From: Hydractinia symbiolongicarpus
Taxonomy: Eukaryota > Cnidaria > Hydrozoa > Anthoathecata > Hydractiniidae
Length of the DNA stretch: 64,000 nucleotides
NCBI RefSeq assembly: GCF_029227915.1
Contig: NC_079877.1
Location: 33,691,851-33,755,850, forward strand
Direction: 5' to 3'
Below are positions 1 to 64,000 of the stretch, piece after piece (positions within the stretch are counted from its first letter, which is position 1; every line of letters begins with the position of its first letter). The position numbers and the translations under genes are program-made. The notes beneath the pieces are model-generated. The model saw only the letters and a list, made by a program, of their open reading frames with translations. It searched no databases and had not been told where the DNA came from.

Positions 1-2760
1 TAAATAGGAAAAAAAGATGCAGCCCTATTCATAACAACAGAGTTGCACAGAGATATTAACCAGCAACGTTTTATAATTCAAAAAATAAATTGTGTGCCCA
101 ATTTCTGTTAAATAGAAAAGAAAGATGCAGCCCTATTCATAACAGAGTTGCACAGAGATATTAACCAGCAACGTTTTATAATTCAAAAAATAAATTGTGT
201 GCCCCATTTCTGTTAAATAGGAAAAAAAGATGCAGCCCTATTCATAACAGAGTTGCGCAGAGATAATAACCAGCAACGTTTTATAAGTCAAAAATTAAAT
301 TGTGTGCCCCATTTCTGTTAAATAGGAAAAGAAGATGCAGCCCTATTCACAAACAGAGTTGCGCAGAGATAATAACCAGAAACATTTTATAAGTCAAAAA
401 TTCAATTGTGTGCCCCATTTCTGTTAAATAGGAAAAAAAGATACAGCCCTATTCATAACAGAGTTGCGCAGAGATAATAACCAGCAACGTTTTATAAGTC
501 AAAAAATAAATTGCGTGCCCCATTTCTGTTAAATAGGAAAAAAAAATGCATCCCTATTCACAAACAGAGTTGCACAGAGATAATAACCAGCAACGTTTTA
601 TAAGTCAAAAAATCAATTGTGTGCCCCATTTCTGTTAAATACAAAAGAAAGATGCAGCCCTATTCATAACAGAGTTGCACAGAGATATTAACCAGCAACG
701 TTTTATAATTCAAAAAATAAATTGTGTGCCCCATTTCTGTTAAATATGAAAAAAAGATGCAGCCCTATTCATAACAGAGTTGCGCAGAGATAATAACCAG
801 CAACGTTTTATAAGTCAAAAAATAAATTGTGTGCCCCATTTCTGTTAAATAGGAAAAAAAGATACAGCCCTATTCATAACAGAGTTGCGCAGAGATAATA
901 ACCAGCAACGTTTTATAAGTCAAAAAATAAATTGCGTGCCCCATTTCTGTTAAATAGGAAAAAAAAATGCATCCCTATTCACAAACAGAGTTGCACAGAG
1001 ATAATAACCAGCAACGTTTTATAAGTCAAAAAATCAATTGTGTGCCCCATTTCTGTTAAATAGGAAAAGAAGATGCAGCCCTATTCACAAACAGAGTTGC
1101 GCAGAGATAATAACCAGAAACATTTTATAAGTCAAAAATTCAATTGTGTGCCCCATTTCTGTTAAATAGGAAAAAAAGATACAGCCCTATTCATAACAGA
1201 GTTGCGCAGAGATAATAACCAGCAACGTTTTATAAGTCAAAAAATAAATTGCGTGCCCCATTTCTGTTAAATAGGAAAAAAAAATGCATCCCTATTCACA
1301 AACAGAGTTGCACAGAGATAATAACCAGCAACGTTTTATAAGTCAAAAAATCAATTGTGTGCCCCATTTCTGTTAAATACAAAAGAAAGATGCAGCCCTA
1401 TTCATAACAGAGTTGCACAGAGATATTAACCAGCAACGTTTTATAATTCAAAAAATAAATTGTGTGCCCCATTTCTGTTAAATATGAAAAAAAGATGCAG
1501 CCCTATTCATAACAGAGTTGCGCAGAGATAATAACCAGCAACGTTTTATAAGTCAAAAAATAAATTGTGTGCCCCATTTCTGTTAAATAGGAAAAAAAGA
1601 TACAGCCCTATTCATAACAGAGTTGCGCAGAGATAATAACCAGCAACGTTTTATAAGTCAAAAAATAAATTGCGTGCCCCATTTCTGTTAAATAGGAAAA
1701 AAAAATGCATCCCTATTCACAAACAGAGTTGCACAGAGATAATAACCAGCAACGTTTTATAAGTCAAAAAATCAATTGTGTGCCCCATTTCTGTTAAATA
1801 GGAAAAAAAGATGCAGCCCTATTCATAACAGAGTTGCGCAGAAATAATAACCAGTAACGTTTTATAAGTCAAAAAATAAATTTTTTTCCCCTATTTCTGT
1901 TAAAAAGAAAAAAAAGATGCAGCCCTATTCATAACAGAGTTGCACAGAGATAATAACCAGGAACGTTTTATAAGTCAAAGAATAAATTGTGTGCCCCATT
2001 TCTGTTAAATAGAAAAAAAAGTGCAGCCCTATTCACAAACAGAGTTGCACAGAGATAATAACCAGCAACGTTTTATAAGTCAAAAAATAAATTGTGTGCC
2101 CCATTTCTGTTAAATAGGAAAAAAAGATGCAGCCCTATTCATAACAGAGTCGCGCAGAGATAATAACCAGCAACGTTTTATAAGTCAAAAAATAAATTGT
2201 GTGCCCCATTTCTGTTAAATAGAAAAAAAAGTGCAGCCCTATTCACAAACAGAGTTGCACAGAGATAATAACCAGCAACGTTTTATAAGTCAAAAAATAA
2301 ATTGTGTGCCCCATTTCTGTTAAATAGGAAAAAAAGATGCAGCCCTATTCATAGCAGAGTTGGGCAGAGATAATAACCAGCAACGTTTTATAAGTCAAAA
2401 AATAAATTGTGTGCCCCATTTCTGTTAAATAGAAAAGAAAGATGCAGCCCTATTCATAACAGAGTTGCACAGAGATAATAACCAGCAACGTTTTATAAGT
2501 CAAAAAATAAATTGTGTGCCCCATTTCTGTTAAATAGGAAAAAAATGCAGCCCTATTCATAACAGAGTTGCACAGAAATAATAACCAGTAACGTTTTATA
2601 AGTCAAAAAATAAATTGTGTGCCCCATTTCTGTTAAATAGAAAAAAAAGATGCAGCCCTATTCATAACAACAGAGTTGCACAGAGATATTAACCAGCAAC
2701 GTTATAAAGGTCAAAATTAAATTGTGTGCCCCATTTCTGTTAAATAAAAAAAAAAAAGGT
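1..2760. repeat. Satellite array, about 105-bp unit with higher-order structure
   Basis: About 26 head-to-tail copies of a 105-106 bp AT-rich unit. Each copy carries the landmark TGTGTGCCCCATTTCTGTTA; it falls at 91, 196, 301 and 407 and so on. Copies are very similar. Variant monomers recur in blocks: the GATACAGCCC variant is at about 441, 861, 1179 and 1600, and the TACAAAAGAAAG variant at about 637 and 1377. Monomers from about 320 to 1060 are therefore repeated as a seven-monomer unit of about 740 bp at about 1060-1800. The array runs off the left edge. No gene is visible in it. Confidence 0.95.
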
Positions 2761-3062
2761 GCAGGCTTATTCACAACAGGGTTGCACAAATCAAAATACC
2801 CTGTAACGTTTCAAGTCAAAAAATAAGTTGTGTGCCCTATTTCTGCAAAATAGGAAAATTGAATCAACCTTATTTATAGCGCAGTTGCACAAATCAAAAT
2901 AGCCTGCAATGTTTTAGGTCAAAATCTAAACTGTGTGACACATTTCTGTAAAAATAGAAAAATCAATGCAGTCTTATTTAACGCAGTGGAACAAATCAAG
3001 ATAACCTGATGTTTCAAGTCAAAAAATAGAATGTATGCTCCATTTATGCAAAATAGAAAAAT
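2760..3062. repeat. Diverged copies of the 105-bp satellite
   Basis: Three degenerate copies follow the homogeneous array. They keep the GTGTGCCC-CATTTCTG core and the AAGTCAAAAAATA segment but differ at many positions (for example CACAAATCAAAATA replaces CAGAGATAATAA). They look like an older edge of the same satellite. Confidence 0.85.
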
Positions 3063-3600
3063 GGTGCATTTTTATCCAATATATATAATATTTACTTATC
3101 TTACTTACTTAGTTATTACTTATTCTATTTTTATACTTTTATTTTTATATTTTTTATTTCATTCTATTTATATAATTTTAGATATTTTAGCATCATCAAC
3201 GAAGTCAATGCATCTAGAGACTCTTGAAGCTTTGATTATTAACGATATACGTCCTAAGTTAAACACTAAGAATGAATACAAAAGCCATACTTTAGTAATA
3301 AAATTTTAATTATTTTGATTTATACGGATAGTGTCTCATGGGAGACTTGTCAATTGTTTAATTTTCTTTTCTCTTGTACATTTGAATTTTTACTCGGTTG
3401 TTGATAAATTTTTTTTACTGTAAAAAGGAGTGATACTCAATTTACATTTTTTTATATAACGGATTTTAATCTTGTTTTTATATATTTTAAACCTGAAGAT
3501 GATTTTAGAAGATCGAAATATATTGTCAATACAAAATTAAATTGCTCAATGTTGGTTCTATACTCGTATAATTCTTATTGTAAACCCAGGTGCGCATTGA
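3063..3600. other. Non-satellite insertion inside the array
   Basis: About 540 bp of AT-rich sequence interrupts the satellite: satellite units stop after ATAGAAAAATGGTGCA and resume near 3600 with AATGTGTGCCCAATTTCTG. I see no terminal repeats, target duplication or convincing coding signal. It may be a decayed transposon or a captured genomic piece. Confidence 0.4.
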
Positions 3601-4444
3601 AATTAAGATGTATGTTTTAACACAAAAAAGAATGTGTGCCCAATTTCTGAAAAAATAGAAATATTGATACAGCCTTTATTCATAACGCAGCTACACAAGT
3701 CAAAATAATCTGCAACTTTTAAGTAAAAAAAAAATATAATGTGTGCCCCATTTCTGTAAAAACAGAAAAATTGATACTGCCTTTCATAACGCAGTTGAAC
3801 AACTCAAAATAACCTGTAACGTTTAAGTCAAAAAATATGTTGTGTGCCCCATTTCTACAAAATAGAAAAATGTTGTATTCTTATTCTTCATCCAGTTGCA
3901 CATTGAAATTAATATATAACGATTCAACACAAAAAATAGAATGTGTGCCCCATTTCTGCAAAAACAGAAAAATTGATACTGCCTATTTATAACACATTTG
4001 CACAAATCAAAATAACCTGTAATGTTACAAGTCAAAAAATATGTTGTGTGCCCCGTTTCTACAAAAATAGAAAAAAAAAACAATATATTCTTATTTATGC
4101 TGCAGTTGCACAAATCAAAACAAGCTGTAATGTTTTAAGTCAAAAAATAAATTGTGTGGCCCATTTCTACAAAATAGGAAAATCGATACAGCCTTATTTA
4201 TAACACCGTTGTTCAAATAAAAATAACCTGTAACGTTTAAGTTAAAAAATACAATGTGTGCTCCATTTCTGCAAAATAGAAACATCGATGCAATATGATT
4301 TGTAACACAGTTGATGAAATCAAAACAACCTCTAGCATTTTAAGTCAAAAAATAGAATACGTATGCTTCAGTAATGCAAAATAGAAAAATTGATACGGCC
4401 TTATTTATAATGCATCTGCAAAAGTCAAAATAACCAGTAACGTT
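3600..4444. repeat. Old satellite copies
   Basis: About eight degenerate units of roughly 105 bp, each with a GTGTGCCCCATTTCTG-like core, AATAGAAAAAT, a CAGTTGCACAAATCAAAATAACCTG segment and AAGTCAAAAAATA. They are clearly homologous to the 1-2760 units but much more diverged. Short ORFs on both strands here are by-products of the repeat. Confidence 0.85.
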
Positions 4445-4451
4445 TTAAGTC

Positions 4452-4855
4452 CAGTATCCACACACGCAAAACGTTCCACGGACCGAACCGGATAACGATA
4501 AAAATCTGTTCTGTTTCGTTCCGTTCTGTTCCAGTACGTTAAAGACCGAATATTAATTTCTACGTTGCTACGACAATAATAACAACATAATATGGATAAA
4601 AAACATGTGCTTGCTGCTGCCGGTCGTTTCTTGATGTCACTTGGCTATATTTTGTAGCTTGGTATTGGTCAAAAATGCTAGTCGCTTCGCGGACCAGAAA
4701 AAAAGTTAAAAACATTTCAACTGTCTTCTAGCTTCTCGGACAGCACAATTTTCCGTTTCGATTGCGTAATGAGCTAACAATGTGCATGGGCAAAGCTTTG
4801 TTTTTGTTTGATCCGGTCCGGTCCGCGGAACGTTTTCCGTGTGTGAATTTTGGCC
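4452..4855. mobile_element. MITE (about 404 bp) inserted in the satellite
   Basis: The ends are inverted repeats of about 40 bp: the left end reads ..CACACACGCAAAACGTTCC.., and the reverse complement of the right end reads ..CACACACGGAAAACGTTCC.., both followed by a GGACCG-rich stretch. The element is flanked by a 7-bp direct repeat, TTAAGTC (4445-4451 and 4856-4862). Removing the element and one copy restores the satellite segment TTTTAAGTCAAAAAAT. The exact ends are uncertain by 1-2 bp. It has no coding capacity, so it is a non-autonomous DNA transposon of unknown superfamily. Confidence 0.85.
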
Positions 4856-5130
4856 TTAAGTCAAAAAATGTGTGTGCCCCATTTCTGCAAAAATAGAAAA
4901 ATCAATATAACAGCCCACAGTTGCACAAATCAAAGTAACCTGTAATGTTTCAAGTCAAAAAATAAATTGTGTGCCCTGTTTCTACAAAGTAGAAAAATGG
5001 TGTATATATACTTATTCTAAATCCAATTGCACATTGAAATTAATCTGGAACGTTTCAACACTACAAATAAATTGTGTGCCCTATTTCTGCAAAATAGAAA
5101 TTTGATGCAGTCTCATTTATAATTATACAA
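4856..5130. repeat. Last old satellite copies
   Basis: About two and a half diverged units continue after the MITE and end near 5130, with the same GTGTGCCC core and AAGTCAAAAAATA block. Confidence 0.8.
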
Positions 5131-6056
5131 CCTACATTTTTAAAGGTCGTACTACCTCGCCAGGCACGGATGTAGGCAATTTTTTTACTATGTCAAAGCG
5201 TAAAAAAAAACAAAAAAAACACTGCTTCGGGTCTTTGCGTGTTTTACGCAACCAATGCGTATATAAGTGTTTTAATTTGTAAGGCCTCAGGTATGACAGA
5301 ATAGGAATATTTTCGCAATCGCTTCTGCACCGCAATAAATAAGACTGTTTCCCCCAATGTCAGGGCTCGTCAGCATGCCTGTAGGACAAACGAAAAACAT
5401 ATTGAAAATATAGCTTGTTAAGTCCAACATGGACAGTCATACTGCCGCTCCAGAAACCAGGTACTGTCTGCTGGAGTCATGCCGAGCCCGGTAGGCAAGA
5501 AAAGAAACATAGAGAAGCAAAGAGAGGGGCTCTGTCATCTGCACGCACAGGAATTCAATGATAAGACTTAAACGCTAAGAATAAGTGTATTTATCCTTAA
5601 AAAATATTATTATCATTGCAGCTACCTGTTTTGTTACTACCATACAACAGTGTATGGTCAGTGTTTTACAAAAAATCCTTGCAAAAATATTATCATTACA
5701 GCTACCTGTTTTGTTACAATTTGTATATAACTAATGTGTGAAAAATTTAACAAAAGGAAGGTATGGATTAATCATGTCATTATAGCAATCACAATCGCAA
5801 TCATCAATGGAGAAAAGAAAAAAACTTAGTTGCTCCTTGACCCAGGTACTGTCAGCGAAGTTACTGAGCCCGGGGAACATTTTGAAATCAAGCAGGTTTG
5901 TCATCACCAAAAAAAAGGGGAGAGTATTTCTTATTATATAATTATTTACGACACTACTACTATTACTTTTTACTATTTATTACCAATATTTTAATATAAC
6001 CTTACTATTGAATTAATTCACTTAAATTTTGATGAGAGAGCGCATCTTACTTAAAA
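5131..6056. other. Intergenic, short repeats only
   Basis: No gene is visible. Two related segments share CCAGGTACTGTC followed by GAGCCCGG (about 5458-5492 and 5840-5875). A 35-bp segment containing ATTATCATTACAGCTACCTG-like sequence is repeated near 5607-5640 and 5688-5722. These look like fragments of an unidentified dispersed repeat. Confidence 0.4.
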
Positions 6057-6350
6057 ATAAACTCCAGCACCAACATTGGAATAGTTGTTGTCCATTTGAA
6101 ATATTCTGAAATGTTATCAGCAGGAATGTTGGACCTCTTTCTTTGACGGCCACAAGTCCCAGATTTTGCAGGAGTAACACACTTTTTGAGCTAAAAATAT
6201 AGCTTTCTCACACCAAATGTCATGGTAAGCATCAACCGATTTCGGGTAGCTATGGCAGCACTTTTTAAGGCATCAATCATATGAATTCCTTCAAAGACGT
6301 CAATGGACTTGTTCTGAAGCATAATACAAGAAGCTCTGGGGGCTCTAAGA
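6057..6350 (-). pseudogene. hAT-type transposase fossil (DUF4371-like)
   Basis: Read on the minus strand, two pieces in different frames resemble the hAT-family proteins annotated as '52 kDa repressor of the inhibitor of the protein kinase'-like. The upstream piece (about 6350-6195) reads ..CIMLQNKSIDVFEGIHMIDA.., matching the LQxKSxD segment. The downstream piece (about 6188-6057) reads ..CGRQRKRSNIPADNISEYF.., matching the GRQxxRSNxPAxxxxxYF segment of those proteins. A stop and a frameshift separate them, and no long ORF survives. Family assignment is by remembered motif only. Confidence 0.6.
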
Positions 6351-6596
6351 ATTTCCGCTCGCTACCAAAATATTTGATGACAACCTGCTAATTCGTTGTG
6401 TTATCGTGCCAGACATTCGAAGAGGTTTGGTGCATTAAGCTCTGAAGATAAAGCACACATGTGACATTATATCTTAAACAAACGGAAACAAAACGAAACG
6501 TGTCATAATAAACTCACATTTTAAAAGAAATTGCTAACAAAATTACAGCCTATCATTGATAGTTAAAAGTCTTGCGCTTGAAACGTTTATGGTCTT

Positions 6597-6855
6597 AAAC
6601 AGCATTTAGTTGACAAAAAATCAAAATTTTGATGTGACCATCATTTTCAGCATACTTTTTTTCTGTGCCAAATTTTGTTTAAAATAAAGTAGTTAGAATT
6701 TTTGGACCAATTTTGGCCTAAAATGACATTTAGGTGACAAAAATCAAAATTATTATGTCACCATTATGTTTAGCACATTTTTTTGTTAACTGTGCCAAAT
6801 TTTGTCGAAAACAAATACCAATTTTGGCCTGAAACGTCATTTAGATGACTTCCAA
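6597..6855. repeat. About 120-bp tandem repeat, two to three copies
   Basis: Copies share CATTTAGNTGACAAAAATCAAAAT, then CACCAT..TTTAGCA and a final TGTGCCAAATTTTGT block, near 6603-6690 and 6724-6815, with a third partial start at about 6835. A related copy lies at 46440-46560. Confidence 0.7.
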
Positions 6856-7031
6856 GTAGTTAGGGAGCTTGGGTAAGAAGTTTGAATCTGTGACGGAGGA
6901 ACGTGAAATCCCAGGGTCGATTTTTTCTTAAAAAATGCTCCGAAAGAAAAAAACGTCGGTTTTAAAGAATTTCCTACGCCTGCGGGCACGGAAATTCAAT
7001 AAAGAATAATATTTGCCTGTCATACATAAGT

Positions 7032-7520
7032 GGGCCTGCCCACGAGGGTGCCGATAAGCCGCATACACCGTAAAAAGTGCGGGTGTTTTCGGGTAAGTTC
7101 GGCATTTTAAAGAAAATTCAGTATTTGGCCGAAAAAAACCCGCATAGTCCCGAACAATGCCCGAAAAAAAGATTCACCATAAATGACTCTCGAAGAATTA
7201 TTTAAAAAAGTATCAAAATTAGAATGAACTAACTATATGGTAGCTAAGTTCTTAAAAGAACTGTTTTTATGGTTTTGATAAGATTTACTTGATAAATAAC
7301 TTATATATAAACTTTATTACCTCCTTTCTCTTCAAGCGTGTTCTTTAATTGTCTTCCGCCATGTTTATGTTACAAGGTGTTGCATTTCAGGAATGTTTCG
7401 AGCGAGTTCGGGAAAGTGCAGGCGGTTTCGGCGGACAACCGTCAATTTAATTCGAAAAGTCGCCCGAACTCGCCCTTATATATGCGCAGGCGTTTGCGGC
7501 TTATCAGCACCTTTGCCCCA
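7032..7520. mobile_element. Non-autonomous inverted-repeat element
   Basis: The left end (about 7044-7070) has GGTGCCGATAAGCCGCATAC. The reverse complement of the right end (about 7490-7518) has GGTGCTGATAAGCCGCAAAC. A second inverted match of GGG(T/C)(A/G)AGTTCGG type follows inside. The element is about 490 bp and locally more GC-rich than its surroundings. The short plus-strand ORF in it does not resemble a known protein. I could not define a target duplication securely. Confidence 0.65.
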
Positions 7521-7539
7521 ATTATGTTCATTCTATAAT

Positions 7540-7745
7540 AAGTGAGAAATAATATTAGACTGTCGTACACAATCTGGCCTGACCTGATTATGTTCCTTTT
7601 ATAAGTGCCAAATAATTATTTTGAGTAATAAGCCGGCCTGTCCTGATTATGTTGCCCTGATTATGTATTTCCTGCCCTGTTCTTAACCAGGGCAAGCTAC
7701 TTCTTAATCAGGCCAATGTTCATTATCCAGGGCAGAACAGCTATA
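7540..7745. repeat. Cluster of short direct and inverted repeats
   Basis: The motif CCTGATTATGTT occurs three times near 7588-7665, and CCAGGGCA/TGCCCTG-type words occur in both orientations near 7675-7735, giving several small hairpins. Probably the remains of overlapping MITEs. Confidence 0.45.
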
Positions 7746-8104
7746 TGGCTAAAACCTTTACACGCCATTTTTATGAAACAACTGTCTACATAAAGTTTGT
7801 TTACAAAATTCAACTTGCTCAGTCTATAAGAAATTTAAAAAACATTAACAAAAATAACTGAACAAGTAAGACAACAAATTAAAATGATCTAATTACCCAA
7901 GATTATAAACCCCTTAACATACACAGGCGTAACTAGGAAATAAAAACTTAAAAATTTAAAGTATATAGATTCTCTGACCATCTCCTTTCGAGGGCAAAAC
8001 AAAGTGTAATCTATTGTAACCATATACCTTTTCATAATTTCTCCAGGCACCGCTGAATTTAGCGTAACTATGTTCGCCATTTATATATGAAGGCAACCAA
8101 AAAC

Positions 8105-8170
8105 TGTTGACCAATAGCGTAGCAGTATTGACCAACATTACGTCATATATTGGACGCGGGAAAGTTCTTC
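8105..8170. promoter_or_regulatory. Promoter-like motif cluster (tentative)
   Basis: Within about 65 bp there are CCAAT-type words (GACCAATAG near 8109, ATTGG near 8149 on the other strand), a CRE-like TTACGTCAT near 8139, and ACGCGGGAAA near 8154, whose reverse complement TTTCCCGCGT fits the E2F consensus. The clustering resembles a cell-cycle-type promoter. It could belong to a first exon of the SET gene downstream, but no initiating exon was found, so this is conjecture. Confidence 0.25.
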
Positions 8171-8709
8171 GCGCTTTGAGCTGCCAAAGTTTCTTGTGTT
8201 TTTATTTTCTGTTTCTTACTTTCTTTGTTTTCTTTTATTTTCTTATGAATTTGACTAAAACTAACTTCACTGTGATAGCTAGCTAGCATAGCTGAGTGTA
8301 AAAACAGTTTTTCTTATTTGACGCCTTATTATTCTCTTGGTCAAGGTCATAGCTTTCAATTTAACAGCTTTTACTACTGTATATTGTCATGGTTGAAATA
8401 TGGTTGTTTGAATTGCACAAAATACTGGAATCTTAATGTGTGTGTGTTTTCTGGTCCAAATTTGCATTTTTGCACAGAATCATGCACATTTCTTGTGCAC
8501 TTAATGCTCATCTGTCATTGCTTGATGTCAGACATTAGAAACCAGCTTGATACAGCAAGCTTACATTTATTGACTCACCACAAAAAATATAACCTTCCCT
8601 TGAAGTGAGAATAGTATTACAATTTTAACTATATGTCTATTGATCAAATTGGATCAAATACAGCGTTTTCGAAAACAATATCACCAAACTATCTTGCTAA
8701 TTTCCCAAT
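8171..8709. other. Intergenic, nothing recognised
   Basis: AT-rich sequence with one plus-strand reading frame of 96 codons (8318-8608) that matches nothing I recognise and has no coding-like composition. Confidence 0.4.
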
Positions 8710-8971
8710 GATACTGTTCTGCCCAATCTTGAAACGGCCCCCGTCTTAGCCAAATCTGGCCTGGTCAATTCAACAGTACTGGCAAATTCGTTTTTGATGT
8801 ACATACCCCTAATATATTTTTTTTAATGTGCCTGAGAATGTTTGTAGGGTCTTGCAAACAACAGAGCTTGTGTGTCACATCCATGGTCTCCTGCCTAATC
8901 TTTTGACGAACTGGGCATTTTTATGTCCAAATATTGGGCAGTCTCCTAAGATTGGGCAGAACAATACTATC
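8710..8971. mobile_element. MITE of about 262 bp
   Basis: Terminal inverted repeats: the left end reads GATACTGTTCTGCCCAATCTT (8710-8730) and the reverse complement of the right end (8948-8971) reads GATAGTATTGTTCTGCCCAATCTT. The match is nearly perfect apart from a 3-bp gap. There is no coding capacity. Confidence 0.75.
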
Positions 8972-10627
8972 ACAGTATATCTGAATTATGTTTTCCGTCA
9001 AATTTAAGCAAATCTTGTTTTGATTGATAAATTAATGTTGTCATAAATTATTTGATTTTCTGACTTGGTAGTTTGTGGGATGCTCAGATATAGTAACGAT
9101 GTTTTACTACAATAAAAAAGTATATGTTTTGCTTAATTTTTTAAACAAATGTATAGTCTTTTCCTTGCAAAACTAGGAGTTTCTTTAAATACAGTAAACT
9201 CTCCTGAATCTCTTTCGGTAAGTTGCACCCCGCTATGTATTCCTGACCCACTCACACATTTAATTAATCATTTTGTAAATTATTGTGGTTGGTTCTATTC
9301 AGCTGAGACATGATTGCCGCAACTACAAACACCCTGAAATATCTATGTATATATATGTTAAAAAAAGTTGATTATGGTAATAGGTTTTCATGTGAAACAG
9401 AACAATATATTATGGTCCATGTTTAGCATATTTAAATCTTTGTTACTAGGTAAATTGACAATAAATAAAAGTTTGCATCAATGTCAAAAGTAAGTTTTTT
9501 TTCTTGTAGAAAAAAGTACTTAATCCTACTATGGGCTAAATTTCACCATGCAAATGATGGTGGTGAAGAATTCAATAGAATAATTATTCGATTATAATTA
9601 ATAAATTATAATACTTAACAGGCTTAATATAAACGTACTATATTTTGACTTGTATTTGGCATAAAATCACTTTGTCTTTATACTACCATATATTTACATA
9701 TATATTATATATTTAACATGGCCATATTTCTTTTTAAAGTGATGAGAAAACGTCTCTATGAAGCTTGAAAGTTGTATTTATTTTTAAAATGATGAGAAAA
9801 TGTCTCTACAGAGCTTTAACGTGGCCATATTCCTTTTTTAAGTGACAAGAAAACATTTTGTATCATGTTATAAAAAAGTTTGTATGGACTTCGTTTGTAC
9901 TTTTTACTTTAAACAAAGCACTTAATATTGTTTTCGTTTAGCATAACGAAGTATATAATGTACTTTGTATCGTTTGTTTTATGACACAAAAAAACATACA
10001 AACATTTTAAGACAAAACAAAACAGGTAGCAATGATTTTTTGTGTGAAGGTTATTTTACAAAAACACACATTTAATACCCACAATGATTTAACTTTTCTA
10101 ATATGTCAGGCCAGAGCCAGAAAAAGCACCCGCTAAAAAATTACCAGTGCTATATGGAGTGCAAAAAATCGCACTTGTAAGCAAAATTTACAAGTGCAAT
10201 GTGAATATTAGCCAGTGTGAATCACACCTAACTATTTTTTTTTACCACAACGTTTCGTTATTTAAGATGTATAGAAATGATTTTGCAGACTGCCTCATAT
10301 TAGGTGCGCGATCGCACGCATGCACCTTGGCACGGTCCTAAAATGTGTTAGACAAGTGAATAATAACTCGCCTAAAATACGAACTCATTCCTTATGTGCG
10401 TGAACAATCAAGCTCCTAAATAAAACTGTAGCGAGTAATATTATTCAAAGAAATCACATGGAAATAAAAACGCAAAAAATGAAGCGCTGTTTTTAATTCT
10501 TCAATTACGCAGTCTACAAAAGAGGTAATGAATAAAAGATATTTATGTAGAAATGAGACATGAGATCCTAAAACTTGTGTACATTTAAGCGGTACTGTAT
10601 ATGTTATTACAATAATAAAACATTATT
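8972..10627. other. Intergenic, short tandem copies only
   Basis: No gene is visible in about 1.65 kb. A segment with TGGCCATATT and GATGAGAAAA(C/T)GTCTCTA is present as two to three copies near 9719-9855, spaced about 55-115 bp. A small palindromic stretch with CACTTGTAA/TTACAAGTG lies near 10170-10200. Confidence 0.45.
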
Positions 10628-10630
10628 TTA

Positions 10631-11453
10631 AGGTGGCAGTAATCCTTTTAAAAATCGGATTTTTTTTACATAATTGGTGACGTAAGGTTATTTTCAGACT
10701 ATATATATCCAATTTTTTCTGTTATAACACACTTGTCACGATTTTATGGCTATAATACTATTATCTTTCACCAAAAATATTTAGCCTTAAAAATTCCTCT
10801 TTAAAATAAAATTCATGAATAATTAATTAGTTTTCCCGAGTATAGTTTAAGTCTACATGGTTGTGAAATTGTACAGAAAGAAATGATGTAATTATTAAAG
10901 AGAAACGTTAATAACAACAAAGATGGCGCATTATGAAGAAATTTAAGATGATCTTCATTATGCTACATTGCACAAGCTGTAACTTTCAATAGCATTTTCG
11001 TTTTACTTTAAAATTTTCAGACATGCTTGGTGAATCATGCAGCCATGATACGGTGTGCGGAAATCTTTTTATTCGGGATATTTTTCTTTTAACAGCGTTT
11101 GATGCAGCAGGGGATGCTAACAAAAAATCTTTTGAAAAAAGATTAAAGGCTATTGTTAAAAAAATAAGAATGAACAAAAAAAATCCGCACACCGTTTTAA
11201 CAGGGTTAACCCAAGGTTCATTTAAAAACAGAAGCTGATGAAAAATAACGAGATTGTAAAAAGTTTTTCTTGTTTTTGAAACATTTTTAAAAAGAAATTT
11301 CTGCTGACTCAGCAATTTTAGTGTTAAGTTAAAATCATTTTCTTATGTATTAAGGCCTATATTTCTAGGAAATAGTAAAATAAAATGGTATAAATAAAAC
11401 ACTGAGTAAATAATTCAGCTATTTGGACAGCTAAAGAAGGGTTACTGCCACCT
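10631..11453. mobile_element. Inverted-repeat element, about 823 bp
   Basis: The left end is AGGTGGCAGTAATCCTTTT (10631-10649). The reverse complement of the right end (11438-11453) is AGGTGGCAGTAACCCTT. An inner inverted pair, ACGGTGTGCGGA near 11058 and its complement near 11190, lies inside. Reading frames open on both strands across 10986-11315 follow from this inner palindrome and are not convincing as genes. The right end abuts the next element. Confidence 0.65.
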
Positions 11454-11454
11454 C

Positions 11455-11860
11455 AAAGGTTACCTCCCGCAAAAAATTAAGTTAAGCTCATATGAAAGAT
11501 TTTTGAAAGTTCTCTAGAAATCCTTTTATTTTTTTGAAAAATCTTTATCCGTTTCTGAGATATTTGTCTTAAAAGTTGTGCTAATTATGCAAAATTATGA
11601 TGCCATGAGTATGAATTGAGCATAATTATGATAACTAAATGTTAAAATTTATGTAAAAATGTTCAAAACGCGTCAAAGTGAATGGCTAGGAAACATTTTT
11701 AACTCTCTATGGCTTGTCATCATGCATAATTAGTAAATCTTCTTAGTCCAAATTCTAAAGAACCAATCAAGAATTTTTAAAAAAATATTCAAATTCCTAG
11801 ACAGCCTTTCAAGTACTTGTATATGCAGTTACCTTTATTTTTCGCGGGAGGTAACCTTTA
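11455..11860. mobile_element. MITE of about 406 bp
   Basis: It has a perfect 16-bp terminal inverted repeat: AAAGGTTACCTCCCGC at 11455-11470, and its exact reverse complement ending at 11859. The interior is AT-rich and non-coding. Its left end lies within two bases of the right end of the preceding element. Confidence 0.8.
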
Positions 11861-12082
11861 AATAATTTTAGGTAACATAAAATTTATTCAAATTTTTGTA
11901 AAATTTAAATTTAATTTAGTAAAATTATTTTTTTACTATATGAAAGGAATTTTATTTGTGATTCTTTAGAGTACATCTACGTTTCTTGAAAAAAATAAAA
12001 AAGTGACCTGGCTGCCAAAGGGTGAAATTCTACTTTTCATTTACTTCAATTTTTATTTGTTCATCTTTGTATTTATTTTTAG

Positions 12083-12883
12083 AGACGACAGAATAAGCGT
12101 GAGACAGACCCACGTTCTATTGCAAAGTATTATTGCAAACAAAAAGCAGATCAAAGTGGTTTCCAGAAATTATTCATCAATGACAACATAGGTATACATC
12201 TATTATGCTTCCAAATAGGGTGTGAACTGTTTTACATTATTATGATACAACTTTTTTTATAAGGTTTTGGAGTGTTTGCTACAAAAACATTTCAACATGG
12301 TGAATTTCTTCTTGAGTATGCTGGAAATTGTATTAGTAAAGTTGAGGGTGAAAAATTGCAATCTACATATCCTGATGAAGCTGGTTCCTTTTTATTTTTT
12401 TATAATAACAGTTGGTAAGCAAATTGTACATATATGTTGTGATTATTTTAATATCCACAGCAGTTACTTGCGTAAAGATTGTTGGAAAGAAACTTTATTT
12501 ACGAATTTTGTAAAGAGCACAGGATAATTTTTGCAAATAAATGCCGGCAAAAAATATTTTCTTTTGAGAAAAATGGAAAATTTGATTTTCATAAAATATT
12601 CAGGAAAATTGTCACAAAAGTCAGTTGTGAAATTTGAAAAGTACTCTAGGTAATATACTGCAATTTTAAGATTATTTATAATAGCATTGATGCAACTGAG
12701 AACACACAGTTTGGGAAATACGTTAATGACAGCAAAAATGCCAAAAACTGTTGCATGAAACCGATATATGATGATAATGGGCATTTGCATCTTTGCCTGT
12801 TTGTTTTGTGTGACAAAGTCATATCTATTGGAGAAGAGTTGAGATATTCGTATGGAGATATGAAAGAACTTTTTTGGAGAAAA
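12083..12883 (+). CDS. SET domain exons, KMT5A-like lysine methyltransferase domain
   Basis: Three exons give residues 1-153. Visible SET motifs: GFGVFATKTF (37-46, the GxG cofactor-binding start), FLLEYAG (51-57), CIDATENTQFGKYVNDS (87-103, the position of the N-H-S motif) and GEELRYSYGD (136-145, the catalytic-Tyr segment). The family (KMT5A/SET8 and relatives) transfers methyl groups from S-adenosylmethionine to histone or other lysines. Here the usual Asn-His-Ser is Asn-Asp-Ser, and the ELxYDYG segment has Ser for Asp. Cofactor-binding residues otherwise look kept, so activity is possible but unproven. Introns are phase 1, then 2, then 0, and all three exons have good GT/AG sites. Confidence 0.85.
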
Positions 12884-15800
12884 GTGAGTATCTTTGTCAC
12901 TTTTTTGTTATTTCTTTTTAGTTAGATTTTATAGTTGTAATGAATCAGGCTTCTCATTTTAAAAATAGGTGCTTATGTGATCAATCACATACGCCAGTTC
13001 ACCAAGTTACGCGATGCAATTGTCCTCTAAAAAGGCATTCCTGGAATGCCTTTTAAAGGACATCAACTTCCATTAAGGATACGGTAACCCCCTTAGACAC
13101 ATTCTCAGTATATTTAAAATATCTTCTCTGCTTGCTTTATTAACTGTAACAAATATATATATATATATTCTGAAAGCCAAATAAATTATCTCTAGAATGA
13201 TGATAAAATATTTCCATAAAAAAATCCAAGAAGGAGAAAAAAAATTATTTACAGAAATTCACCTTTCTAGTATATTTTACCAAACACTCCCTTCAGTAAA
13301 ATTTTTGTTTCTTGAAAAACATATGGTTGCAAAGATCTTATTCAGCTCTAAATAACTTTGCTTTCTTTACTCAAAACAAAACGTGGTTCAAAAAATATAG
13401 CATATTTTGTTTTACAACAGCTGTTTTATGACTGATTTATCAATTTTTAAGTATATGATGGATCAATAGCTCGATATTTTCTCACTTTTGCGCTAAAAAA
13501 AGCAAAGTTTTGTAGCCAAATAAATTGTCGCAACAAACTTATTTTCATAGAATTTCGACAAAATGGAGAGGAGTGTTCAACAAAACTATGTACTGTTACG
13601 TTGGAAAATTTTATTTCGAGAAAATGCAATTCAAAAATTTTGCACTGCAAAAATCATGCTAAAGGAATGTTATGTTTGTGAATAATTAATAAGTCATGAA
13701 TATTTTATTAAACATAGAGGTAAAGTGTTTTTGCAGAACCTAGTTATTACCCTAGTTACCCCTTACTTATCATACAGGTTAAATATATTAGAGGAATTTT
13801 AAAACTCCTTAATTATCATACAGATTAAATATATTTGAGGAATTTTAACTTTGAGCACACACAGATTTTTTCTCATTTTGTAACTTTTAGGCGACTTCAA
13901 CTTCATTAGTTGTTCTACAGGCTCGACAGACTCTAATTTTCACGAAAACAAAAAAATAATATCGGCTAAAACGTTTTGTAACAGAAAATCTGTTACATAT
14001 TCGTTTTTAGCGAAGAATTTTATTATTTCTGCAAGAAGAATGCAGTTATTTACGTAATTTGATAGTTAAATTTCTTTAGAAATTGACAATGTCTTATAAA
14101 CATGTGTGACAATTTAAGTGATTTTAAAGCAATTTGAACCGAAACGAATTTAACGTAGATGAAACGAATTAATTCTTATTTTTGTGAAAAACTAATGGGA
14201 AATGAATACAAAATGATTTGGAAATGATTACGAAATGAATTTCAAATCAACCAAGCGAGTTGAAACGGTTACAAACGATTTTTTTGAATTTTTTTATTTT
14301 TTAACCGCCGTTGTTAGTGTGTATTTCTTTATTTTTGTTGTTGTTCCAACCATACATTCTCAATAAAATTATTTTTATTTTGCCACCCGACCGTAAGTTA
14401 CTATCGATTTCTCCCGTAGAACATTGGAGTTGCCTTAACAATAATTATTTTTGATTCTTTTTTGAAAAATATCAAAAAAATATTCGAAAATTTTTTTTGA
14501 GAACTTCAACCGTTACTTCTATTATGTTTAGAACAAGGAGACTGCTTCACCATATTTTGCAAATATTGATGTTGTTACCAAGCAGGGAGTAAGTTTTTTT
14601 GTAATATATACATTTTTCTTTTTCTTCACTAGAGTAACTGCTATTTTTCTTTTCTTTCTTTTCAGTTTGTTTTGTGCGATCCTGGGAATGTAATTGTGAG
14701 TATCCAATCATAGATTTTGAACTTTTTGTTCAAAAAATTCTTGTGTTTATAATAAAACCTTTTTTGTGATTTTAGAATAACCAAAAAAAGAAAATTTATT
14801 CTGAACATGTAAGCCATCTACATTTTTAAGGCAAAATGTTTTTGTATCAATATTGTAATCTTTCATGATGTCCACGTTTTGGTTCCTGTTATTAGCCATA
14901 CTAAAAAGTTAATTTTGAAGAAAAGCTTCCACGATATTAGCTCTAATTACTGTACAAGTTATTTTGGAATAATTTTAAGTTATAATCAGTTATATATCCA
15001 CAATTTTCATTTTCTCTTTTTCATTTAAATATTTTATGTTGTGTAGTTTTTAAGATTGGAATTCTGATATGTGTCAAAATGACTTAATTTTATCCAATTT
15101 TTGAAAATGATTTGTTTAACCAATATGTTATCGATTTCAATTTTTTTGTATTTAATAACAAGAGTTAAACTGTAGCACAATATTTATGTTTTTACCATAC
15201 AACAAAAAATATGTTGCTAATAAAGCAATCTTTTGCTCCTCCATATAGACGAAACATACACAAAGATAATGTTTGAGAATCACTCCCATAAATAAAACAA
15301 AATTATTTCTACTGTACAGTAATTTTTTGCTAATATTGCACTTAGGATGATGAATTCATTTCTGGTAGTGCAACAACAGAGGAAGATGTCAAGGAATGTC
15401 TGGACAAGGTAAGATATATACTTTAATTATGTTGTTTTTAACGTTACATGTATCTTAAAAATATTGAATTATTTTTATTAGATTCATGATTGCATTCTTC
15501 AAACAGAAGTGATAGGTTTGTAATGTGTGAAAAATTCTCAATTACGTAACACCCTTTCCCATGCTATCTCTAAAAATGTGTTTGTTTCGGGTAAAATGGC
15601 TGGGTGAAATGTTATAAGTACAAAAAGTTTATGAATTATTTATAAATACACATTGTATGCCAAATCCATATAATTTGAAATAATCAGTGTAAATATTTTA
15701 ATTCACACTCTTTATCTAATTAAATTCTGATTTGGTTTGTTTGTTATGTTATTAGGTTTATAGGTTGATTTATTAGGTTTGTTATTTTCACGTGTCATGC

Positions 15801-18800
15801 AGATTTTCACATGCTTTGCGCAGAATGTCAAAAATATGACAATATGATACTGATTTTTTTTATGTAAAAAATATTATCGCCTACCTAGCTGTTAAGATAT
15901 TTTAATGTGTCGGTTACAGAAAACAGACATATTTTTATGGATGGTCTCACTTTAAGTGCCTAATTCCAGTAATTATAACATTATTTTCCTAATTTGCTTA
16001 CACTTATCTATTTTATGCTGTACTATAGGTTCTGGATTCTGTAGATACTGTTTTGACTGATTTAATTCAAATAGAACTTATGCAGGCTAAATTTATTTAG
16101 GAGGGTCCATCTGGAAAATTAATCTCATTCTTCTTTGGGATGATATGAAAAAGGTTAAACAAAGATATTACAACTTGGTTAAAAAAGGAAAATCCAGAGG
16201 CAATATTGAATTGTAACTAAATAGTTTAGAAACATGAACTGAACAATATATAAGTTTCTGAATAATTTGAGTAGCATACACCCTGAACTGCAATATATAT
16301 GTATTATACACATGTTATTTACTTTTGAATACTCCTTACCTGATCTATTTGTTTTAGATAATGGGGAAAATGACGAAGAAAAATGTGATCAAGTAGTTGT
16401 TCGGAAAAAAGACGGAAGTATTGAACTAAAATCTGACACCTGTGTAAAAGATAAAGATGATGTGAATGCAAAGTTTATTGATGTTGTTGATGTATATGAA
16501 CCCAAGAATAACGATCCTGTTCGTTTATATAGTAAAAACGTAGGCGAAGGAAAAGATTCAGTTGCTATCAATGGTCAGAATGTTGATTTGTGTGAAAAAT
16601 TAGAGGAGGAAGTAGAGGAAAATATTAAATGCAAAGGTTTTAATGGTGGTTATCAGACAAATGGTGCTACTGTTTACATGCAATTAGAAAATATGGGAGG
16701 GGAGAAATATTGTGTTCATAAACTCCAACTTAAAGAAAATGTTGAAAACACATCTATCATACAGGATATGGAAATAGTTGGTGAAAATAAAGAACAAGTT
16801 GCTGCTGAAATCATTACAGATATTGTCAGTGTTATAGATAGAAGTGTCACTAATGACAAGGTTCTTGATTTTGTTGATGTATGTGAACCCAAGGGCAATA
16901 ATTCTGATAGTTTACACAATCAAAGTGTAGGTGAAGGCAAAGATGCAGTTTTGGTCAATCGTGTTGCTGGTAGTGTGAGTTATAAGGTGGATAATCCTAC
17001 TGTTTATACACAAGTAGAATCAAACGAAGGGGACAGATATTGTGGTGATGAACCTCTACATGGACAGAATGTTGAGGAAACGAATATTGCTGGTATACAG
17101 GATATGAAAATAGGTTGTGAAAATAAAGAACAAGTTGCTGAGATCATTGCAGATGTTGTCAGTGTCCAAGGTCGAAATTACAAGAGTGCAGATGTGGTTG
17201 CATCAGGTGTAAATACGTACAAGAACAGTACTTACCAATCAAAAAAAAAGATTCAGGAAAATATTGGCAGTGGTGTAAATAAAAAGAATGTCATTGGTGG
17301 AGATAAATTTGCAGACTACTACAAGGACATAGATTTTGCCAAGCTGGATTGTAGTGACGATGATGTAAAAATTACTTATCCAGTATGTATGCAATTCATG
17401 ATTCCGTTTAAAGTATAATTTTTAATTGTATTGATGATAAATATTTATGTTTCAGGAAATTGAAATTGTCCCTGATTTCAGCAGTTCTGACAGTGAAACA
17501 GTAAGTATTGAAGGTCCAGTAATTCCACTAATAATACTTAAAAATTTTAAACTTACTATTCATTTTTTAGTGTTCCATTTTGAATGGTAGTAATGAAGAA
17601 ACAACTTTTCCATTAAAAATTAATTTTAGGTAATTATTGTTTTCAAATATTACAAAAAGTGATAAAATATTACAAACGAAACTATGAAAAATTGGTGTTT
17701 TTATGGTGTCATTCACATGAGATTTGCTGTAAACGATGTAAACAATGCTTTTTTAGTCGAAATTAAAGTAACTTATTTAGTTCTTTAAAGATAATTTTGT
17801 TGTAATATTTCTATGTTTATTTTTTAGAAATGACAAAACTGAAACACTGGTATGTTAGAATTCTCCCATATACATTTTTGTTATAATGAAGAAGAACTAT
17901 TTTGTTCATCACTAACATACTGCCAGGCAGCGAGTGGGATTCGAACTCCGGACCCTAGAGTTGGGAGCCAAAGACAAAACCACTACACCACACTACGGCA
18001 ATATGTTAGATAGTTTATCTGGATGGTGCACCTATGTAGGTGAATCTTTATTGCGATATAATAAAGATTCACCTATGTACATTTTTGTTTTTGAAGATTT
18101 TAAATTGTGAGGAGGAGATATAGATAGCACCTGATTTAATATAAGAAATGCTTAGACTATTACCGTTATAATTATGCTATAAAGACATTGCACATTTTTT
18201 TTATTGGAATACAGTGTAGTTGAAGTCCACTAGAAAGTTGTACGGTGTGATAATTTTAGTAATAAATTGATGCTATTTTATTTTTAGACAAAAGTATTGG
18301 AGAAGTTCGTATGTATTTCATCATTACTCATATATTTTTTACATTGCAGCATTTCTAATTTAAATTTAATACAAATGCCGGTATATTTTCAGCAAATGTT
18401 AGTTCAGGTTAATAAAATTTTCATGTTTTTTTTTGCTGCTAAAATATACTGTCATCGATTTACCTAAATGTTGAAAATTATGAATTGTTGAAGTGAAAAA
18501 ATGAAAAATTAACTTCATGGTAAAATTACCTGACAGTTAATTTTGGTTTACAAAGGTTACATTGTGATGCACTGGTTATAATTAGAGAAAATTATAGGAA
18601 ATTCTTCATTTATTCAGAAAATCATTAAATTTAAAAGATTAGATTTTATAAAACCAAATCTTTTTTTGTGCTCAGTAACTTTTCCATTTAACGCCAATTT
18701 AATGGTTTATTGGTTGAAAACTTATTTTTGTAGAACTTTTGTTGAAAATCATGAAATATTGACATTTTGTGAGAATTTAATTTCTCGGATTTGACCCAAA

Positions 18801-21800
18801 CTTGCTTAATTTGCCTTGTGCATTGAAGGCATGTAATTTCAATTTTTTTGTTTTTATTTTTTTTAAAAATTTATTTTAAAAGTACTTGTTTTGTCAGTTG
18901 TCTGATGTTATGACTTGGTAATAAAGCATGCACCACCAAATGATTACTTAATTAAAGCAATATGTAGTGTAGTTCCAGCATTCATGCCAAAGTAAGAAGA
19001 ATGTTAATTCTAGGAGTCCAATTTTCTCATCTCCTGCATTTATAAGGTCAAAGTCCAAAATCAATTCCATTAGGTCCCACGGTCAATAGTAATAATTAAA
19101 TACACCTAATAGTTACTCTTTATTAATGTTAGATGAAAGTTGATCTTGAAGAAATAGAAACTCTAGCATCGACAAAGGTATTGTATGTTTGTAATAACTT
19201 TTCATACATCCTTGCATAGCTTTTTTTATATCTGGAAATTTTGCAGGTGTGTCAAGTTGCTGAACATACGCAGACCATTAGGGAAGTCAGCTGTTGTGAA
19301 CAAGTGAGTTTTGTGATGATGCTTATTTAATTTACAATGATTTGTTCAGCCCTTTTGAACTACCAACAAGTTGCTTCCTAATTTATTATTTTTAATTATC
19401 AATAGTATTATTTAACACAAACAGGTTTCAGTGAAAAATGATTCTGGTTTGGAGATTGATGAGGATTTAGACATTGTGAATACTGATAGTGAACAGGAAA
19501 CAATTGAAGCCGGGTCTAAAAAACTGCAGGTACTATTATCGATGCATTTTAAGATTGTGTAAACTTATATACTACTGACTGATTAATACTTTCCAATGCT
19601 ATTTTATTTAAATTTAGGATTATTGATGCAAGGCTTTATGTTTTGTGTTATGTAGCAATTCTAGAATCATCTTATCTTTTTATTTCAGAAAAAAAGTCCT
19701 TACAAAAAACCGTATAGAATGTGCATTTATTGTTCTATAATGTCTTCAAAATTGAGCAGACACATTAAAAAATGTCATAAGGAAAATGAAAGAGTGAAAA
19801 ATGCACTAAAGATGACTAAGGTGAAGCAAATTGAGGAATGGAAAAAAATTAAAAGGGAAGGAATTTTAATGTACAACAAGTTGCAAGCTACCACAGAAAA
19901 TCCTATTTTCCAAGGAGAACGTCAAAGAAAGAAATACTTGGAATTGCAACGTTGTAATTTATGCTCTGCTTTTATCTCTAAGCGTTTCTTTGCCAGCCAC
20001 AAAAGAACGTGCATGAGAAGACAAGATGCTGTCCCAACAGGCTTGCCATTGTCACTGGACTTCCTTCCAATGTCACTCCAAATGTCGGATCAATTCAAGG
20101 AAGTCATTTTGGCCAAGCTTAGAGATGATCCCGTAGGTAAGTTATCATTTTTATATTTACGTTACGAGCTTTTTTCCATACTTGTTCATAGTTTAGCAAT
20201 TGATTTGTAGGACAGCTTTATGGTGATAACATCCCTGTTCTTTACATTTGTTACCAATTCATGAAATTTTCATTGTTCTTTATTAAATTATTACGAATAA
20301 CTACAGTAATCAAAAATAATAAAAAATTGCAAAGGAAACTTCTGGGATTTAAGGAGTTAAAAAATACTTGTACTATTCATTAAAAGTCCTTATGTATTTC
20401 ATAGAAATCCTTAATTCATTCAAATAATTATTTAATGAACATAATCATGTTACATCCTGGATATGATCAAGTGTAACATTTTTTTGTTGTTTTTTATGAG
20501 CGAAATAGTAAAAAAGTGTTCAATTAAAGTTGTAGTTTAATTTAAAAAAAAATATATGAATTGATCTTTTAGATTATTGACCTAATTCATAAAATTATGT
20601 TTTCAAAAGGTTTTAAGTTTATTTCGTTAAAATAAATACTCACAAATGTTTGACAGAAAAAAAATGTAGGTTTATTTAATTTGTATTCACGCCCCCAAAG
20701 GTTTAAGAACATCTATTTCAATGTACAACCTTCCACTGTACATTAAAATTGATGCAAATAATGTTTTTTTCAATTTTCTAAACCTTTAAACACAAAATGA
20801 ATATTTGAAAATTTAATTTGCCTTGTTTAATAATAGGAAATATATGTCGCAAAGATGAAATGATATTACGAATTGGAATGAAGTTGTTTGCAAAGCTTGT
20901 AGTCAAAAAAGAAAAAGCAGCCACCGTGAATAAATCTGTTAGGGGTCATATGCGAGTGTTAGGTAGCCTGTACCAATCTTTTAAGAGGATGAATGGCGTT
21001 TGTCATGATCATGGTAATTTGTTAGATATGTTTGTGCGAAAGAATTTTACGTGTTTTACTGATGCCATTGACGCTGTTACTTTGAATGTTGATCGTAGTC
21101 TTAAGCCAGGACTACGCCAGAATGTTTTTTACATCATCAACAAAAGTGTAAAAATATTGTATGCTCATCAATATATGTTAGCTAACGAAGAGGAGGCCAG
21201 TGAAATCGAAAAATTTATGGTATGCTATAAAGCCAACGAGGATTGCATGGTTTCCTCTGCACGATACGAGCTTGAAAAAAAAAGGCTAGTTAAAATAAGA
21301 AAACCATGTCAGTTGCCTTTGGAAAGCGACATTGAGAAAATACATCAACATATTCTCAAGAGAATGGGTGAACTACTGTGTGTTTTTGAGTTATGGACTG
21401 CTCACTCTTTTGTTGAACTGAGGAACTTAGTACTCACACGACTAACATTATTGAATGGGCGCCGTGGTGGGGAAACAAGTCGCCTCCTAGTAAAAGATTG
21501 GTTAGAAGCAGAAAGCGATAACTGGATTGATCAACAACGTCTTCAGAGTTTGAATGAAGCTGACAAACTATTAGTGAGTTCACTAAAAATAACCTACATG
21601 ACGGGTAAAGGAAATCATCATTTGGTGTCTGTTTTATTTCCAAACGACACTACTTCTGCTATGAAAAGGTTAGTTGATCCAAAATTTAGATTCAAGGCTG
21701 GTATCGATAAAAATAATGATTTTGTGTTTGCCAGCACACAGCTGTCATCTTTAAATGTGTCTGGCTGGCATGCATTGAAAGAAGTCTGTAAGAAACTAGA

Positions 21801-24629
21801 ACTTACCAATGTGGAAATTATAAATGCAACCACTAATAGACACCGCGTCAGCACTTTATATGCTGCGTTGGACCTGCCACAACAGGAAAGACAACTGTTC
21901 TACGCCCATATGGGTCATTCTGAAAGCATGAATAAAGATATTTATCAAGCCCCATTAGCTTTAATGGGAGTCACAAAGATTGGAAAACAATTAATAAATC
22001 TCCATGCAAGCGGTATGTATTTATTTGTTAGGGAGGAGCCTTTCTCTATGGAATAAAATTGTGGAAGTGGCACGCATTCTAGGTAACAACTTTATCATAG
22101 ATCATGAGTGGTAAATTTAATTTTTTTCTTGTTTATTGAGATTTAGGAAACCAGGATATAATGGAAGACTTGCCGGGTTATGTTTTATTAAACCTTTTTT
22201 ATAAATTTTTGTCGTTTTAACCACTGTATTTCATTTATTTGTTTAATTTTTTCTTATAATGTATTTAACAAATGTTCAAATCAGCTAATATTATTTCACG
22301 ATTATTATGATCGAAATAATACGTGTTCCAAATTTGATTTCATTAAAAAATTATTAAAAGATTGCAGATGAGCAAAATGTAGAATGACTTTTCATGATTA
22401 GCAAGTCTTTCAGTGTTTATAACTTGATTGTTTATAGATAACGGTCATATTGAAGAAACTGATAAAAGTTTAAAAACATTTAAAGACAAAACTCATACAG
22501 GTATGTGTTGCTTTTTCTAATGTTGTCTGGTGCAAATAGAGAAAATTTCTGTTAGTTACAAAACTCGTTATTTTGTTCTTTTTATTAGTCATTGTTTTTG
22601 ATGAAATTTTTTCAAATCAATGTGTGATCCAAAACCTAAAGATCTTCCCCATCATTGTTTTATATTGTTTGGAAAATTACCTTGAAGCTGCTCAATGGAC
22701 TACATAGCAGACTAATACTTTCTTTCTTTAGAAGACAAGAAATTGGCAACTAACTATGCAGTGACAAGTACTCCCGTAAGAACATCAGCTGAAGGTTAAT
22801 ACTTCACTGTAGTTTATTGATTCAATCCTTTGGGCCTCAGTGACTTGCAAAGTGTTTGTTTTTTTTGGTTTTTTATTCAGCGACAAAGACAAAAAGATCA
22901 GTGGGGAAAAGAGTGATGATGCTGTCGAGCAGTTCATCGGATGAAGAAGCTATTGAATCAAAAAATGGTTAGTTTTAAATTTAATTTAAAACAACGTCTG
23001 ATTTATAATACCAACCATGACCTTGTTTTAGATATACGATGGTTTTTTTGTTTTTGTTTTTAGTACCAGTTGAAGCTAGGAAGTATCCTTTGCGTGGTGA
23101 GTGGTTTGAGTTTTGATTTTTTTGCCAAACAATATTTATTCAACCTGTCCTACTCTGCATTGTGGGAAATGTTTATTTATAGAACATTGAATTTGAAAAC
23201 CAGACCTTATTTGTTTTAAATCTCACATAGGTCAATTAAAAATCATATCTGGTCTTGATGAAATATAAGTTGTTTTTATAGTCCTCTATGCAAAATATAT
23301 TACTTAACGTTTTTGCGGAAAATTGTCTAGTATCACTAATATTAAACGTAATATTTTTACAAATTACATGTACTTAACTTTTTTTCACTTACTTAAAAGT
23401 AATTGCGAGTTCACCGAAATAAAAATGTATTTTTTGTTGACCATTTGATTGTACATTTGACTTTGAATTATAGGCAGATCAAAAAAAAGAAAAAAGTACG
23501 TTAAAATTACTGGTGAGTATCCTTTCAAGAGTCTTTCTGTTTTAATTATTTATTTTAGTTTTCTCAATAACACTTAGACAGTTATGAAAATTATTTATAT
23601 ACCGAGAAATATCAACCTGGATTGTTTAAAATTTATGGGATGTACAAGTATTTTTTGCAAAAGATGTATTTCATGTTTATGAATATCCATTTCTATCTAG
23701 ATGCCCAAATTAGAGATGATTCATGTGATCCTACTTCCTATGAAGGTAAGTGATGTAAAAAATTAAGTTTAAAGAAACCTTTGTAGGTTGCTTCGTGTGC
23801 AAATTAGATTTTAAAGAATTTGGCGTCTTCCCCAATCTTAAATTCTCTCAGAAATTCAACTTTCCAATGATCCTGGAGATTAAATATGTTGAAAAATGCT
23901 TAGATCTTTCAAGTGTCATTAACTTTACTGATTTTTGAGTTGCCATAGTATAAAAACGCTGCTATATATAAGTTATAAAGGACAATATTTTTTCTGTTAA
24001 AGCAATAATAGTTTGAATGGTCGTCTTGCTAACCAAGAGTTATAATTTCCAGGAATTTTCTAGTTTAAAAAAACAACCAGATTTTATTCCAATAGATAAA
24101 GAAGAGAATGAGAGATTGAAATGCAAACGTAAGTTGAACACTTTTATCGCTTCTTCATATATATAGGTTTAGTTAAACCACTTTTTTAGGTTTGATATTA
24201 ACAAAACTTATCTTATTGTTGCTTTTATACTTAGCTGTCAAATCCAGTGTCAAGTGGACTTCGGAATTAAATAAAGTGTTCTTCGAAAAATTTGGTTGTT
24301 ACGTGCGTCGCACCAATGATCGACCATTTCCAGGTATCAAATAATTTAGCTTTTGTTCGATGGTTTTTAAGTATAGGTAAATAGATTGTTTGAACAATCA
24401 CTTGCAAATGAGGCATAGTTGCTTAAAGCAACTATTTTGTGTCTTTTGTGCGAGTATACTCAATCATTCTTGCATTATTTTAGGTCGACTGGAAATGGAA
24501 AATTTTGCAAAAAGTTACTTTGGATCAGCCAATTTTGCCTTCGCTGTGCGAACAAAAATAAACAACGAGCGGAAAAAGTTCGATGACATAAAGAATAAAA
24601 GGTTGAAAGAAATTGGACTAACTAGTTAA
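12083..24629 (+). CDS. SET domain / zinc finger / Crypton-type tyrosine recombinase chimeric gene
   Basis: I assembled 28 exons by splice consensus and phase: 12083-12191, 12264-12414, 12685-12883, 14532-14588, 14666-14695, 14776-14808, 15346-15408, 15482-15515, 16358-17382, 17456-17500, 17571-17629, 17828-17849, 18288-18308, 18393-18407, 19133-19177, 19247-19303, 19425-19529, 19689-20136, 20837-22012, 22438-22500, 22732-22794, 22881-22967, 23064-23096, 23474-23512, 23701-23745, 24096-24128, 24235-24333, 24484-24629 (stop TAA). All join in one open frame of about 1,433 codons. The start codon is not located: an in-frame TAG lies just before 12083, so at least one upstream exon exists; 11970-12002 is a weak candidate. 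Residue numbers below count from 12083. Predicted role: a chromatin-associated or DNA-binding protein descended from a transposon recombinase. The architecture is seen in sequence; the function is inferred. It could be two genes with intervening exons misjoined, although phase agreement throughout argues against that. Confidence 0.75.
14532..15515 (+). CDS. Short linker exons after the SET domain
   Basis: Five small exons (14532-14588, 14666-14695, 14776-14808, 15346-15408, 15482-15515) of 57, 30, 33, 63 and 34 nt. The first four are in phase 0, and the last ends in phase 1 to join the long acidic exon. They encode linker sequence with no recognised domain (for example NNQKKKIYSEH, basic, then DDEFISGSATTEEDVKECLDK-type acidic sequence). 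Each has a good acceptor (TTTAG/TTCAG) and donor (GTAAG/GTGAG). Micro-exons of this size are easy to miscall. Confidence 0.6.
16358..17382 (+). CDS. Long acidic spacer exon with internal duplication
   Basis: This 1,025-nt exon enters in phase 1 (completing Asp) and leaves in phase 0 at CCA|GTATGT. The protein is acidic and polar, rich in Asp, Glu, Asn, Lys and Val, with no recognised domain. Two related modules are visible: EPKNNDP..VGEGKDSV..VYMQLEN..IIQDMEIVGENKEQVA (from about 16500) and EPKGNNS..VGEGKDAV..VYTQVES..IQDMKIGCENKEQVA (from about 16885). The offset is 387 nt at the VGEGKD block and 336 nt at the ENKEQVA block. Likely a flexible linker between the SET and DNA-binding halves. 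Confidence 0.75.
17456..19529 (+). CDS. String of small linker exons
   Basis: Eight exons of 15-105 nt (17456-17500, 17571-17629, 17828-17849, 18288-18308, 18393-18407, 19133-19177, 19247-19303, 19425-19529) continue the frame, mostly in phase 0. They encode acidic, Ser-rich linker (EIEIVPDFSSSDSET and similar) with no recognised domain. The 15-nt exon 18393-18407 and the 21-nt exon 18288-18308 are the least certain; either could be skipped without changing the frame. Confidence 0.5.
17926..18000 (-). mobile_element. tRNA-derived SINE fragment in an intron
   Basis: On the minus strand, a box A-like TGGTGTAGTGG (about 17994-17984) and a box B-like GAGTTCGAATCCC (about 17957-17945) are spaced as in a tRNA gene. 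The T-stem and acceptor stem do not pair well, so this is not a functional tRNA but a pol III-type SINE head. It lies in the intron 17850-18287 of the chimeric gene, antisense to it. Confidence 0.6.
18037..18075. repeat. Perfect 16-bp hairpin in an intron
   Basis: TAGGTGAATCTTTATT (18037-18052) is followed by a 7-nt loop, GCGATAT, and its exact reverse complement (18060-18075). Near the adjacent SINE head, it may be the terminus of a small palindromic element, or a snap-back RNA structure in the intron. Confidence 0.7.
19689..20136 (+). CDS. Paired zinc-finger exon
   Basis: The exon encodes two finger-like motifs. The first is CIYC..RHIKKCH (residues 702-720, C-x2-C-x9-H-x4-H). The second is CNLC..SHKRTC (779-798, C-x2-C-x11-H-x3-C). 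A basic, likely helical stretch lies between them (KVKQIEEWKKIKREG). Fingers directly before a tyrosine-recombinase domain are, as I recall, typical of Crypton-like proteins of aquatic animals and suggest sequence-specific DNA binding. The exon enters in phase 0 at TTTCAG and leaves in phase 1 at GTAG|GTAAGT, joining the recombinase exon. A read-through frame continues to 20210. Confidence 0.8.
20837..22012 (+). CDS. Crypton-type tyrosine recombinase domain
   Basis: This 1,176-nt exon carries a tyrosine-recombinase (phage-integrase fold) core. Visible signature: GRRGGE with the first catalytic Arg (about residue 1049), TGKGN with the candidate beta-hairpin Lys (about 1097), NRHRVST, which occupies the HxxR box (1174-1176), HMGHS with the second His (about 1200), and DIYQ with the nucleophile Tyr (about 1209). 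An N-terminal helical core-binding region precedes it. In Crypton elements this enzyme cuts and rejoins DNA through the Tyr. All key positions appear present, so the domain is not obviously dead, but the gene has many introns, which points to a host gene rather than an active element. Catalytic alignment is by eye. Confidence 0.8.
22438..24629 (+). CDS. C-terminal tail exons of the chimeric gene
   Basis: Nine small exons, with every intron between them in phase 1. They encode linker, then a Ser/Glu-rich and basic stretch (MMLSSSSSDEEA, GRSKKRKKYVK, a possible nuclear localisation signal) and a C-terminal block beginning KWTSELNKVFF..PFPGRLEMENFAKSYF and ending KKFDDIKNKRLKEIGLTS before the stop. 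The final block resembles the short Trp-containing helical module found after the recombinase in Crypton-like animal proteins (W-T-x-E..F..GKxP). I infer this from memory. Confidence 0.65.
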
Positions 24630-26838
<2,209 letters not shown>

Positions 26839-26967
26839 GGCTTCCTAAAATGATAAAAAATATATATTCAATTTGATCCCCAACTGATCAGCCAAAAAAT
26901 TATGCTTAAAAAATAAAAAATTAACCTTGAAAAACATATTTGAAAGCTCTCTTATAACTGACTTATT

Positions 26968-27073
26968 TCCCTAGTGGAATGAGAAAACAGACTCGTTCAG
27001 AACATAAAAAGCCTCATGGTTCCCTAGTGAAATGAGAAAACAGACTTGTTTAGAGCATAAAAAGCCTCATGGC
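26968..27073. repeat. 53-bp tandem duplication
   Basis: TTCCCTAGTGGAATGAGAAA and onward to GCCTCATGG is repeated immediately, with four or five substitutions between the copies. Confidence 0.85.
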
Positions 27074-27568
27074 TATGTATGTTACGATTATACAGCACAT
27101 TTTTTGATGTCATTGCCGTTTTCTTTAATTTTGGCAAATCGCCCAATCCCCTTTTTGCGCCAAAACAGAGCATGGCGGTAGTGGTGAAGAAGCAAGAAGG
27201 TGAGAAATGCAGAAAAACAAATGAAATTTATCTTTTTTTTTCATGTTAGGATATAATTTCAGATGTATTTTAATTTCAATTCCAGCACCCTTTTTAATCT
27301 GAAATAAATCAAAAAATTAATCAACTAAGCAATACGCTTCTCAACTTCGTCACCAGGACCTATTAGGTTTTCTGTATTTAGACAGAACATGTTTAGCTTC
27401 CGCCATTTTAATTACAAAGAACCTGACAAAGGGAATAAGGTTGTGTAGTGTTAGCATAGTTAACTACGCTTTCTTTCAGGTTAGTAAAATAAGTTTCTCT
27501 CATACGAAAGCTTAGATGCCAACGATAAGTCAGAGCAAATCCAACTTGGAGCACACCACAAATTACAT

Positions 27569-28026
27569 GGCTATCTACACGAACAAAATTACGAATCCAA
27601 GGTTATCTACACGAACAAGGTTACGAATCCAAGGTTATCTACACGAACAAAATTACGAATCCAAGGTTATCTACACGAACAAGGTTACGAATCCAAGGTT
27701 ATCTACACGAACAAGGTTACGAATCCAAGGTTATCTACACGAACAAGGTTACGAATCCAGGGTTATCTACACGAACAAGGTTACGAATCCAGGGTTATCA
27801 ACACGAACAAGGTTACGAATCCAAGGTTATCTACACGAACAAGGTTACGAATCCAAGGTTATCTACACGAAAAAGGTTACGAATCCAAGGTTATCTACAC
27901 GAACAAGGTAACGAATCCAAGGTTATCTACACGAACAAAATTACGAATCCAAGGTTATCTACACAAACAAGGTTACGAATCCAAGTTTATCTACACGAAC
28001 AAGGTTACGAATCCAAGGTTACGAAC
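27569..28026. repeat. 32-bp minisatellite, about 14 copies
   Basis: The unit is GGTTATCTACACGAACAAGG plus TTACGAATCCAA. Copies vary mainly at AAGG/AAAA and CCAAGG/CCAGGG. Because 32 is not a multiple of three, the open frame across it cycles through three peptide phases, so it is not a plausible gene. It ends just before the LINE fragment. Confidence 0.95.
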
Positions 28027-28029
28027 TAA

Positions 28030-29925
28030 AACATTTATACAGTTTGCCAGGATTAAAGTATTTTCATCAAAATATACGTGGATTATTTGGAATGAAAGAC
28101 GAAATTCAAAATATTTTGTTAAATCACAACATACAGTCGGCGCTCGTTATCTCGACCACCCGCTATCCCGATCTTTCCGTATCTCGACCAATTTTTATTA
28201 GTCCCTTCGGCATTCCAACCTCTCGTAGGCTAAAACACGTCCAATATCTCGACTACCCGTTATCTCGAACTTTCCCTATCCTGACCTATTTTTACGGTCC
28301 CTTGAGCACATTTTATCACGTTATCTCGACTTTTTCTGTAATTACGGAACTTTTACTTACAGAAGACATCCATCAACGTTTGTTAGTATCCTGGGGTACA
28401 TTTTTCTCAAAAAGAATCGCTCAACAGGTATCGGAGGAAGTGCAGGAATTTATGTCAAAGACGGTGTTCGTTATGTAAGGCGACAATCTCTGTGTGAAGC
28501 ATTTTGGGTCAAAATTTGTTTCCTCTATACTAAGTCGTTTATGGTTGGAGTTATATACAAACCCCGGATCTTCGAAGAAGAATTGACTCTAAAAACAAAG
28601 AGGTCATTATACTAGGTGATCTAAACTGTAACTATTTACATAAAATTACGAAACAGATTTTTGAAATAAGTGGATATAAACAAATATTAAAAAAAGCCGA
28701 CACGAGTTACTGAAGCAGCAAAAACATTATTTAACGTGATTCAAACAAACAGGCCAATTATTGTTTCAGCTGTTATTCCGGCAGGAATGAACGATCATGA
28801 TATGATCGGCTGTGTCCGAAAAGGGTATAAATTCAAACGACATCCTAAAACAATAATTTGTAGGAATTTCGCGAAATATGACTCGGAAGGTCTCTGCGTT
28901 ACAGCCCAAGATTGGTCCAGTGTTTATAATGCTTCAGATACTAACACAACTTGGCACTTCATGAAAATAAAGATAAAAAAAGATAAAAACAATCAATCAC
29001 TATGCGCCGTTTATTTCTAAACGTGTCAAAAATAAGCCAGCTCCGTGACTGACAGCCGAGCTCAAACTGAAAATGAATATCTGCAATTAAATGATGCGCA
29101 AGGCTAGAAAATCGGGTCGCGCAGAGGGCATGTCAATGTATAAACGGAAAAGAAGCTATATTACGAATGCTATCGCTTTCAAAACCGTCAGCCATTCAAC
29201 TATCTGAAATAAGTTACCCAATTTTTGGAATTATTAGTACTCCTTTAAAATGGTTCACTAGTTACTTGTTCTGTCGTCATTAAGTAGTTTAAATGGATTA
29301 GATCGTATCAAATCCTAAGCCAATCTTTTGTGGAGTTTCACAGGGGTCTATTTTAGGGCCCCTGCATTTCCTATTACATTTCAACGATTCTATTAAATGT
29401 CTTGTTTACTGTAAAGTTGTTAAACATGCAGATGACACTGTATTGTTTGTGTCTAATAGAGATATCAAAGTTGTAGAAAAATAATTAAATCAAGATCTGT
29501 CTAATATATGGATCTGGCTGGAACAAAATGAATTAATAAATAACATGAAACCAGGAAAAACAGAGTACATGGTTTTGGAAGCAATAAAAGATTAAAGCAA
29601 CAACCCATCCTTACGACTTTAACACATCTACATTACAGTGAACCATAAAACATCATGCAAATATCTTGAGTTGATAATAAACAGTTCACTGAACATGTCG
29701 GAACACGTCGATAATATTATCAAAAGAGCATCCAGCTGCTTGAAATTATTGAAAAGAATTCCATACTTTATTGACGCTTGTACATTTAACACAAGCTAAC
29801 ATTTGTAATCATGCCACTTTTGACTTACCGCCCCCTCGTTCATGCATGAATAACACACAAACTCTGAACATTCAGAGTCTGGAATCGAGAGCATTTCACA
29901 TTATTTCGACTGGTGTTAAAGCAAA
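28030..29925 (+). pseudogene. Decayed non-LTR retrotransposon (LINE)
   Basis: The sequence keeps both LINE enzyme regions with several frameshifts and stops. Endonuclease part: LKYFHQNIRGL at 28050, GIGGSAGIYVKDGV near 28420, VGVIYKP near 28548, VIILGDLNCNY near 28605, NDHDMIG near 28790. Reverse transcriptase part: GVSQGSILGPL near 29333 and HADDTVLF near 29425 (family YADD changed to HADD), then KTEYMV. A 3' piece with NIQSLESRAFHII lies near 29870. The N-terminal endonuclease is split by an insertion at about 28131-28380. Chicken repeat 1/jockey-like or RTE-like; the clade was not decided. Confidence 0.8.
28131..28350 (+). mobile_element. Pogo/Tigger-like MITE fragment inside the LINE
   Basis: It begins TA|CAGTCGGCGCTCGTTATCTC, the form of a pogo-type terminal repeat next to a TA target. 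Subterminal TATCTCGA(C/A) words recur near 28147, 28169, 28242, 28260 and 28321. The matching right end is not evident, so the copy is truncated or recombined. It interrupts the LINE endonuclease. Confidence 0.5.
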
Positions 29926-29938
29926 TGTTTCCAACGGT

Positions 29939-30668
29939 GTTACTTATAAAGTGGTTACTTATAAAGTAGTTGCTTATAAAGTGGTTGCTTATAAAGTGGT
30001 TGCTTATAAAGTGGTTGCTTATAAAGTGGTTGCTTATGAAGTAGTTACTTATAAAATGGTTGCTTATAAAATGGTTGCTTATAAAATGGTTACTTATGAA
30101 GTGGTTACTTATAAAGTGGTTACTTATAAAGTGGTTGCTTATAAAGTGGTTGCATATAAAGTGGTTGCTTATAAAATGGTTACTTATGAAGTGGTTACTT
30201 ATAAAGTGGTTGCATATAAAGTGGTTGCATATAAAGTGGTTGCTTACAAAATGGTTACTTATAAAGTGGTTGCTTAAAAAGTGGTCGCTTATAAAGCGGT
30301 GACTTTTAAATTAGTTGCTTATAAAGTGATTGCTTATAAAGGGGTTAGTTATGAAGTGGTTACTTATAAAGTGGTTGCTTATAAAGTGATTGCTTATAAA
30401 GGGGTTAGTTATAAAGTGGTTGCTTATAAAATGGTTGCTTATAAAGTGGTTGCATATAAAGTGGTTGCTTACAAAATGGTTACTGATAAAGTGGTTGCTT
30501 ATAAAGTGGTCGCTTATAAAGTGGTGGCTTTTAAATTAGTTGCTTATAAAGTGATTGCGTATAAAGTGGTTACTTATAAAGTGGTTGATCATAAAGGGGT
30601 TGCTTATAAAGTGGTTACTTATAAAGTGGTTGATCATAAAGGGGTTGCTTATAAAGGTGTTGCTTATG
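29939..30668 (+). repeat. 15-bp minisatellite, about 48 copies
   Basis: The unit is TATAAAGTGGTTGCT, with A/G and CTT/CAT variants and a few ACT or GATC variants. Because the period is a multiple of three, long open frames run through it in several frames (YKVVA/YKVVT, IKWLL). The lack of a recognisable start, flanks or domain makes this a repeat, not a gene. It starts at the 3' end of the LINE fragment. Confidence 0.93.
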
Positions 30669-32971
30669 CAACGTGTACTAGCTTTACAGGCTGTTTTATA
30701 AAATTTGCTTTGCGAATTTGTCTAACCCGCGTTAAAGCAATGATTTTCCAAACATTAGGGCAGGTGGCAAAATCCTGAAAATATATAAAATTTAAGTTAA
30801 AACAACTGAACTAATTACTGTATTTTTATAATTGTTATATTCTTCTATTTGTTATGTAATCGTCGTATTTGCTGGGTTTTGATTTTTTTCACACGGCCAA
30901 TATGGTGATATAATGGTCACTTGTCACCTTGCATAGACTTTCTTGTAAACACTCAACAAGAAAATTAAATTGCGCACAATGCAACCAGTATCAATGAAAG
31001 CGTATACTAAAGAGTTTTCAAAATTAAAAATATCGTCCAAGCACAAACAGCTGTTTGTAACACGTCTGAAAACAATATCTGCGGTAAAAATGGTTTGGAG
31101 CATATGCAGCTGATAAAAAAATACAAAAAAAACTTTTTTTTGGAGCACTATAACTTATATACTTCGAAGCATAATTTGATAGTTTTATTTTTATCATGGC
31201 TGTTTGAATTTATTTTTTTTCTAATTTAGCGATGTAAGTTAGCATATAGGTCAAGTTTAACCTGAAGAAGAAGTAATTGACATGTCGTAAGGTTGTAATT
31301 AATTTACAGATAAAATTTAAGTAATGACGATTTTGAATGTTTTATTCTGTAAATATTTCCAGTGTTGTGCATGCAGAAAAATTACTCCTATGGGTTCAAG
31401 AAAAAGAGACTTTCTTAACAACTTTAAATCTCAATGGCGCTCCAAATGGTGTGTTTAGTAATAGGTTTTTTATCCCAATTTAAAAATTAACAAACTATAG
31501 TGAAAGTTTTTCTATATATTTCTTTTGGTAATTTTACATCTTTAGTTTAAAAACAGAGAAGGTATTCCTTTTGTTTATTGAGATTTTTGCAGCCAAAGCA
31601 GATTTGACGCATTGTATGTTTTGACACAACGCAACGGAGTAAGTGGCGGATCTAAGGGCAATTACCATCAATTTCAAGAAGTGCATTGTTCGCTTTCAGT
31701 ATATTAGTAATTTTGCAAGTCATGCTGATCTATGTATGTCTGTGCGTGTTGTGTATAATGTGAATTGAAAAAAATATTTATTCATTTTAGACAGGCTAAA
31801 TAACGCCTAAAAAAACTAAATCTAATCCCTGCCAATAATATTGGCAAGTATAAGTAACGGCTTCAAATGGCCTGTATTCTGCCTTCGATAGGAAATAGTG
31901 ATATCACTAACTTTACCAACCAGGAAGTAAAGGTTTAGATTGTGCTGGTTGAACTTTCAAGAACGTCTGCTTTATGGCAAATGTCGGAGTCCAAGACAGA
32001 AATTCAGGAAAAACAGTCAGACTAACGTTTTAATAGCTTGACTCTAACTATATGAGCTAAGATCCTCTCCCCTCTCCCTCCCCCTTCCTGTAAACTTGAA
32101 AATGTGCATTAACTTCGAATTTTAAACGCAGGTGAGGATGGTAATGCAAGATCAAATGATTTTGTCAATTAGCTACTAAAACTGAAGCTTTACTTAAACC
32201 AGTAAACTGTCCATGATGTCATGCGTACATAAAGATACAAACCTTTTTTCCCCCATTAAAGGCGACAAATAAGGTTAAGCTAAGCAGGGCAGACAAACAG
32301 GACACTCTCTGCCTGAGATTCTAATTGCCTGCGTTAGATATTTTTGCTGACAAAAAAAATTAACAGAAGAAACCAATTTTGTGGCAACCGTAAACTTTAA
32401 AAGACTGTGATACTACAAATGCTTACTGTGTGTGTCCGCTTTACAATTTCCCACAAAATGTCGTTAATTAGTGAATATATGACGTTGTTGTATTGTTATA
32501 AAAACATAAAAATACTTAATTACAGTCGTCAATGTTTAATGGACAGTAAATTATAGCTGTACTTGTGTAATTTTGTAAAACGATATGTTTAATGTATAAC
32601 GCGGTAGTAAATACCAAACGGAGAAGTGTATTTATCATGTAGACGTGTTGTTCTGGTGTTGTTGTTGTTGTTTTTGGTGCTATGCATTTTGTTTTTTACA
32701 TTGCTATTTGTTTTGTGTCGTTGTCGTTATCGTTGTATTGTAGTTTGAATGAAGCATATATTTACAGATAACATGTATAGTGCATGGAATCAGGAAAAGC
32801 AGGTAAAGGTTCATGAGAAAAACATTTTTAACAATTTTTCTGCTTTAGTGTTTGTCAGCAGTCGGGTTTTTGTAAGATTTATAAGCTTTTTATCTTTAAT
32901 GCATAGATTATGTGACTTTTTTTCTTTTTTTTTGTTAGAATATGGAGAAAGTGAATTAATTTAACGTCGCG
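30669..32971. other. Intergenic, nothing recognised
   Basis: About 2.3 kb of AT-rich sequence with only short ORFs. A GTTGTT/GTCGTT-rich simple-sequence stretch lies near 32645-32740, upstream of the GPCR gene. Confidence 0.5.
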
Positions 32972-33910
32972 ATGGACAATGCCCGTTATAACAGCCTTGT
33001 CATTCACAAGTTAACAACACCTCTTGAAAACGATTTAATCATACAAGTCATACTCTTCATATCTCTTAGCATGCTGATCGTTATATCGAACGTTGTTTTA
33101 ATAATTGGTTTATACAAAACAAAACAAACAAGAGGGAAAATAAATAAACTTTTTATAGCATTAAGTATTACTGATATTAATGTCGGCATACTTACTGTGC
33201 CTATCATGGTTAGCTTCATTCTGTTGCAACATAGTGGCACACAGTATCTTGTATTGAACATCCTAGCAAGAATTCCACCTGTTTGCTCGATATGTTTAAC
33301 ATTATCACTAGCAATGGATCGTTGTATTACCATCATATACAATAAAAACTTATCCTTGAGCATTTTAATCGTATGTAGTTTCGTCTCCACTGTCATTATG
33401 TCTTTACCTGACACTTTGACTTTAGTTCTAAGGAGGATACCAGTCACCATATATGCAAATGAGTGGGTTGATAATTTATTACTTGCGTTTGGAGTTGGAT
33501 TCTGTGTTGTTATGCTTGTGTTAAACTGTAGGATTTTGTACTTTATTAAAAAGAAGACAACGCAGATATCCATGCACACGATAATTCCAAGTAATTATCG
33601 AAAGAAAACGGTAAAAACAATTATATTAATCATGGTGTCGCAAAATCTAACATACGTATTGTACCTCTGTGGTAGATGCATTATGGCTTTTGCTATCCAG
33701 AGAGATGTAGACAAAGTATGTGTCCGGGGTTTGTATTTTTCATCCCTTTTGATAATGTTTTCGAATTCGTTTATTAATACACTCATTGTGATTGGACGAA
33801 ATCAGAAAGTGCTGATGCATTACAAAGATTTTATTTGGTCCGGTAGAAACACGCGCAGTGATATGATTGAATCAAGGGGAAACAAAGTGCAATCATCTTC
33901 GCAAATGTAA
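32972..33910 (+). CDS. Class A (rhodopsin-like) GPCR, orphan, single exon
   Basis: 312 residues with seven hydrophobic segments, predicted as a plasma-membrane receptor coupled to G proteins. Visible family marks: N in TM1 (ISNVVLIIGLY, about 38-48), TM2 LSITD (about 68-72, for LAxAD), a Cys before TM3 (PPVCSIC), DRC in place of DRY (AMDRC, about 117-121), and TM7 NSFINTLIVI in place of NPxxY (about 270-279). The extracellular N-terminus is short, and a basic third loop (IKKKTTQ, NYRKKTVK) and a short Ser-rich tail are present. The start ATG is taken because the hydrophobic core begins about 23 residues later; a stop lies shortly upstream. Divergent DRY and NPxxY motifs are common in cnidarian orphan receptors. 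The ligand is unknown. Confidence 0.8.
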   Translation: MDNARYNSLVIHKLTTPLENDLIIQVILFISLSMLIVISNVVLIIGLYKTKQTRGKINKLFIALSITDINVGILTVPIMVSFILLQHSGTQYLVLNILARIPPVCSICLTLSLAMDRCITIIYNKNLSLSILIVCSFVSTVIMSLPDTLTLVLRRIPVTIYANEWVDNLLLAFGVGFCVVMLVLNCRILYFIKKKTTQISMHTIIPSNYRKKTVKTIILIMVSQNLTYVLYLCGRCIMAFAIQRDVDKVCVRGLYFSSLLIMFSNSFINTLIVIGRNQKVLMHYKDFIWSGRNTRSDMIESRGNKVQSSSQM

Positions 33911-34613
33911 ATTCTATTCTAGAACACGAAATATAAATAAAAATATGCATTTAAGCATTTTTGTAAATTTTTATATATATAAGAATTATTATTTAGATAA
34001 AGTTGTTCGTTTATTAAACATAAACTTCTCATTAAAGCCGAAAATAGGCGATATTTTAGCTCACTAATGGTAACATGATGGTTTGTTGTTGTTTATGGTG
34101 CACGAAGAAATACATAAATGTTTTGTTTGATTTCTAACTAAAGCCTGAAAAATTTGCTAACAGCGAATTATTAAAAAGTTCGTTTAATAGCCTATGGGTG
34201 CTAATTTTAAATCTGGGGTTGTTAATTTTAATGGAGTGTTTTTATCGAATGCCTTTATCAGCAGAACTAGAACATTTTAAGTTTGTAAATTTTGAAAATA
34301 GCTGCTATACATGAAAAGATTTAGCAACAACAGGCGAGTAGCAGCTAATAACAAAAAAATGAAGCCGTATCAGCAATCATTACCTTAATGATACAAAAAA
34401 AAGTTAGTATAAAAAATCCGTTGATTTGGTTGGGTTATTTTAATAGGGCCTTGCATGGAGCCATAGTTTTGGGAAGCCATTATTAAATTGGGAAGCCATT
34501 AATAAAGCAATTAAAATTTAATTCACATAAAGAACGATTCAAGTTTGTTTTGCGAGCTTGGTTTTTTGTTTATTTAAGGAAATCTATTTTTTAGATGAGA
34601 CGCAGTCAGGTAA
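33911..34613. other. Intergenic, nothing recognised
   Basis: AT-rich sequence. A 14-bp word GGGAAGCCATTA is repeated at 34473 and 34490. Confidence 0.4.
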
Positions 34614-34614
34614 T

Positions 34615-34759
34615 AAACCGGATACTAACCGGTTTTGATGTTGCACCATAAAATACAAAAATCTCGGTCAAAGTCACGGACCCTGCAAGCTCGGTCTGTA
34701 CTTTTGACCTCGGGCATTGTATTTCATAGTATATTATCAACACCGGTCAGTATCCGCTT
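34615..34759. mobile_element. Small palindromic MITE (about 145 bp)
   Basis: The left end has CCGGATACTAACCGGTTTTGAT and the reverse complement of the right end has GCGGATACTGACCGGTGTTGAT. The arms stay partly complementary inward (AAAATACAAAAATCTCGGTC against AAATACAATGCCCGAGGTC), so nearly the whole element could fold into one hairpin. Confidence 0.75.
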
Positions 34760-36078
34760 TAAAAAGGCATTTTTTTGTTCAGTAGCATGGTTTTTTTGCA
34801 GAAGTTTTAAATGATAACTTTATAATTCGAATGCATACGTATAGCACCTATAAAGGGTCGTACAAATTTAACTAACGGTATTTAAATTTATCAGACGCTT
34901 CACAGGTAGTACATCAACTTGCCTGAGACCAGCACAGCAGCTTTTTAAAAATCCAATAAATATATAGCGATATATAGTGTCAAATTCCTGTACCTCCTTG
35001 AGCATAACCAACATCCTTATTCAAATAATTTTATGTTTTTGATGAACGACATGGTGGTAAAAAATGGCCCTGGACTCAGTACGCCATTTGATTGGTTAAA
35101 AAATCGCAATAACTTGAATTATTTTGTGAATTACCATGAGTTTAAAAATGACCCCTCTAGTTATGGAGTTAAATTTTGAGCAGATGAAGAACAAAATTAT
35201 GGGCCGAAGATTAACTTGAGCCTAAGATTTTCCAAAAAGTTAATTTTAAGAAAACGTTATAAATAAAATATGACTTAACCGTAAGGAGTTAGTTTTTCCC
35301 GAAATTAAAGTTCAAAAAAATTTTGCATTTATTCTAAACCTCTGTAAAATATGTGAGTATTAAGGAACAACTTCCTACCACTCTTCTTAACCTTTGCCTT
35401 GACGTTCACTATTTGTGTCATCAACTCCCTTTCTATACTCTTTTTGGTATTTTGTAAAATGATAACGACAATTTAAAAATGGATCAAGGTATTTGTCAAT
35501 TCACATACCTAGCTTATTAACTTTTGTAACCATACCTTTCTATGCACAATGTATTAGAGAATATAAATACAGAATAGTAATAAGAGTAACTAAAAGTCTG
35601 TCTCCAAATAAAACTAAGAAAGACTACAGGATGGTGCTACAATATTGATCCGATAGAAATTCGATATAAAAAACAAAAATGTGTCTCTTTACTATGAGGT
35701 TATTGTTAACGCAGTATGACCGGAATTTTAAACTTCGTAGCTCTAAAAAAACCTAAACATTTAAAATATACAGTACGCGTCCTCTATTTCGAACACAAAA
35801 GGAATTGGGAAATGTGTAAGAATAAACAAATGTTCGAATTACCTTTAAGGTATTACTTTCGCGTGTATTTAATTTTGCGATTTTTGCCCAATTTCGCTAA
35901 ATTAAGTACCCGCATTAAACTCAAAGATGTGAAACTCGCGACATAAAATACCCGCAAGATTGTGTACCCGTAAAATTTTTTACTCGCGAAATTTTCTACG
36001 GGTAAATTTTAGTAGCATTTCCACTGACCTATTTCGAATAATAGAATACAAAACAAAGTTAAGCATTTTTCTTTTAGT
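34760..36078. other. Intergenic, nothing recognised
   Basis: No recognisable gene. One 76-codon plus frame (35716-35946) ends in a stretch of CGCGAAATT/TACCCG-like words repeated near 35865-36010, which suggests simple-repeat decay rather than a gene. Confidence 0.4.
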
Positions 36079-36495
36079 CTAAAACCATTTTGGGCTATTT
36101 ATATCAAAATCTGTACTTCTTGTGACACGTGATGTGGTCTCTTGAAAGAAATTACGAATCCTGGCACTCTTTGGTGTAGCTTTGTTTTGTTTCTTTTTTC
36201 GATCATACTTTGTTGCGCCATCAAGGGGATTCGTAATAAGAACAAAAATTGGACACAAAATTTCTTTATTCTTAGGCGTTGTATACAAAGAATCCCTTCC
36301 TACTTCGAACAACATTTCGTTGTGTCCTGAGTAGCCATTCATCTTCGCTATAACGTAAGGGATCTTTAATCCATCTTGAATAAGAGGTGTTCGCCGGTAA
36401 TGCTCGCCTGTTATTATCGCCGTCAGCACACCGCGATCCATTAAAAACTCTTGAAAGTTCAACGGATTCACAGCAAACATATCAAATAATTTCAT
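36079..36495 (-). CDS. Hypothetical protein, 138 residues
   Basis: An open frame from ATG at 36495 to stop at 36079. The sequence is not low-complexity: it has a mixed first part (MDRGVLTAIITGEHYRRT, a hydrophobic CPIFVLITNPL) and a basic second part (DRKKKQNKATPKSARIRNFF). I do not recognise any domain. It could be a single-exon gene, one exon of a spliced gene, or a remnant of a mobile element. There is no signal peptide. Confidence 0.35.
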   Translation of the reverse strand: MKLFDMFAVNPLNFQEFLMDRGVLTAIITGEHYRRTPLIQDGLKIPYVIAKMNGYSGHNEMLFEVGRDSLYTTPKNKEILCPIFVLITNPLDGATKYDRKKKQNKATPKSARIRNFFQETTSRVTRSTDFDINSPKWF

Positions 36496-38072
36496 ATAAA
36501 GGTAATAAAAGCAACAAAAATGACAATCCTTTTTAGAGATATCACCTTCTAAAGGCTGTTTAGAACAGCATTTTTAACAAATACAGTTCTTTGTGTTGTC
36601 TTCGCTTCCTTATCAATACAAACTCGCTTTTTCTGTTATGTATTGTATTTTGCAGAACGTAAAATATTCTACAGCCAAAAAAATAGGATTATAAATGTAA
36701 CAACTCATTAAAAAGTAATTATTCATTATCAGGTTCTCTATATTTCAGCAATAAAGTGGATGCAATTTCTTTAATTTTCTTCTTCAATTTAATTACCTAT
36801 AATATTCTTCTGAGTTTAGTCTGGTTATTACACAACGTTATTTAGAAAGTGCGACGACAGAGAGTAACATCTTACGGAAATCTTACTTAAGTCATTCCGC
36901 AGCTTCTTTAATAACTTTGGTTTGCGTATTGGTTTCTTGTTAGAAAGTCTGTATTTCACCTGTCTCATTATATCCCACCTCATTACTGTCTGTGTGCTTT
37001 TAATTTATTACGTCTTGAAATTCCACATTGTCGCTCTATTTTTTCATTGCTGATAAACTTTAATGGAATTAAGAAGCCTTGCGTCGACCGCTCATACAGC
37101 ATAACTTGTTAACGTCCCAAACTCCCCATCAAGAAGGACTGTTTTTTCTAAGCTTTTTTTATCGTTATCGTTATCATTCGTATACGGGAGTACTGTAAAG
37201 TTAGGAAGAAATTAATTTGGTTTGTTGCCATGGTTTTACTGGGCAAAATGTAATTTTTAGGACGTCTGTGCTGCCAGGAAAGCATGTGGCTTTAAACGTG
37301 CTGGCAGGAGTTTTTGTTTAAGGTCACGCCTGTATTTTCAGTGATTTGGGATTTTTCAAGGTCGTGTTTTGTTTTTCAGTGCATAGAATGCCATGCATGG
37401 ATCGAAATGTGTTAAAAACAGGATAAGTTGTTTGACTACTTAAAAACGTTGAATTTAGTTACGAGACGTTGCTATGCACTTAGTTTTGCTGTCGGTTGCT
37501 AAAAGAGCTAACATACGGGATGATATCTAACTTCTACAAAAATACTCGATTCCATCGTGTTCTGTATTAAGTTGTGTATCTTGTGGAAGACAAAATATAG
37601 TTCAGAAGGGATTTCCACCTTAATTAACGCCATCAAGGTAAACAAGACTTAAATATTCCACAAGACATCAAATCCAATTGTCCATTTTAAGGTCTCAGTA
37701 CTAATAAGTGATAACTCGCCATAGACTTAACTTTACAATGCCAAAGATTTTTAAGGATTTTACAAATTCGAGAAGTCTACCTGTAGCATTGTCAATTTTC
37801 ATTAAAAATCGCGGTGAAGTTTATTCACCTTCGTATTAAGGAGTTTGTGTCATGGCGGGGTGTAAAGAAACAATCACAAGTACATTATTATTTTTCGGTT
37901 TAAGCTCTACGTACAAAATTTAAAATACTTTACTGTTTTACAAAAAATCCTTTAATGTTATCGATCCCACAATAATATTTTTCTCATCTAAATCCCAGAA
38001 AAATTTCACAACAGTGTACTAGATAGTCATATAATTCGCATGAACGCCAAATGCCGCCATTTGCACCAAGCA
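36496..38072. other. Intergenic, nothing recognised
   Basis: About 1.6 kb without recognisable genes or repeats apart from short TTATCG runs near 37160. Confidence 0.45.
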
Positions 38073-39404
38073 TTAATACGGCGGATAAGAAGAGTTGCAA
38101 TATGTTAAAATATTTGCTAAGCCAACATTCCCAACTTGAGTCATATGAATTTTAAATGAGGCAGCAGTTGTTAAAGCAAAGGATGGCGCATGATACAGTG
38201 TACACACAAAGGTATTCAAAAAGATAACAACTGTGAAAAATCTCCAATGTCTGCTCTAAATATTTGGAATTGACATGCCAAAGAAACTTTTTAAGTATAA
38301 GATCACCATCGTGTTTAATATAAACTCCAACAAGATGGAAAAAGACACTTTTTTCGCAAAGTCCATTACATGATCCACGAATTGAAATTCTTTGCCATCT
38401 TTAAATGGTATTCTTTTTTGAAAAGCGTAAAACATAATGAATGCATTTGCCACAGTAATTGCCCATATTTCCACTATCATGCTGACGATGATTAAGTTTG
38501 TTCTGTTTATTTTCCATCTATTCGCCATTGCCAAACATCTTCTCCTTCTCAATTTTAGTTTTTTAAGAAACCATTGAACCACACTTTGCATATGCTGCGA
38601 AAGTATTCGTTCCAAAAAACTTATCACTGCGTGAATTAAGCTTAGTAAAAAATACTTTTGCAAATTGTCAATGTAGGTTTGATACGCACGATAGAGTAAA
38701 ACACACACTACTGACAGACTTGTCGTCAAAGTAAAAACTCTGTCTGTCTCCACAAAATCTGCATTTGACCCAATAATAATATTGCATATAATGGTACATA
38801 CATAACCAATAAGCGGAATAAATGAAGCTGTTAGGAACTTGAAGAGTGGTGAAAGACTAATATATATCGGGGTAAGTAAATAGAAGTTAATGCAACCAAA
38901 TAAAATCACTGTTACATACTGCGCAAACAACACCACGCATATTTTTAATATCCCTTTCCTGCGACAATCAATTCTTGAAGCAACAATCCAAGTTGTATGG
39001 AACAGCATTATTGCACAACAAACATATAACGGGGTTTTAAACAATTTGTGACTACCATAAAAATGCGAGATGTGTGAAACCAGGTTGTAAATTACAACAA
39101 AACAACTGGCAATAACATTGTTTGAAATTAAAACTCTCATCTCGCTCAAGGGAAACTTTGTTATCAAGCATAAAGCGAATGGAAGTGAAATTTGAATTAT
39201 AAAATCTTTTATACAGTTGCTGTAAAGTCTTACAAGTTCGTATTTTGGGTATATCTCTTGCCATTGCGATGTGTCGCAGAGTTCTAAAAACATAACACTA
39301 AAGTAGGCTACACCAGTAGACACTGCTGCCATAAACACACCAATAATGGTGATGTGAAAATTTGTTAAACAGGTTCTTATCCACACTCGAACTGCGGCGT
39401 CCAT
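38073..39404 (-). pseudogene. Multi-pass membrane protein, copy 1, nonsense codon
   Basis: The frame runs from ATG at 39404 to a TAG at 38256-38258, giving 382 residues. It then stays open for 60 more codons to the stop at 38073-38075. Copy 2 has Trp (TGG) at the TAG position, so this is a G-to-A nonsense change. The protein has about ten hydrophobic segments separated by short basic loops (for example KKLKLRRRRC) and no signature I recognise; it is probably a plasma-membrane protein. It could be a gene with a shortened C-terminus rather than a dead one, since 382 of about 443 positions are intact and no other lesion is seen. The family is unknown. Confidence 0.7.
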
Positions 39405-40497
39405 CTTCTTTGAAAGTTAAATATTCAAATGCTTTTAATTGGATTATAGCTACTAAAAAGTAAAACAGAATTATATTAATTTTTATAGACTTGTAGCTAT
39501 TTAGTTTTTAGTAAGTGAAAGCAAACTAAAAATACATTTAATAGGAAAAAGTAGAAAGTAGTTAGTCAACTAATTATTATTATTATTTTTTTTTTTGGTT
39601 TTGGTTTTGGTTTTGGTTTTGGTTCTATGATGTTGAACAAAAAATAAGAGTCATTTTTATTAAGGAGACTCATTATCAACTTTTTGCGATTAATGCTTTT
39701 CGGTAGATATAAATATATATTTTGCATATTTTACTTGTACAGGGGTGAAGTTTTTTTATCGCCCTAACTAAAATTCACCCAGCTAAAAATGAAATAGCAA
39801 ATCAGTTTTGAATTCGTTCATTTTAAGAATGGTGAAATATCTTTTGAGCTGGATACTTCCAAAAAATTAAAACGCAGCTAGGGATGGAAGCTTCATCAAA
39901 CTATAACATTCAGGAAACATATTTTATCAAAACTAATCTTTGCATGCTACCATTGATGCCTTTTTTGGCAATTGTTATCACAAATCGAAATTTTTTGCTA
40001 CTACGGATCTATTTGTAGTATGTGTTACTCACTTTGAATGCAGAGGTTTAATTATACTAAATATCAAAGCCTTTCTTTAGCAATTCTCAATCTGACCAAC
40101 GACATACTTGACCATGAAGAAGAAAGAAGAAAAGAAGAAAAGAACCTATCTGACATAAATCTTCGTAACAATGATTTCACAAAAAATAATAAACGTTTTT
40201 TAGAATTGTCTGACAACCTTTGAGAATACGAGCAACAATTAAAATTTCAGGCTCAAATCATTGCTTTTATAACTCAGAGCAATCTTGAAATATCCAAAAG
40301 TATTATTTCCAGTGTTGCAGTAATATACTTACGGCATTCAAATATGCCTACGTAGCCAATAACCTTGCGAAAAAATTATTTTTGTAAAATAATATGAACC
40401 ACTTAAGTGATCCCGATAGCGATTATAAATTAATATAGCGATTGCCGATGGCGATTATAAGGTAATAATAATAATAATAAATTATTTATTTAAGTAA
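39405..40497. other. Intergenic with a GGTTTT run
   Basis: A short (GGTTTT)n run of about five copies is at 39596-39625. A plus-strand fragment at 40038-40223 encodes an acidic, coiled-coil-like stretch (DHEEERRKEEKNLSD) with a TGA, after which more helix-like codons follow to about 40320. It may be a remnant of an exon. Confidence 0.4.
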
Positions 40498-41865
40498 TTA
40501 AAGGTTTTCGTTTGAAATAGATCGGTACGGCGGGCTTTTATTGCCCAAAATGGTGGCATTTTTAATGATGAATGTATTGTCACATACGCAACAACATTTT
40601 TCTTGGAATTCACTATCTTTTATACCAAAGTAGTCCAATAAAGTTTTTCTTTGGTATACATCAACATTGAAACAAACCTTTTTCATGGATTTATTTATAT
40701 AACCTTTCCTAATTTTATCTTCGAATAGGTCAGAATTGCAGAAATATAATGTTGCCTTTGAACATTGCCCCATTCTGCCAGCTCTTCCAATCTCTTGGGT
40801 GTACGACTTCAAATTTGATTTTGCATCCACGTTCATCCCCAATCCCGTTGTAGCAAACACAACCCTAATGTTGGATTCTTCTTTTTTAGGCGCGCTTAAA
40901 ATTGTAGATTTCATTTCTATGGTTTGAGGAGCATGAAATTGGGCAAAAAGTCTATGTGATGGAATTTTCTTACCATGTACATACTGCTCTTCACCCAGAA
41001 AACGATCAAATGAGGAGTAACTTTCTCCCCATTATCTACGTTTCATGTATATAATAGTTAGAGGATACTTCTTCCGCAGAACTTTTAAGTTTTTCATTAT
41101 AGGTATAACTTTTTTCTCATAGCTTTGGAAGCCATAAACTCTATCTACCCTGTAGCAGTTATCTAAATAAACATTTCGCCGATTCGGATTTGCTCTGATT
41201 ACTTTGCAGCCAATTAATTTTAATGTATTTATAAGTATGTTTGTATTACATGGAGGAGCAGTTGCTGTCAAACACAAAAAATGTATATTTGGAAAAAATG
41301 CTTTCAGTGATGATAATTCTGAAAAATCTCTCCTAAACTCTTTACCCCGCATGTCACCACAATTTGCTTCATCAATGACGCATGCTGCAACATTTTCTTG
41401 ATATGTGATAGAATTCATCAATAAACTGCCACGTTCACTAAGAATGGCTTCAGGATGACAAAACAAAATCTTGAGAGAGCCATTTAGAATTATATCACGC
41501 AACAAAGAAAAGTCCTCCTCTGTTGCAACAGAATCGTCTACATTTTTGTTACGCACATCTGCCTTGAATAATAAAGGAATAATATGGTTCTGTCTCAGAC
41601 CTTGAAACATCAGCCTGTTCATTTGATCTTCGATAATGGAATTTAAGGGACATGCGACAACAACAATATTACTCTTTCCAGGCAAAATATCAGGTAGAAC
41701 TTGAAACAGAAAAGTTTTCCCAAAACCAGTAGGCAAAGCAGCAATGACATCATGTCCATCTATCAAGTGTTGTAAGCACAAAATCTGTTTCGGTTTAAAG
41801 TTAAAGTCATCAAAAAAATTTCTTTCTATTCCAGATTGAAGACGCTGCAACATTACAGGAACCAT
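40498..41865 (-). pseudogene. RecQ-like DNA helicase, broken
   Basis: One frame from ATG at 41865 to stop at 40498 with a single in-frame TAA at 41032-41034. Visible helicase motifs: PKQ (Q-motif region), LPTGFGKT (motif I), VIDEAN (motif II, DEAN for DEAH), LTATAPP (motif III), GLGMNVDA (motif V start) and QEIGRAGRMG (motif VI), then a Cys-rich zinc segment (KCCCVCD). After NVDA the family normally has about 12 residues before the Leu-x-x-Tyr-x-Gln-Glu segment; here they are missing. Stop, short deletion and weak motif II point to a decayed copy of the multi-copy RecQ-like genes common in cnidarians. RecQ helicases unwind DNA 3' to 5' in repair. Confidence 0.75.
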
Positions 41866-43445
41866 GACGGCTTCAGAGCAACGCTAAATCACAAACCTAA
41901 TTCGTCTGCATAAACGGTTACTTTTGCAATAAAGGCGACCAGCAATCAAGTCACAAAAATATGCAACATATAGTGGCATATTTTCACCACGTGACCAGAC
42001 AGGTCCAGAGCTACTTTCGAGTTTATCTGAAAGAGCTCTGGGGTCGAGAATGATCCACATTTTCTTGTGATGCGGAATTTAGTATCAAAAAGACTTTTGG
42101 TCCGCACCTTTACAATTTATTGTAAAACAAAACGCAAATGAAACTCGAACAAAGAGGTATATGACGTTTTTGATTAAAATATCATAATGCATATAAAAGA
42201 ATGTATAATTTTCTGCGAATACACAACGAATAATAACACACGAAATGAGTATATATAGGCTTCATTTTTGCTGGAATTAAAATATTAGTTACTGATCAAT
42301 ACCGAAAATTATTGTTTTCAAATTTTTCAAATTTGGCAGAAACCATTAAATTGCCAATGCTCCACCGCAGGCTGGTTGCGAAATTAAAACTTCTGCATAT
42401 ACGTATGCACGCTAAACGGTGTTCAGGATTCGCTCGTTGCACTTTTAAACATGCCACAGTCATTTTTCATTTCATGTCAGGTGCCACGAAGTGGCGAAAT
42501 ATGGAGAAAATCAGTTTATGCAGATGTTAGCATCAAATAGCACGGATCAAGGGTTTCGGATTCAACAAAATAACCTAAGTTCTCAACTGCGTGGTGAACG
42601 CGAACATTCCCAGGTGCTCAAATTGTCCACATCTGATATAGAAATGAGCGATATTGCTACTTGGGGCGACAAAGTTTAATTTTTGCATTCATGTGTCAAC
42701 ACTTTTTTCACTCAGTGTAGATTAACAGATTGAATCTCCTATATTTTTTGAATTTCCCCTTCGATTAAATAAGATACATAAACCTGAAGAACTACATCAG
42801 TGGCAGATCACGTTAAGAAAGTATAAAACTGTGTGTAAAAATTTGCGGGATAGAACAAAGTTTTAATATTTGCAGAAACATACAGAAACGACAACAATTA
42901 CAATTATTGCCAGTAATTAAAACTGCTTCTGTATACATTGAGATTTTAAAAAGTCAACATATAAAGAGCTATAACTCAGGGACAGCTGTAATTTTTGTAA
43001 TTTTAATTAACCATTGAACACTGGGTGATAGCGCGTAAGACGACAAAAAGGGCACAGAGAAATAAAGCAAATTTTTGACGATAGAATGTATTATCATGCA
43101 GGAAAGGGGACGATGGAGAATATTACCAAGACACTTCTAGAATTTCATAAATTTTTTACACTTGAAATCATTTCATCGTTTTGCTTTTGGTCTGAATCGA
43201 AACAAGTAGTCACAAGAAAGCTTTTGACCAAATGTCGTTTGATTAAACAAACTTTGAAGACTATCGTGTTCTAATCGGGTGAATGCGGGTAAGATGTCTC
43301 ACATGTTGTTGCAGTAACACCCGAGATTTTTAATCTCAAGAAGTTGTGTCTCAGCTTCCGTATGCCAACATTATTTCCCATATACTTATAACACCATAAT
43401 TTAATTGAAGTGCTTAGAATCAACAAATGCTTTATATTAAAAACG
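41866..43445. other. Intergenic, nothing recognised
   Basis: About 1.6 kb between the helicase remnant and membrane-protein copy 2. Short ORFs only, none recognisable. Confidence 0.45.
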
Positions 43446-44769
43446 TTAGTAGGGTGGAAAAGAAGAGTTGCAGTATGCCAACCTACTCGCTAAATCACTA
43501 TTCCCAATATGAATCAAATAAATTTTCAATGCTTCTTCAGTTTGCAAAGCAAAGGATGGCGTATGATACAGTGTACACACAAAGGTATTCAACAAGATAA
43601 TAACTGTGAAAAATCTCCAATGTCTGCTCCAAATATTTGGAATTGACATGCCAAAGAAACTTTTTAGGTATAAAATCACCATCGTGTTTAATATAAACTC
43701 CAACAAGATGGAAAAAGACACTTTTTTCGCAAAGTCCATTACATGATCCACGAATTGAAATTCTTCACCATTTTTGAATGGTATTCTTTTTTGAAAAGCG
43801 TAAAACATAATGAATGCATTTGCCACAGTAATTGCCCATATTTCCACTATCATGCTGACGATGATTAAGTTTGTTCTGTTTATTTTCCATCTATTCGCCA
43901 TTGCCAAACATCTTCTCCTTCTCCATTTTAGTTTTTTGAAAAACCAATGAACCACACGTTGCATATGCTGCGAAAGTATTCGTTCCAAAAAACTTATCAC
44001 TGCGTGAATTAAGCTTAGTAAAAAATACTTTTGCAAATTGTCAATGTAGGTTTGATACGTACGATAGAGTAAAACACACACTACTGACAGACTTGTCGTC
44101 AAAGTAAAAACTCTGTCTGTCTCCACAAAATCTGCATTTGACCCAATAATAATATTGCATATAATGGTACATACATAACCAATAAGCGGAATAAATGAAG
44201 CTGTTGAAGAGTGGTAAAAGATTTAAATATATCGGGGTAAGCCCATAGAAGTTAATGCAACCTAATAAAATCACTGTTATGTACTGCGCAAACAACACCA
44301 CGCATATTTTTAATATCCCTTTCTTGCGACGTTTAACTTTTGAAGCAATAATCCAAGTTGTATGGAACAGCATTATTGCAAAACAAACGTGTAACGGGGC
44401 CTTAAACCATTTGTGACTACCATAAAAATGCGAGATGTGTGAAACCAGGTTGTAAATTACAATAAAACAACTGGCAATAACATTGTTTGAAATTAAAACT
44501 CTCATCTCGCTCAAGGGAAACTTTGTTATCAAGCATAAAGCGAATGGAAGTGAAATGTGAATTATAAAATCTTTTATACAGTTGCTGTAAAGTCTTACAA
44601 GTTCGTATTTTGGGTATATCTCTTGCCATTGCGATGTGTGGCAGAGTTCTAAAAACATAACACCAAAGTAGGCTACACCAGTGGATACTGCTGCTACAAA
44701 CACACTGATTACAGTAATGTAACAGTTTGTTAAACAAATCTCCATCCATTCCTGAACTGTAGACACCAT
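43446..44769 (-). pseudogene. Multi-pass membrane protein, copy 2, frameshifted
   Basis: Colinear with copy 1 (38073-39404) over its whole length. It is exactly 8 bp shorter: copy 1 has AGGAACTT inside GCTGTT..GAAGAG near 38833, absent here near 44205. The deletion shifts the frame about 190 codons in, so one ORF (44769-44041) begins correctly and then reads nonsense. The correct frame resumes and stays open to 43446. The C-terminal region lost by the stop in copy 1 is intact here, including Trp at that position and an ending of NSSFPPY. Same unknown family: about ten hydrophobic segments, short basic loops. Confidence 0.75.
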
Positions 44770-46439
44770 ATTTCTAAAGATCTATAACATTTAAATGCTC
44801 AGTACGGAAACGTCGTAATTTTTTAGGCAAAATGACTTTTGCATTTGTAGTCAAGCCTAATTTTATAACATTCTCTTTGTGTGTGTATAATTTTTGTTTT
44901 AACTAATACATACTTCGCCACATAGAAGCTTTCACATTTGACAACATGAATTAAACAGAAAGTATATGAAGAAAAATTAGACTGTGCGGTCATGCCTTCT
45001 TACACTGCTAAGCTGTTAATGGAAAATATTCTCATAAAGAAAGTTATTATGGCCAATTTAAATTCGTGTAAAAGTATTGAATACATAAATAACTTTTAGT
45101 TTAGTTGATACAAGCTGATATTATTCTCTCCATAAACCAAAAGCGGGTTCTGTTTGTGCAATATAGGGAGCCTAAGAATAAAAAAAAAGATTGAATATAC
45201 AAAGTACATAACAAGACTTTTTCCTGGCAATTTTTGTTTGTTCTTTTAGATTAGCGTCCACGTAATTTCCTCATGGTTCAATATTATCACTCTAAACGTA
45301 TTACGTCCCCATTCCCTAGACAGGAAACACTAATAACATATTATATACTAGCCCGAAGACCTGGCGTCAAAACGCCCGGTTAAGTCACGTTGAACGCCCG
45401 GTGGAGCGCTTAATAAGAGCCGTGAACTGTGCTACACATCCAGATAGGGCGCTTTAGTACAGGTATATGTCGTAAATTGAGTGAAGCGCACACAACATTA
45501 TAATGTTGCAGGTGTAGTATATTTTTTTATAAAATACTTTCCCGCAACTTTAGCAAAAGTAAAAACAAAGTTTATAAGCTGTTGCTACCCCGTTATCGGC
45601 CAACATTTTTTATTTCGCGGAAAAAGTTTTCGTGATGGTTCAAAAATTAATCGTGAAATTGGGCTGACCGCTTAGTACTGGTAAACCGTGTTGCACATCG
45701 GTATATGCGTAATAGTATCGAAAGAAACTTTTTCGCAACTTCGGTTTAAAAGAGAAAAAGGTCGAAAGAAGACTAACAAGCTCACTTCCAAACCAAAATG
45801 GCTTTCGTAAGCGTAGCCCGATCCGTAGCATGTTTCTTCCGTCGGCATGTTGAAGCCGCGAAGAACTTGGATTGGTTATTACCAAAAATCGAGTCCGTGA
45901 TCGGTCAAAACAAAGCCGGTTAAAAATGGGTTCTGCCGACATTCGAAATTAAGCTGCGTCGCCACTTTTAAACAGAAAATTATGCCAAGTTTTTGTTTCA
46001 TTAAATTTAATAAAGTTATAAGACTTTGGTTGCTCAATTTCTTTTATAGATTTTAGCAGCTTATTAGAAAGCAACATATTTTCTGAATAAAAATAAAAAG
46101 AGTGGCACTTTATGAAAGTGGAGTGAGCTTTTAGTTGATTGTGAATTCGTGAATAACTAATTTGATAGTAGAAGTTATTTAGGCTTAGATTTGTCGTGGC
46201 GTTAAATTATAGAATAAATCTATGTTTGAGAATGGAATTGAATGATAATATGATGTGTAATTTCATTAGTTTAGCACGAACTTATTACAAATTTTATAAA
46301 AACTAAGTAATGAGAAAATTTAAGCGAAAATTTAAGCTATAGGAAATACTACTAAAATTCGAATAGCAAAGATCCAATTTAATGCATGACCTAGTTAGGG
46401 AAAATATTGCATAAGGTGTGTAAATATAAAATATTTACC
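44770..46439. other. Intergenic, nothing recognised
   Basis: No gene is visible. 45350-45960 is locally more GC-rich, with CGCCCGGT repeated at 45374 and 45397 and related GTTGCACAT/GTGCTACACAT words near 45430 and 45690. It may be a decayed transposon. Confidence 0.4.
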
Positions 46440-46560
46440 GATTTGGCTTAAATGATATTTATTTAAGTGACAAAAGCACACCATTATCACTTTCAGTATG
46501 CTTTTTTGTTTACTATGCCAAATTTTGACAAAAACAGTGACGGACGTCAGTTAAGTCAAA
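46440..46560. repeat. Dispersed copy of the 6597-6855 repeat
   Basis: It shares the order TTAAGTGACAAAA, CACCATTATCA, TCAGTATGCTTTTTTGTTTA and TATGCCAAATTTTGACAAAAA with the tandem copies near 6600-6815, about 40 kb away, in the same orientation. Confidence 0.65.
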
Positions 46561-49500
46561 ATGTAATACCTTATTGAACATTGACGAATTACTTTGCCCG
46601 ACATTTTTTGTGCGATAAAACAAGTCAGTGTTGTTGATTGTCGGCTTTTGGTTGTTTTTTATTCCGTAATGTTTGATGAGAGAAAAAGTTCATCCGTTGC
46701 AAACCTGAAACTGTGCGACATGAGTGAGCCCGAGAAAATGATGGGGCGTGGACATGTACTTGGAATTTAAAAGCGATATTTATACCATACGACATTTTTT
46801 GACTGTATCTTCGTGACGAGTATAGATGATCTAGTTGCTAGCTACAATCTCGCTTGTTTTTTTTCTATTTTTTTTGTTTTTAATATCTCATCAATTTCAA
46901 CACCCACCTTATAGTGAACGACAATTAGCTTGTAAAAATATAAAACCTTTTTGAAAAAATGATATTAATTTTAAAATAAAAATTGCACAAGTCAAAATAA
47001 CTTTTACAGAATCGTTAAACCAGACCATAACTATGTTCTCCCTGAACAAGTTTACTTACATCGGCATCATTTTGGATCTTCAATATTATATCAGATTTCG
47101 CGATTTTGGCACAACTTTTAAGGAAAAAGAACTTAGGTATTTTTAAAAACAATAAAAAATTTGTTTATTATATAAAAAATAATGCTTTGAGAAGTTTGTT
47201 TGAAGTGTAAGGCTGCTCCTGTACTAAGTTGGTAATTAAAACTGCATTGTGGCGGTTTTAAGGTACGTCAAACTAATCGTATGGACTTACTTCATTTTTC
47301 GCCGATATTCCTATTATTCAAAATGCAGTATAATTGTTCTTCCGCTCAAACGCAAAAACCTTCCGGGGTGCTTTATTAAAATGCGCTCTATTGATTCTTT
47401 GTAGACTCGACAATTACAAATAGATCTGTCAAAACCTCGACATTGTTTGTCTTGTGATATTATGGTAAAAAAATTAGTGGCCTACGTTATGCTATATTGT
47501 TTGTTTAAAGTTTCTGCATCGTTATCTTTCAGATAGAAAGCACAGGGTTCGTATTGGCGTGTTTACAAGTAATTAGTTGAGCATATTTAATAGGTTTTGT
47601 CCAATATATTTAAAAATAAACTTCTATTCTCCAATCATAAATTCAAAATTGTTCTTTTAAGATTAAGGAGTAACGAAATGGCTGTAAATCCAGGTTAATT
47701 TTAAGTGATGTTTTTTTAAATGATGGAGAGTAAAATTATATTTTTAGATCAATGTTTTTATTTCTTTCCCTGACTGTTAAGACTGTTGGGTGTTATTTTT
47801 GATGAAGAAAATATTTTCCAACCGTATACACACGATGTTTGTAATAGGGCAAATAGCAAGGTTAAAGTGCTTTTACGAAATGAATATTTCGGTCCGCCAT
47901 AAGCACGAGCAATATCTCCAAATAATTGGCTAAGAGAAGAGACATAAACACAATATCTCATATTTTACATGTAGATATGACCGTGCACAACTTCCAGGTG
48001 GATGGTTAGAGTAAAACCAACAAATATTTCACGAAAAATATATGGATTTCGAAGATAATTTCAAATTTTATCAGAAAACTTTTGAAAACAGAGTTCTCAT
48101 ATATATACACAAATTTTTAAATTTCGTCTGTCTGTCTGTGACATAAAATCGTTATTTTATTGTCTACAATTTTTTACGGCTATTAAACGCCTTTATAAAA
48201 AGGTTCTGTATTTTATAAAACTAAATTTTCAAAAGAAACAGTCTACACTAACTTAATTTATTAGTCACGGTGAATAAACTTTAATTGTTTTTTTCTTTGG
48301 TCTTTTAATTGTTGTCTATTTCATCAAAAAACTTTAAATTATTCCCGCCTTTGATTTACATTTCCAACAAAACCAGACGAGAATATCAGAAGACTATGTG
48401 ATATTGTACTCTGTATTGTGCGACAACTACTACTTAGCTAAAACTGAATTATTTTTTTTTTCAGCGTTTTATGAAGAACTTTATCGTTGGTAAAGTAATA
48501 CCTTTTATCAGAAAAATCTCCGTCTCCTAACAACTGAAGTCGTTAAAAAGGCTCAATCTGGAATTGATGAAAGAATTATTTCATAAATAAGAAGATTCCA
48601 TGCGCCCTTCGCTTTCGTAGTTTTTTTATCTGATATCGGGCAAAATATTTGATATTCAAAGCCTATCTAATGCTGATAAATTGACAATGTATGATTTGGC
48701 GTCACTAGTTCTTTAAATATTATGGTCTTAAAAACTTTTTTAAACGAGGAAAAAATTCTTTGAGTCTCCCTGCAAAGGTTTATGTCATGAACAACCAAAA
48801 TTAAAAAAATCTTTAAGTTTTTTTTCAGGGGAATTTACAGATAACTTTCGACACACGAAAGTTTTTGGCTACTAATTTTTTTCTTAATAATTTTTTTCTG
48901 TCGAATATGCAACCCTACCATTAATTGCTCGAACCCTAAAACATTAAAAGTTTCAAGTACTACTCCCTTCCCCCACCCTCCTTCACGCTTCCCCTTAACT
49001 ATCGTCATGGTATTGATAAATCAATAGTGAGTAGACAGCCGATTTTCTGGTTTAATTGAATTTGAATATGTTTAGAAAAATCTAATTCATCGAAATTTAA
49101 GTATTTTGTCCTACAATTCTATTTTATCAGGAACACATTATTTTCCGTAAGATTTGTAGAAAAACATGGTCTATCAAAAGTTTATACAGCGAAATCGTTG
49201 ACACGAAAACAGCAAAAATTGCGAATTTGTTGCCACAAGAACAAGATCTTTGACGTTCAAAACTATAGGAGACACAATAAATTTGATAAACAATATATAA
49301 TAAGTTTGCATTTCTAATAAAACAGTTTAATACAAAAAATATTTTTGTCAAAAAATATAGTGCATTTTCAACCAGTATAAAAATATTAAAACAAACTTGA
49401 AACATAGTCATAGACAACCTGTTTGCATAAAAAGTTTAAATTATTTTGCAAGTTCGATAGTTTGAATGGTGTGATTTGGAGTGAATTATACTTTCAAGTT

Positions 49501-49726
49501 TTCAGAAAAATATATGAAGAAAAAGTATCATTTACATGCAAGTAATAATGTTCGGTAACAGCTTTGAATTGAAAACAAACCTATCTCATAAGCTTTACAG
49601 CGTATAAGCTTTTCGTCTTTTTTGAACATCTTGATGACCGGCAAAAATGTCTTATTTTGTTGATATACTCACTCATGTGTTTTTAAATAGCTTCTTACAA
49701 ATGTTTTTATAATTCCTGGATACAAT
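46561..49726. other. Intergenic, nothing recognised
   Basis: About 3.2 kb of AT-rich sequence between the dispersed repeat and the 3' end of the collagen gene. Two minus-strand frames (47758-47961 and 49127-49417) have no recognisable product. Confidence 0.45.
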
Positions 49727-50955
49727 TTAGTTGACAAACCATGATCTTATATTACGTGCTACGCGCCTCAACAATGTGTTTTCATTTGAATTCCCACCGT
49801 TATCTGTTCGTCTTGCTCGCACGCATACTTTGCACCTAGATACGCGTGATTCCAGCGTATGGTTTTTACTTTTATATAGAAGTTGTTCAGGTTGCGTTTT
49901 GAACTGTTCGTCTTTTTTAACAGTGGTCAACCAGAAGCTGAATTTGTCATTGTGAAAGAAACAAGAACCTCCGGCTCCATTACACTCTACGAACGGTTTG
50001 GGAATAAATTCTTTTAGACAGGAGCCGGACGACGACAACGACTGACCAGACCCTGTATTGCCAGCACCAGCAATCTGGAGAAAAAAATCAAATCAATAAT
50101 ATAGAGCAATCCGGTAGAGGGAATATATCTAACAGCAAAAATAGTGCATCGTTTATACCCACCATAAGAAAACTGTATCCATCCCATAATGCATCCCAGC
50201 CGAAAGGGCAATTTGGCTTTGTTGTATCTTGACTGTGGACAGCTATCACTGTCGATGGAGCTTCACAAACGCTGCAACGACTTATATACGGCTCAATAGC
50301 TTTTCCAGAAATTAACTTCATTCCTGCAGGTTTTGTTACAGTTGCCAGCCAGTATATGAAGTCGTTTCTCGATGCATATTGGCATTTTACCAAATCACAG
50401 AAAATAAACGGCAATGTGCTAAAAACAAAAATAAAGTTAATCAGATGCAGCATGATTGAGGTTTTTCTAACGTATTTCACTGAAAACATGAAAAGCAATA
50501 CACAAGTGTTTGTGCGTGGTTTTATCTAACAAAAAAATTGTTACAGCAGTTAAAAAGAAAAAAAGAAATAAAAATATTTTTTGTTGGCTGTGTACTTTAG
50601 TTTCTGACTTACCTCATTGATTTTACACACGATCCAGTATTTCCAAGATCTTGGCCATTCGAGTGCAAATTACCAACAGTAGAAACAAGAGAGTACCCGT
50701 CCCATAATTTGTTGTAGCCTCGTGGACACGTTGGTATGACATCTTTTTGAGAGTGAGTCACGATAACGTTGCCCTCCGCAACTCCGAAAGGACCTGGTGT
50801 GCCTGGATTTCCAGGATCTCCTTGAGGTCCTTTGTTTCCCTGTAAACCCTCTGGACCTTGAGTACCTGCTTTCCCTTGATCACCAACTAATCCAGGGAAA
50901 CCTTGCTTTCCTCTGTCACCTTGAACACCTCTTCGTCCAGGTTCACCAATTGTAC
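49727..50955 (-). CDS. Type IV collagen NC1 (two C4 repeats) exons
   Basis: Exons 50613-50955, 50163-50418 and 49727-50074. The first half has [45 protein letters not shown] and [12 protein letters not shown]. The second half has [46 protein letters not shown] and SRCKVC. All 12 conserved cysteines of the two C4 repeats are visible. The hexamer-forming domain of type IV collagen has this sequence order. Known: NC1 assembles trimers and joins two trimers head to head. The tail [13 protein letters not shown] after the last Cys is an extension of the usual end. The first exon carries the last Gly-X-Y run. Confidence 0.93.
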
Positions 50956-53900
50956 CTAAATGAGTAAGGATTCCATTTAGGCGATATAGTTAACATGAAG
51001 TAAAAAGATGGAAAATCTTTATGCAGTTGCTTCGAGCTTTAGAGCAATGGAAATAACACAATAGATTGATATTCATCAAGAGTACATGTCATGCAAAAGA
51101 ATTTTATCTGATTTAATTTCATCGTTATTTTTTTAGATTCTATTTTTTGTTTTTCGTTAAAATATAAAATCAAACGTGCCTTTAGTTCCTGGTCTGCCTC
51201 TTAATCCTGGTATGCCAGTTTTACCCAAATCTCCAACTTCACCGACATCACCTTTCTCGGAACCTCTTATTTGTATTCCTTCTGGACCAGCTGGACCAGG
51301 TGGACCTTGTGGTCCTGGATCTCCATCTCTTCCAAATCTTCCACGAGGACCTAAAAAATTCGTGATGGTTATACAAAGTGAAAAATTATGAAGCAGAAAT
51401 TGAAATAACAGGATTGCTAAAAAATAATTTTCAGCTAATAAAACAATATTCCTTCTCATCTTTTACTTCTGGGTCAGACGTATTGGAAGTTAGTAACAGC
51501 TAAATGTATAATTTCACCCTTAATGTTGCTAAAATATTGCTAAGCGTAATATTCGAAGTACTAATACTACGTAGGGGTGTGTCATCTTGGTTACCATTAA
51601 AAGCTATATCTCAAAATCTCCTGACTTTTGATCACTCAAGATTGGTTTTTCTGAAAGTAGACTGAATTTCCTATAAGACCAAGTGGTTTCAGGGCCGCCC
51701 TGCACAGCCAAACTTGTGGGTTCTCTTTTTCCTAAATTGACAGCTTTCCTGTCGTGAAAGGGTTGCTTTTTTTTACATTTGTTTCACTTGCTATTTTGCG
51801 ATTTAATTACTTAGATAGTAGCAAAAAAGACTTTTTACTTTTTTAAAAGTGTGTAGGTTGCTTGTTAGATTATTCAAGCTTGACCCTCTGTTGTTTAAAT
51901 CTTTACATTTTTAGCTGCTTAACAGCTGCTTTAACTTTGGCTCGAAAATTATAGGTATTTCCTGTCTACTCTTTTACTTACATTGCGAATCCCTATAAAA
52001 GAGAACGCCGTGTAAATATTTACTTTCAGGTTAGAGCATTAAGAGATTGGGTCTACTGTTATTATTATTCGTATAAATGAATTTACACTTTATTCTTACG
52101 CTTAAATCTACAATATGCATACCTGCCATACCAACTCCTCCATCGGGCCCAGGTATTCCAGGCTTTCCTTTCTTTCCTTGATCACCTTGTAATCCAAGCG
52201 GACCCTTTTCACCTCGTTCACCTCTTGGTCCAATTACAACCCCGGGTTCCCCTACTTCTCCTTGATCTCCGTAATCCCCGTCAATACCTTTTTCTCCCGG
52301 ATACCCTTTGGGAGCTCTTGATGGATCACCTCCAGTTTGCTGTGGACCTGAAATTAACGACATGCAATATTTTATATTAAAATTAGCTTGGGTAAAATAA
52401 AGAAATATGGCTACATATCATTTTTAATTGCAGAAATTCTACCTGGATCTCCTGCCTCGCCTTGCTCTCCTTTTTTACCAGGCATTCCAATATAACCGCT
52501 GCTACCCAAAGGACCTACTGGACCAGGGCCACCATCTCGTCCACGCTGTCCTTTTTCACCTTTATCTCCTTTCTTCCCTGTTCCATCTTTACCAGTATCG
52601 CCGACCTCTCCCTTCTCTCCCTTAGCGCCATCAGACCCGTCTTCACCAATATCACCTGTTATTCCCTTTCTACCTTTTACTCCTAAAAAACATGAAAATA
52701 TCTCAGTTAATTTCACGCTCTTAAAACAAATGCACATGCAACTTCAACTTTTACGGCTAAGCCTACCTTTGTTTCCTCTTGGCCCCTGTGGTCCTGGTGG
52801 ACCATGACTTCCAAAATCACCGGGTTCTCCGCGTGGTCCTGGTTCTCCTTTGACACCAAGTTCTCCTGGAGCCACCAAGAGTGTTCCTGGTTCCCCCACT
52901 GGTCCTGGTTTTCCAGTGCTTCCTTGAGGACCTGAATAGAAGGAAAGATATTTAAAAGATGTTATACTGTGCTTCAGATAATAAGTTCTCTTGCGCCAAG
53001 AGGTCTAACCTTTGTCTCCTATGTAATCTTTTTTCTCGCTGCCTGGAGGTAAACTTGCTGGATCACCAACATTTCCTTTTAGTCCAACTTCTCCTTTTGG
53101 TCCCCGTTTCCCAGGTCTGCCATCCCCTTCCGTGTTACCCATTTGTCCTTTCGCACCAGGAGGACCTATAATATTACCAATACAAACGTGCATATTTTTT
53201 CCAAAACAATACCTTTTTGGTATTGATACGAAAAAAAAATTAAAATAACTTACCAGTAGGGCCTTCAACACCCATAAAACCAATATCACCTCTTTCACCT
53301 TTAGGTCCGGCTGGTCCATCGTATCCTACTGGCCCTCGAACTCCCTGATTTCCAATTTTACCAGCAGGGCCTAAAAAATTGAAAAGATGAATAAGCATAA
53401 TTTGAAAACAATACCAATGACAACATACTGTCTGGAATTTAATAACCAGTATTGGAGTAGATATTTTAACACTTGCACTTGTTTTGCTAACTGAATTCCA
53501 GAGAAATTGTATTCAGAGATGAATAATCATAAATCATTACCTCTGTATCCCTTTGCTCCCAATTCTCCTTGACGACCAACTCCTCCTATTTCACCGATAT
53601 CGCCACGAGGGCCGTAACCGATTTCTCCTGGTAACCCCTTTGTACCTTTTGGTCCATCAGAACCAACTTTACCAACAGAACCTGGATCACCATCTACACC
53701 TGGTCTACCTTCTGCACCTCGTGGACCTCCTGCATAGAAAAACAGTTAATATAATGGTATTATAATGTTAAAATAATTTATAATGTCTATTTTCTTCTCA
53801 TAATAACATATGAAATTATTATATTAGCCGCACCTTCGCATTTTAAAGCTCTGGATATATCTCCACTTAAATCTGCTACTAAGGATGACAGATCAGAAGC

Positions 53901-56900
53901 TAAAAAGATATGTTCTGGCTTTGAAATAAACGATTCCAGTTCAACTCGATTGATTTCTTGACCAATTCCAACGGAAAAGATGTCAATTCCTTCTGTTGCA
54001 AGCTCTTTCGCGACAAGATGTGGTGCCCTCGTATTTTTAACATATGTCTGTTGACCGTCGGTTAACAAAATCAACACCTTAAATAAAACAAAAAAGTGTT
54101 GGTGTAAATAATACTGATGTGTTTATCACTTACGAGAAGAAAATATATGGTATTCTCCCGTTACTTTTTTTCATTATTTTTTCTTATTGCATACCAGAAA
54201 CGAAAATTTTTTGTTTATACAGAAAAAGGTTATTATACGCGGAAAAGACTTGTACCTTTTTAGAGTTTCCACGACCACCACCTGTTACGGAGAACATTTC
54301 CTTTGCTTTTTCCAAGCCAAGGTCAATTCTAGTTTGCTTCCGATCATATGCAAGGTCATCAATTGCGCGTTTTAAGTCCTCTGTATTATCGTGGGCGTCA
54401 AATCTGATACGCAATGTAGCTTCATCGCTGTACACCACGACACCAACATGTATACCTTTTGCGGAAATTCCACCAACTTTATCGATGACAGATTTGATAA
54501 ACTCTTTCTCCTCTTTGTAGCCATTGGCAGTAAGTGAGGCTGATGCATCCAACATAAAACCAAGATCTGTGGCTACAGCCAGACCATTACCATCATCTGT
54601 GCAACCTGAAACAATGGGGGAGGATGTACATATAAATGTGCTTCTATCATAGACATTAGCTTTAAGAAATGTAATAGAATAAAGTTAGCCCAAAATACAA
54701 ATTCAAAGCTAAAATTTATCATGTCAACAAACCAATCGAAACTGTAGAATTGTCTTATTGCGGCATGCTCCTAGATGGAATTTTTAAAGGCATACATGCA
54801 AACAAATGTTTGTGATGATGAATGTGGAGAGATTGTAAATAACGTAAGCGATTGAACTTTTTATCCACTTATAAAGTTTCTCCTTTTATACGTACCGGGT
54901 AATCCACGAGGTCCCGGATCACCATCGTCACCAGGCACACCTTTTCCTCCGGAACCAGACATTTCTCCACGCTGTCCTTTTACTCCTTTAGACCCTTGTT
55001 TTCCTGAATCACCACGGGGTCCCTGAGGACCAACTGGACCTGTCTGTCCTGGAAAGCCATCCTCTCCTGCTCTTCCAGGACGGCCTGGCAAACCTTGGTC
55101 ACCTTAAAAATAAAGAAAACAGATTCAGTAAAAGATAATCAATTCAAACAATGAAAAGAGAATATATAAGTTTAAGGGATAAAATAAAACATTATGGAAT
55201 GCACTTTTTATAAGAAACTAAAACAATGAAGGGGTAATTTATCAAATATTAATTATGAAGTTTGTGAGAGTCTTTTTTTGCGTATTTTGACATACAAGTA
55301 ACGATCAGTTACAATGTGCTGTAAATTCGACTTTATATCTAAGAACACAATCTCAAGCGCTTTGGAAGTATCTTTTTTTGTCTAAATAAGCTACAGTAAT
55401 CAAAGCTTTATAAAAAGTTTGGAGTTCTCAGTACTCATATAGGTAAGAAGATGAAAGAAAGCAGCATACATTTTTCTCAGCTCATTTTGCTTTTGTTTGA
55501 ATGCGCAAAATATATTATTACCTTTGCATCCTCCACGGCCAATCAAACCAATTTGAAGATCAATCTTGCGTATCAGTTCGTCAAAATTGTCTGCCACCAC
55601 AACATTATCACCAGCTACAACGGATAACTCTGTTCGAGCTATTTCTCGTCCAATGCCGATAGCGTACCGCAGAACTGACGCTTCAACTAGTGGTTTTACA
55701 GCTTCTTGTAGAGAAACTTGATCCTTTGCGTATGACTGTATACCGTCGGTCATTAACACCAAAGCCTAAATAAAACAAAATCATTCGAGTTAAATCAAAA
55801 CTGGCTACCGTCCCCTTTTAAAACTATAGCGAAGTTTAAATCTAACTTTGTTAATCAAGTATCTAACTTTTTGTTTTTTTATGCTCCAATAATTTGTCTC
55901 TTTTTACCTTTCTTACGCCAGCTCGAGCTCCATTTGTTTCAGTAAGTGCTTCTTTATGGGCCAATATTAACGCTTTGTCAATACGAGTAGCGTCGCCAGA
56001 AGCGTATGACAAGGTGCGGATTGCATCAGTAAGTGCAGTCAGTTGGTTATGATCTGAAAGCTTAATGTTAAGCCTGGCATCCGTGTCGTATGTGACCACA
56101 CTCACCCGAGTTAATTGATTGTTTACGTCAAACTTTTGAACAATGTTATCAATGAAGACTTTCATTTTGGAGAAATTTTCTGATCCTACGCTACTAGATG
56201 TATCAATTAAGAACACGATGTCAGTAGTCAAAGCGTCATCACAAACTAAATAAATAGAAACAAGAAATAGATAGAAAAATATTCAAAACTTATGCTAGGT
56301 TTCATTTTACACGGTTTTGTATGATTATATCCTTTTTATTGGCTAAGCAGTGCGCCATTTTAAAATGGTAGAAGAACTTGCTAATCTCCGTGTTTAGTTA
56401 AGCACATACTTATTCTTGAAGCGTCAGGCCCTGGCTGTCCACGGTTTCCTGGTTGTCCTTTCTGACCTTGAGGTCCAGGTAGTGAATCTCCCTTTTCTCC
56501 TTTGATTCCCTTTTCTCCTTTCTCTCCTAGGACATCTGCACCATTCTTCCCATCAGCACCTTAACAGCAAAGTTACAATTATTTACGAATTTCAAAAGAT
56601 GTGTGCCATTTACGACACTAAAACAATTTTTACTCAAGTTAATTTTGTAAATGAAGATAGAGATACAACCACTATTGTAGCATTACCTATAGGTCCTGGT
56701 ACTCCCATGAGTCCATCGTCACCAGGTATGCCACGGGAACCTATTCCTTCTTCTCCTTTAAATCCCTTCACTCCCTTAGGTCCATCCTCTCCTTGTGGAC
56801 TAAATCCTCGACTTCCTTTAGCACCGTTGTCTCCAGGATCACCCTTTGCACCATCATAACCATCTTTTCCAGGCTCGCCGACAGTAATGCAACCAGCTTC

Positions 56901-59900
56901 AAACGAATTTTGCAGGTTATCAATGGCATTAACCAGCTCATTATAACTTTCGATCTCCAAATAGTAACTTGGGTCTGAGACAAGTTCTTTTAAAAATTCT
57001 TTGTTTTTCTCCACACCTACACCTATAGCAAACACGTTAACGCCGGAATCCCTTAACGTTTTCGCATAACTAACAGATGTATTAATCAGTTTGCCAGCAA
57101 GGGTTTCAGCTACAATGTGTCCATCACCAAGTATAACCAAGGCCTTAGCTGTGTCTTTTCTAGCACCATGTTCTTGTGTGAACAAATTGTTACTGGCCAT
57201 TTCCAACGCCAAATCTAATCGGGAGAAATCAGCTTGATCGTGTTTTATACCATCTACAGCATTGGATAGGTCTTTCTCGGTTTCAAACTCATTAAAGTTA
57301 AGCTCAATTTCAGCTTTCTGACTATATTTAATAATTCCAGCCTGTGTTTTTTCTGGTCCAACAGGAAATTGCCCCAAAATATTTTTAATGAACTGCTTCT
57401 GTTTATCAAAATCACTTGGCGTTACACTTCTTGATGAATCAAGTACAAACCCGATATCTGTTGGATCTCCGAATCGGAAACAACCACTTGGTGGTGGAGC
57501 TAAAAAAACGGTTTTGTCTGATTTATTTTTTGGTTAATATCGCTTCGATATTGTAGATAGAAATATCATGTAATCAATGTATATGTTCAGCATTTTTTTT
57601 AAAAAAGTGTAACTTAAAAATAGCCTTTACCGTCTTCTCCACGTTTTCCATCCGGACCACGAGGCCCTTTGTTTCCTTTGTCACCTTTTTCAGTTACACC
57701 TGGAGATCCAGGATCACCATTTTCACCAGGAGCACCTGTTTGTCCGTTTAAACCAGGGAAACCATTTAATCCTGGATCACCATCTGGACCAGCCCGTCCT
57801 AAGAGAATACGTGTTGTTAGGGCAAACTTTGTTTTACCTTTTGATGAAACATAAACCTTGCTGTACGACTAAACATTTCAATGTATCTGTACTGGTAATT
57901 GCAAGAGGTCCGAATAATTATATAATTATAATTGTTGAAATTCAGATTACATACGCTGCAGTAGATCATAAAAACCAATAAAAAACTAACCTGGTTCTCC
58001 TATGTCACCCTGTACTCCACCGAAGCCTTTGGGTCCTCTTGGTCCACGCTCTCCTCTTGGACCACGTGGTCCCTCGGATCCTTCAGGTCCTACAGAACCT
58101 GCGTCACCACTTTCACCTTTATCACCTTTATCACCTCGATCACCCGCCATCTTGTTTTTCATCTCTTTCATCTCCTCTGAAAATGTTAATTGTTTATTAG
58201 CTTTATTTTTGTGAAATGTTTATAGCTTCAGATAAATTAAACGAACATCTTATTATGTCTTTGTCTTCTCAACAATTAACACAATAAAATAATAAAAAAT
58301 TAAAGCTGCAAACCTTCTGTAGGAGGACTGCCATTTTCACCCACAGGACCAGGATCACCAACTTCACCAGGAGGACCTTGATCCCCTTGACGTCCTAAAT
58401 CTCCTATCTCACCTCTAGGCCCTCTTATACTTTCCCCTGGTTCTCCAACTGCGCCAATTCTCCCTGGGATACCGTTTTTGCCTGGAGTGCCAGTACCTCC
58501 AACTTCACCCTTAAAACAATAATGAACTTTGAGAAAAACAGAAGTTTCAGTACAACAGTACAATTAACAATGTAGATAATCACAACATGCTTGAATACAC
58601 TTTGATAAAAAAAATCTTCTAATAATAATAAAAATAATAATAGTTGTTCGATGATAATGATTGTGGAATCTCATATACCTTAGCACCTTCCTTTCCACGC
58701 TTTCCGGCTGCTCCGTCACTTCCTTTCATTCCCTTTTCACCGCTGCTTCCCTTTCTACCACGTTCACCATTTTTGCCAGGGTCACCAGGACTACCCTTTG
58801 CTCCTTTTTGCGCCTCTCCAATATTAGGTGCGTCATCACCAATTTCGCCTATCGAACCTCTTGGACCATCATTTCCTTTAGGTCCCTAAAATGTATAGCT
58901 TAAATCTATCAAATATTGCTCGCAAAAAGTATGTGAGCCAAAAACATTGAATGCGGGTAGTTGATGGGTGAATTCCCGTAGATTTCCCACGGGCTGGCAA
59001 CTAGTGGAAAAAGTAGCGATGGTACTGACATTGCAAACTGCGCCCTTCACCTTTTTATGTCTGTTAACATTTAGTTCAAACGAGTAAGGTTTAATGGGAG
59101 TGATAGAATAAAGAAACGATATTTTTTGTTTAAATATAGGCTTTATGTTACCACGACTTAAATTTAAAATTCAGCAGTTCGTAAAAACTATGTTATTTTC
59201 CACTTACAGTTGGCCCAACTTCACCAGTTCCACCTCTTGGCCCTCTTTTCCCTTGTGGACCTGGTTCACCCACGTCACCTCGAACACCTTGTTCTCCTCG
59301 TTTACCAGGCATACCCGGCTTACCAATCTCTCCTGATCGACCTTGATCTCCTTCTGGACAAGCAGGACATGGACCACCTAAGTAACCTTTGGGACCATCC
59401 AATCCGTCTTTTCCTACATCCCCAGGAGGACCAGTGTTTCCTGGAGGACCCTTTACACCCTTGGCACCTTTCGGACAAGCACTTTCGATACACTTGACAA
59501 TCACATCCTCTCCTACGCATATAAAAACGCTTAATTAAGACATATTAATACATACACAAAAAGAAAAATGAGGAAAGAATTAGGACTTTTTCCCTACCTG
59601 GTGGACCTGGTCCTCCTGTATTGCCGACTGGACCAACTGGTCCTTTGGGACCTGGTGGACCATCCATACCGGGTTTACCAGGAATAATTTTTCCGTTTTT
59701 ACCAGAAAGACCTCTTGATCCATCTTCACCTTTTCTACCCTTCTGACCAGCAAGGCCTTCCATACCAGGAACTCCTAAAAAAAAAACGATAATGATGTTG
59801 AAGTGAATCAACATAACGTGAGCGCCACTTCAGAAAAGCATTTTCATTTAAAAGATAAATACATGCTAAATAATTTTCTTTCCGAGTAAATCACAGTCTA

Positions 59901-62900
59901 AACAACATTTTTCTATTATACCTCTTTGCTTTACGAATGTTATTTAATAACTACTAACACATTGTAAACACAACCGTACCATATACAAATGTTAAACAAC
60001 AAAAACACATTTCTTTACTTAAAATAATTATTACCTGACATTCCATTTTCTCCTCGTCGACCACGAGGGCCAACTGCACCTGGATCACCAGCAGGACCGA
60101 TAATATAACCCCCTTGTTTTCCCTCTGGACCTTCGGGACCAACATCACCAATTGGACCTTCCCTGCCAGGCAAGCCTTTTTCTCCAATACCACCTGGAAC
60201 ACCTTTTTTGCCAGGAATCGACTAAAAAAAGTAAAGTTTAGCAATTTAAAGTAATTCTGCGGTTACCTTTGTTTGATTAGAAGATTAGAAAAGAACTTAC
60301 TGCTCCATCTTCTCCCGGATTTCCATCAACACCATTAAAACCTGGTGGCCCAACTTCTCCCTAAATAAGACAATCACAGTATGAATAATTCTTTCACAAA
60401 ACTGATTGTTTAATAGCATACAGATGAAGAATGTCTTACTTTGTCTCCTGCATCTCCTTTTTGCCCAGGATTTCCTTTGTCTCCAATTTCACCTTTAAGT
60501 CCTTTAAGACCTCTTACTCCAACCGGCCCTTTGTCGCCCTAAACAAAAATTTTGAAAAATTTTAATAAAACTTTGAAACAAGTTGCTTTCTAGTTGTTCA
60601 TTCAGATGTACTTAACACGCACTGTCTCTCCGGGCGGACCAGTTAAACCTTTTGGGCCTACACCACCACGAGCACCAGGCCTTCCCTAAAATGAAAACAC
60701 AATTTGGATATAAGTTGCAATTATTAAACCCTTATTCGTTAAGCTTTTACAACAAGTATTTATACTTATACGAGCAAAACTTCCGTCGATTTTGTCTCCT
60801 TGAAGTTTAATTCTATGTGAATGCTTTTACAACTCTGGAGATACCTTAAATTCCTTAAAATGTGGGTGCTATTGAAAATACTTCTCGTTAAAATGTAATC
60901 GACCTTATAGGGTTGCTGTCAAAATAAAGCCTCCCAAATTTGTAATGATTCACAACCTTAGAGCTGCTAAAAAATGAAAATTGAATCTTTCGGCAGAAGG
61001 CATTCAAATTGTAAATTATACTTAATTTAACCGTCCTCTTTATCAAATGACACTTTTTGCCAGGTTAAAAGAAACATTGACTGATTCGTTACATTCAACC
61101 TAGATTTACTAATTATTAACAAAACATCGTTTCTGTATTACTGCATGATAACTTTCAATCCAATACAGTGTAAAAACAAATACAATCAAATGCAGCGAGG
61201 TACCAAATTTGTAGATACCTTAGCTCCCTTCTCAGTGGAGTCGACACCTGGAAGACCATCTTCTCCAACATCGCCTTTTTCGCCGTTACTACCAGGAGGA
61301 CCTCGTGGCCCTTCTCCTTTTAGACCACCTGTACTATAATTGGGTCCAGGATCTCCTGATGGTCCCTAATGCAAAAAATGAAAATAAAAAAATTATAAAA
61401 AAAGTTCTCAATTAAGAAAAAAGATGTAAAACTTTAATTTGATTTATTGATGTTAAGTTCTTAGTTTTTTATATATATAAAATAAATAAGTGAAAAACAC
61501 CTACTCTTTCTCCTCTATCTCCCTTGATGTATTTGATTATAACCTAAAGGATAATAAAAAAGTATACAAGCTTGGTTTTCAATAAAGTCCGCTTTTGTTA
61601 TGAAACATTTTTTGCACAACTGTTGTAATTAAAAAATTATATCTCTACAACATTTTGTTGTGGAATGACAGATTGTGTCGTTTTGTTATGTGACATAAGT
61701 TTCCAATAAAGTAGTAACTGTTGTACAGCTGTTGCTCAACAGTCTTGATGTTAATGAAAACCATTGAAAAGGAGAGATGAAGAACGCATATCAAAAAAGA
61801 AAGTAAATTACTGGTTCTCCTTTTTCCCCACGTTCTCCAAAAAATCCATCATCGCCATCGACTCCTTTGCTTCCCTGTAAATAAACAAATAATAAAAACC
61901 ATAGATACAAAATCAGTTGTCTTTTTTAATTTTAAAATAGTGACATAGAAATACAAAACGTTTGCACACAAACGCCCATCCGTGAATATATTTGATTATG
62001 TTGTACAAAATATTTTAATACATACGTACATACATATACATAACACTGTTCATCCTAAGTTATTATTAAGTATCAAAAAAACTTCTGTATTCTTTCATTT
62101 TTGGATACTTACTTCTTCGCCACGGTTTCCATCAGCTCCTTTCTCACCCTAACAAAAAATATCGTATTTACAACGAACTATTATAACTATGATGAAAAAA
62201 ATCTTGCATAATTTCCCTATGATCAATTTGTTCATGTTACGCCCTCACCTTAATTCCGTTTTTTCCTGCTACTCCTGAATCTCCCTAAAATACAAGAATA
62301 AAGATTGTTGTAACAGTTAACCCATTGAGTCTACTTTATTTTTCTTTACAAATTTAACTATTAGATGAAGTAAATTCTTGATGCAGAATAATGGGATATA
62401 AGCTCACCTTTTCACCAGGAAAAACTTCTAGGTCTGGGTTAAATGGCACGGCTTTCCCCTACGATGCAGAAATTATAGATTAAAAAACTTCATATAATTA
62501 TAAAATAGAACTATAGTCATTAGCCAGTGTCAATTTGTGTACTACCTTTGGACCTTTAGCTCCTCTGTAACCTTTATGTCCAGGTGGTCCATTAAAACCA
62601 GCTAAACCGGCTTCACCAGCGCTCCCCTAAAGTAAAAATACGTTTAATATAAGAAAGGTGTTTGGTTAAAATCATGAGTGAGAAAGACATTACTGATAAA
62701 GAATTATTTATCATTAAGAATTCGTACTATTTTTAAGGCAAAACAAAAAAACTAAATATGCTTACAGATTGTCCTGGTAACCCACAGTCACCATCACTTC
62801 CTCTCCGCCCAGCAACGCCAGGAACACCCTAAATATATATGAACTTAATCTTTCGAAGGTAACAGACAACAAGAAGATGATGCTAAAAGTCATAATCAGG

Positions 62901-64000
62901 AGGTACTTACAGGTATTCCATCGTAACCAGGGAAACCGGGAAGACCAATCAAACCCTACAATAAAATGTGAACATGAACAATTTGAGTCACATTAAATAA
63001 CTAGTGATGATATTGAAAAAAATAGGTATTGACTTACAGGTTCCCCTCGAACTCCCTTGCCTCCCATCATTCCATTAGGACCTTTGATACCTTTCTCACC
63101 TTGAAGACCTTTTGGACCAACCAATCCCTAAAAAAATTGTTAAATGTCATCCCTCGGTGTAACAAACGCTTTTTGATTACCATATTTAAATACTGCTCTT
63201 ACCCGGACTCCGGGTTCTCCGGCTGGGCCAACGACTCCTGGACGTCCCTATGGTAAAGCAAAAAATGTAAAATCATTGTACAGCTTAAATTTTGTTTAGT
63301 TACCAGCCCTTATAGAAATTTGGTAACTTACTCTTGCACCCTTTGGACCTTTGTGGCATGTTTTTGGTTTGCACCCTCCCTATAGATAAGAATATATAAA
63401 AAAAAATCGAAAAAAAAAAAAGAAAAAAAATATTTTGCGTAAACTTACTGCGTCTGGACCACCGATTTGACCAGTTGGTGGTAATGATGTTCCAGCTGTA
63501 AAGATATGATAATTTGATTAAATTCTTCTTTTTAATAAAAACAGTGCGATTCAGTTACACACTGTCAATCACAACAACTTCTTTGTTATTAAAATGTAAG
63601 GAGGATAGTGTACCTTCACCGCATGCAAAATCAGCAAGATCTTGACCGTATTGCAACATTCCTGCTGCATTTTTAGTTAACCAAACACGATCTTCAATGC
63701 CTTTATCATCACTAGTTAGTGCTTGCAAAACATCACCATCAACATCACCAATGCCAATGACAATAACATCAACACCACGTGCACGTAAGGTAGCAATTCT
63801 TTTAGACATTTCGTCAGAAGGAGAAGGAGAGGATGGTCCAGTTATCAAAACCAACATCTGTGGCAACAAAAATATGTGTAAAGTTTTTTATATCGTACTT
63901 TATATAAAAGAGTTCGACAAGCTGATTATAGGATTTAAGGGTCGGTTATCAAAAAATTACCTTTGGCACGTCATTTCGAGTTCCACCAACAGCGCAAAAT
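49727..64000 (-). CDS. VWA-collagen gene with type IV NC1 terminus (partial at 5' end)
   Basis: At least 42 exons, about 2,425 codons, all joining in phase, running off the right edge. N to C: VWA (from beyond 64000 to 63614), triple helix (63495-57631), VWA (57499-56880), helix (to 56410), VWA (56245-55522), helix (55102-54896), VWA (54605-53834), helix (53729-50740), NC1 (to the stop at 49727). Gly-X-Y repeats are frequent, with some interruptions. Known: VWA domains bind collagen, matrix or cations through a MIDAS site; type IV NC1 drives trimer and network assembly in basement membrane. Hydra Hcol6 is recalled to alternate VWA and helix. Inferred: secreted mesoglea or basement-membrane collagen. 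The N-terminal signal peptide is outside the window. Confidence 0.9.
51180..53729 (-). CDS. C-terminal triple helix, split-Gly exons
   Basis: Exons 51180-51350, 52123-52347, 52443-52682, 52767-52931, 53010-53165, 53254-53370 and 53541-53729, of 171, 225, 240, 165, 156, 117 and 189 nt. All begin and end in phase 1, so each junction splits a Gly codon. They encode Gly-X-Y repeats rich in Lys, Glu, Asp and Pro, with breaks ([38 protein letters not shown]). Split Gly codons are characteristic of type IV collagen genes, which agrees with the NC1 end. The exon 51180-51350 leaves through a GC donor. Confidence 0.88.
53834..54605 (-). CDS. VWA domain, last of four
   Basis: Exons 54256-54605 (350 nt) and 53834-54077 (244 nt). 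Opens GCTDDGNG, then [11 protein letters not shown] (MIDAS DxSxS), [23 protein letters not shown] with the MIDAS Thr, then [11 protein letters not shown] with the MIDAS Asp and [23 protein letters not shown] residues look complete. An intron splits the domain just before the VLILLTDG strand. Confidence 0.9.
54896..55102 (-). CDS. Short triple-helix exon between VWA domains
   Basis: 207 nt, phase 1 at both ends: [20 protein letters not shown], uninterrupted Gly-X-Y except around MSGSGGKG. It links the last two VWA domains. Confidence 0.88.
55522..56245 (-). CDS. VWA domain, third of four
   Basis: Exons 55908-56245 (338 nt) and 55522-55765 (244 nt). [11 protein letters not shown] (MIDAS DxSxS), [24 protein letters not shown], then [13 protein letters not shown] and [20 protein letters not shown]. 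It ends GRGGCKG at a collagen junction. The intron falls at the same place as in the last VWA. MIDAS residues appear intact. Confidence 0.9.
56410..56559 (-). CDS. Short triple-helix exon between VWA domains
   Basis: 150 nt, phase 1 at both ends: [28 protein letters not shown], leading into the next VWA. Confidence 0.88.
56687..57499 (-). CDS. VWA domain, second of four, fused to helix in one exon
   Basis: A single 813-nt exon. [25 protein letters not shown] (MIDAS DxSxS), [37 protein letters not shown] (Asp kept, TDG changed to GDG), [18 protein letters not shown], then GCITVGEPG and a run of Gly-X-Y. The other VWA domains are split in two exons; here the domain and helix are continuous, which suggests intron loss. 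Phase 1 at both ends. Confidence 0.9.
57631..59774 (-). CDS. Triple helix exons, middle block
   Basis: Exons 57631-57798, 57991-58176, 58314-58509, 58679-58885, 59208-59512 and 59598-59774. They carry Gly-X-Y repeats. Interruptions: [11 protein letters not shown] at a junction, [14 protein letters not shown], and a Cys-bearing break in the 305-nt exon ([10 protein letters not shown] and PCPACPEG). The block switches phase: 58314-58509 enters in phase 0 and leaves in phase 1, and 59208-59512 enters in phase 1 and leaves in phase 0, so exon classes mix here. Confidence 0.85.
60035..63495 (-). CDS. Triple helix of small whole-Gly exons
   Basis: Seventeen exons: 60035-60221, 60301-60360, 60440-60538, 60623-60685, 61219-61365, 61505-61543, 61812-61874, 62113-62148, 62249-62284, 62408-62458, 62546-62626, 62766-62828, 62911-62955, 63038-63127, 63203-63247, 63332-63379 and 63449-63495. 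Sizes include 36, 36, 45, 45, 63, 63, 63, 81, 90 and 99 nt, multiples of nine, and most begin with a whole GGN codon after AG (phase 0). They encode Gly-X-Y repeats. One break has Cys ([11 protein letters not shown], 63332-63379), one Asp/Glu/Pro ([10 protein letters not shown]). Very short exons were accepted on splice sites, phase and Gly-X-Y register together. Confidence 0.8.
63614..64000 (-). CDS. VWA domain, first in the window (partial)
   Basis: Exon 63614-63857 (244 nt) and the end of its upstream exon (63961 onward, continuing past 64000, reading ..[12 protein letters not shown]). The second exon reads [16 protein letters not shown], then [17 protein letters not shown]. At the strand where the sister domains have TDG (with the MIDAS Asp), this one has TGP, so that metal ligand appears missing. 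The same split-domain structure as the third and fourth VWA domains. Confidence 0.88.

Follow-up and report, generated by a model that had tools for sequence, protein, structure and literature searches.

A SET domain and a tyrosine recombinase joined in one gene of a probable (TA)n-inserted mobile element in Hydractinia symbiolongicarpus

In one gene of Hydractinia symbiolongicarpus a SET domain resembling that of KMT5A/SETD8 is followed by two zinc fingers and a tyrosine recombinase (YR), and this gene very probably belongs to a mobile element (probability roughly 0.9), which is probably a large DNA transposon moving by tyrosine recombination. The DNA analysed, hereafter the window, comprises 64,000 nucleotides of assembly GCF_029227915.1 (NC_079877.1, 33,691,851-33,755,850, forward strand). 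The element spans 30,195 bp, of which the part inside the window occupies positions 1-26689 (+); its left end lies outside, at window position -3505, which equals position 6495 of L027. The left part carries a 105-bp satellite array of 28 units at 1-2962, with further units at L027 9298-9579, and the right terminus, ...GTCCCCCTAACGTGGAATAAAGAAG (26610-26689, +), was placed by comparison of copies. Both ends abut a target microsatellite, whose left half, (TA)103, lies at L027 6288-6494 and whose right half, (TA)74, lies at 26690-26837. Neither Rfam nor tRNA scanning yielded a match in the window.

Copies of the element with both ends were found at least 8 times, at lengths of 29.5-32.2 kb, on six contigs and with differing flanks, and at least 10 full-length YR exons occurred at 99-100% amino acid identity, none of them with stops. 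These counts are lower bounds, as 150 of 232 SET candidates, 105 of 223 YR candidates and, in one copy search, 2 of 5439 candidates were scored. The right ends of nine copies stop at one identical base and one terminus is common to 12 left ends, while long units including introns were copied at about 97-99.9% identity. Exons and introns diverged at 15/4296 versus 105/10037 positions in the C4 copy and at 31/4295 versus 155/10755 in the C5 copy, with rough dN/dS values of 0.29 and 0.40, respectively, each based on few changes. The coding comparison covered three of the seven other complete copies, and the C7 copy, with one change, yielded no ratio. A search for terminal inverted repeats gave just a weak subterminal match that was equalled in 6 of 1000 shuffles.

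All nine right ends lie beside (TA)n of at least 15 units (one partial match of ten, C1:27669859 with 87 bases, was omitted). Exact left ends lie beside such runs in 9 of 12 cases, the exceptions being C7:12883995, C13:17201545 and C1:24270843; of 15 left-end matches, three without the exact terminal motif were omitted, two of which are also beside (TA)n. In the window's 37,162 bp to the right of the element, and in the 30,195 bp of the element itself, no run of this length occurs. An empty site at C2:35979540-35979820 reads CGTCAAACT(TA)99 TGGA(TA)7 TGGAACTGG, and the matching filled site reads CGTCAAACT(TA)43, element, (TA)137 TGGA(TA)8 TGGAACTGG, which shows that the element entered an already existing (TA)n array. 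This site is paralogous rather than allelic; of the seven copies whose flanks were searched (C7:12883995 being omitted from the eight complete ones), one yielded such a site. A second subfamily, with a YR 41% identical, runs into (TA)n at nine of nine right ends, the DNA beyond the array being read in two of the nine copies; its left end was looked for and not located.

The gene occupies window positions 9481-24629 (+) and consists of 28 exons in a single open frame, predicting an intact protein of 1431 residues that differs from the NCBI model at eight. The first coding exon (9481-9489), ATGTCAAAA followed by GTAAGT, encodes MSK; it is the sole match to MSK followed by GT within positions 1-12083, and protein P0001 starts with MSKRRQ. 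In the gene model, exon 2 (12083-12191) forms the N-terminal side of the SET domain, which continues through exon 3 (12264-12414; GFGVFA, also placed by Pfam and PDB sequence comparison) and exon 4 (12685-12883; CIDAT, VNDS and ELRYSYGD, also by sequence and fold comparison). Exons 5-17 (14532-19529) encode a linker of small exons and one large exon at 16358-17382. Alignment of relatives placed two zinc-finger-like motifs in exon 18 (19689-20136), and alignment and fold comparison placed the recombinase (RRGGE, TGKG, NRHR, HMGHS, IYQ) in exon 19 (20837-22012). Exons 20-28 (22438-24629) form the C-terminal tail and stop in the gene model, exons 25 and 26 joining in phase through an acceptor at 24096 according to the model and the comparison with P0001. 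The tail ends in a short conserved region (VKWT...VRTKINNERKK) found by alignment in several relatives; Hydra, urchin and sea cucumber proteins end in a similar way. In P0001 the zinc-finger ligands are C700, C703, H713 and H718, and C777, C780, H792 and C796, all of them unchanged across the 20 relatives aligned. PHROGs and NCBIfam searches gave no useful match.

The SET domain (residues 40-147 of 1431) is of the KMT5A type by both sequence and fold. SETD8 was the best PDB sequence match (E 3.8e-17) and nearest in predicted fold (E 1.5e-11), with 42 of 116 aligned residues identical to human KMT5A. The domain lies near the N-terminus of a long protein, unlike the canonical KMT5A/SETD8 layout of a short protein with a C-terminal SET, as given in sections of PMC10368294. 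A protein search with the SET region found only P0001 among 49 candidates, and a tree of nine element SETs and human KMT5A gave no resolved branching. The NHS motif is variable among relatives, reading NDS in the window protein and several others and keeping NH in urchin P0022. This substitution, together with the level of identity to KMT5A, would fit a transposon whose SET domain has lost methylation and serves as a binding module; such a loss is rather unlikely, as the fold is kept, both tyrosines of ELxYxYG are conserved in 8 of 8 sequences of alignment A4, and the domain is present across hydrozoan and echinoderm relatives.

That SET, fingers and recombinase sit in one spliced gene, as the preliminary description proposed, is borne out by the 28-exon model. 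The comparison with other animals that it suggested found SET and YR in one predicted protein, in the same order, in Hydra, S. purpuratus, the crinoid Anneissia and one metagenome protein; this search scored the 7990 candidates sharing most words, its counts being lower bounds, and the named matches included no fish protein. Gene predictors may instead have merged two genes, one for SET and one for the zinc finger-recombinase, since the stretch that links SET to the fingers is long and shows little conservation, models of some relatives (P0002, P0003) are without SET, and the models described in part of PMC10368294 comprise both shorter and longer SET genes. The single open frame through 28 exons and the shared order in predicted proteins of several animals argue against such a merger, which we regard as improbable.

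Pairing is also seen across the genome. In 28 of 85 merged YR loci a SET match precedes the YR on its own strand by no more than 20 kb; none lies downstream and one is on the other strand. On longer contigs the pairs comprise 25 of 79 YR loci, and random placement of the longer-contig SET matches gave a whole count of 3.3 on average and 6 at most (200 trials, three pairs on short contigs being left unmoved and the contig end taken as the largest match coordinate). For 57 of 85 loci no SET match was found; exons there may be split, candidates may have gone unscored, or the domain may be truly absent. On a YR tree, 8 changes are required to explain where SET is present, compared with 8.8 on average after shuffling, so that it is not clustered; the tree holds 27 of 79 fetched proteins, hand-picked and mostly with a named source, and some of their models may be fragments.

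The predicted YR fold is nearest to the Xer/Cre type, with matches to XerH, Cre and lambda Int in the fold comparison. For the YR model, Foldseek by itself had XerA as its best match at E 0.053, with nothing below 0.001, and searching PDB sequences with a profile built from the YR alignment yielded no recombinase; one emerged from the fold comparison only. Pfam returned no DUF3504/Crypton match for the window protein and 12 relatives, and PF00589 was matched by one of the 12 (E 0.0039). The conserved R, K, R, H and Y positions are present in the alignment, R1047, T1169, H1198 and Y1207 being invariant in 20 of 20 relatives and R1172 nearly so. Of the Crypton catalytic tetrad R-H-R-Y, the first histidine is thus the doubtful position: many tyrosine recombinases have it three residues ahead of the second arginine, whereas here, as judged by eye, the residue seems to be T1169 in 20 of 20 relatives, so that YR catalysis is putative.

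The preliminary description had read the gene as an independent, domesticated host fusion, a reading abandoned here because the 30-kb element that contains the gene is present in multiple copies, has defined ends and is matched by an empty site. A host gene in which a Crypton-like recombinase was joined once to SET and now acts as a host chromatin enzyme would account for the intact gene, the domain order common across phyla, the rough dN/dS below 1 and the embryonic expression of related KMT5A-like genes reported in portions of PMC10368294. Intact genes with dN/dS below 1 are, however, also produced by a young autonomous transposon, and the eight copies with both ends, ten near-identical YR exons, unlike flanks and (TA)n ends speak against a host gene. 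A domesticated single gene was rejected on the copies with element ends and the empty site, and its probability is very low; some other single-copy relative could be domesticated.

An endogenised large DNA virus is about as improbable. The insertion niche and enzyme layout resemble those of crustacean nimaviruses, some of which, in the parts of PMC10871703 concerned, insert as endogenous elements in microsatellites, several via zinc-finger tyrosine recombinases. Against this, a Pfam scan, not exhaustive, of six ORFs in the left part of the Hydractinia element recognised no viral gene, and the element has no recognised gene other than that for SET-YR. The scan of the six ORFs likewise showed no reverse transcriptase. 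A recent segmental duplication of an ordinary gene region, which the near-identical intron-containing units would suit, is largely refuted by the end mapping and the exact empty site, as termini are fixed, right ends lie on (TA)n, outside DNA differs and a second, diverged subfamily acts alike at its right end, and it is the least probable reading.

The mobile element can be compared with several known systems. SETMAR of primates is a single domesticated gene of SET and a mariner (DDE) transposase; it too joins SET to a transposon enzyme, whereas the Hydractinia fusion lies inside a mobile element and involves another enzyme class. Starships are described as likewise large elements built on a tyrosine recombinase, but are fungal, reach about 700 kb and carry cargo genes; the Hydractinia element is of an animal, with one recognised gene and an extra domain fused to the recombinase. 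Animal Cryptons are tyrosine-recombinase DNA transposons, and the Crypton-type label of the preliminary description is fair as an enzyme class, although Pfam lends it no DUF3504/Crypton match. In the relevant passages of PMC3212892, no terminal repeats were found for animal Cryptons, as none are clear here. No C-terminal domain is reported and no SET domain appears in the domain figure legend there, whereas the Hydractinia protein has both SET and a conserved C-terminal region; zinc fingers, a length of about 30 kb and the (TA)n target set the element further apart. Nimaviruses share the large size, the microsatellite sites and, in the same parts of PMC10871703, telomere-type recombinases with C2H2 zinc-binding and SAM-like domains. 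They differ in having viral genomes and in (AT/TA)n insertion by a Ginger2-like DDE enzyme, the tyrosine recombinase being the only candidate enzyme for (TA)n insertion of the Hydractinia element. The term "SET domain" does not occur in the text of PMC10871703, and passages of PMC3537659 and PMC6431247 searched for SET held nothing of this kind. No earlier description of the element was found in open-licence PubMed Central, and a consensus may already stand in Repbase or Dfam.

In the proposed mechanism, zinc fingers and C-terminal region would bind the element ends, the recombinase would cut these, probably yielding a circle, and recombination would take place inside a (TA)n array, leaving TA on both sides with no separate target duplication visible. 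The SET domain may methylate nucleosomal lysines, H4K20 perhaps, close to the bound ends or the target, and could thereby time movement to the cell cycle or set the chromatin of new copies; its effect is the least certain step.

The claim that the system is undescribed calls for qualification. A 2023 paper (PMC10368294) reads the "KMT5A genes" that are expanded in Hydractinia, Hydra and sea urchin as predicted H4K20 methyltransferases, with up to 65, 24 and 61 (S. purpuratus) annotated KMT5A-like genes, respectively, and 22 switched on early in Hydractinia embryos. These are long genes, with an N-terminal KMT5A-like SET in most and C-terminal ends alike between Hydractinia and S. purpuratus. 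That paper treats them as methyltransferases, whereas the C-terminal part is identified here as a mobile-element tyrosine recombinase; a term search of its text found neither "recombinase" nor "integrase". The present findings suggest that at least part of the reported expansion in hydroids and sea urchins probably consists of transposon genes. More tentatively, at somewhat below even odds, a lineage of animal transposons may encode a chromatin writer of its own, and the wave of KMT5A-like transcripts at Hydractinia genome activation, and later in sea urchin development, may largely be expression of transposons, perhaps altering embryonic H4K20 methylation, with the recombinase bringing an active KMT5A-type methyltransferase to element ends and (TA)n targets.

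With the empty site and two diverged subfamilies, tyrosine-recombinase transposons gain (TA)n arrays as an insertion niche. Long (TA)n arrays are difficult to assemble, so such elements may be under-counted. The finding adds a histone-methyltransferase-type domain, fused to a recombinase, to the proteins a DNA transposon makes itself, and transposon-encoded chromatin control becomes testable. If true, the published expansion, read as H4K20 methyltransferases reprogramming embryonic chromatin, would partly consist of mobile-element genes.

The preliminary description had placed a SET domain, zinc fingers and a recombinase in one spliced gene, and this is borne out by 28 GT-AG-bordered exons spanning window 9481-24629, which form a single open frame of 1431 residues plus stop. 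The predicted protein carries its SET domain at residues 40-147, followed by a long linker, two zinc fingers, the tyrosine recombinase and a C-terminal region. Its closest protein is the NCBI uncharacterized protein LOC130649644 isoform X1 of Hydractinia symbiolongicarpus, at 100% identity after rounding in the recombinase region and with 8 differences from the window protein.

Copies were sought in the genome of the species itself (480.9 Mb, 76 contigs, here C1, C2 and so on), in which the window corresponds to C3:33691851-33755850. At least 112 matches to the SET domain were found, of which copies on C7 and C4 share the window's score and stop pattern, and the recombinase exon occurs in at least 10 full-length copies of 99-100% identity without stops. 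Comparison of the stretches around the copies delimited a collinear unit that begins at window -3505 and ends at 26689. Queries with its ends gave 15 matches to the left end and 10, one of them partial, to the right end. Both ends are present at eight places, 29.5 to 32.2 kb in length: the window's own copy (C3:33688345-33718539, 30,195 bp), C4:23741809-23771933, C5:34695485-34726786, C7:12854538-12883995, C7:23709778-23741721, C2:32313695-32343735, C2:14436767-14468188 and C1:23472753-23504909. An additional C1 copy at 27.67 Mb is truncated on both sides. A 105-bp satellite array lies within the element, at window 1-2962 and at 9298-9579 of L027, a fetched stretch.

The whole coding sequence was compared for the C4, C5 and C7:12.85M copies, and the recombinase exon for the other four. 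Coding differences amounted to 15 of 4296 bases to the C4 copy and 31 of 4295 to the C5 copy, with 105 of 10,037 and 155 of 10,755 compared intron positions differing, respectively. Rough dN/dS was 0.29 against the C4 copy (7 silent, 8 replacing) and 0.40 against the C5 copy (12 silent, 19 replacing). This pattern, drawn from few changes, fits, without proving, a recent spread from copies with a working protein.

With the loci re-oriented, nine of nine right ends and nine of twelve exact left ends adjoin (TA) runs, which range from 15 to 174 units, and the DNA past these runs differs from copy to copy. No (TA) run of at least 15 units occurs inside the element or in the 37,162 bp of the window right of its own run. 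A second locus at C2:35.98 Mb has both flanks of the C2:32.3 Mb insertion (identity 99 and 100%) with 215 bases between them; this empty site, the one obtained from seven insertions searched, is paralogous, not allelic. It reads CGTCAAACT[TA]99 TGGA[TA]7 TGGAACTGG, and the filled site reads CGTCAAACT[TA]43, element, [TA]137 TGGA[TA]8 TGGAACTGG. The element thus entered a pre-existing (TA)n array, and the flanks outside that array stayed complete. The C7:23.7M insertion lies in a repeat, two other copies of which (L056, L057) likewise have (TA)n at that position. The gene had been read as a one-off fusion domesticated in the host, a reading that fails because it lies in a multi-copy element with ends in (TA)n and a paralogous empty site.

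One repeat flank adjoins the right end on C47 (C47:2973-7316) and the left end on C7 (C7:23709441-23709778), as if (TA)n sites accepted either orientation. Three left ends, L031 (C7:12883995), L040 (C13:17201545) and L044 (C1:24270843), carry the exact terminus but no (TA)n next to it; later rearrangement or another target may account for them. A DDE_Tnp_4 transposase frame (E 1.8e-14; L027 5732-6287) is cut off at the (TA)n left of the element.

Right of the element, minisatellites of 32 bp (window 27572-28021) and 15 bp (29939-30667) are present. By eye, a GPCR-like frame was seen at 32960-33910 on the plus strand. On the minus strand, also by eye, a RecQ-helicase-like frame (40498-41883) is flanked by a duplicated membrane-protein-like frame (38256-39416 and 43446-44781), and a von Willebrand A/collagen repeat-like frame lies at 54184-57533.

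In the proposed mechanism, the zinc fingers and the C-terminal region would hold the element ends, and the recombinase would cut and rejoin within TA steps that the ends share with the array they enter. A crossover of this kind would leave TA on both sides, so that a target duplication would be indistinguishable from array sequence. The SET domain would act wherever the recombinase binds, or it might act only as a binding module.

Merged matches gave at least 85 recombinase loci in this genome. At 28 of them a SET match lies on the same strand no more than 20 kb upstream; no locus has such a match downstream, and one has a match on the opposite strand. Random placement of the SET matches of longer contigs gave a mean count of 3.3 and a maximum of 6 (200 trials), counts that include three short-contig pairs that were not moved; when only the longer contigs are counted, 25 of 79 recombinase loci had an upstream same-strand match. 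A second subfamily, its recombinase 41% identical, has nine copies with identical scores. Its right end, ...GGTTGATATAGCGT, is followed by (TA)n in 9/9 copies, the DNA past (TA)n differs between the two copies read, and its left part has its own tandem repeat units (L070, L071, L088-L095), unlike the 105-bp satellite. Other SET matches extend over the entire domain within a single open frame of 160-518 residues (e.g., C1:30388925, C2:13181258, C7:9286797), several with identical scores and none paired with a recombinase match; these may represent a further mobile family that carries SET.

The recombinase region as query returned 21 proteins, and a recombinase profile at least 67 (E up to 1e-10). 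Relatives occur in Hydractinia, Hydra, Mytilus and, going by the source names of the proteins, sea urchins, sea cucumbers, a brittle star and a crinoid. Clams contributed more distant proteins, a beetle protein matched over a short stretch, and metagenome proteins were also returned. By BLASTP, 12 of 79 fetched proteins carry the SET domain, one of them weakly, and these come from Hydractinia, Hydra, S. purpuratus, Anneissia, Diadema and one metagenome protein. A protein kinase domain is also present in two Hydra proteins and one Hydractinia protein (P0035, P0036, P0004), and Mytilus P0059 has PF02902, the Ulp1-type peptidase. Among P0004, P0035, P0036 and P0005, the kinase precedes the recombinase, either alongside SET or with no SET match. 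The front of the recombinase family is therefore modular. In a recombinase tree of 27 of the 79 proteins, SET-bearing rows are scattered through hydrozoan and echinoderm parts alike; the branching of a SET tree (nine element SETs plus human KMT5A) is not resolved.

The recombinase had also been called Crypton-type. Insofar as its mode of action can be judged, the element works like a Crypton; animal Cryptons, however, are described in PMC3212892 as lacking a C-terminal domain, whereas the window protein has a C-terminal region after its recombinase. Since sequence kinship with Cryptons is not established either, the element is not classed as one. Among endogenous nimaviruses, zinc-finger tyrosine recombinases can accompany microsatellite insertion, according to a portion of PMC10871703.

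A 2023 study (PMC10368294) puts the number of KMT5A-like genes at up to 65 for Hydractinia, 24 for Hydra and 61 for S. purpuratus. In most of them the SET domain is N-terminal; the C-terminal ends of the longer Hydractinia and urchin genes are alike, and 22 Hydractinia genes are activated in early embryos. The expansion was interpreted there as H4K20 methylation for chromatin regulation, and the words recombinase and integrase are absent from its text. Some of the genes in that expansion are probably transposon genes. The locus studied here belongs to a family of large transposons that look recently active and in which a chromatin-enzyme domain is joined to the recombinase.
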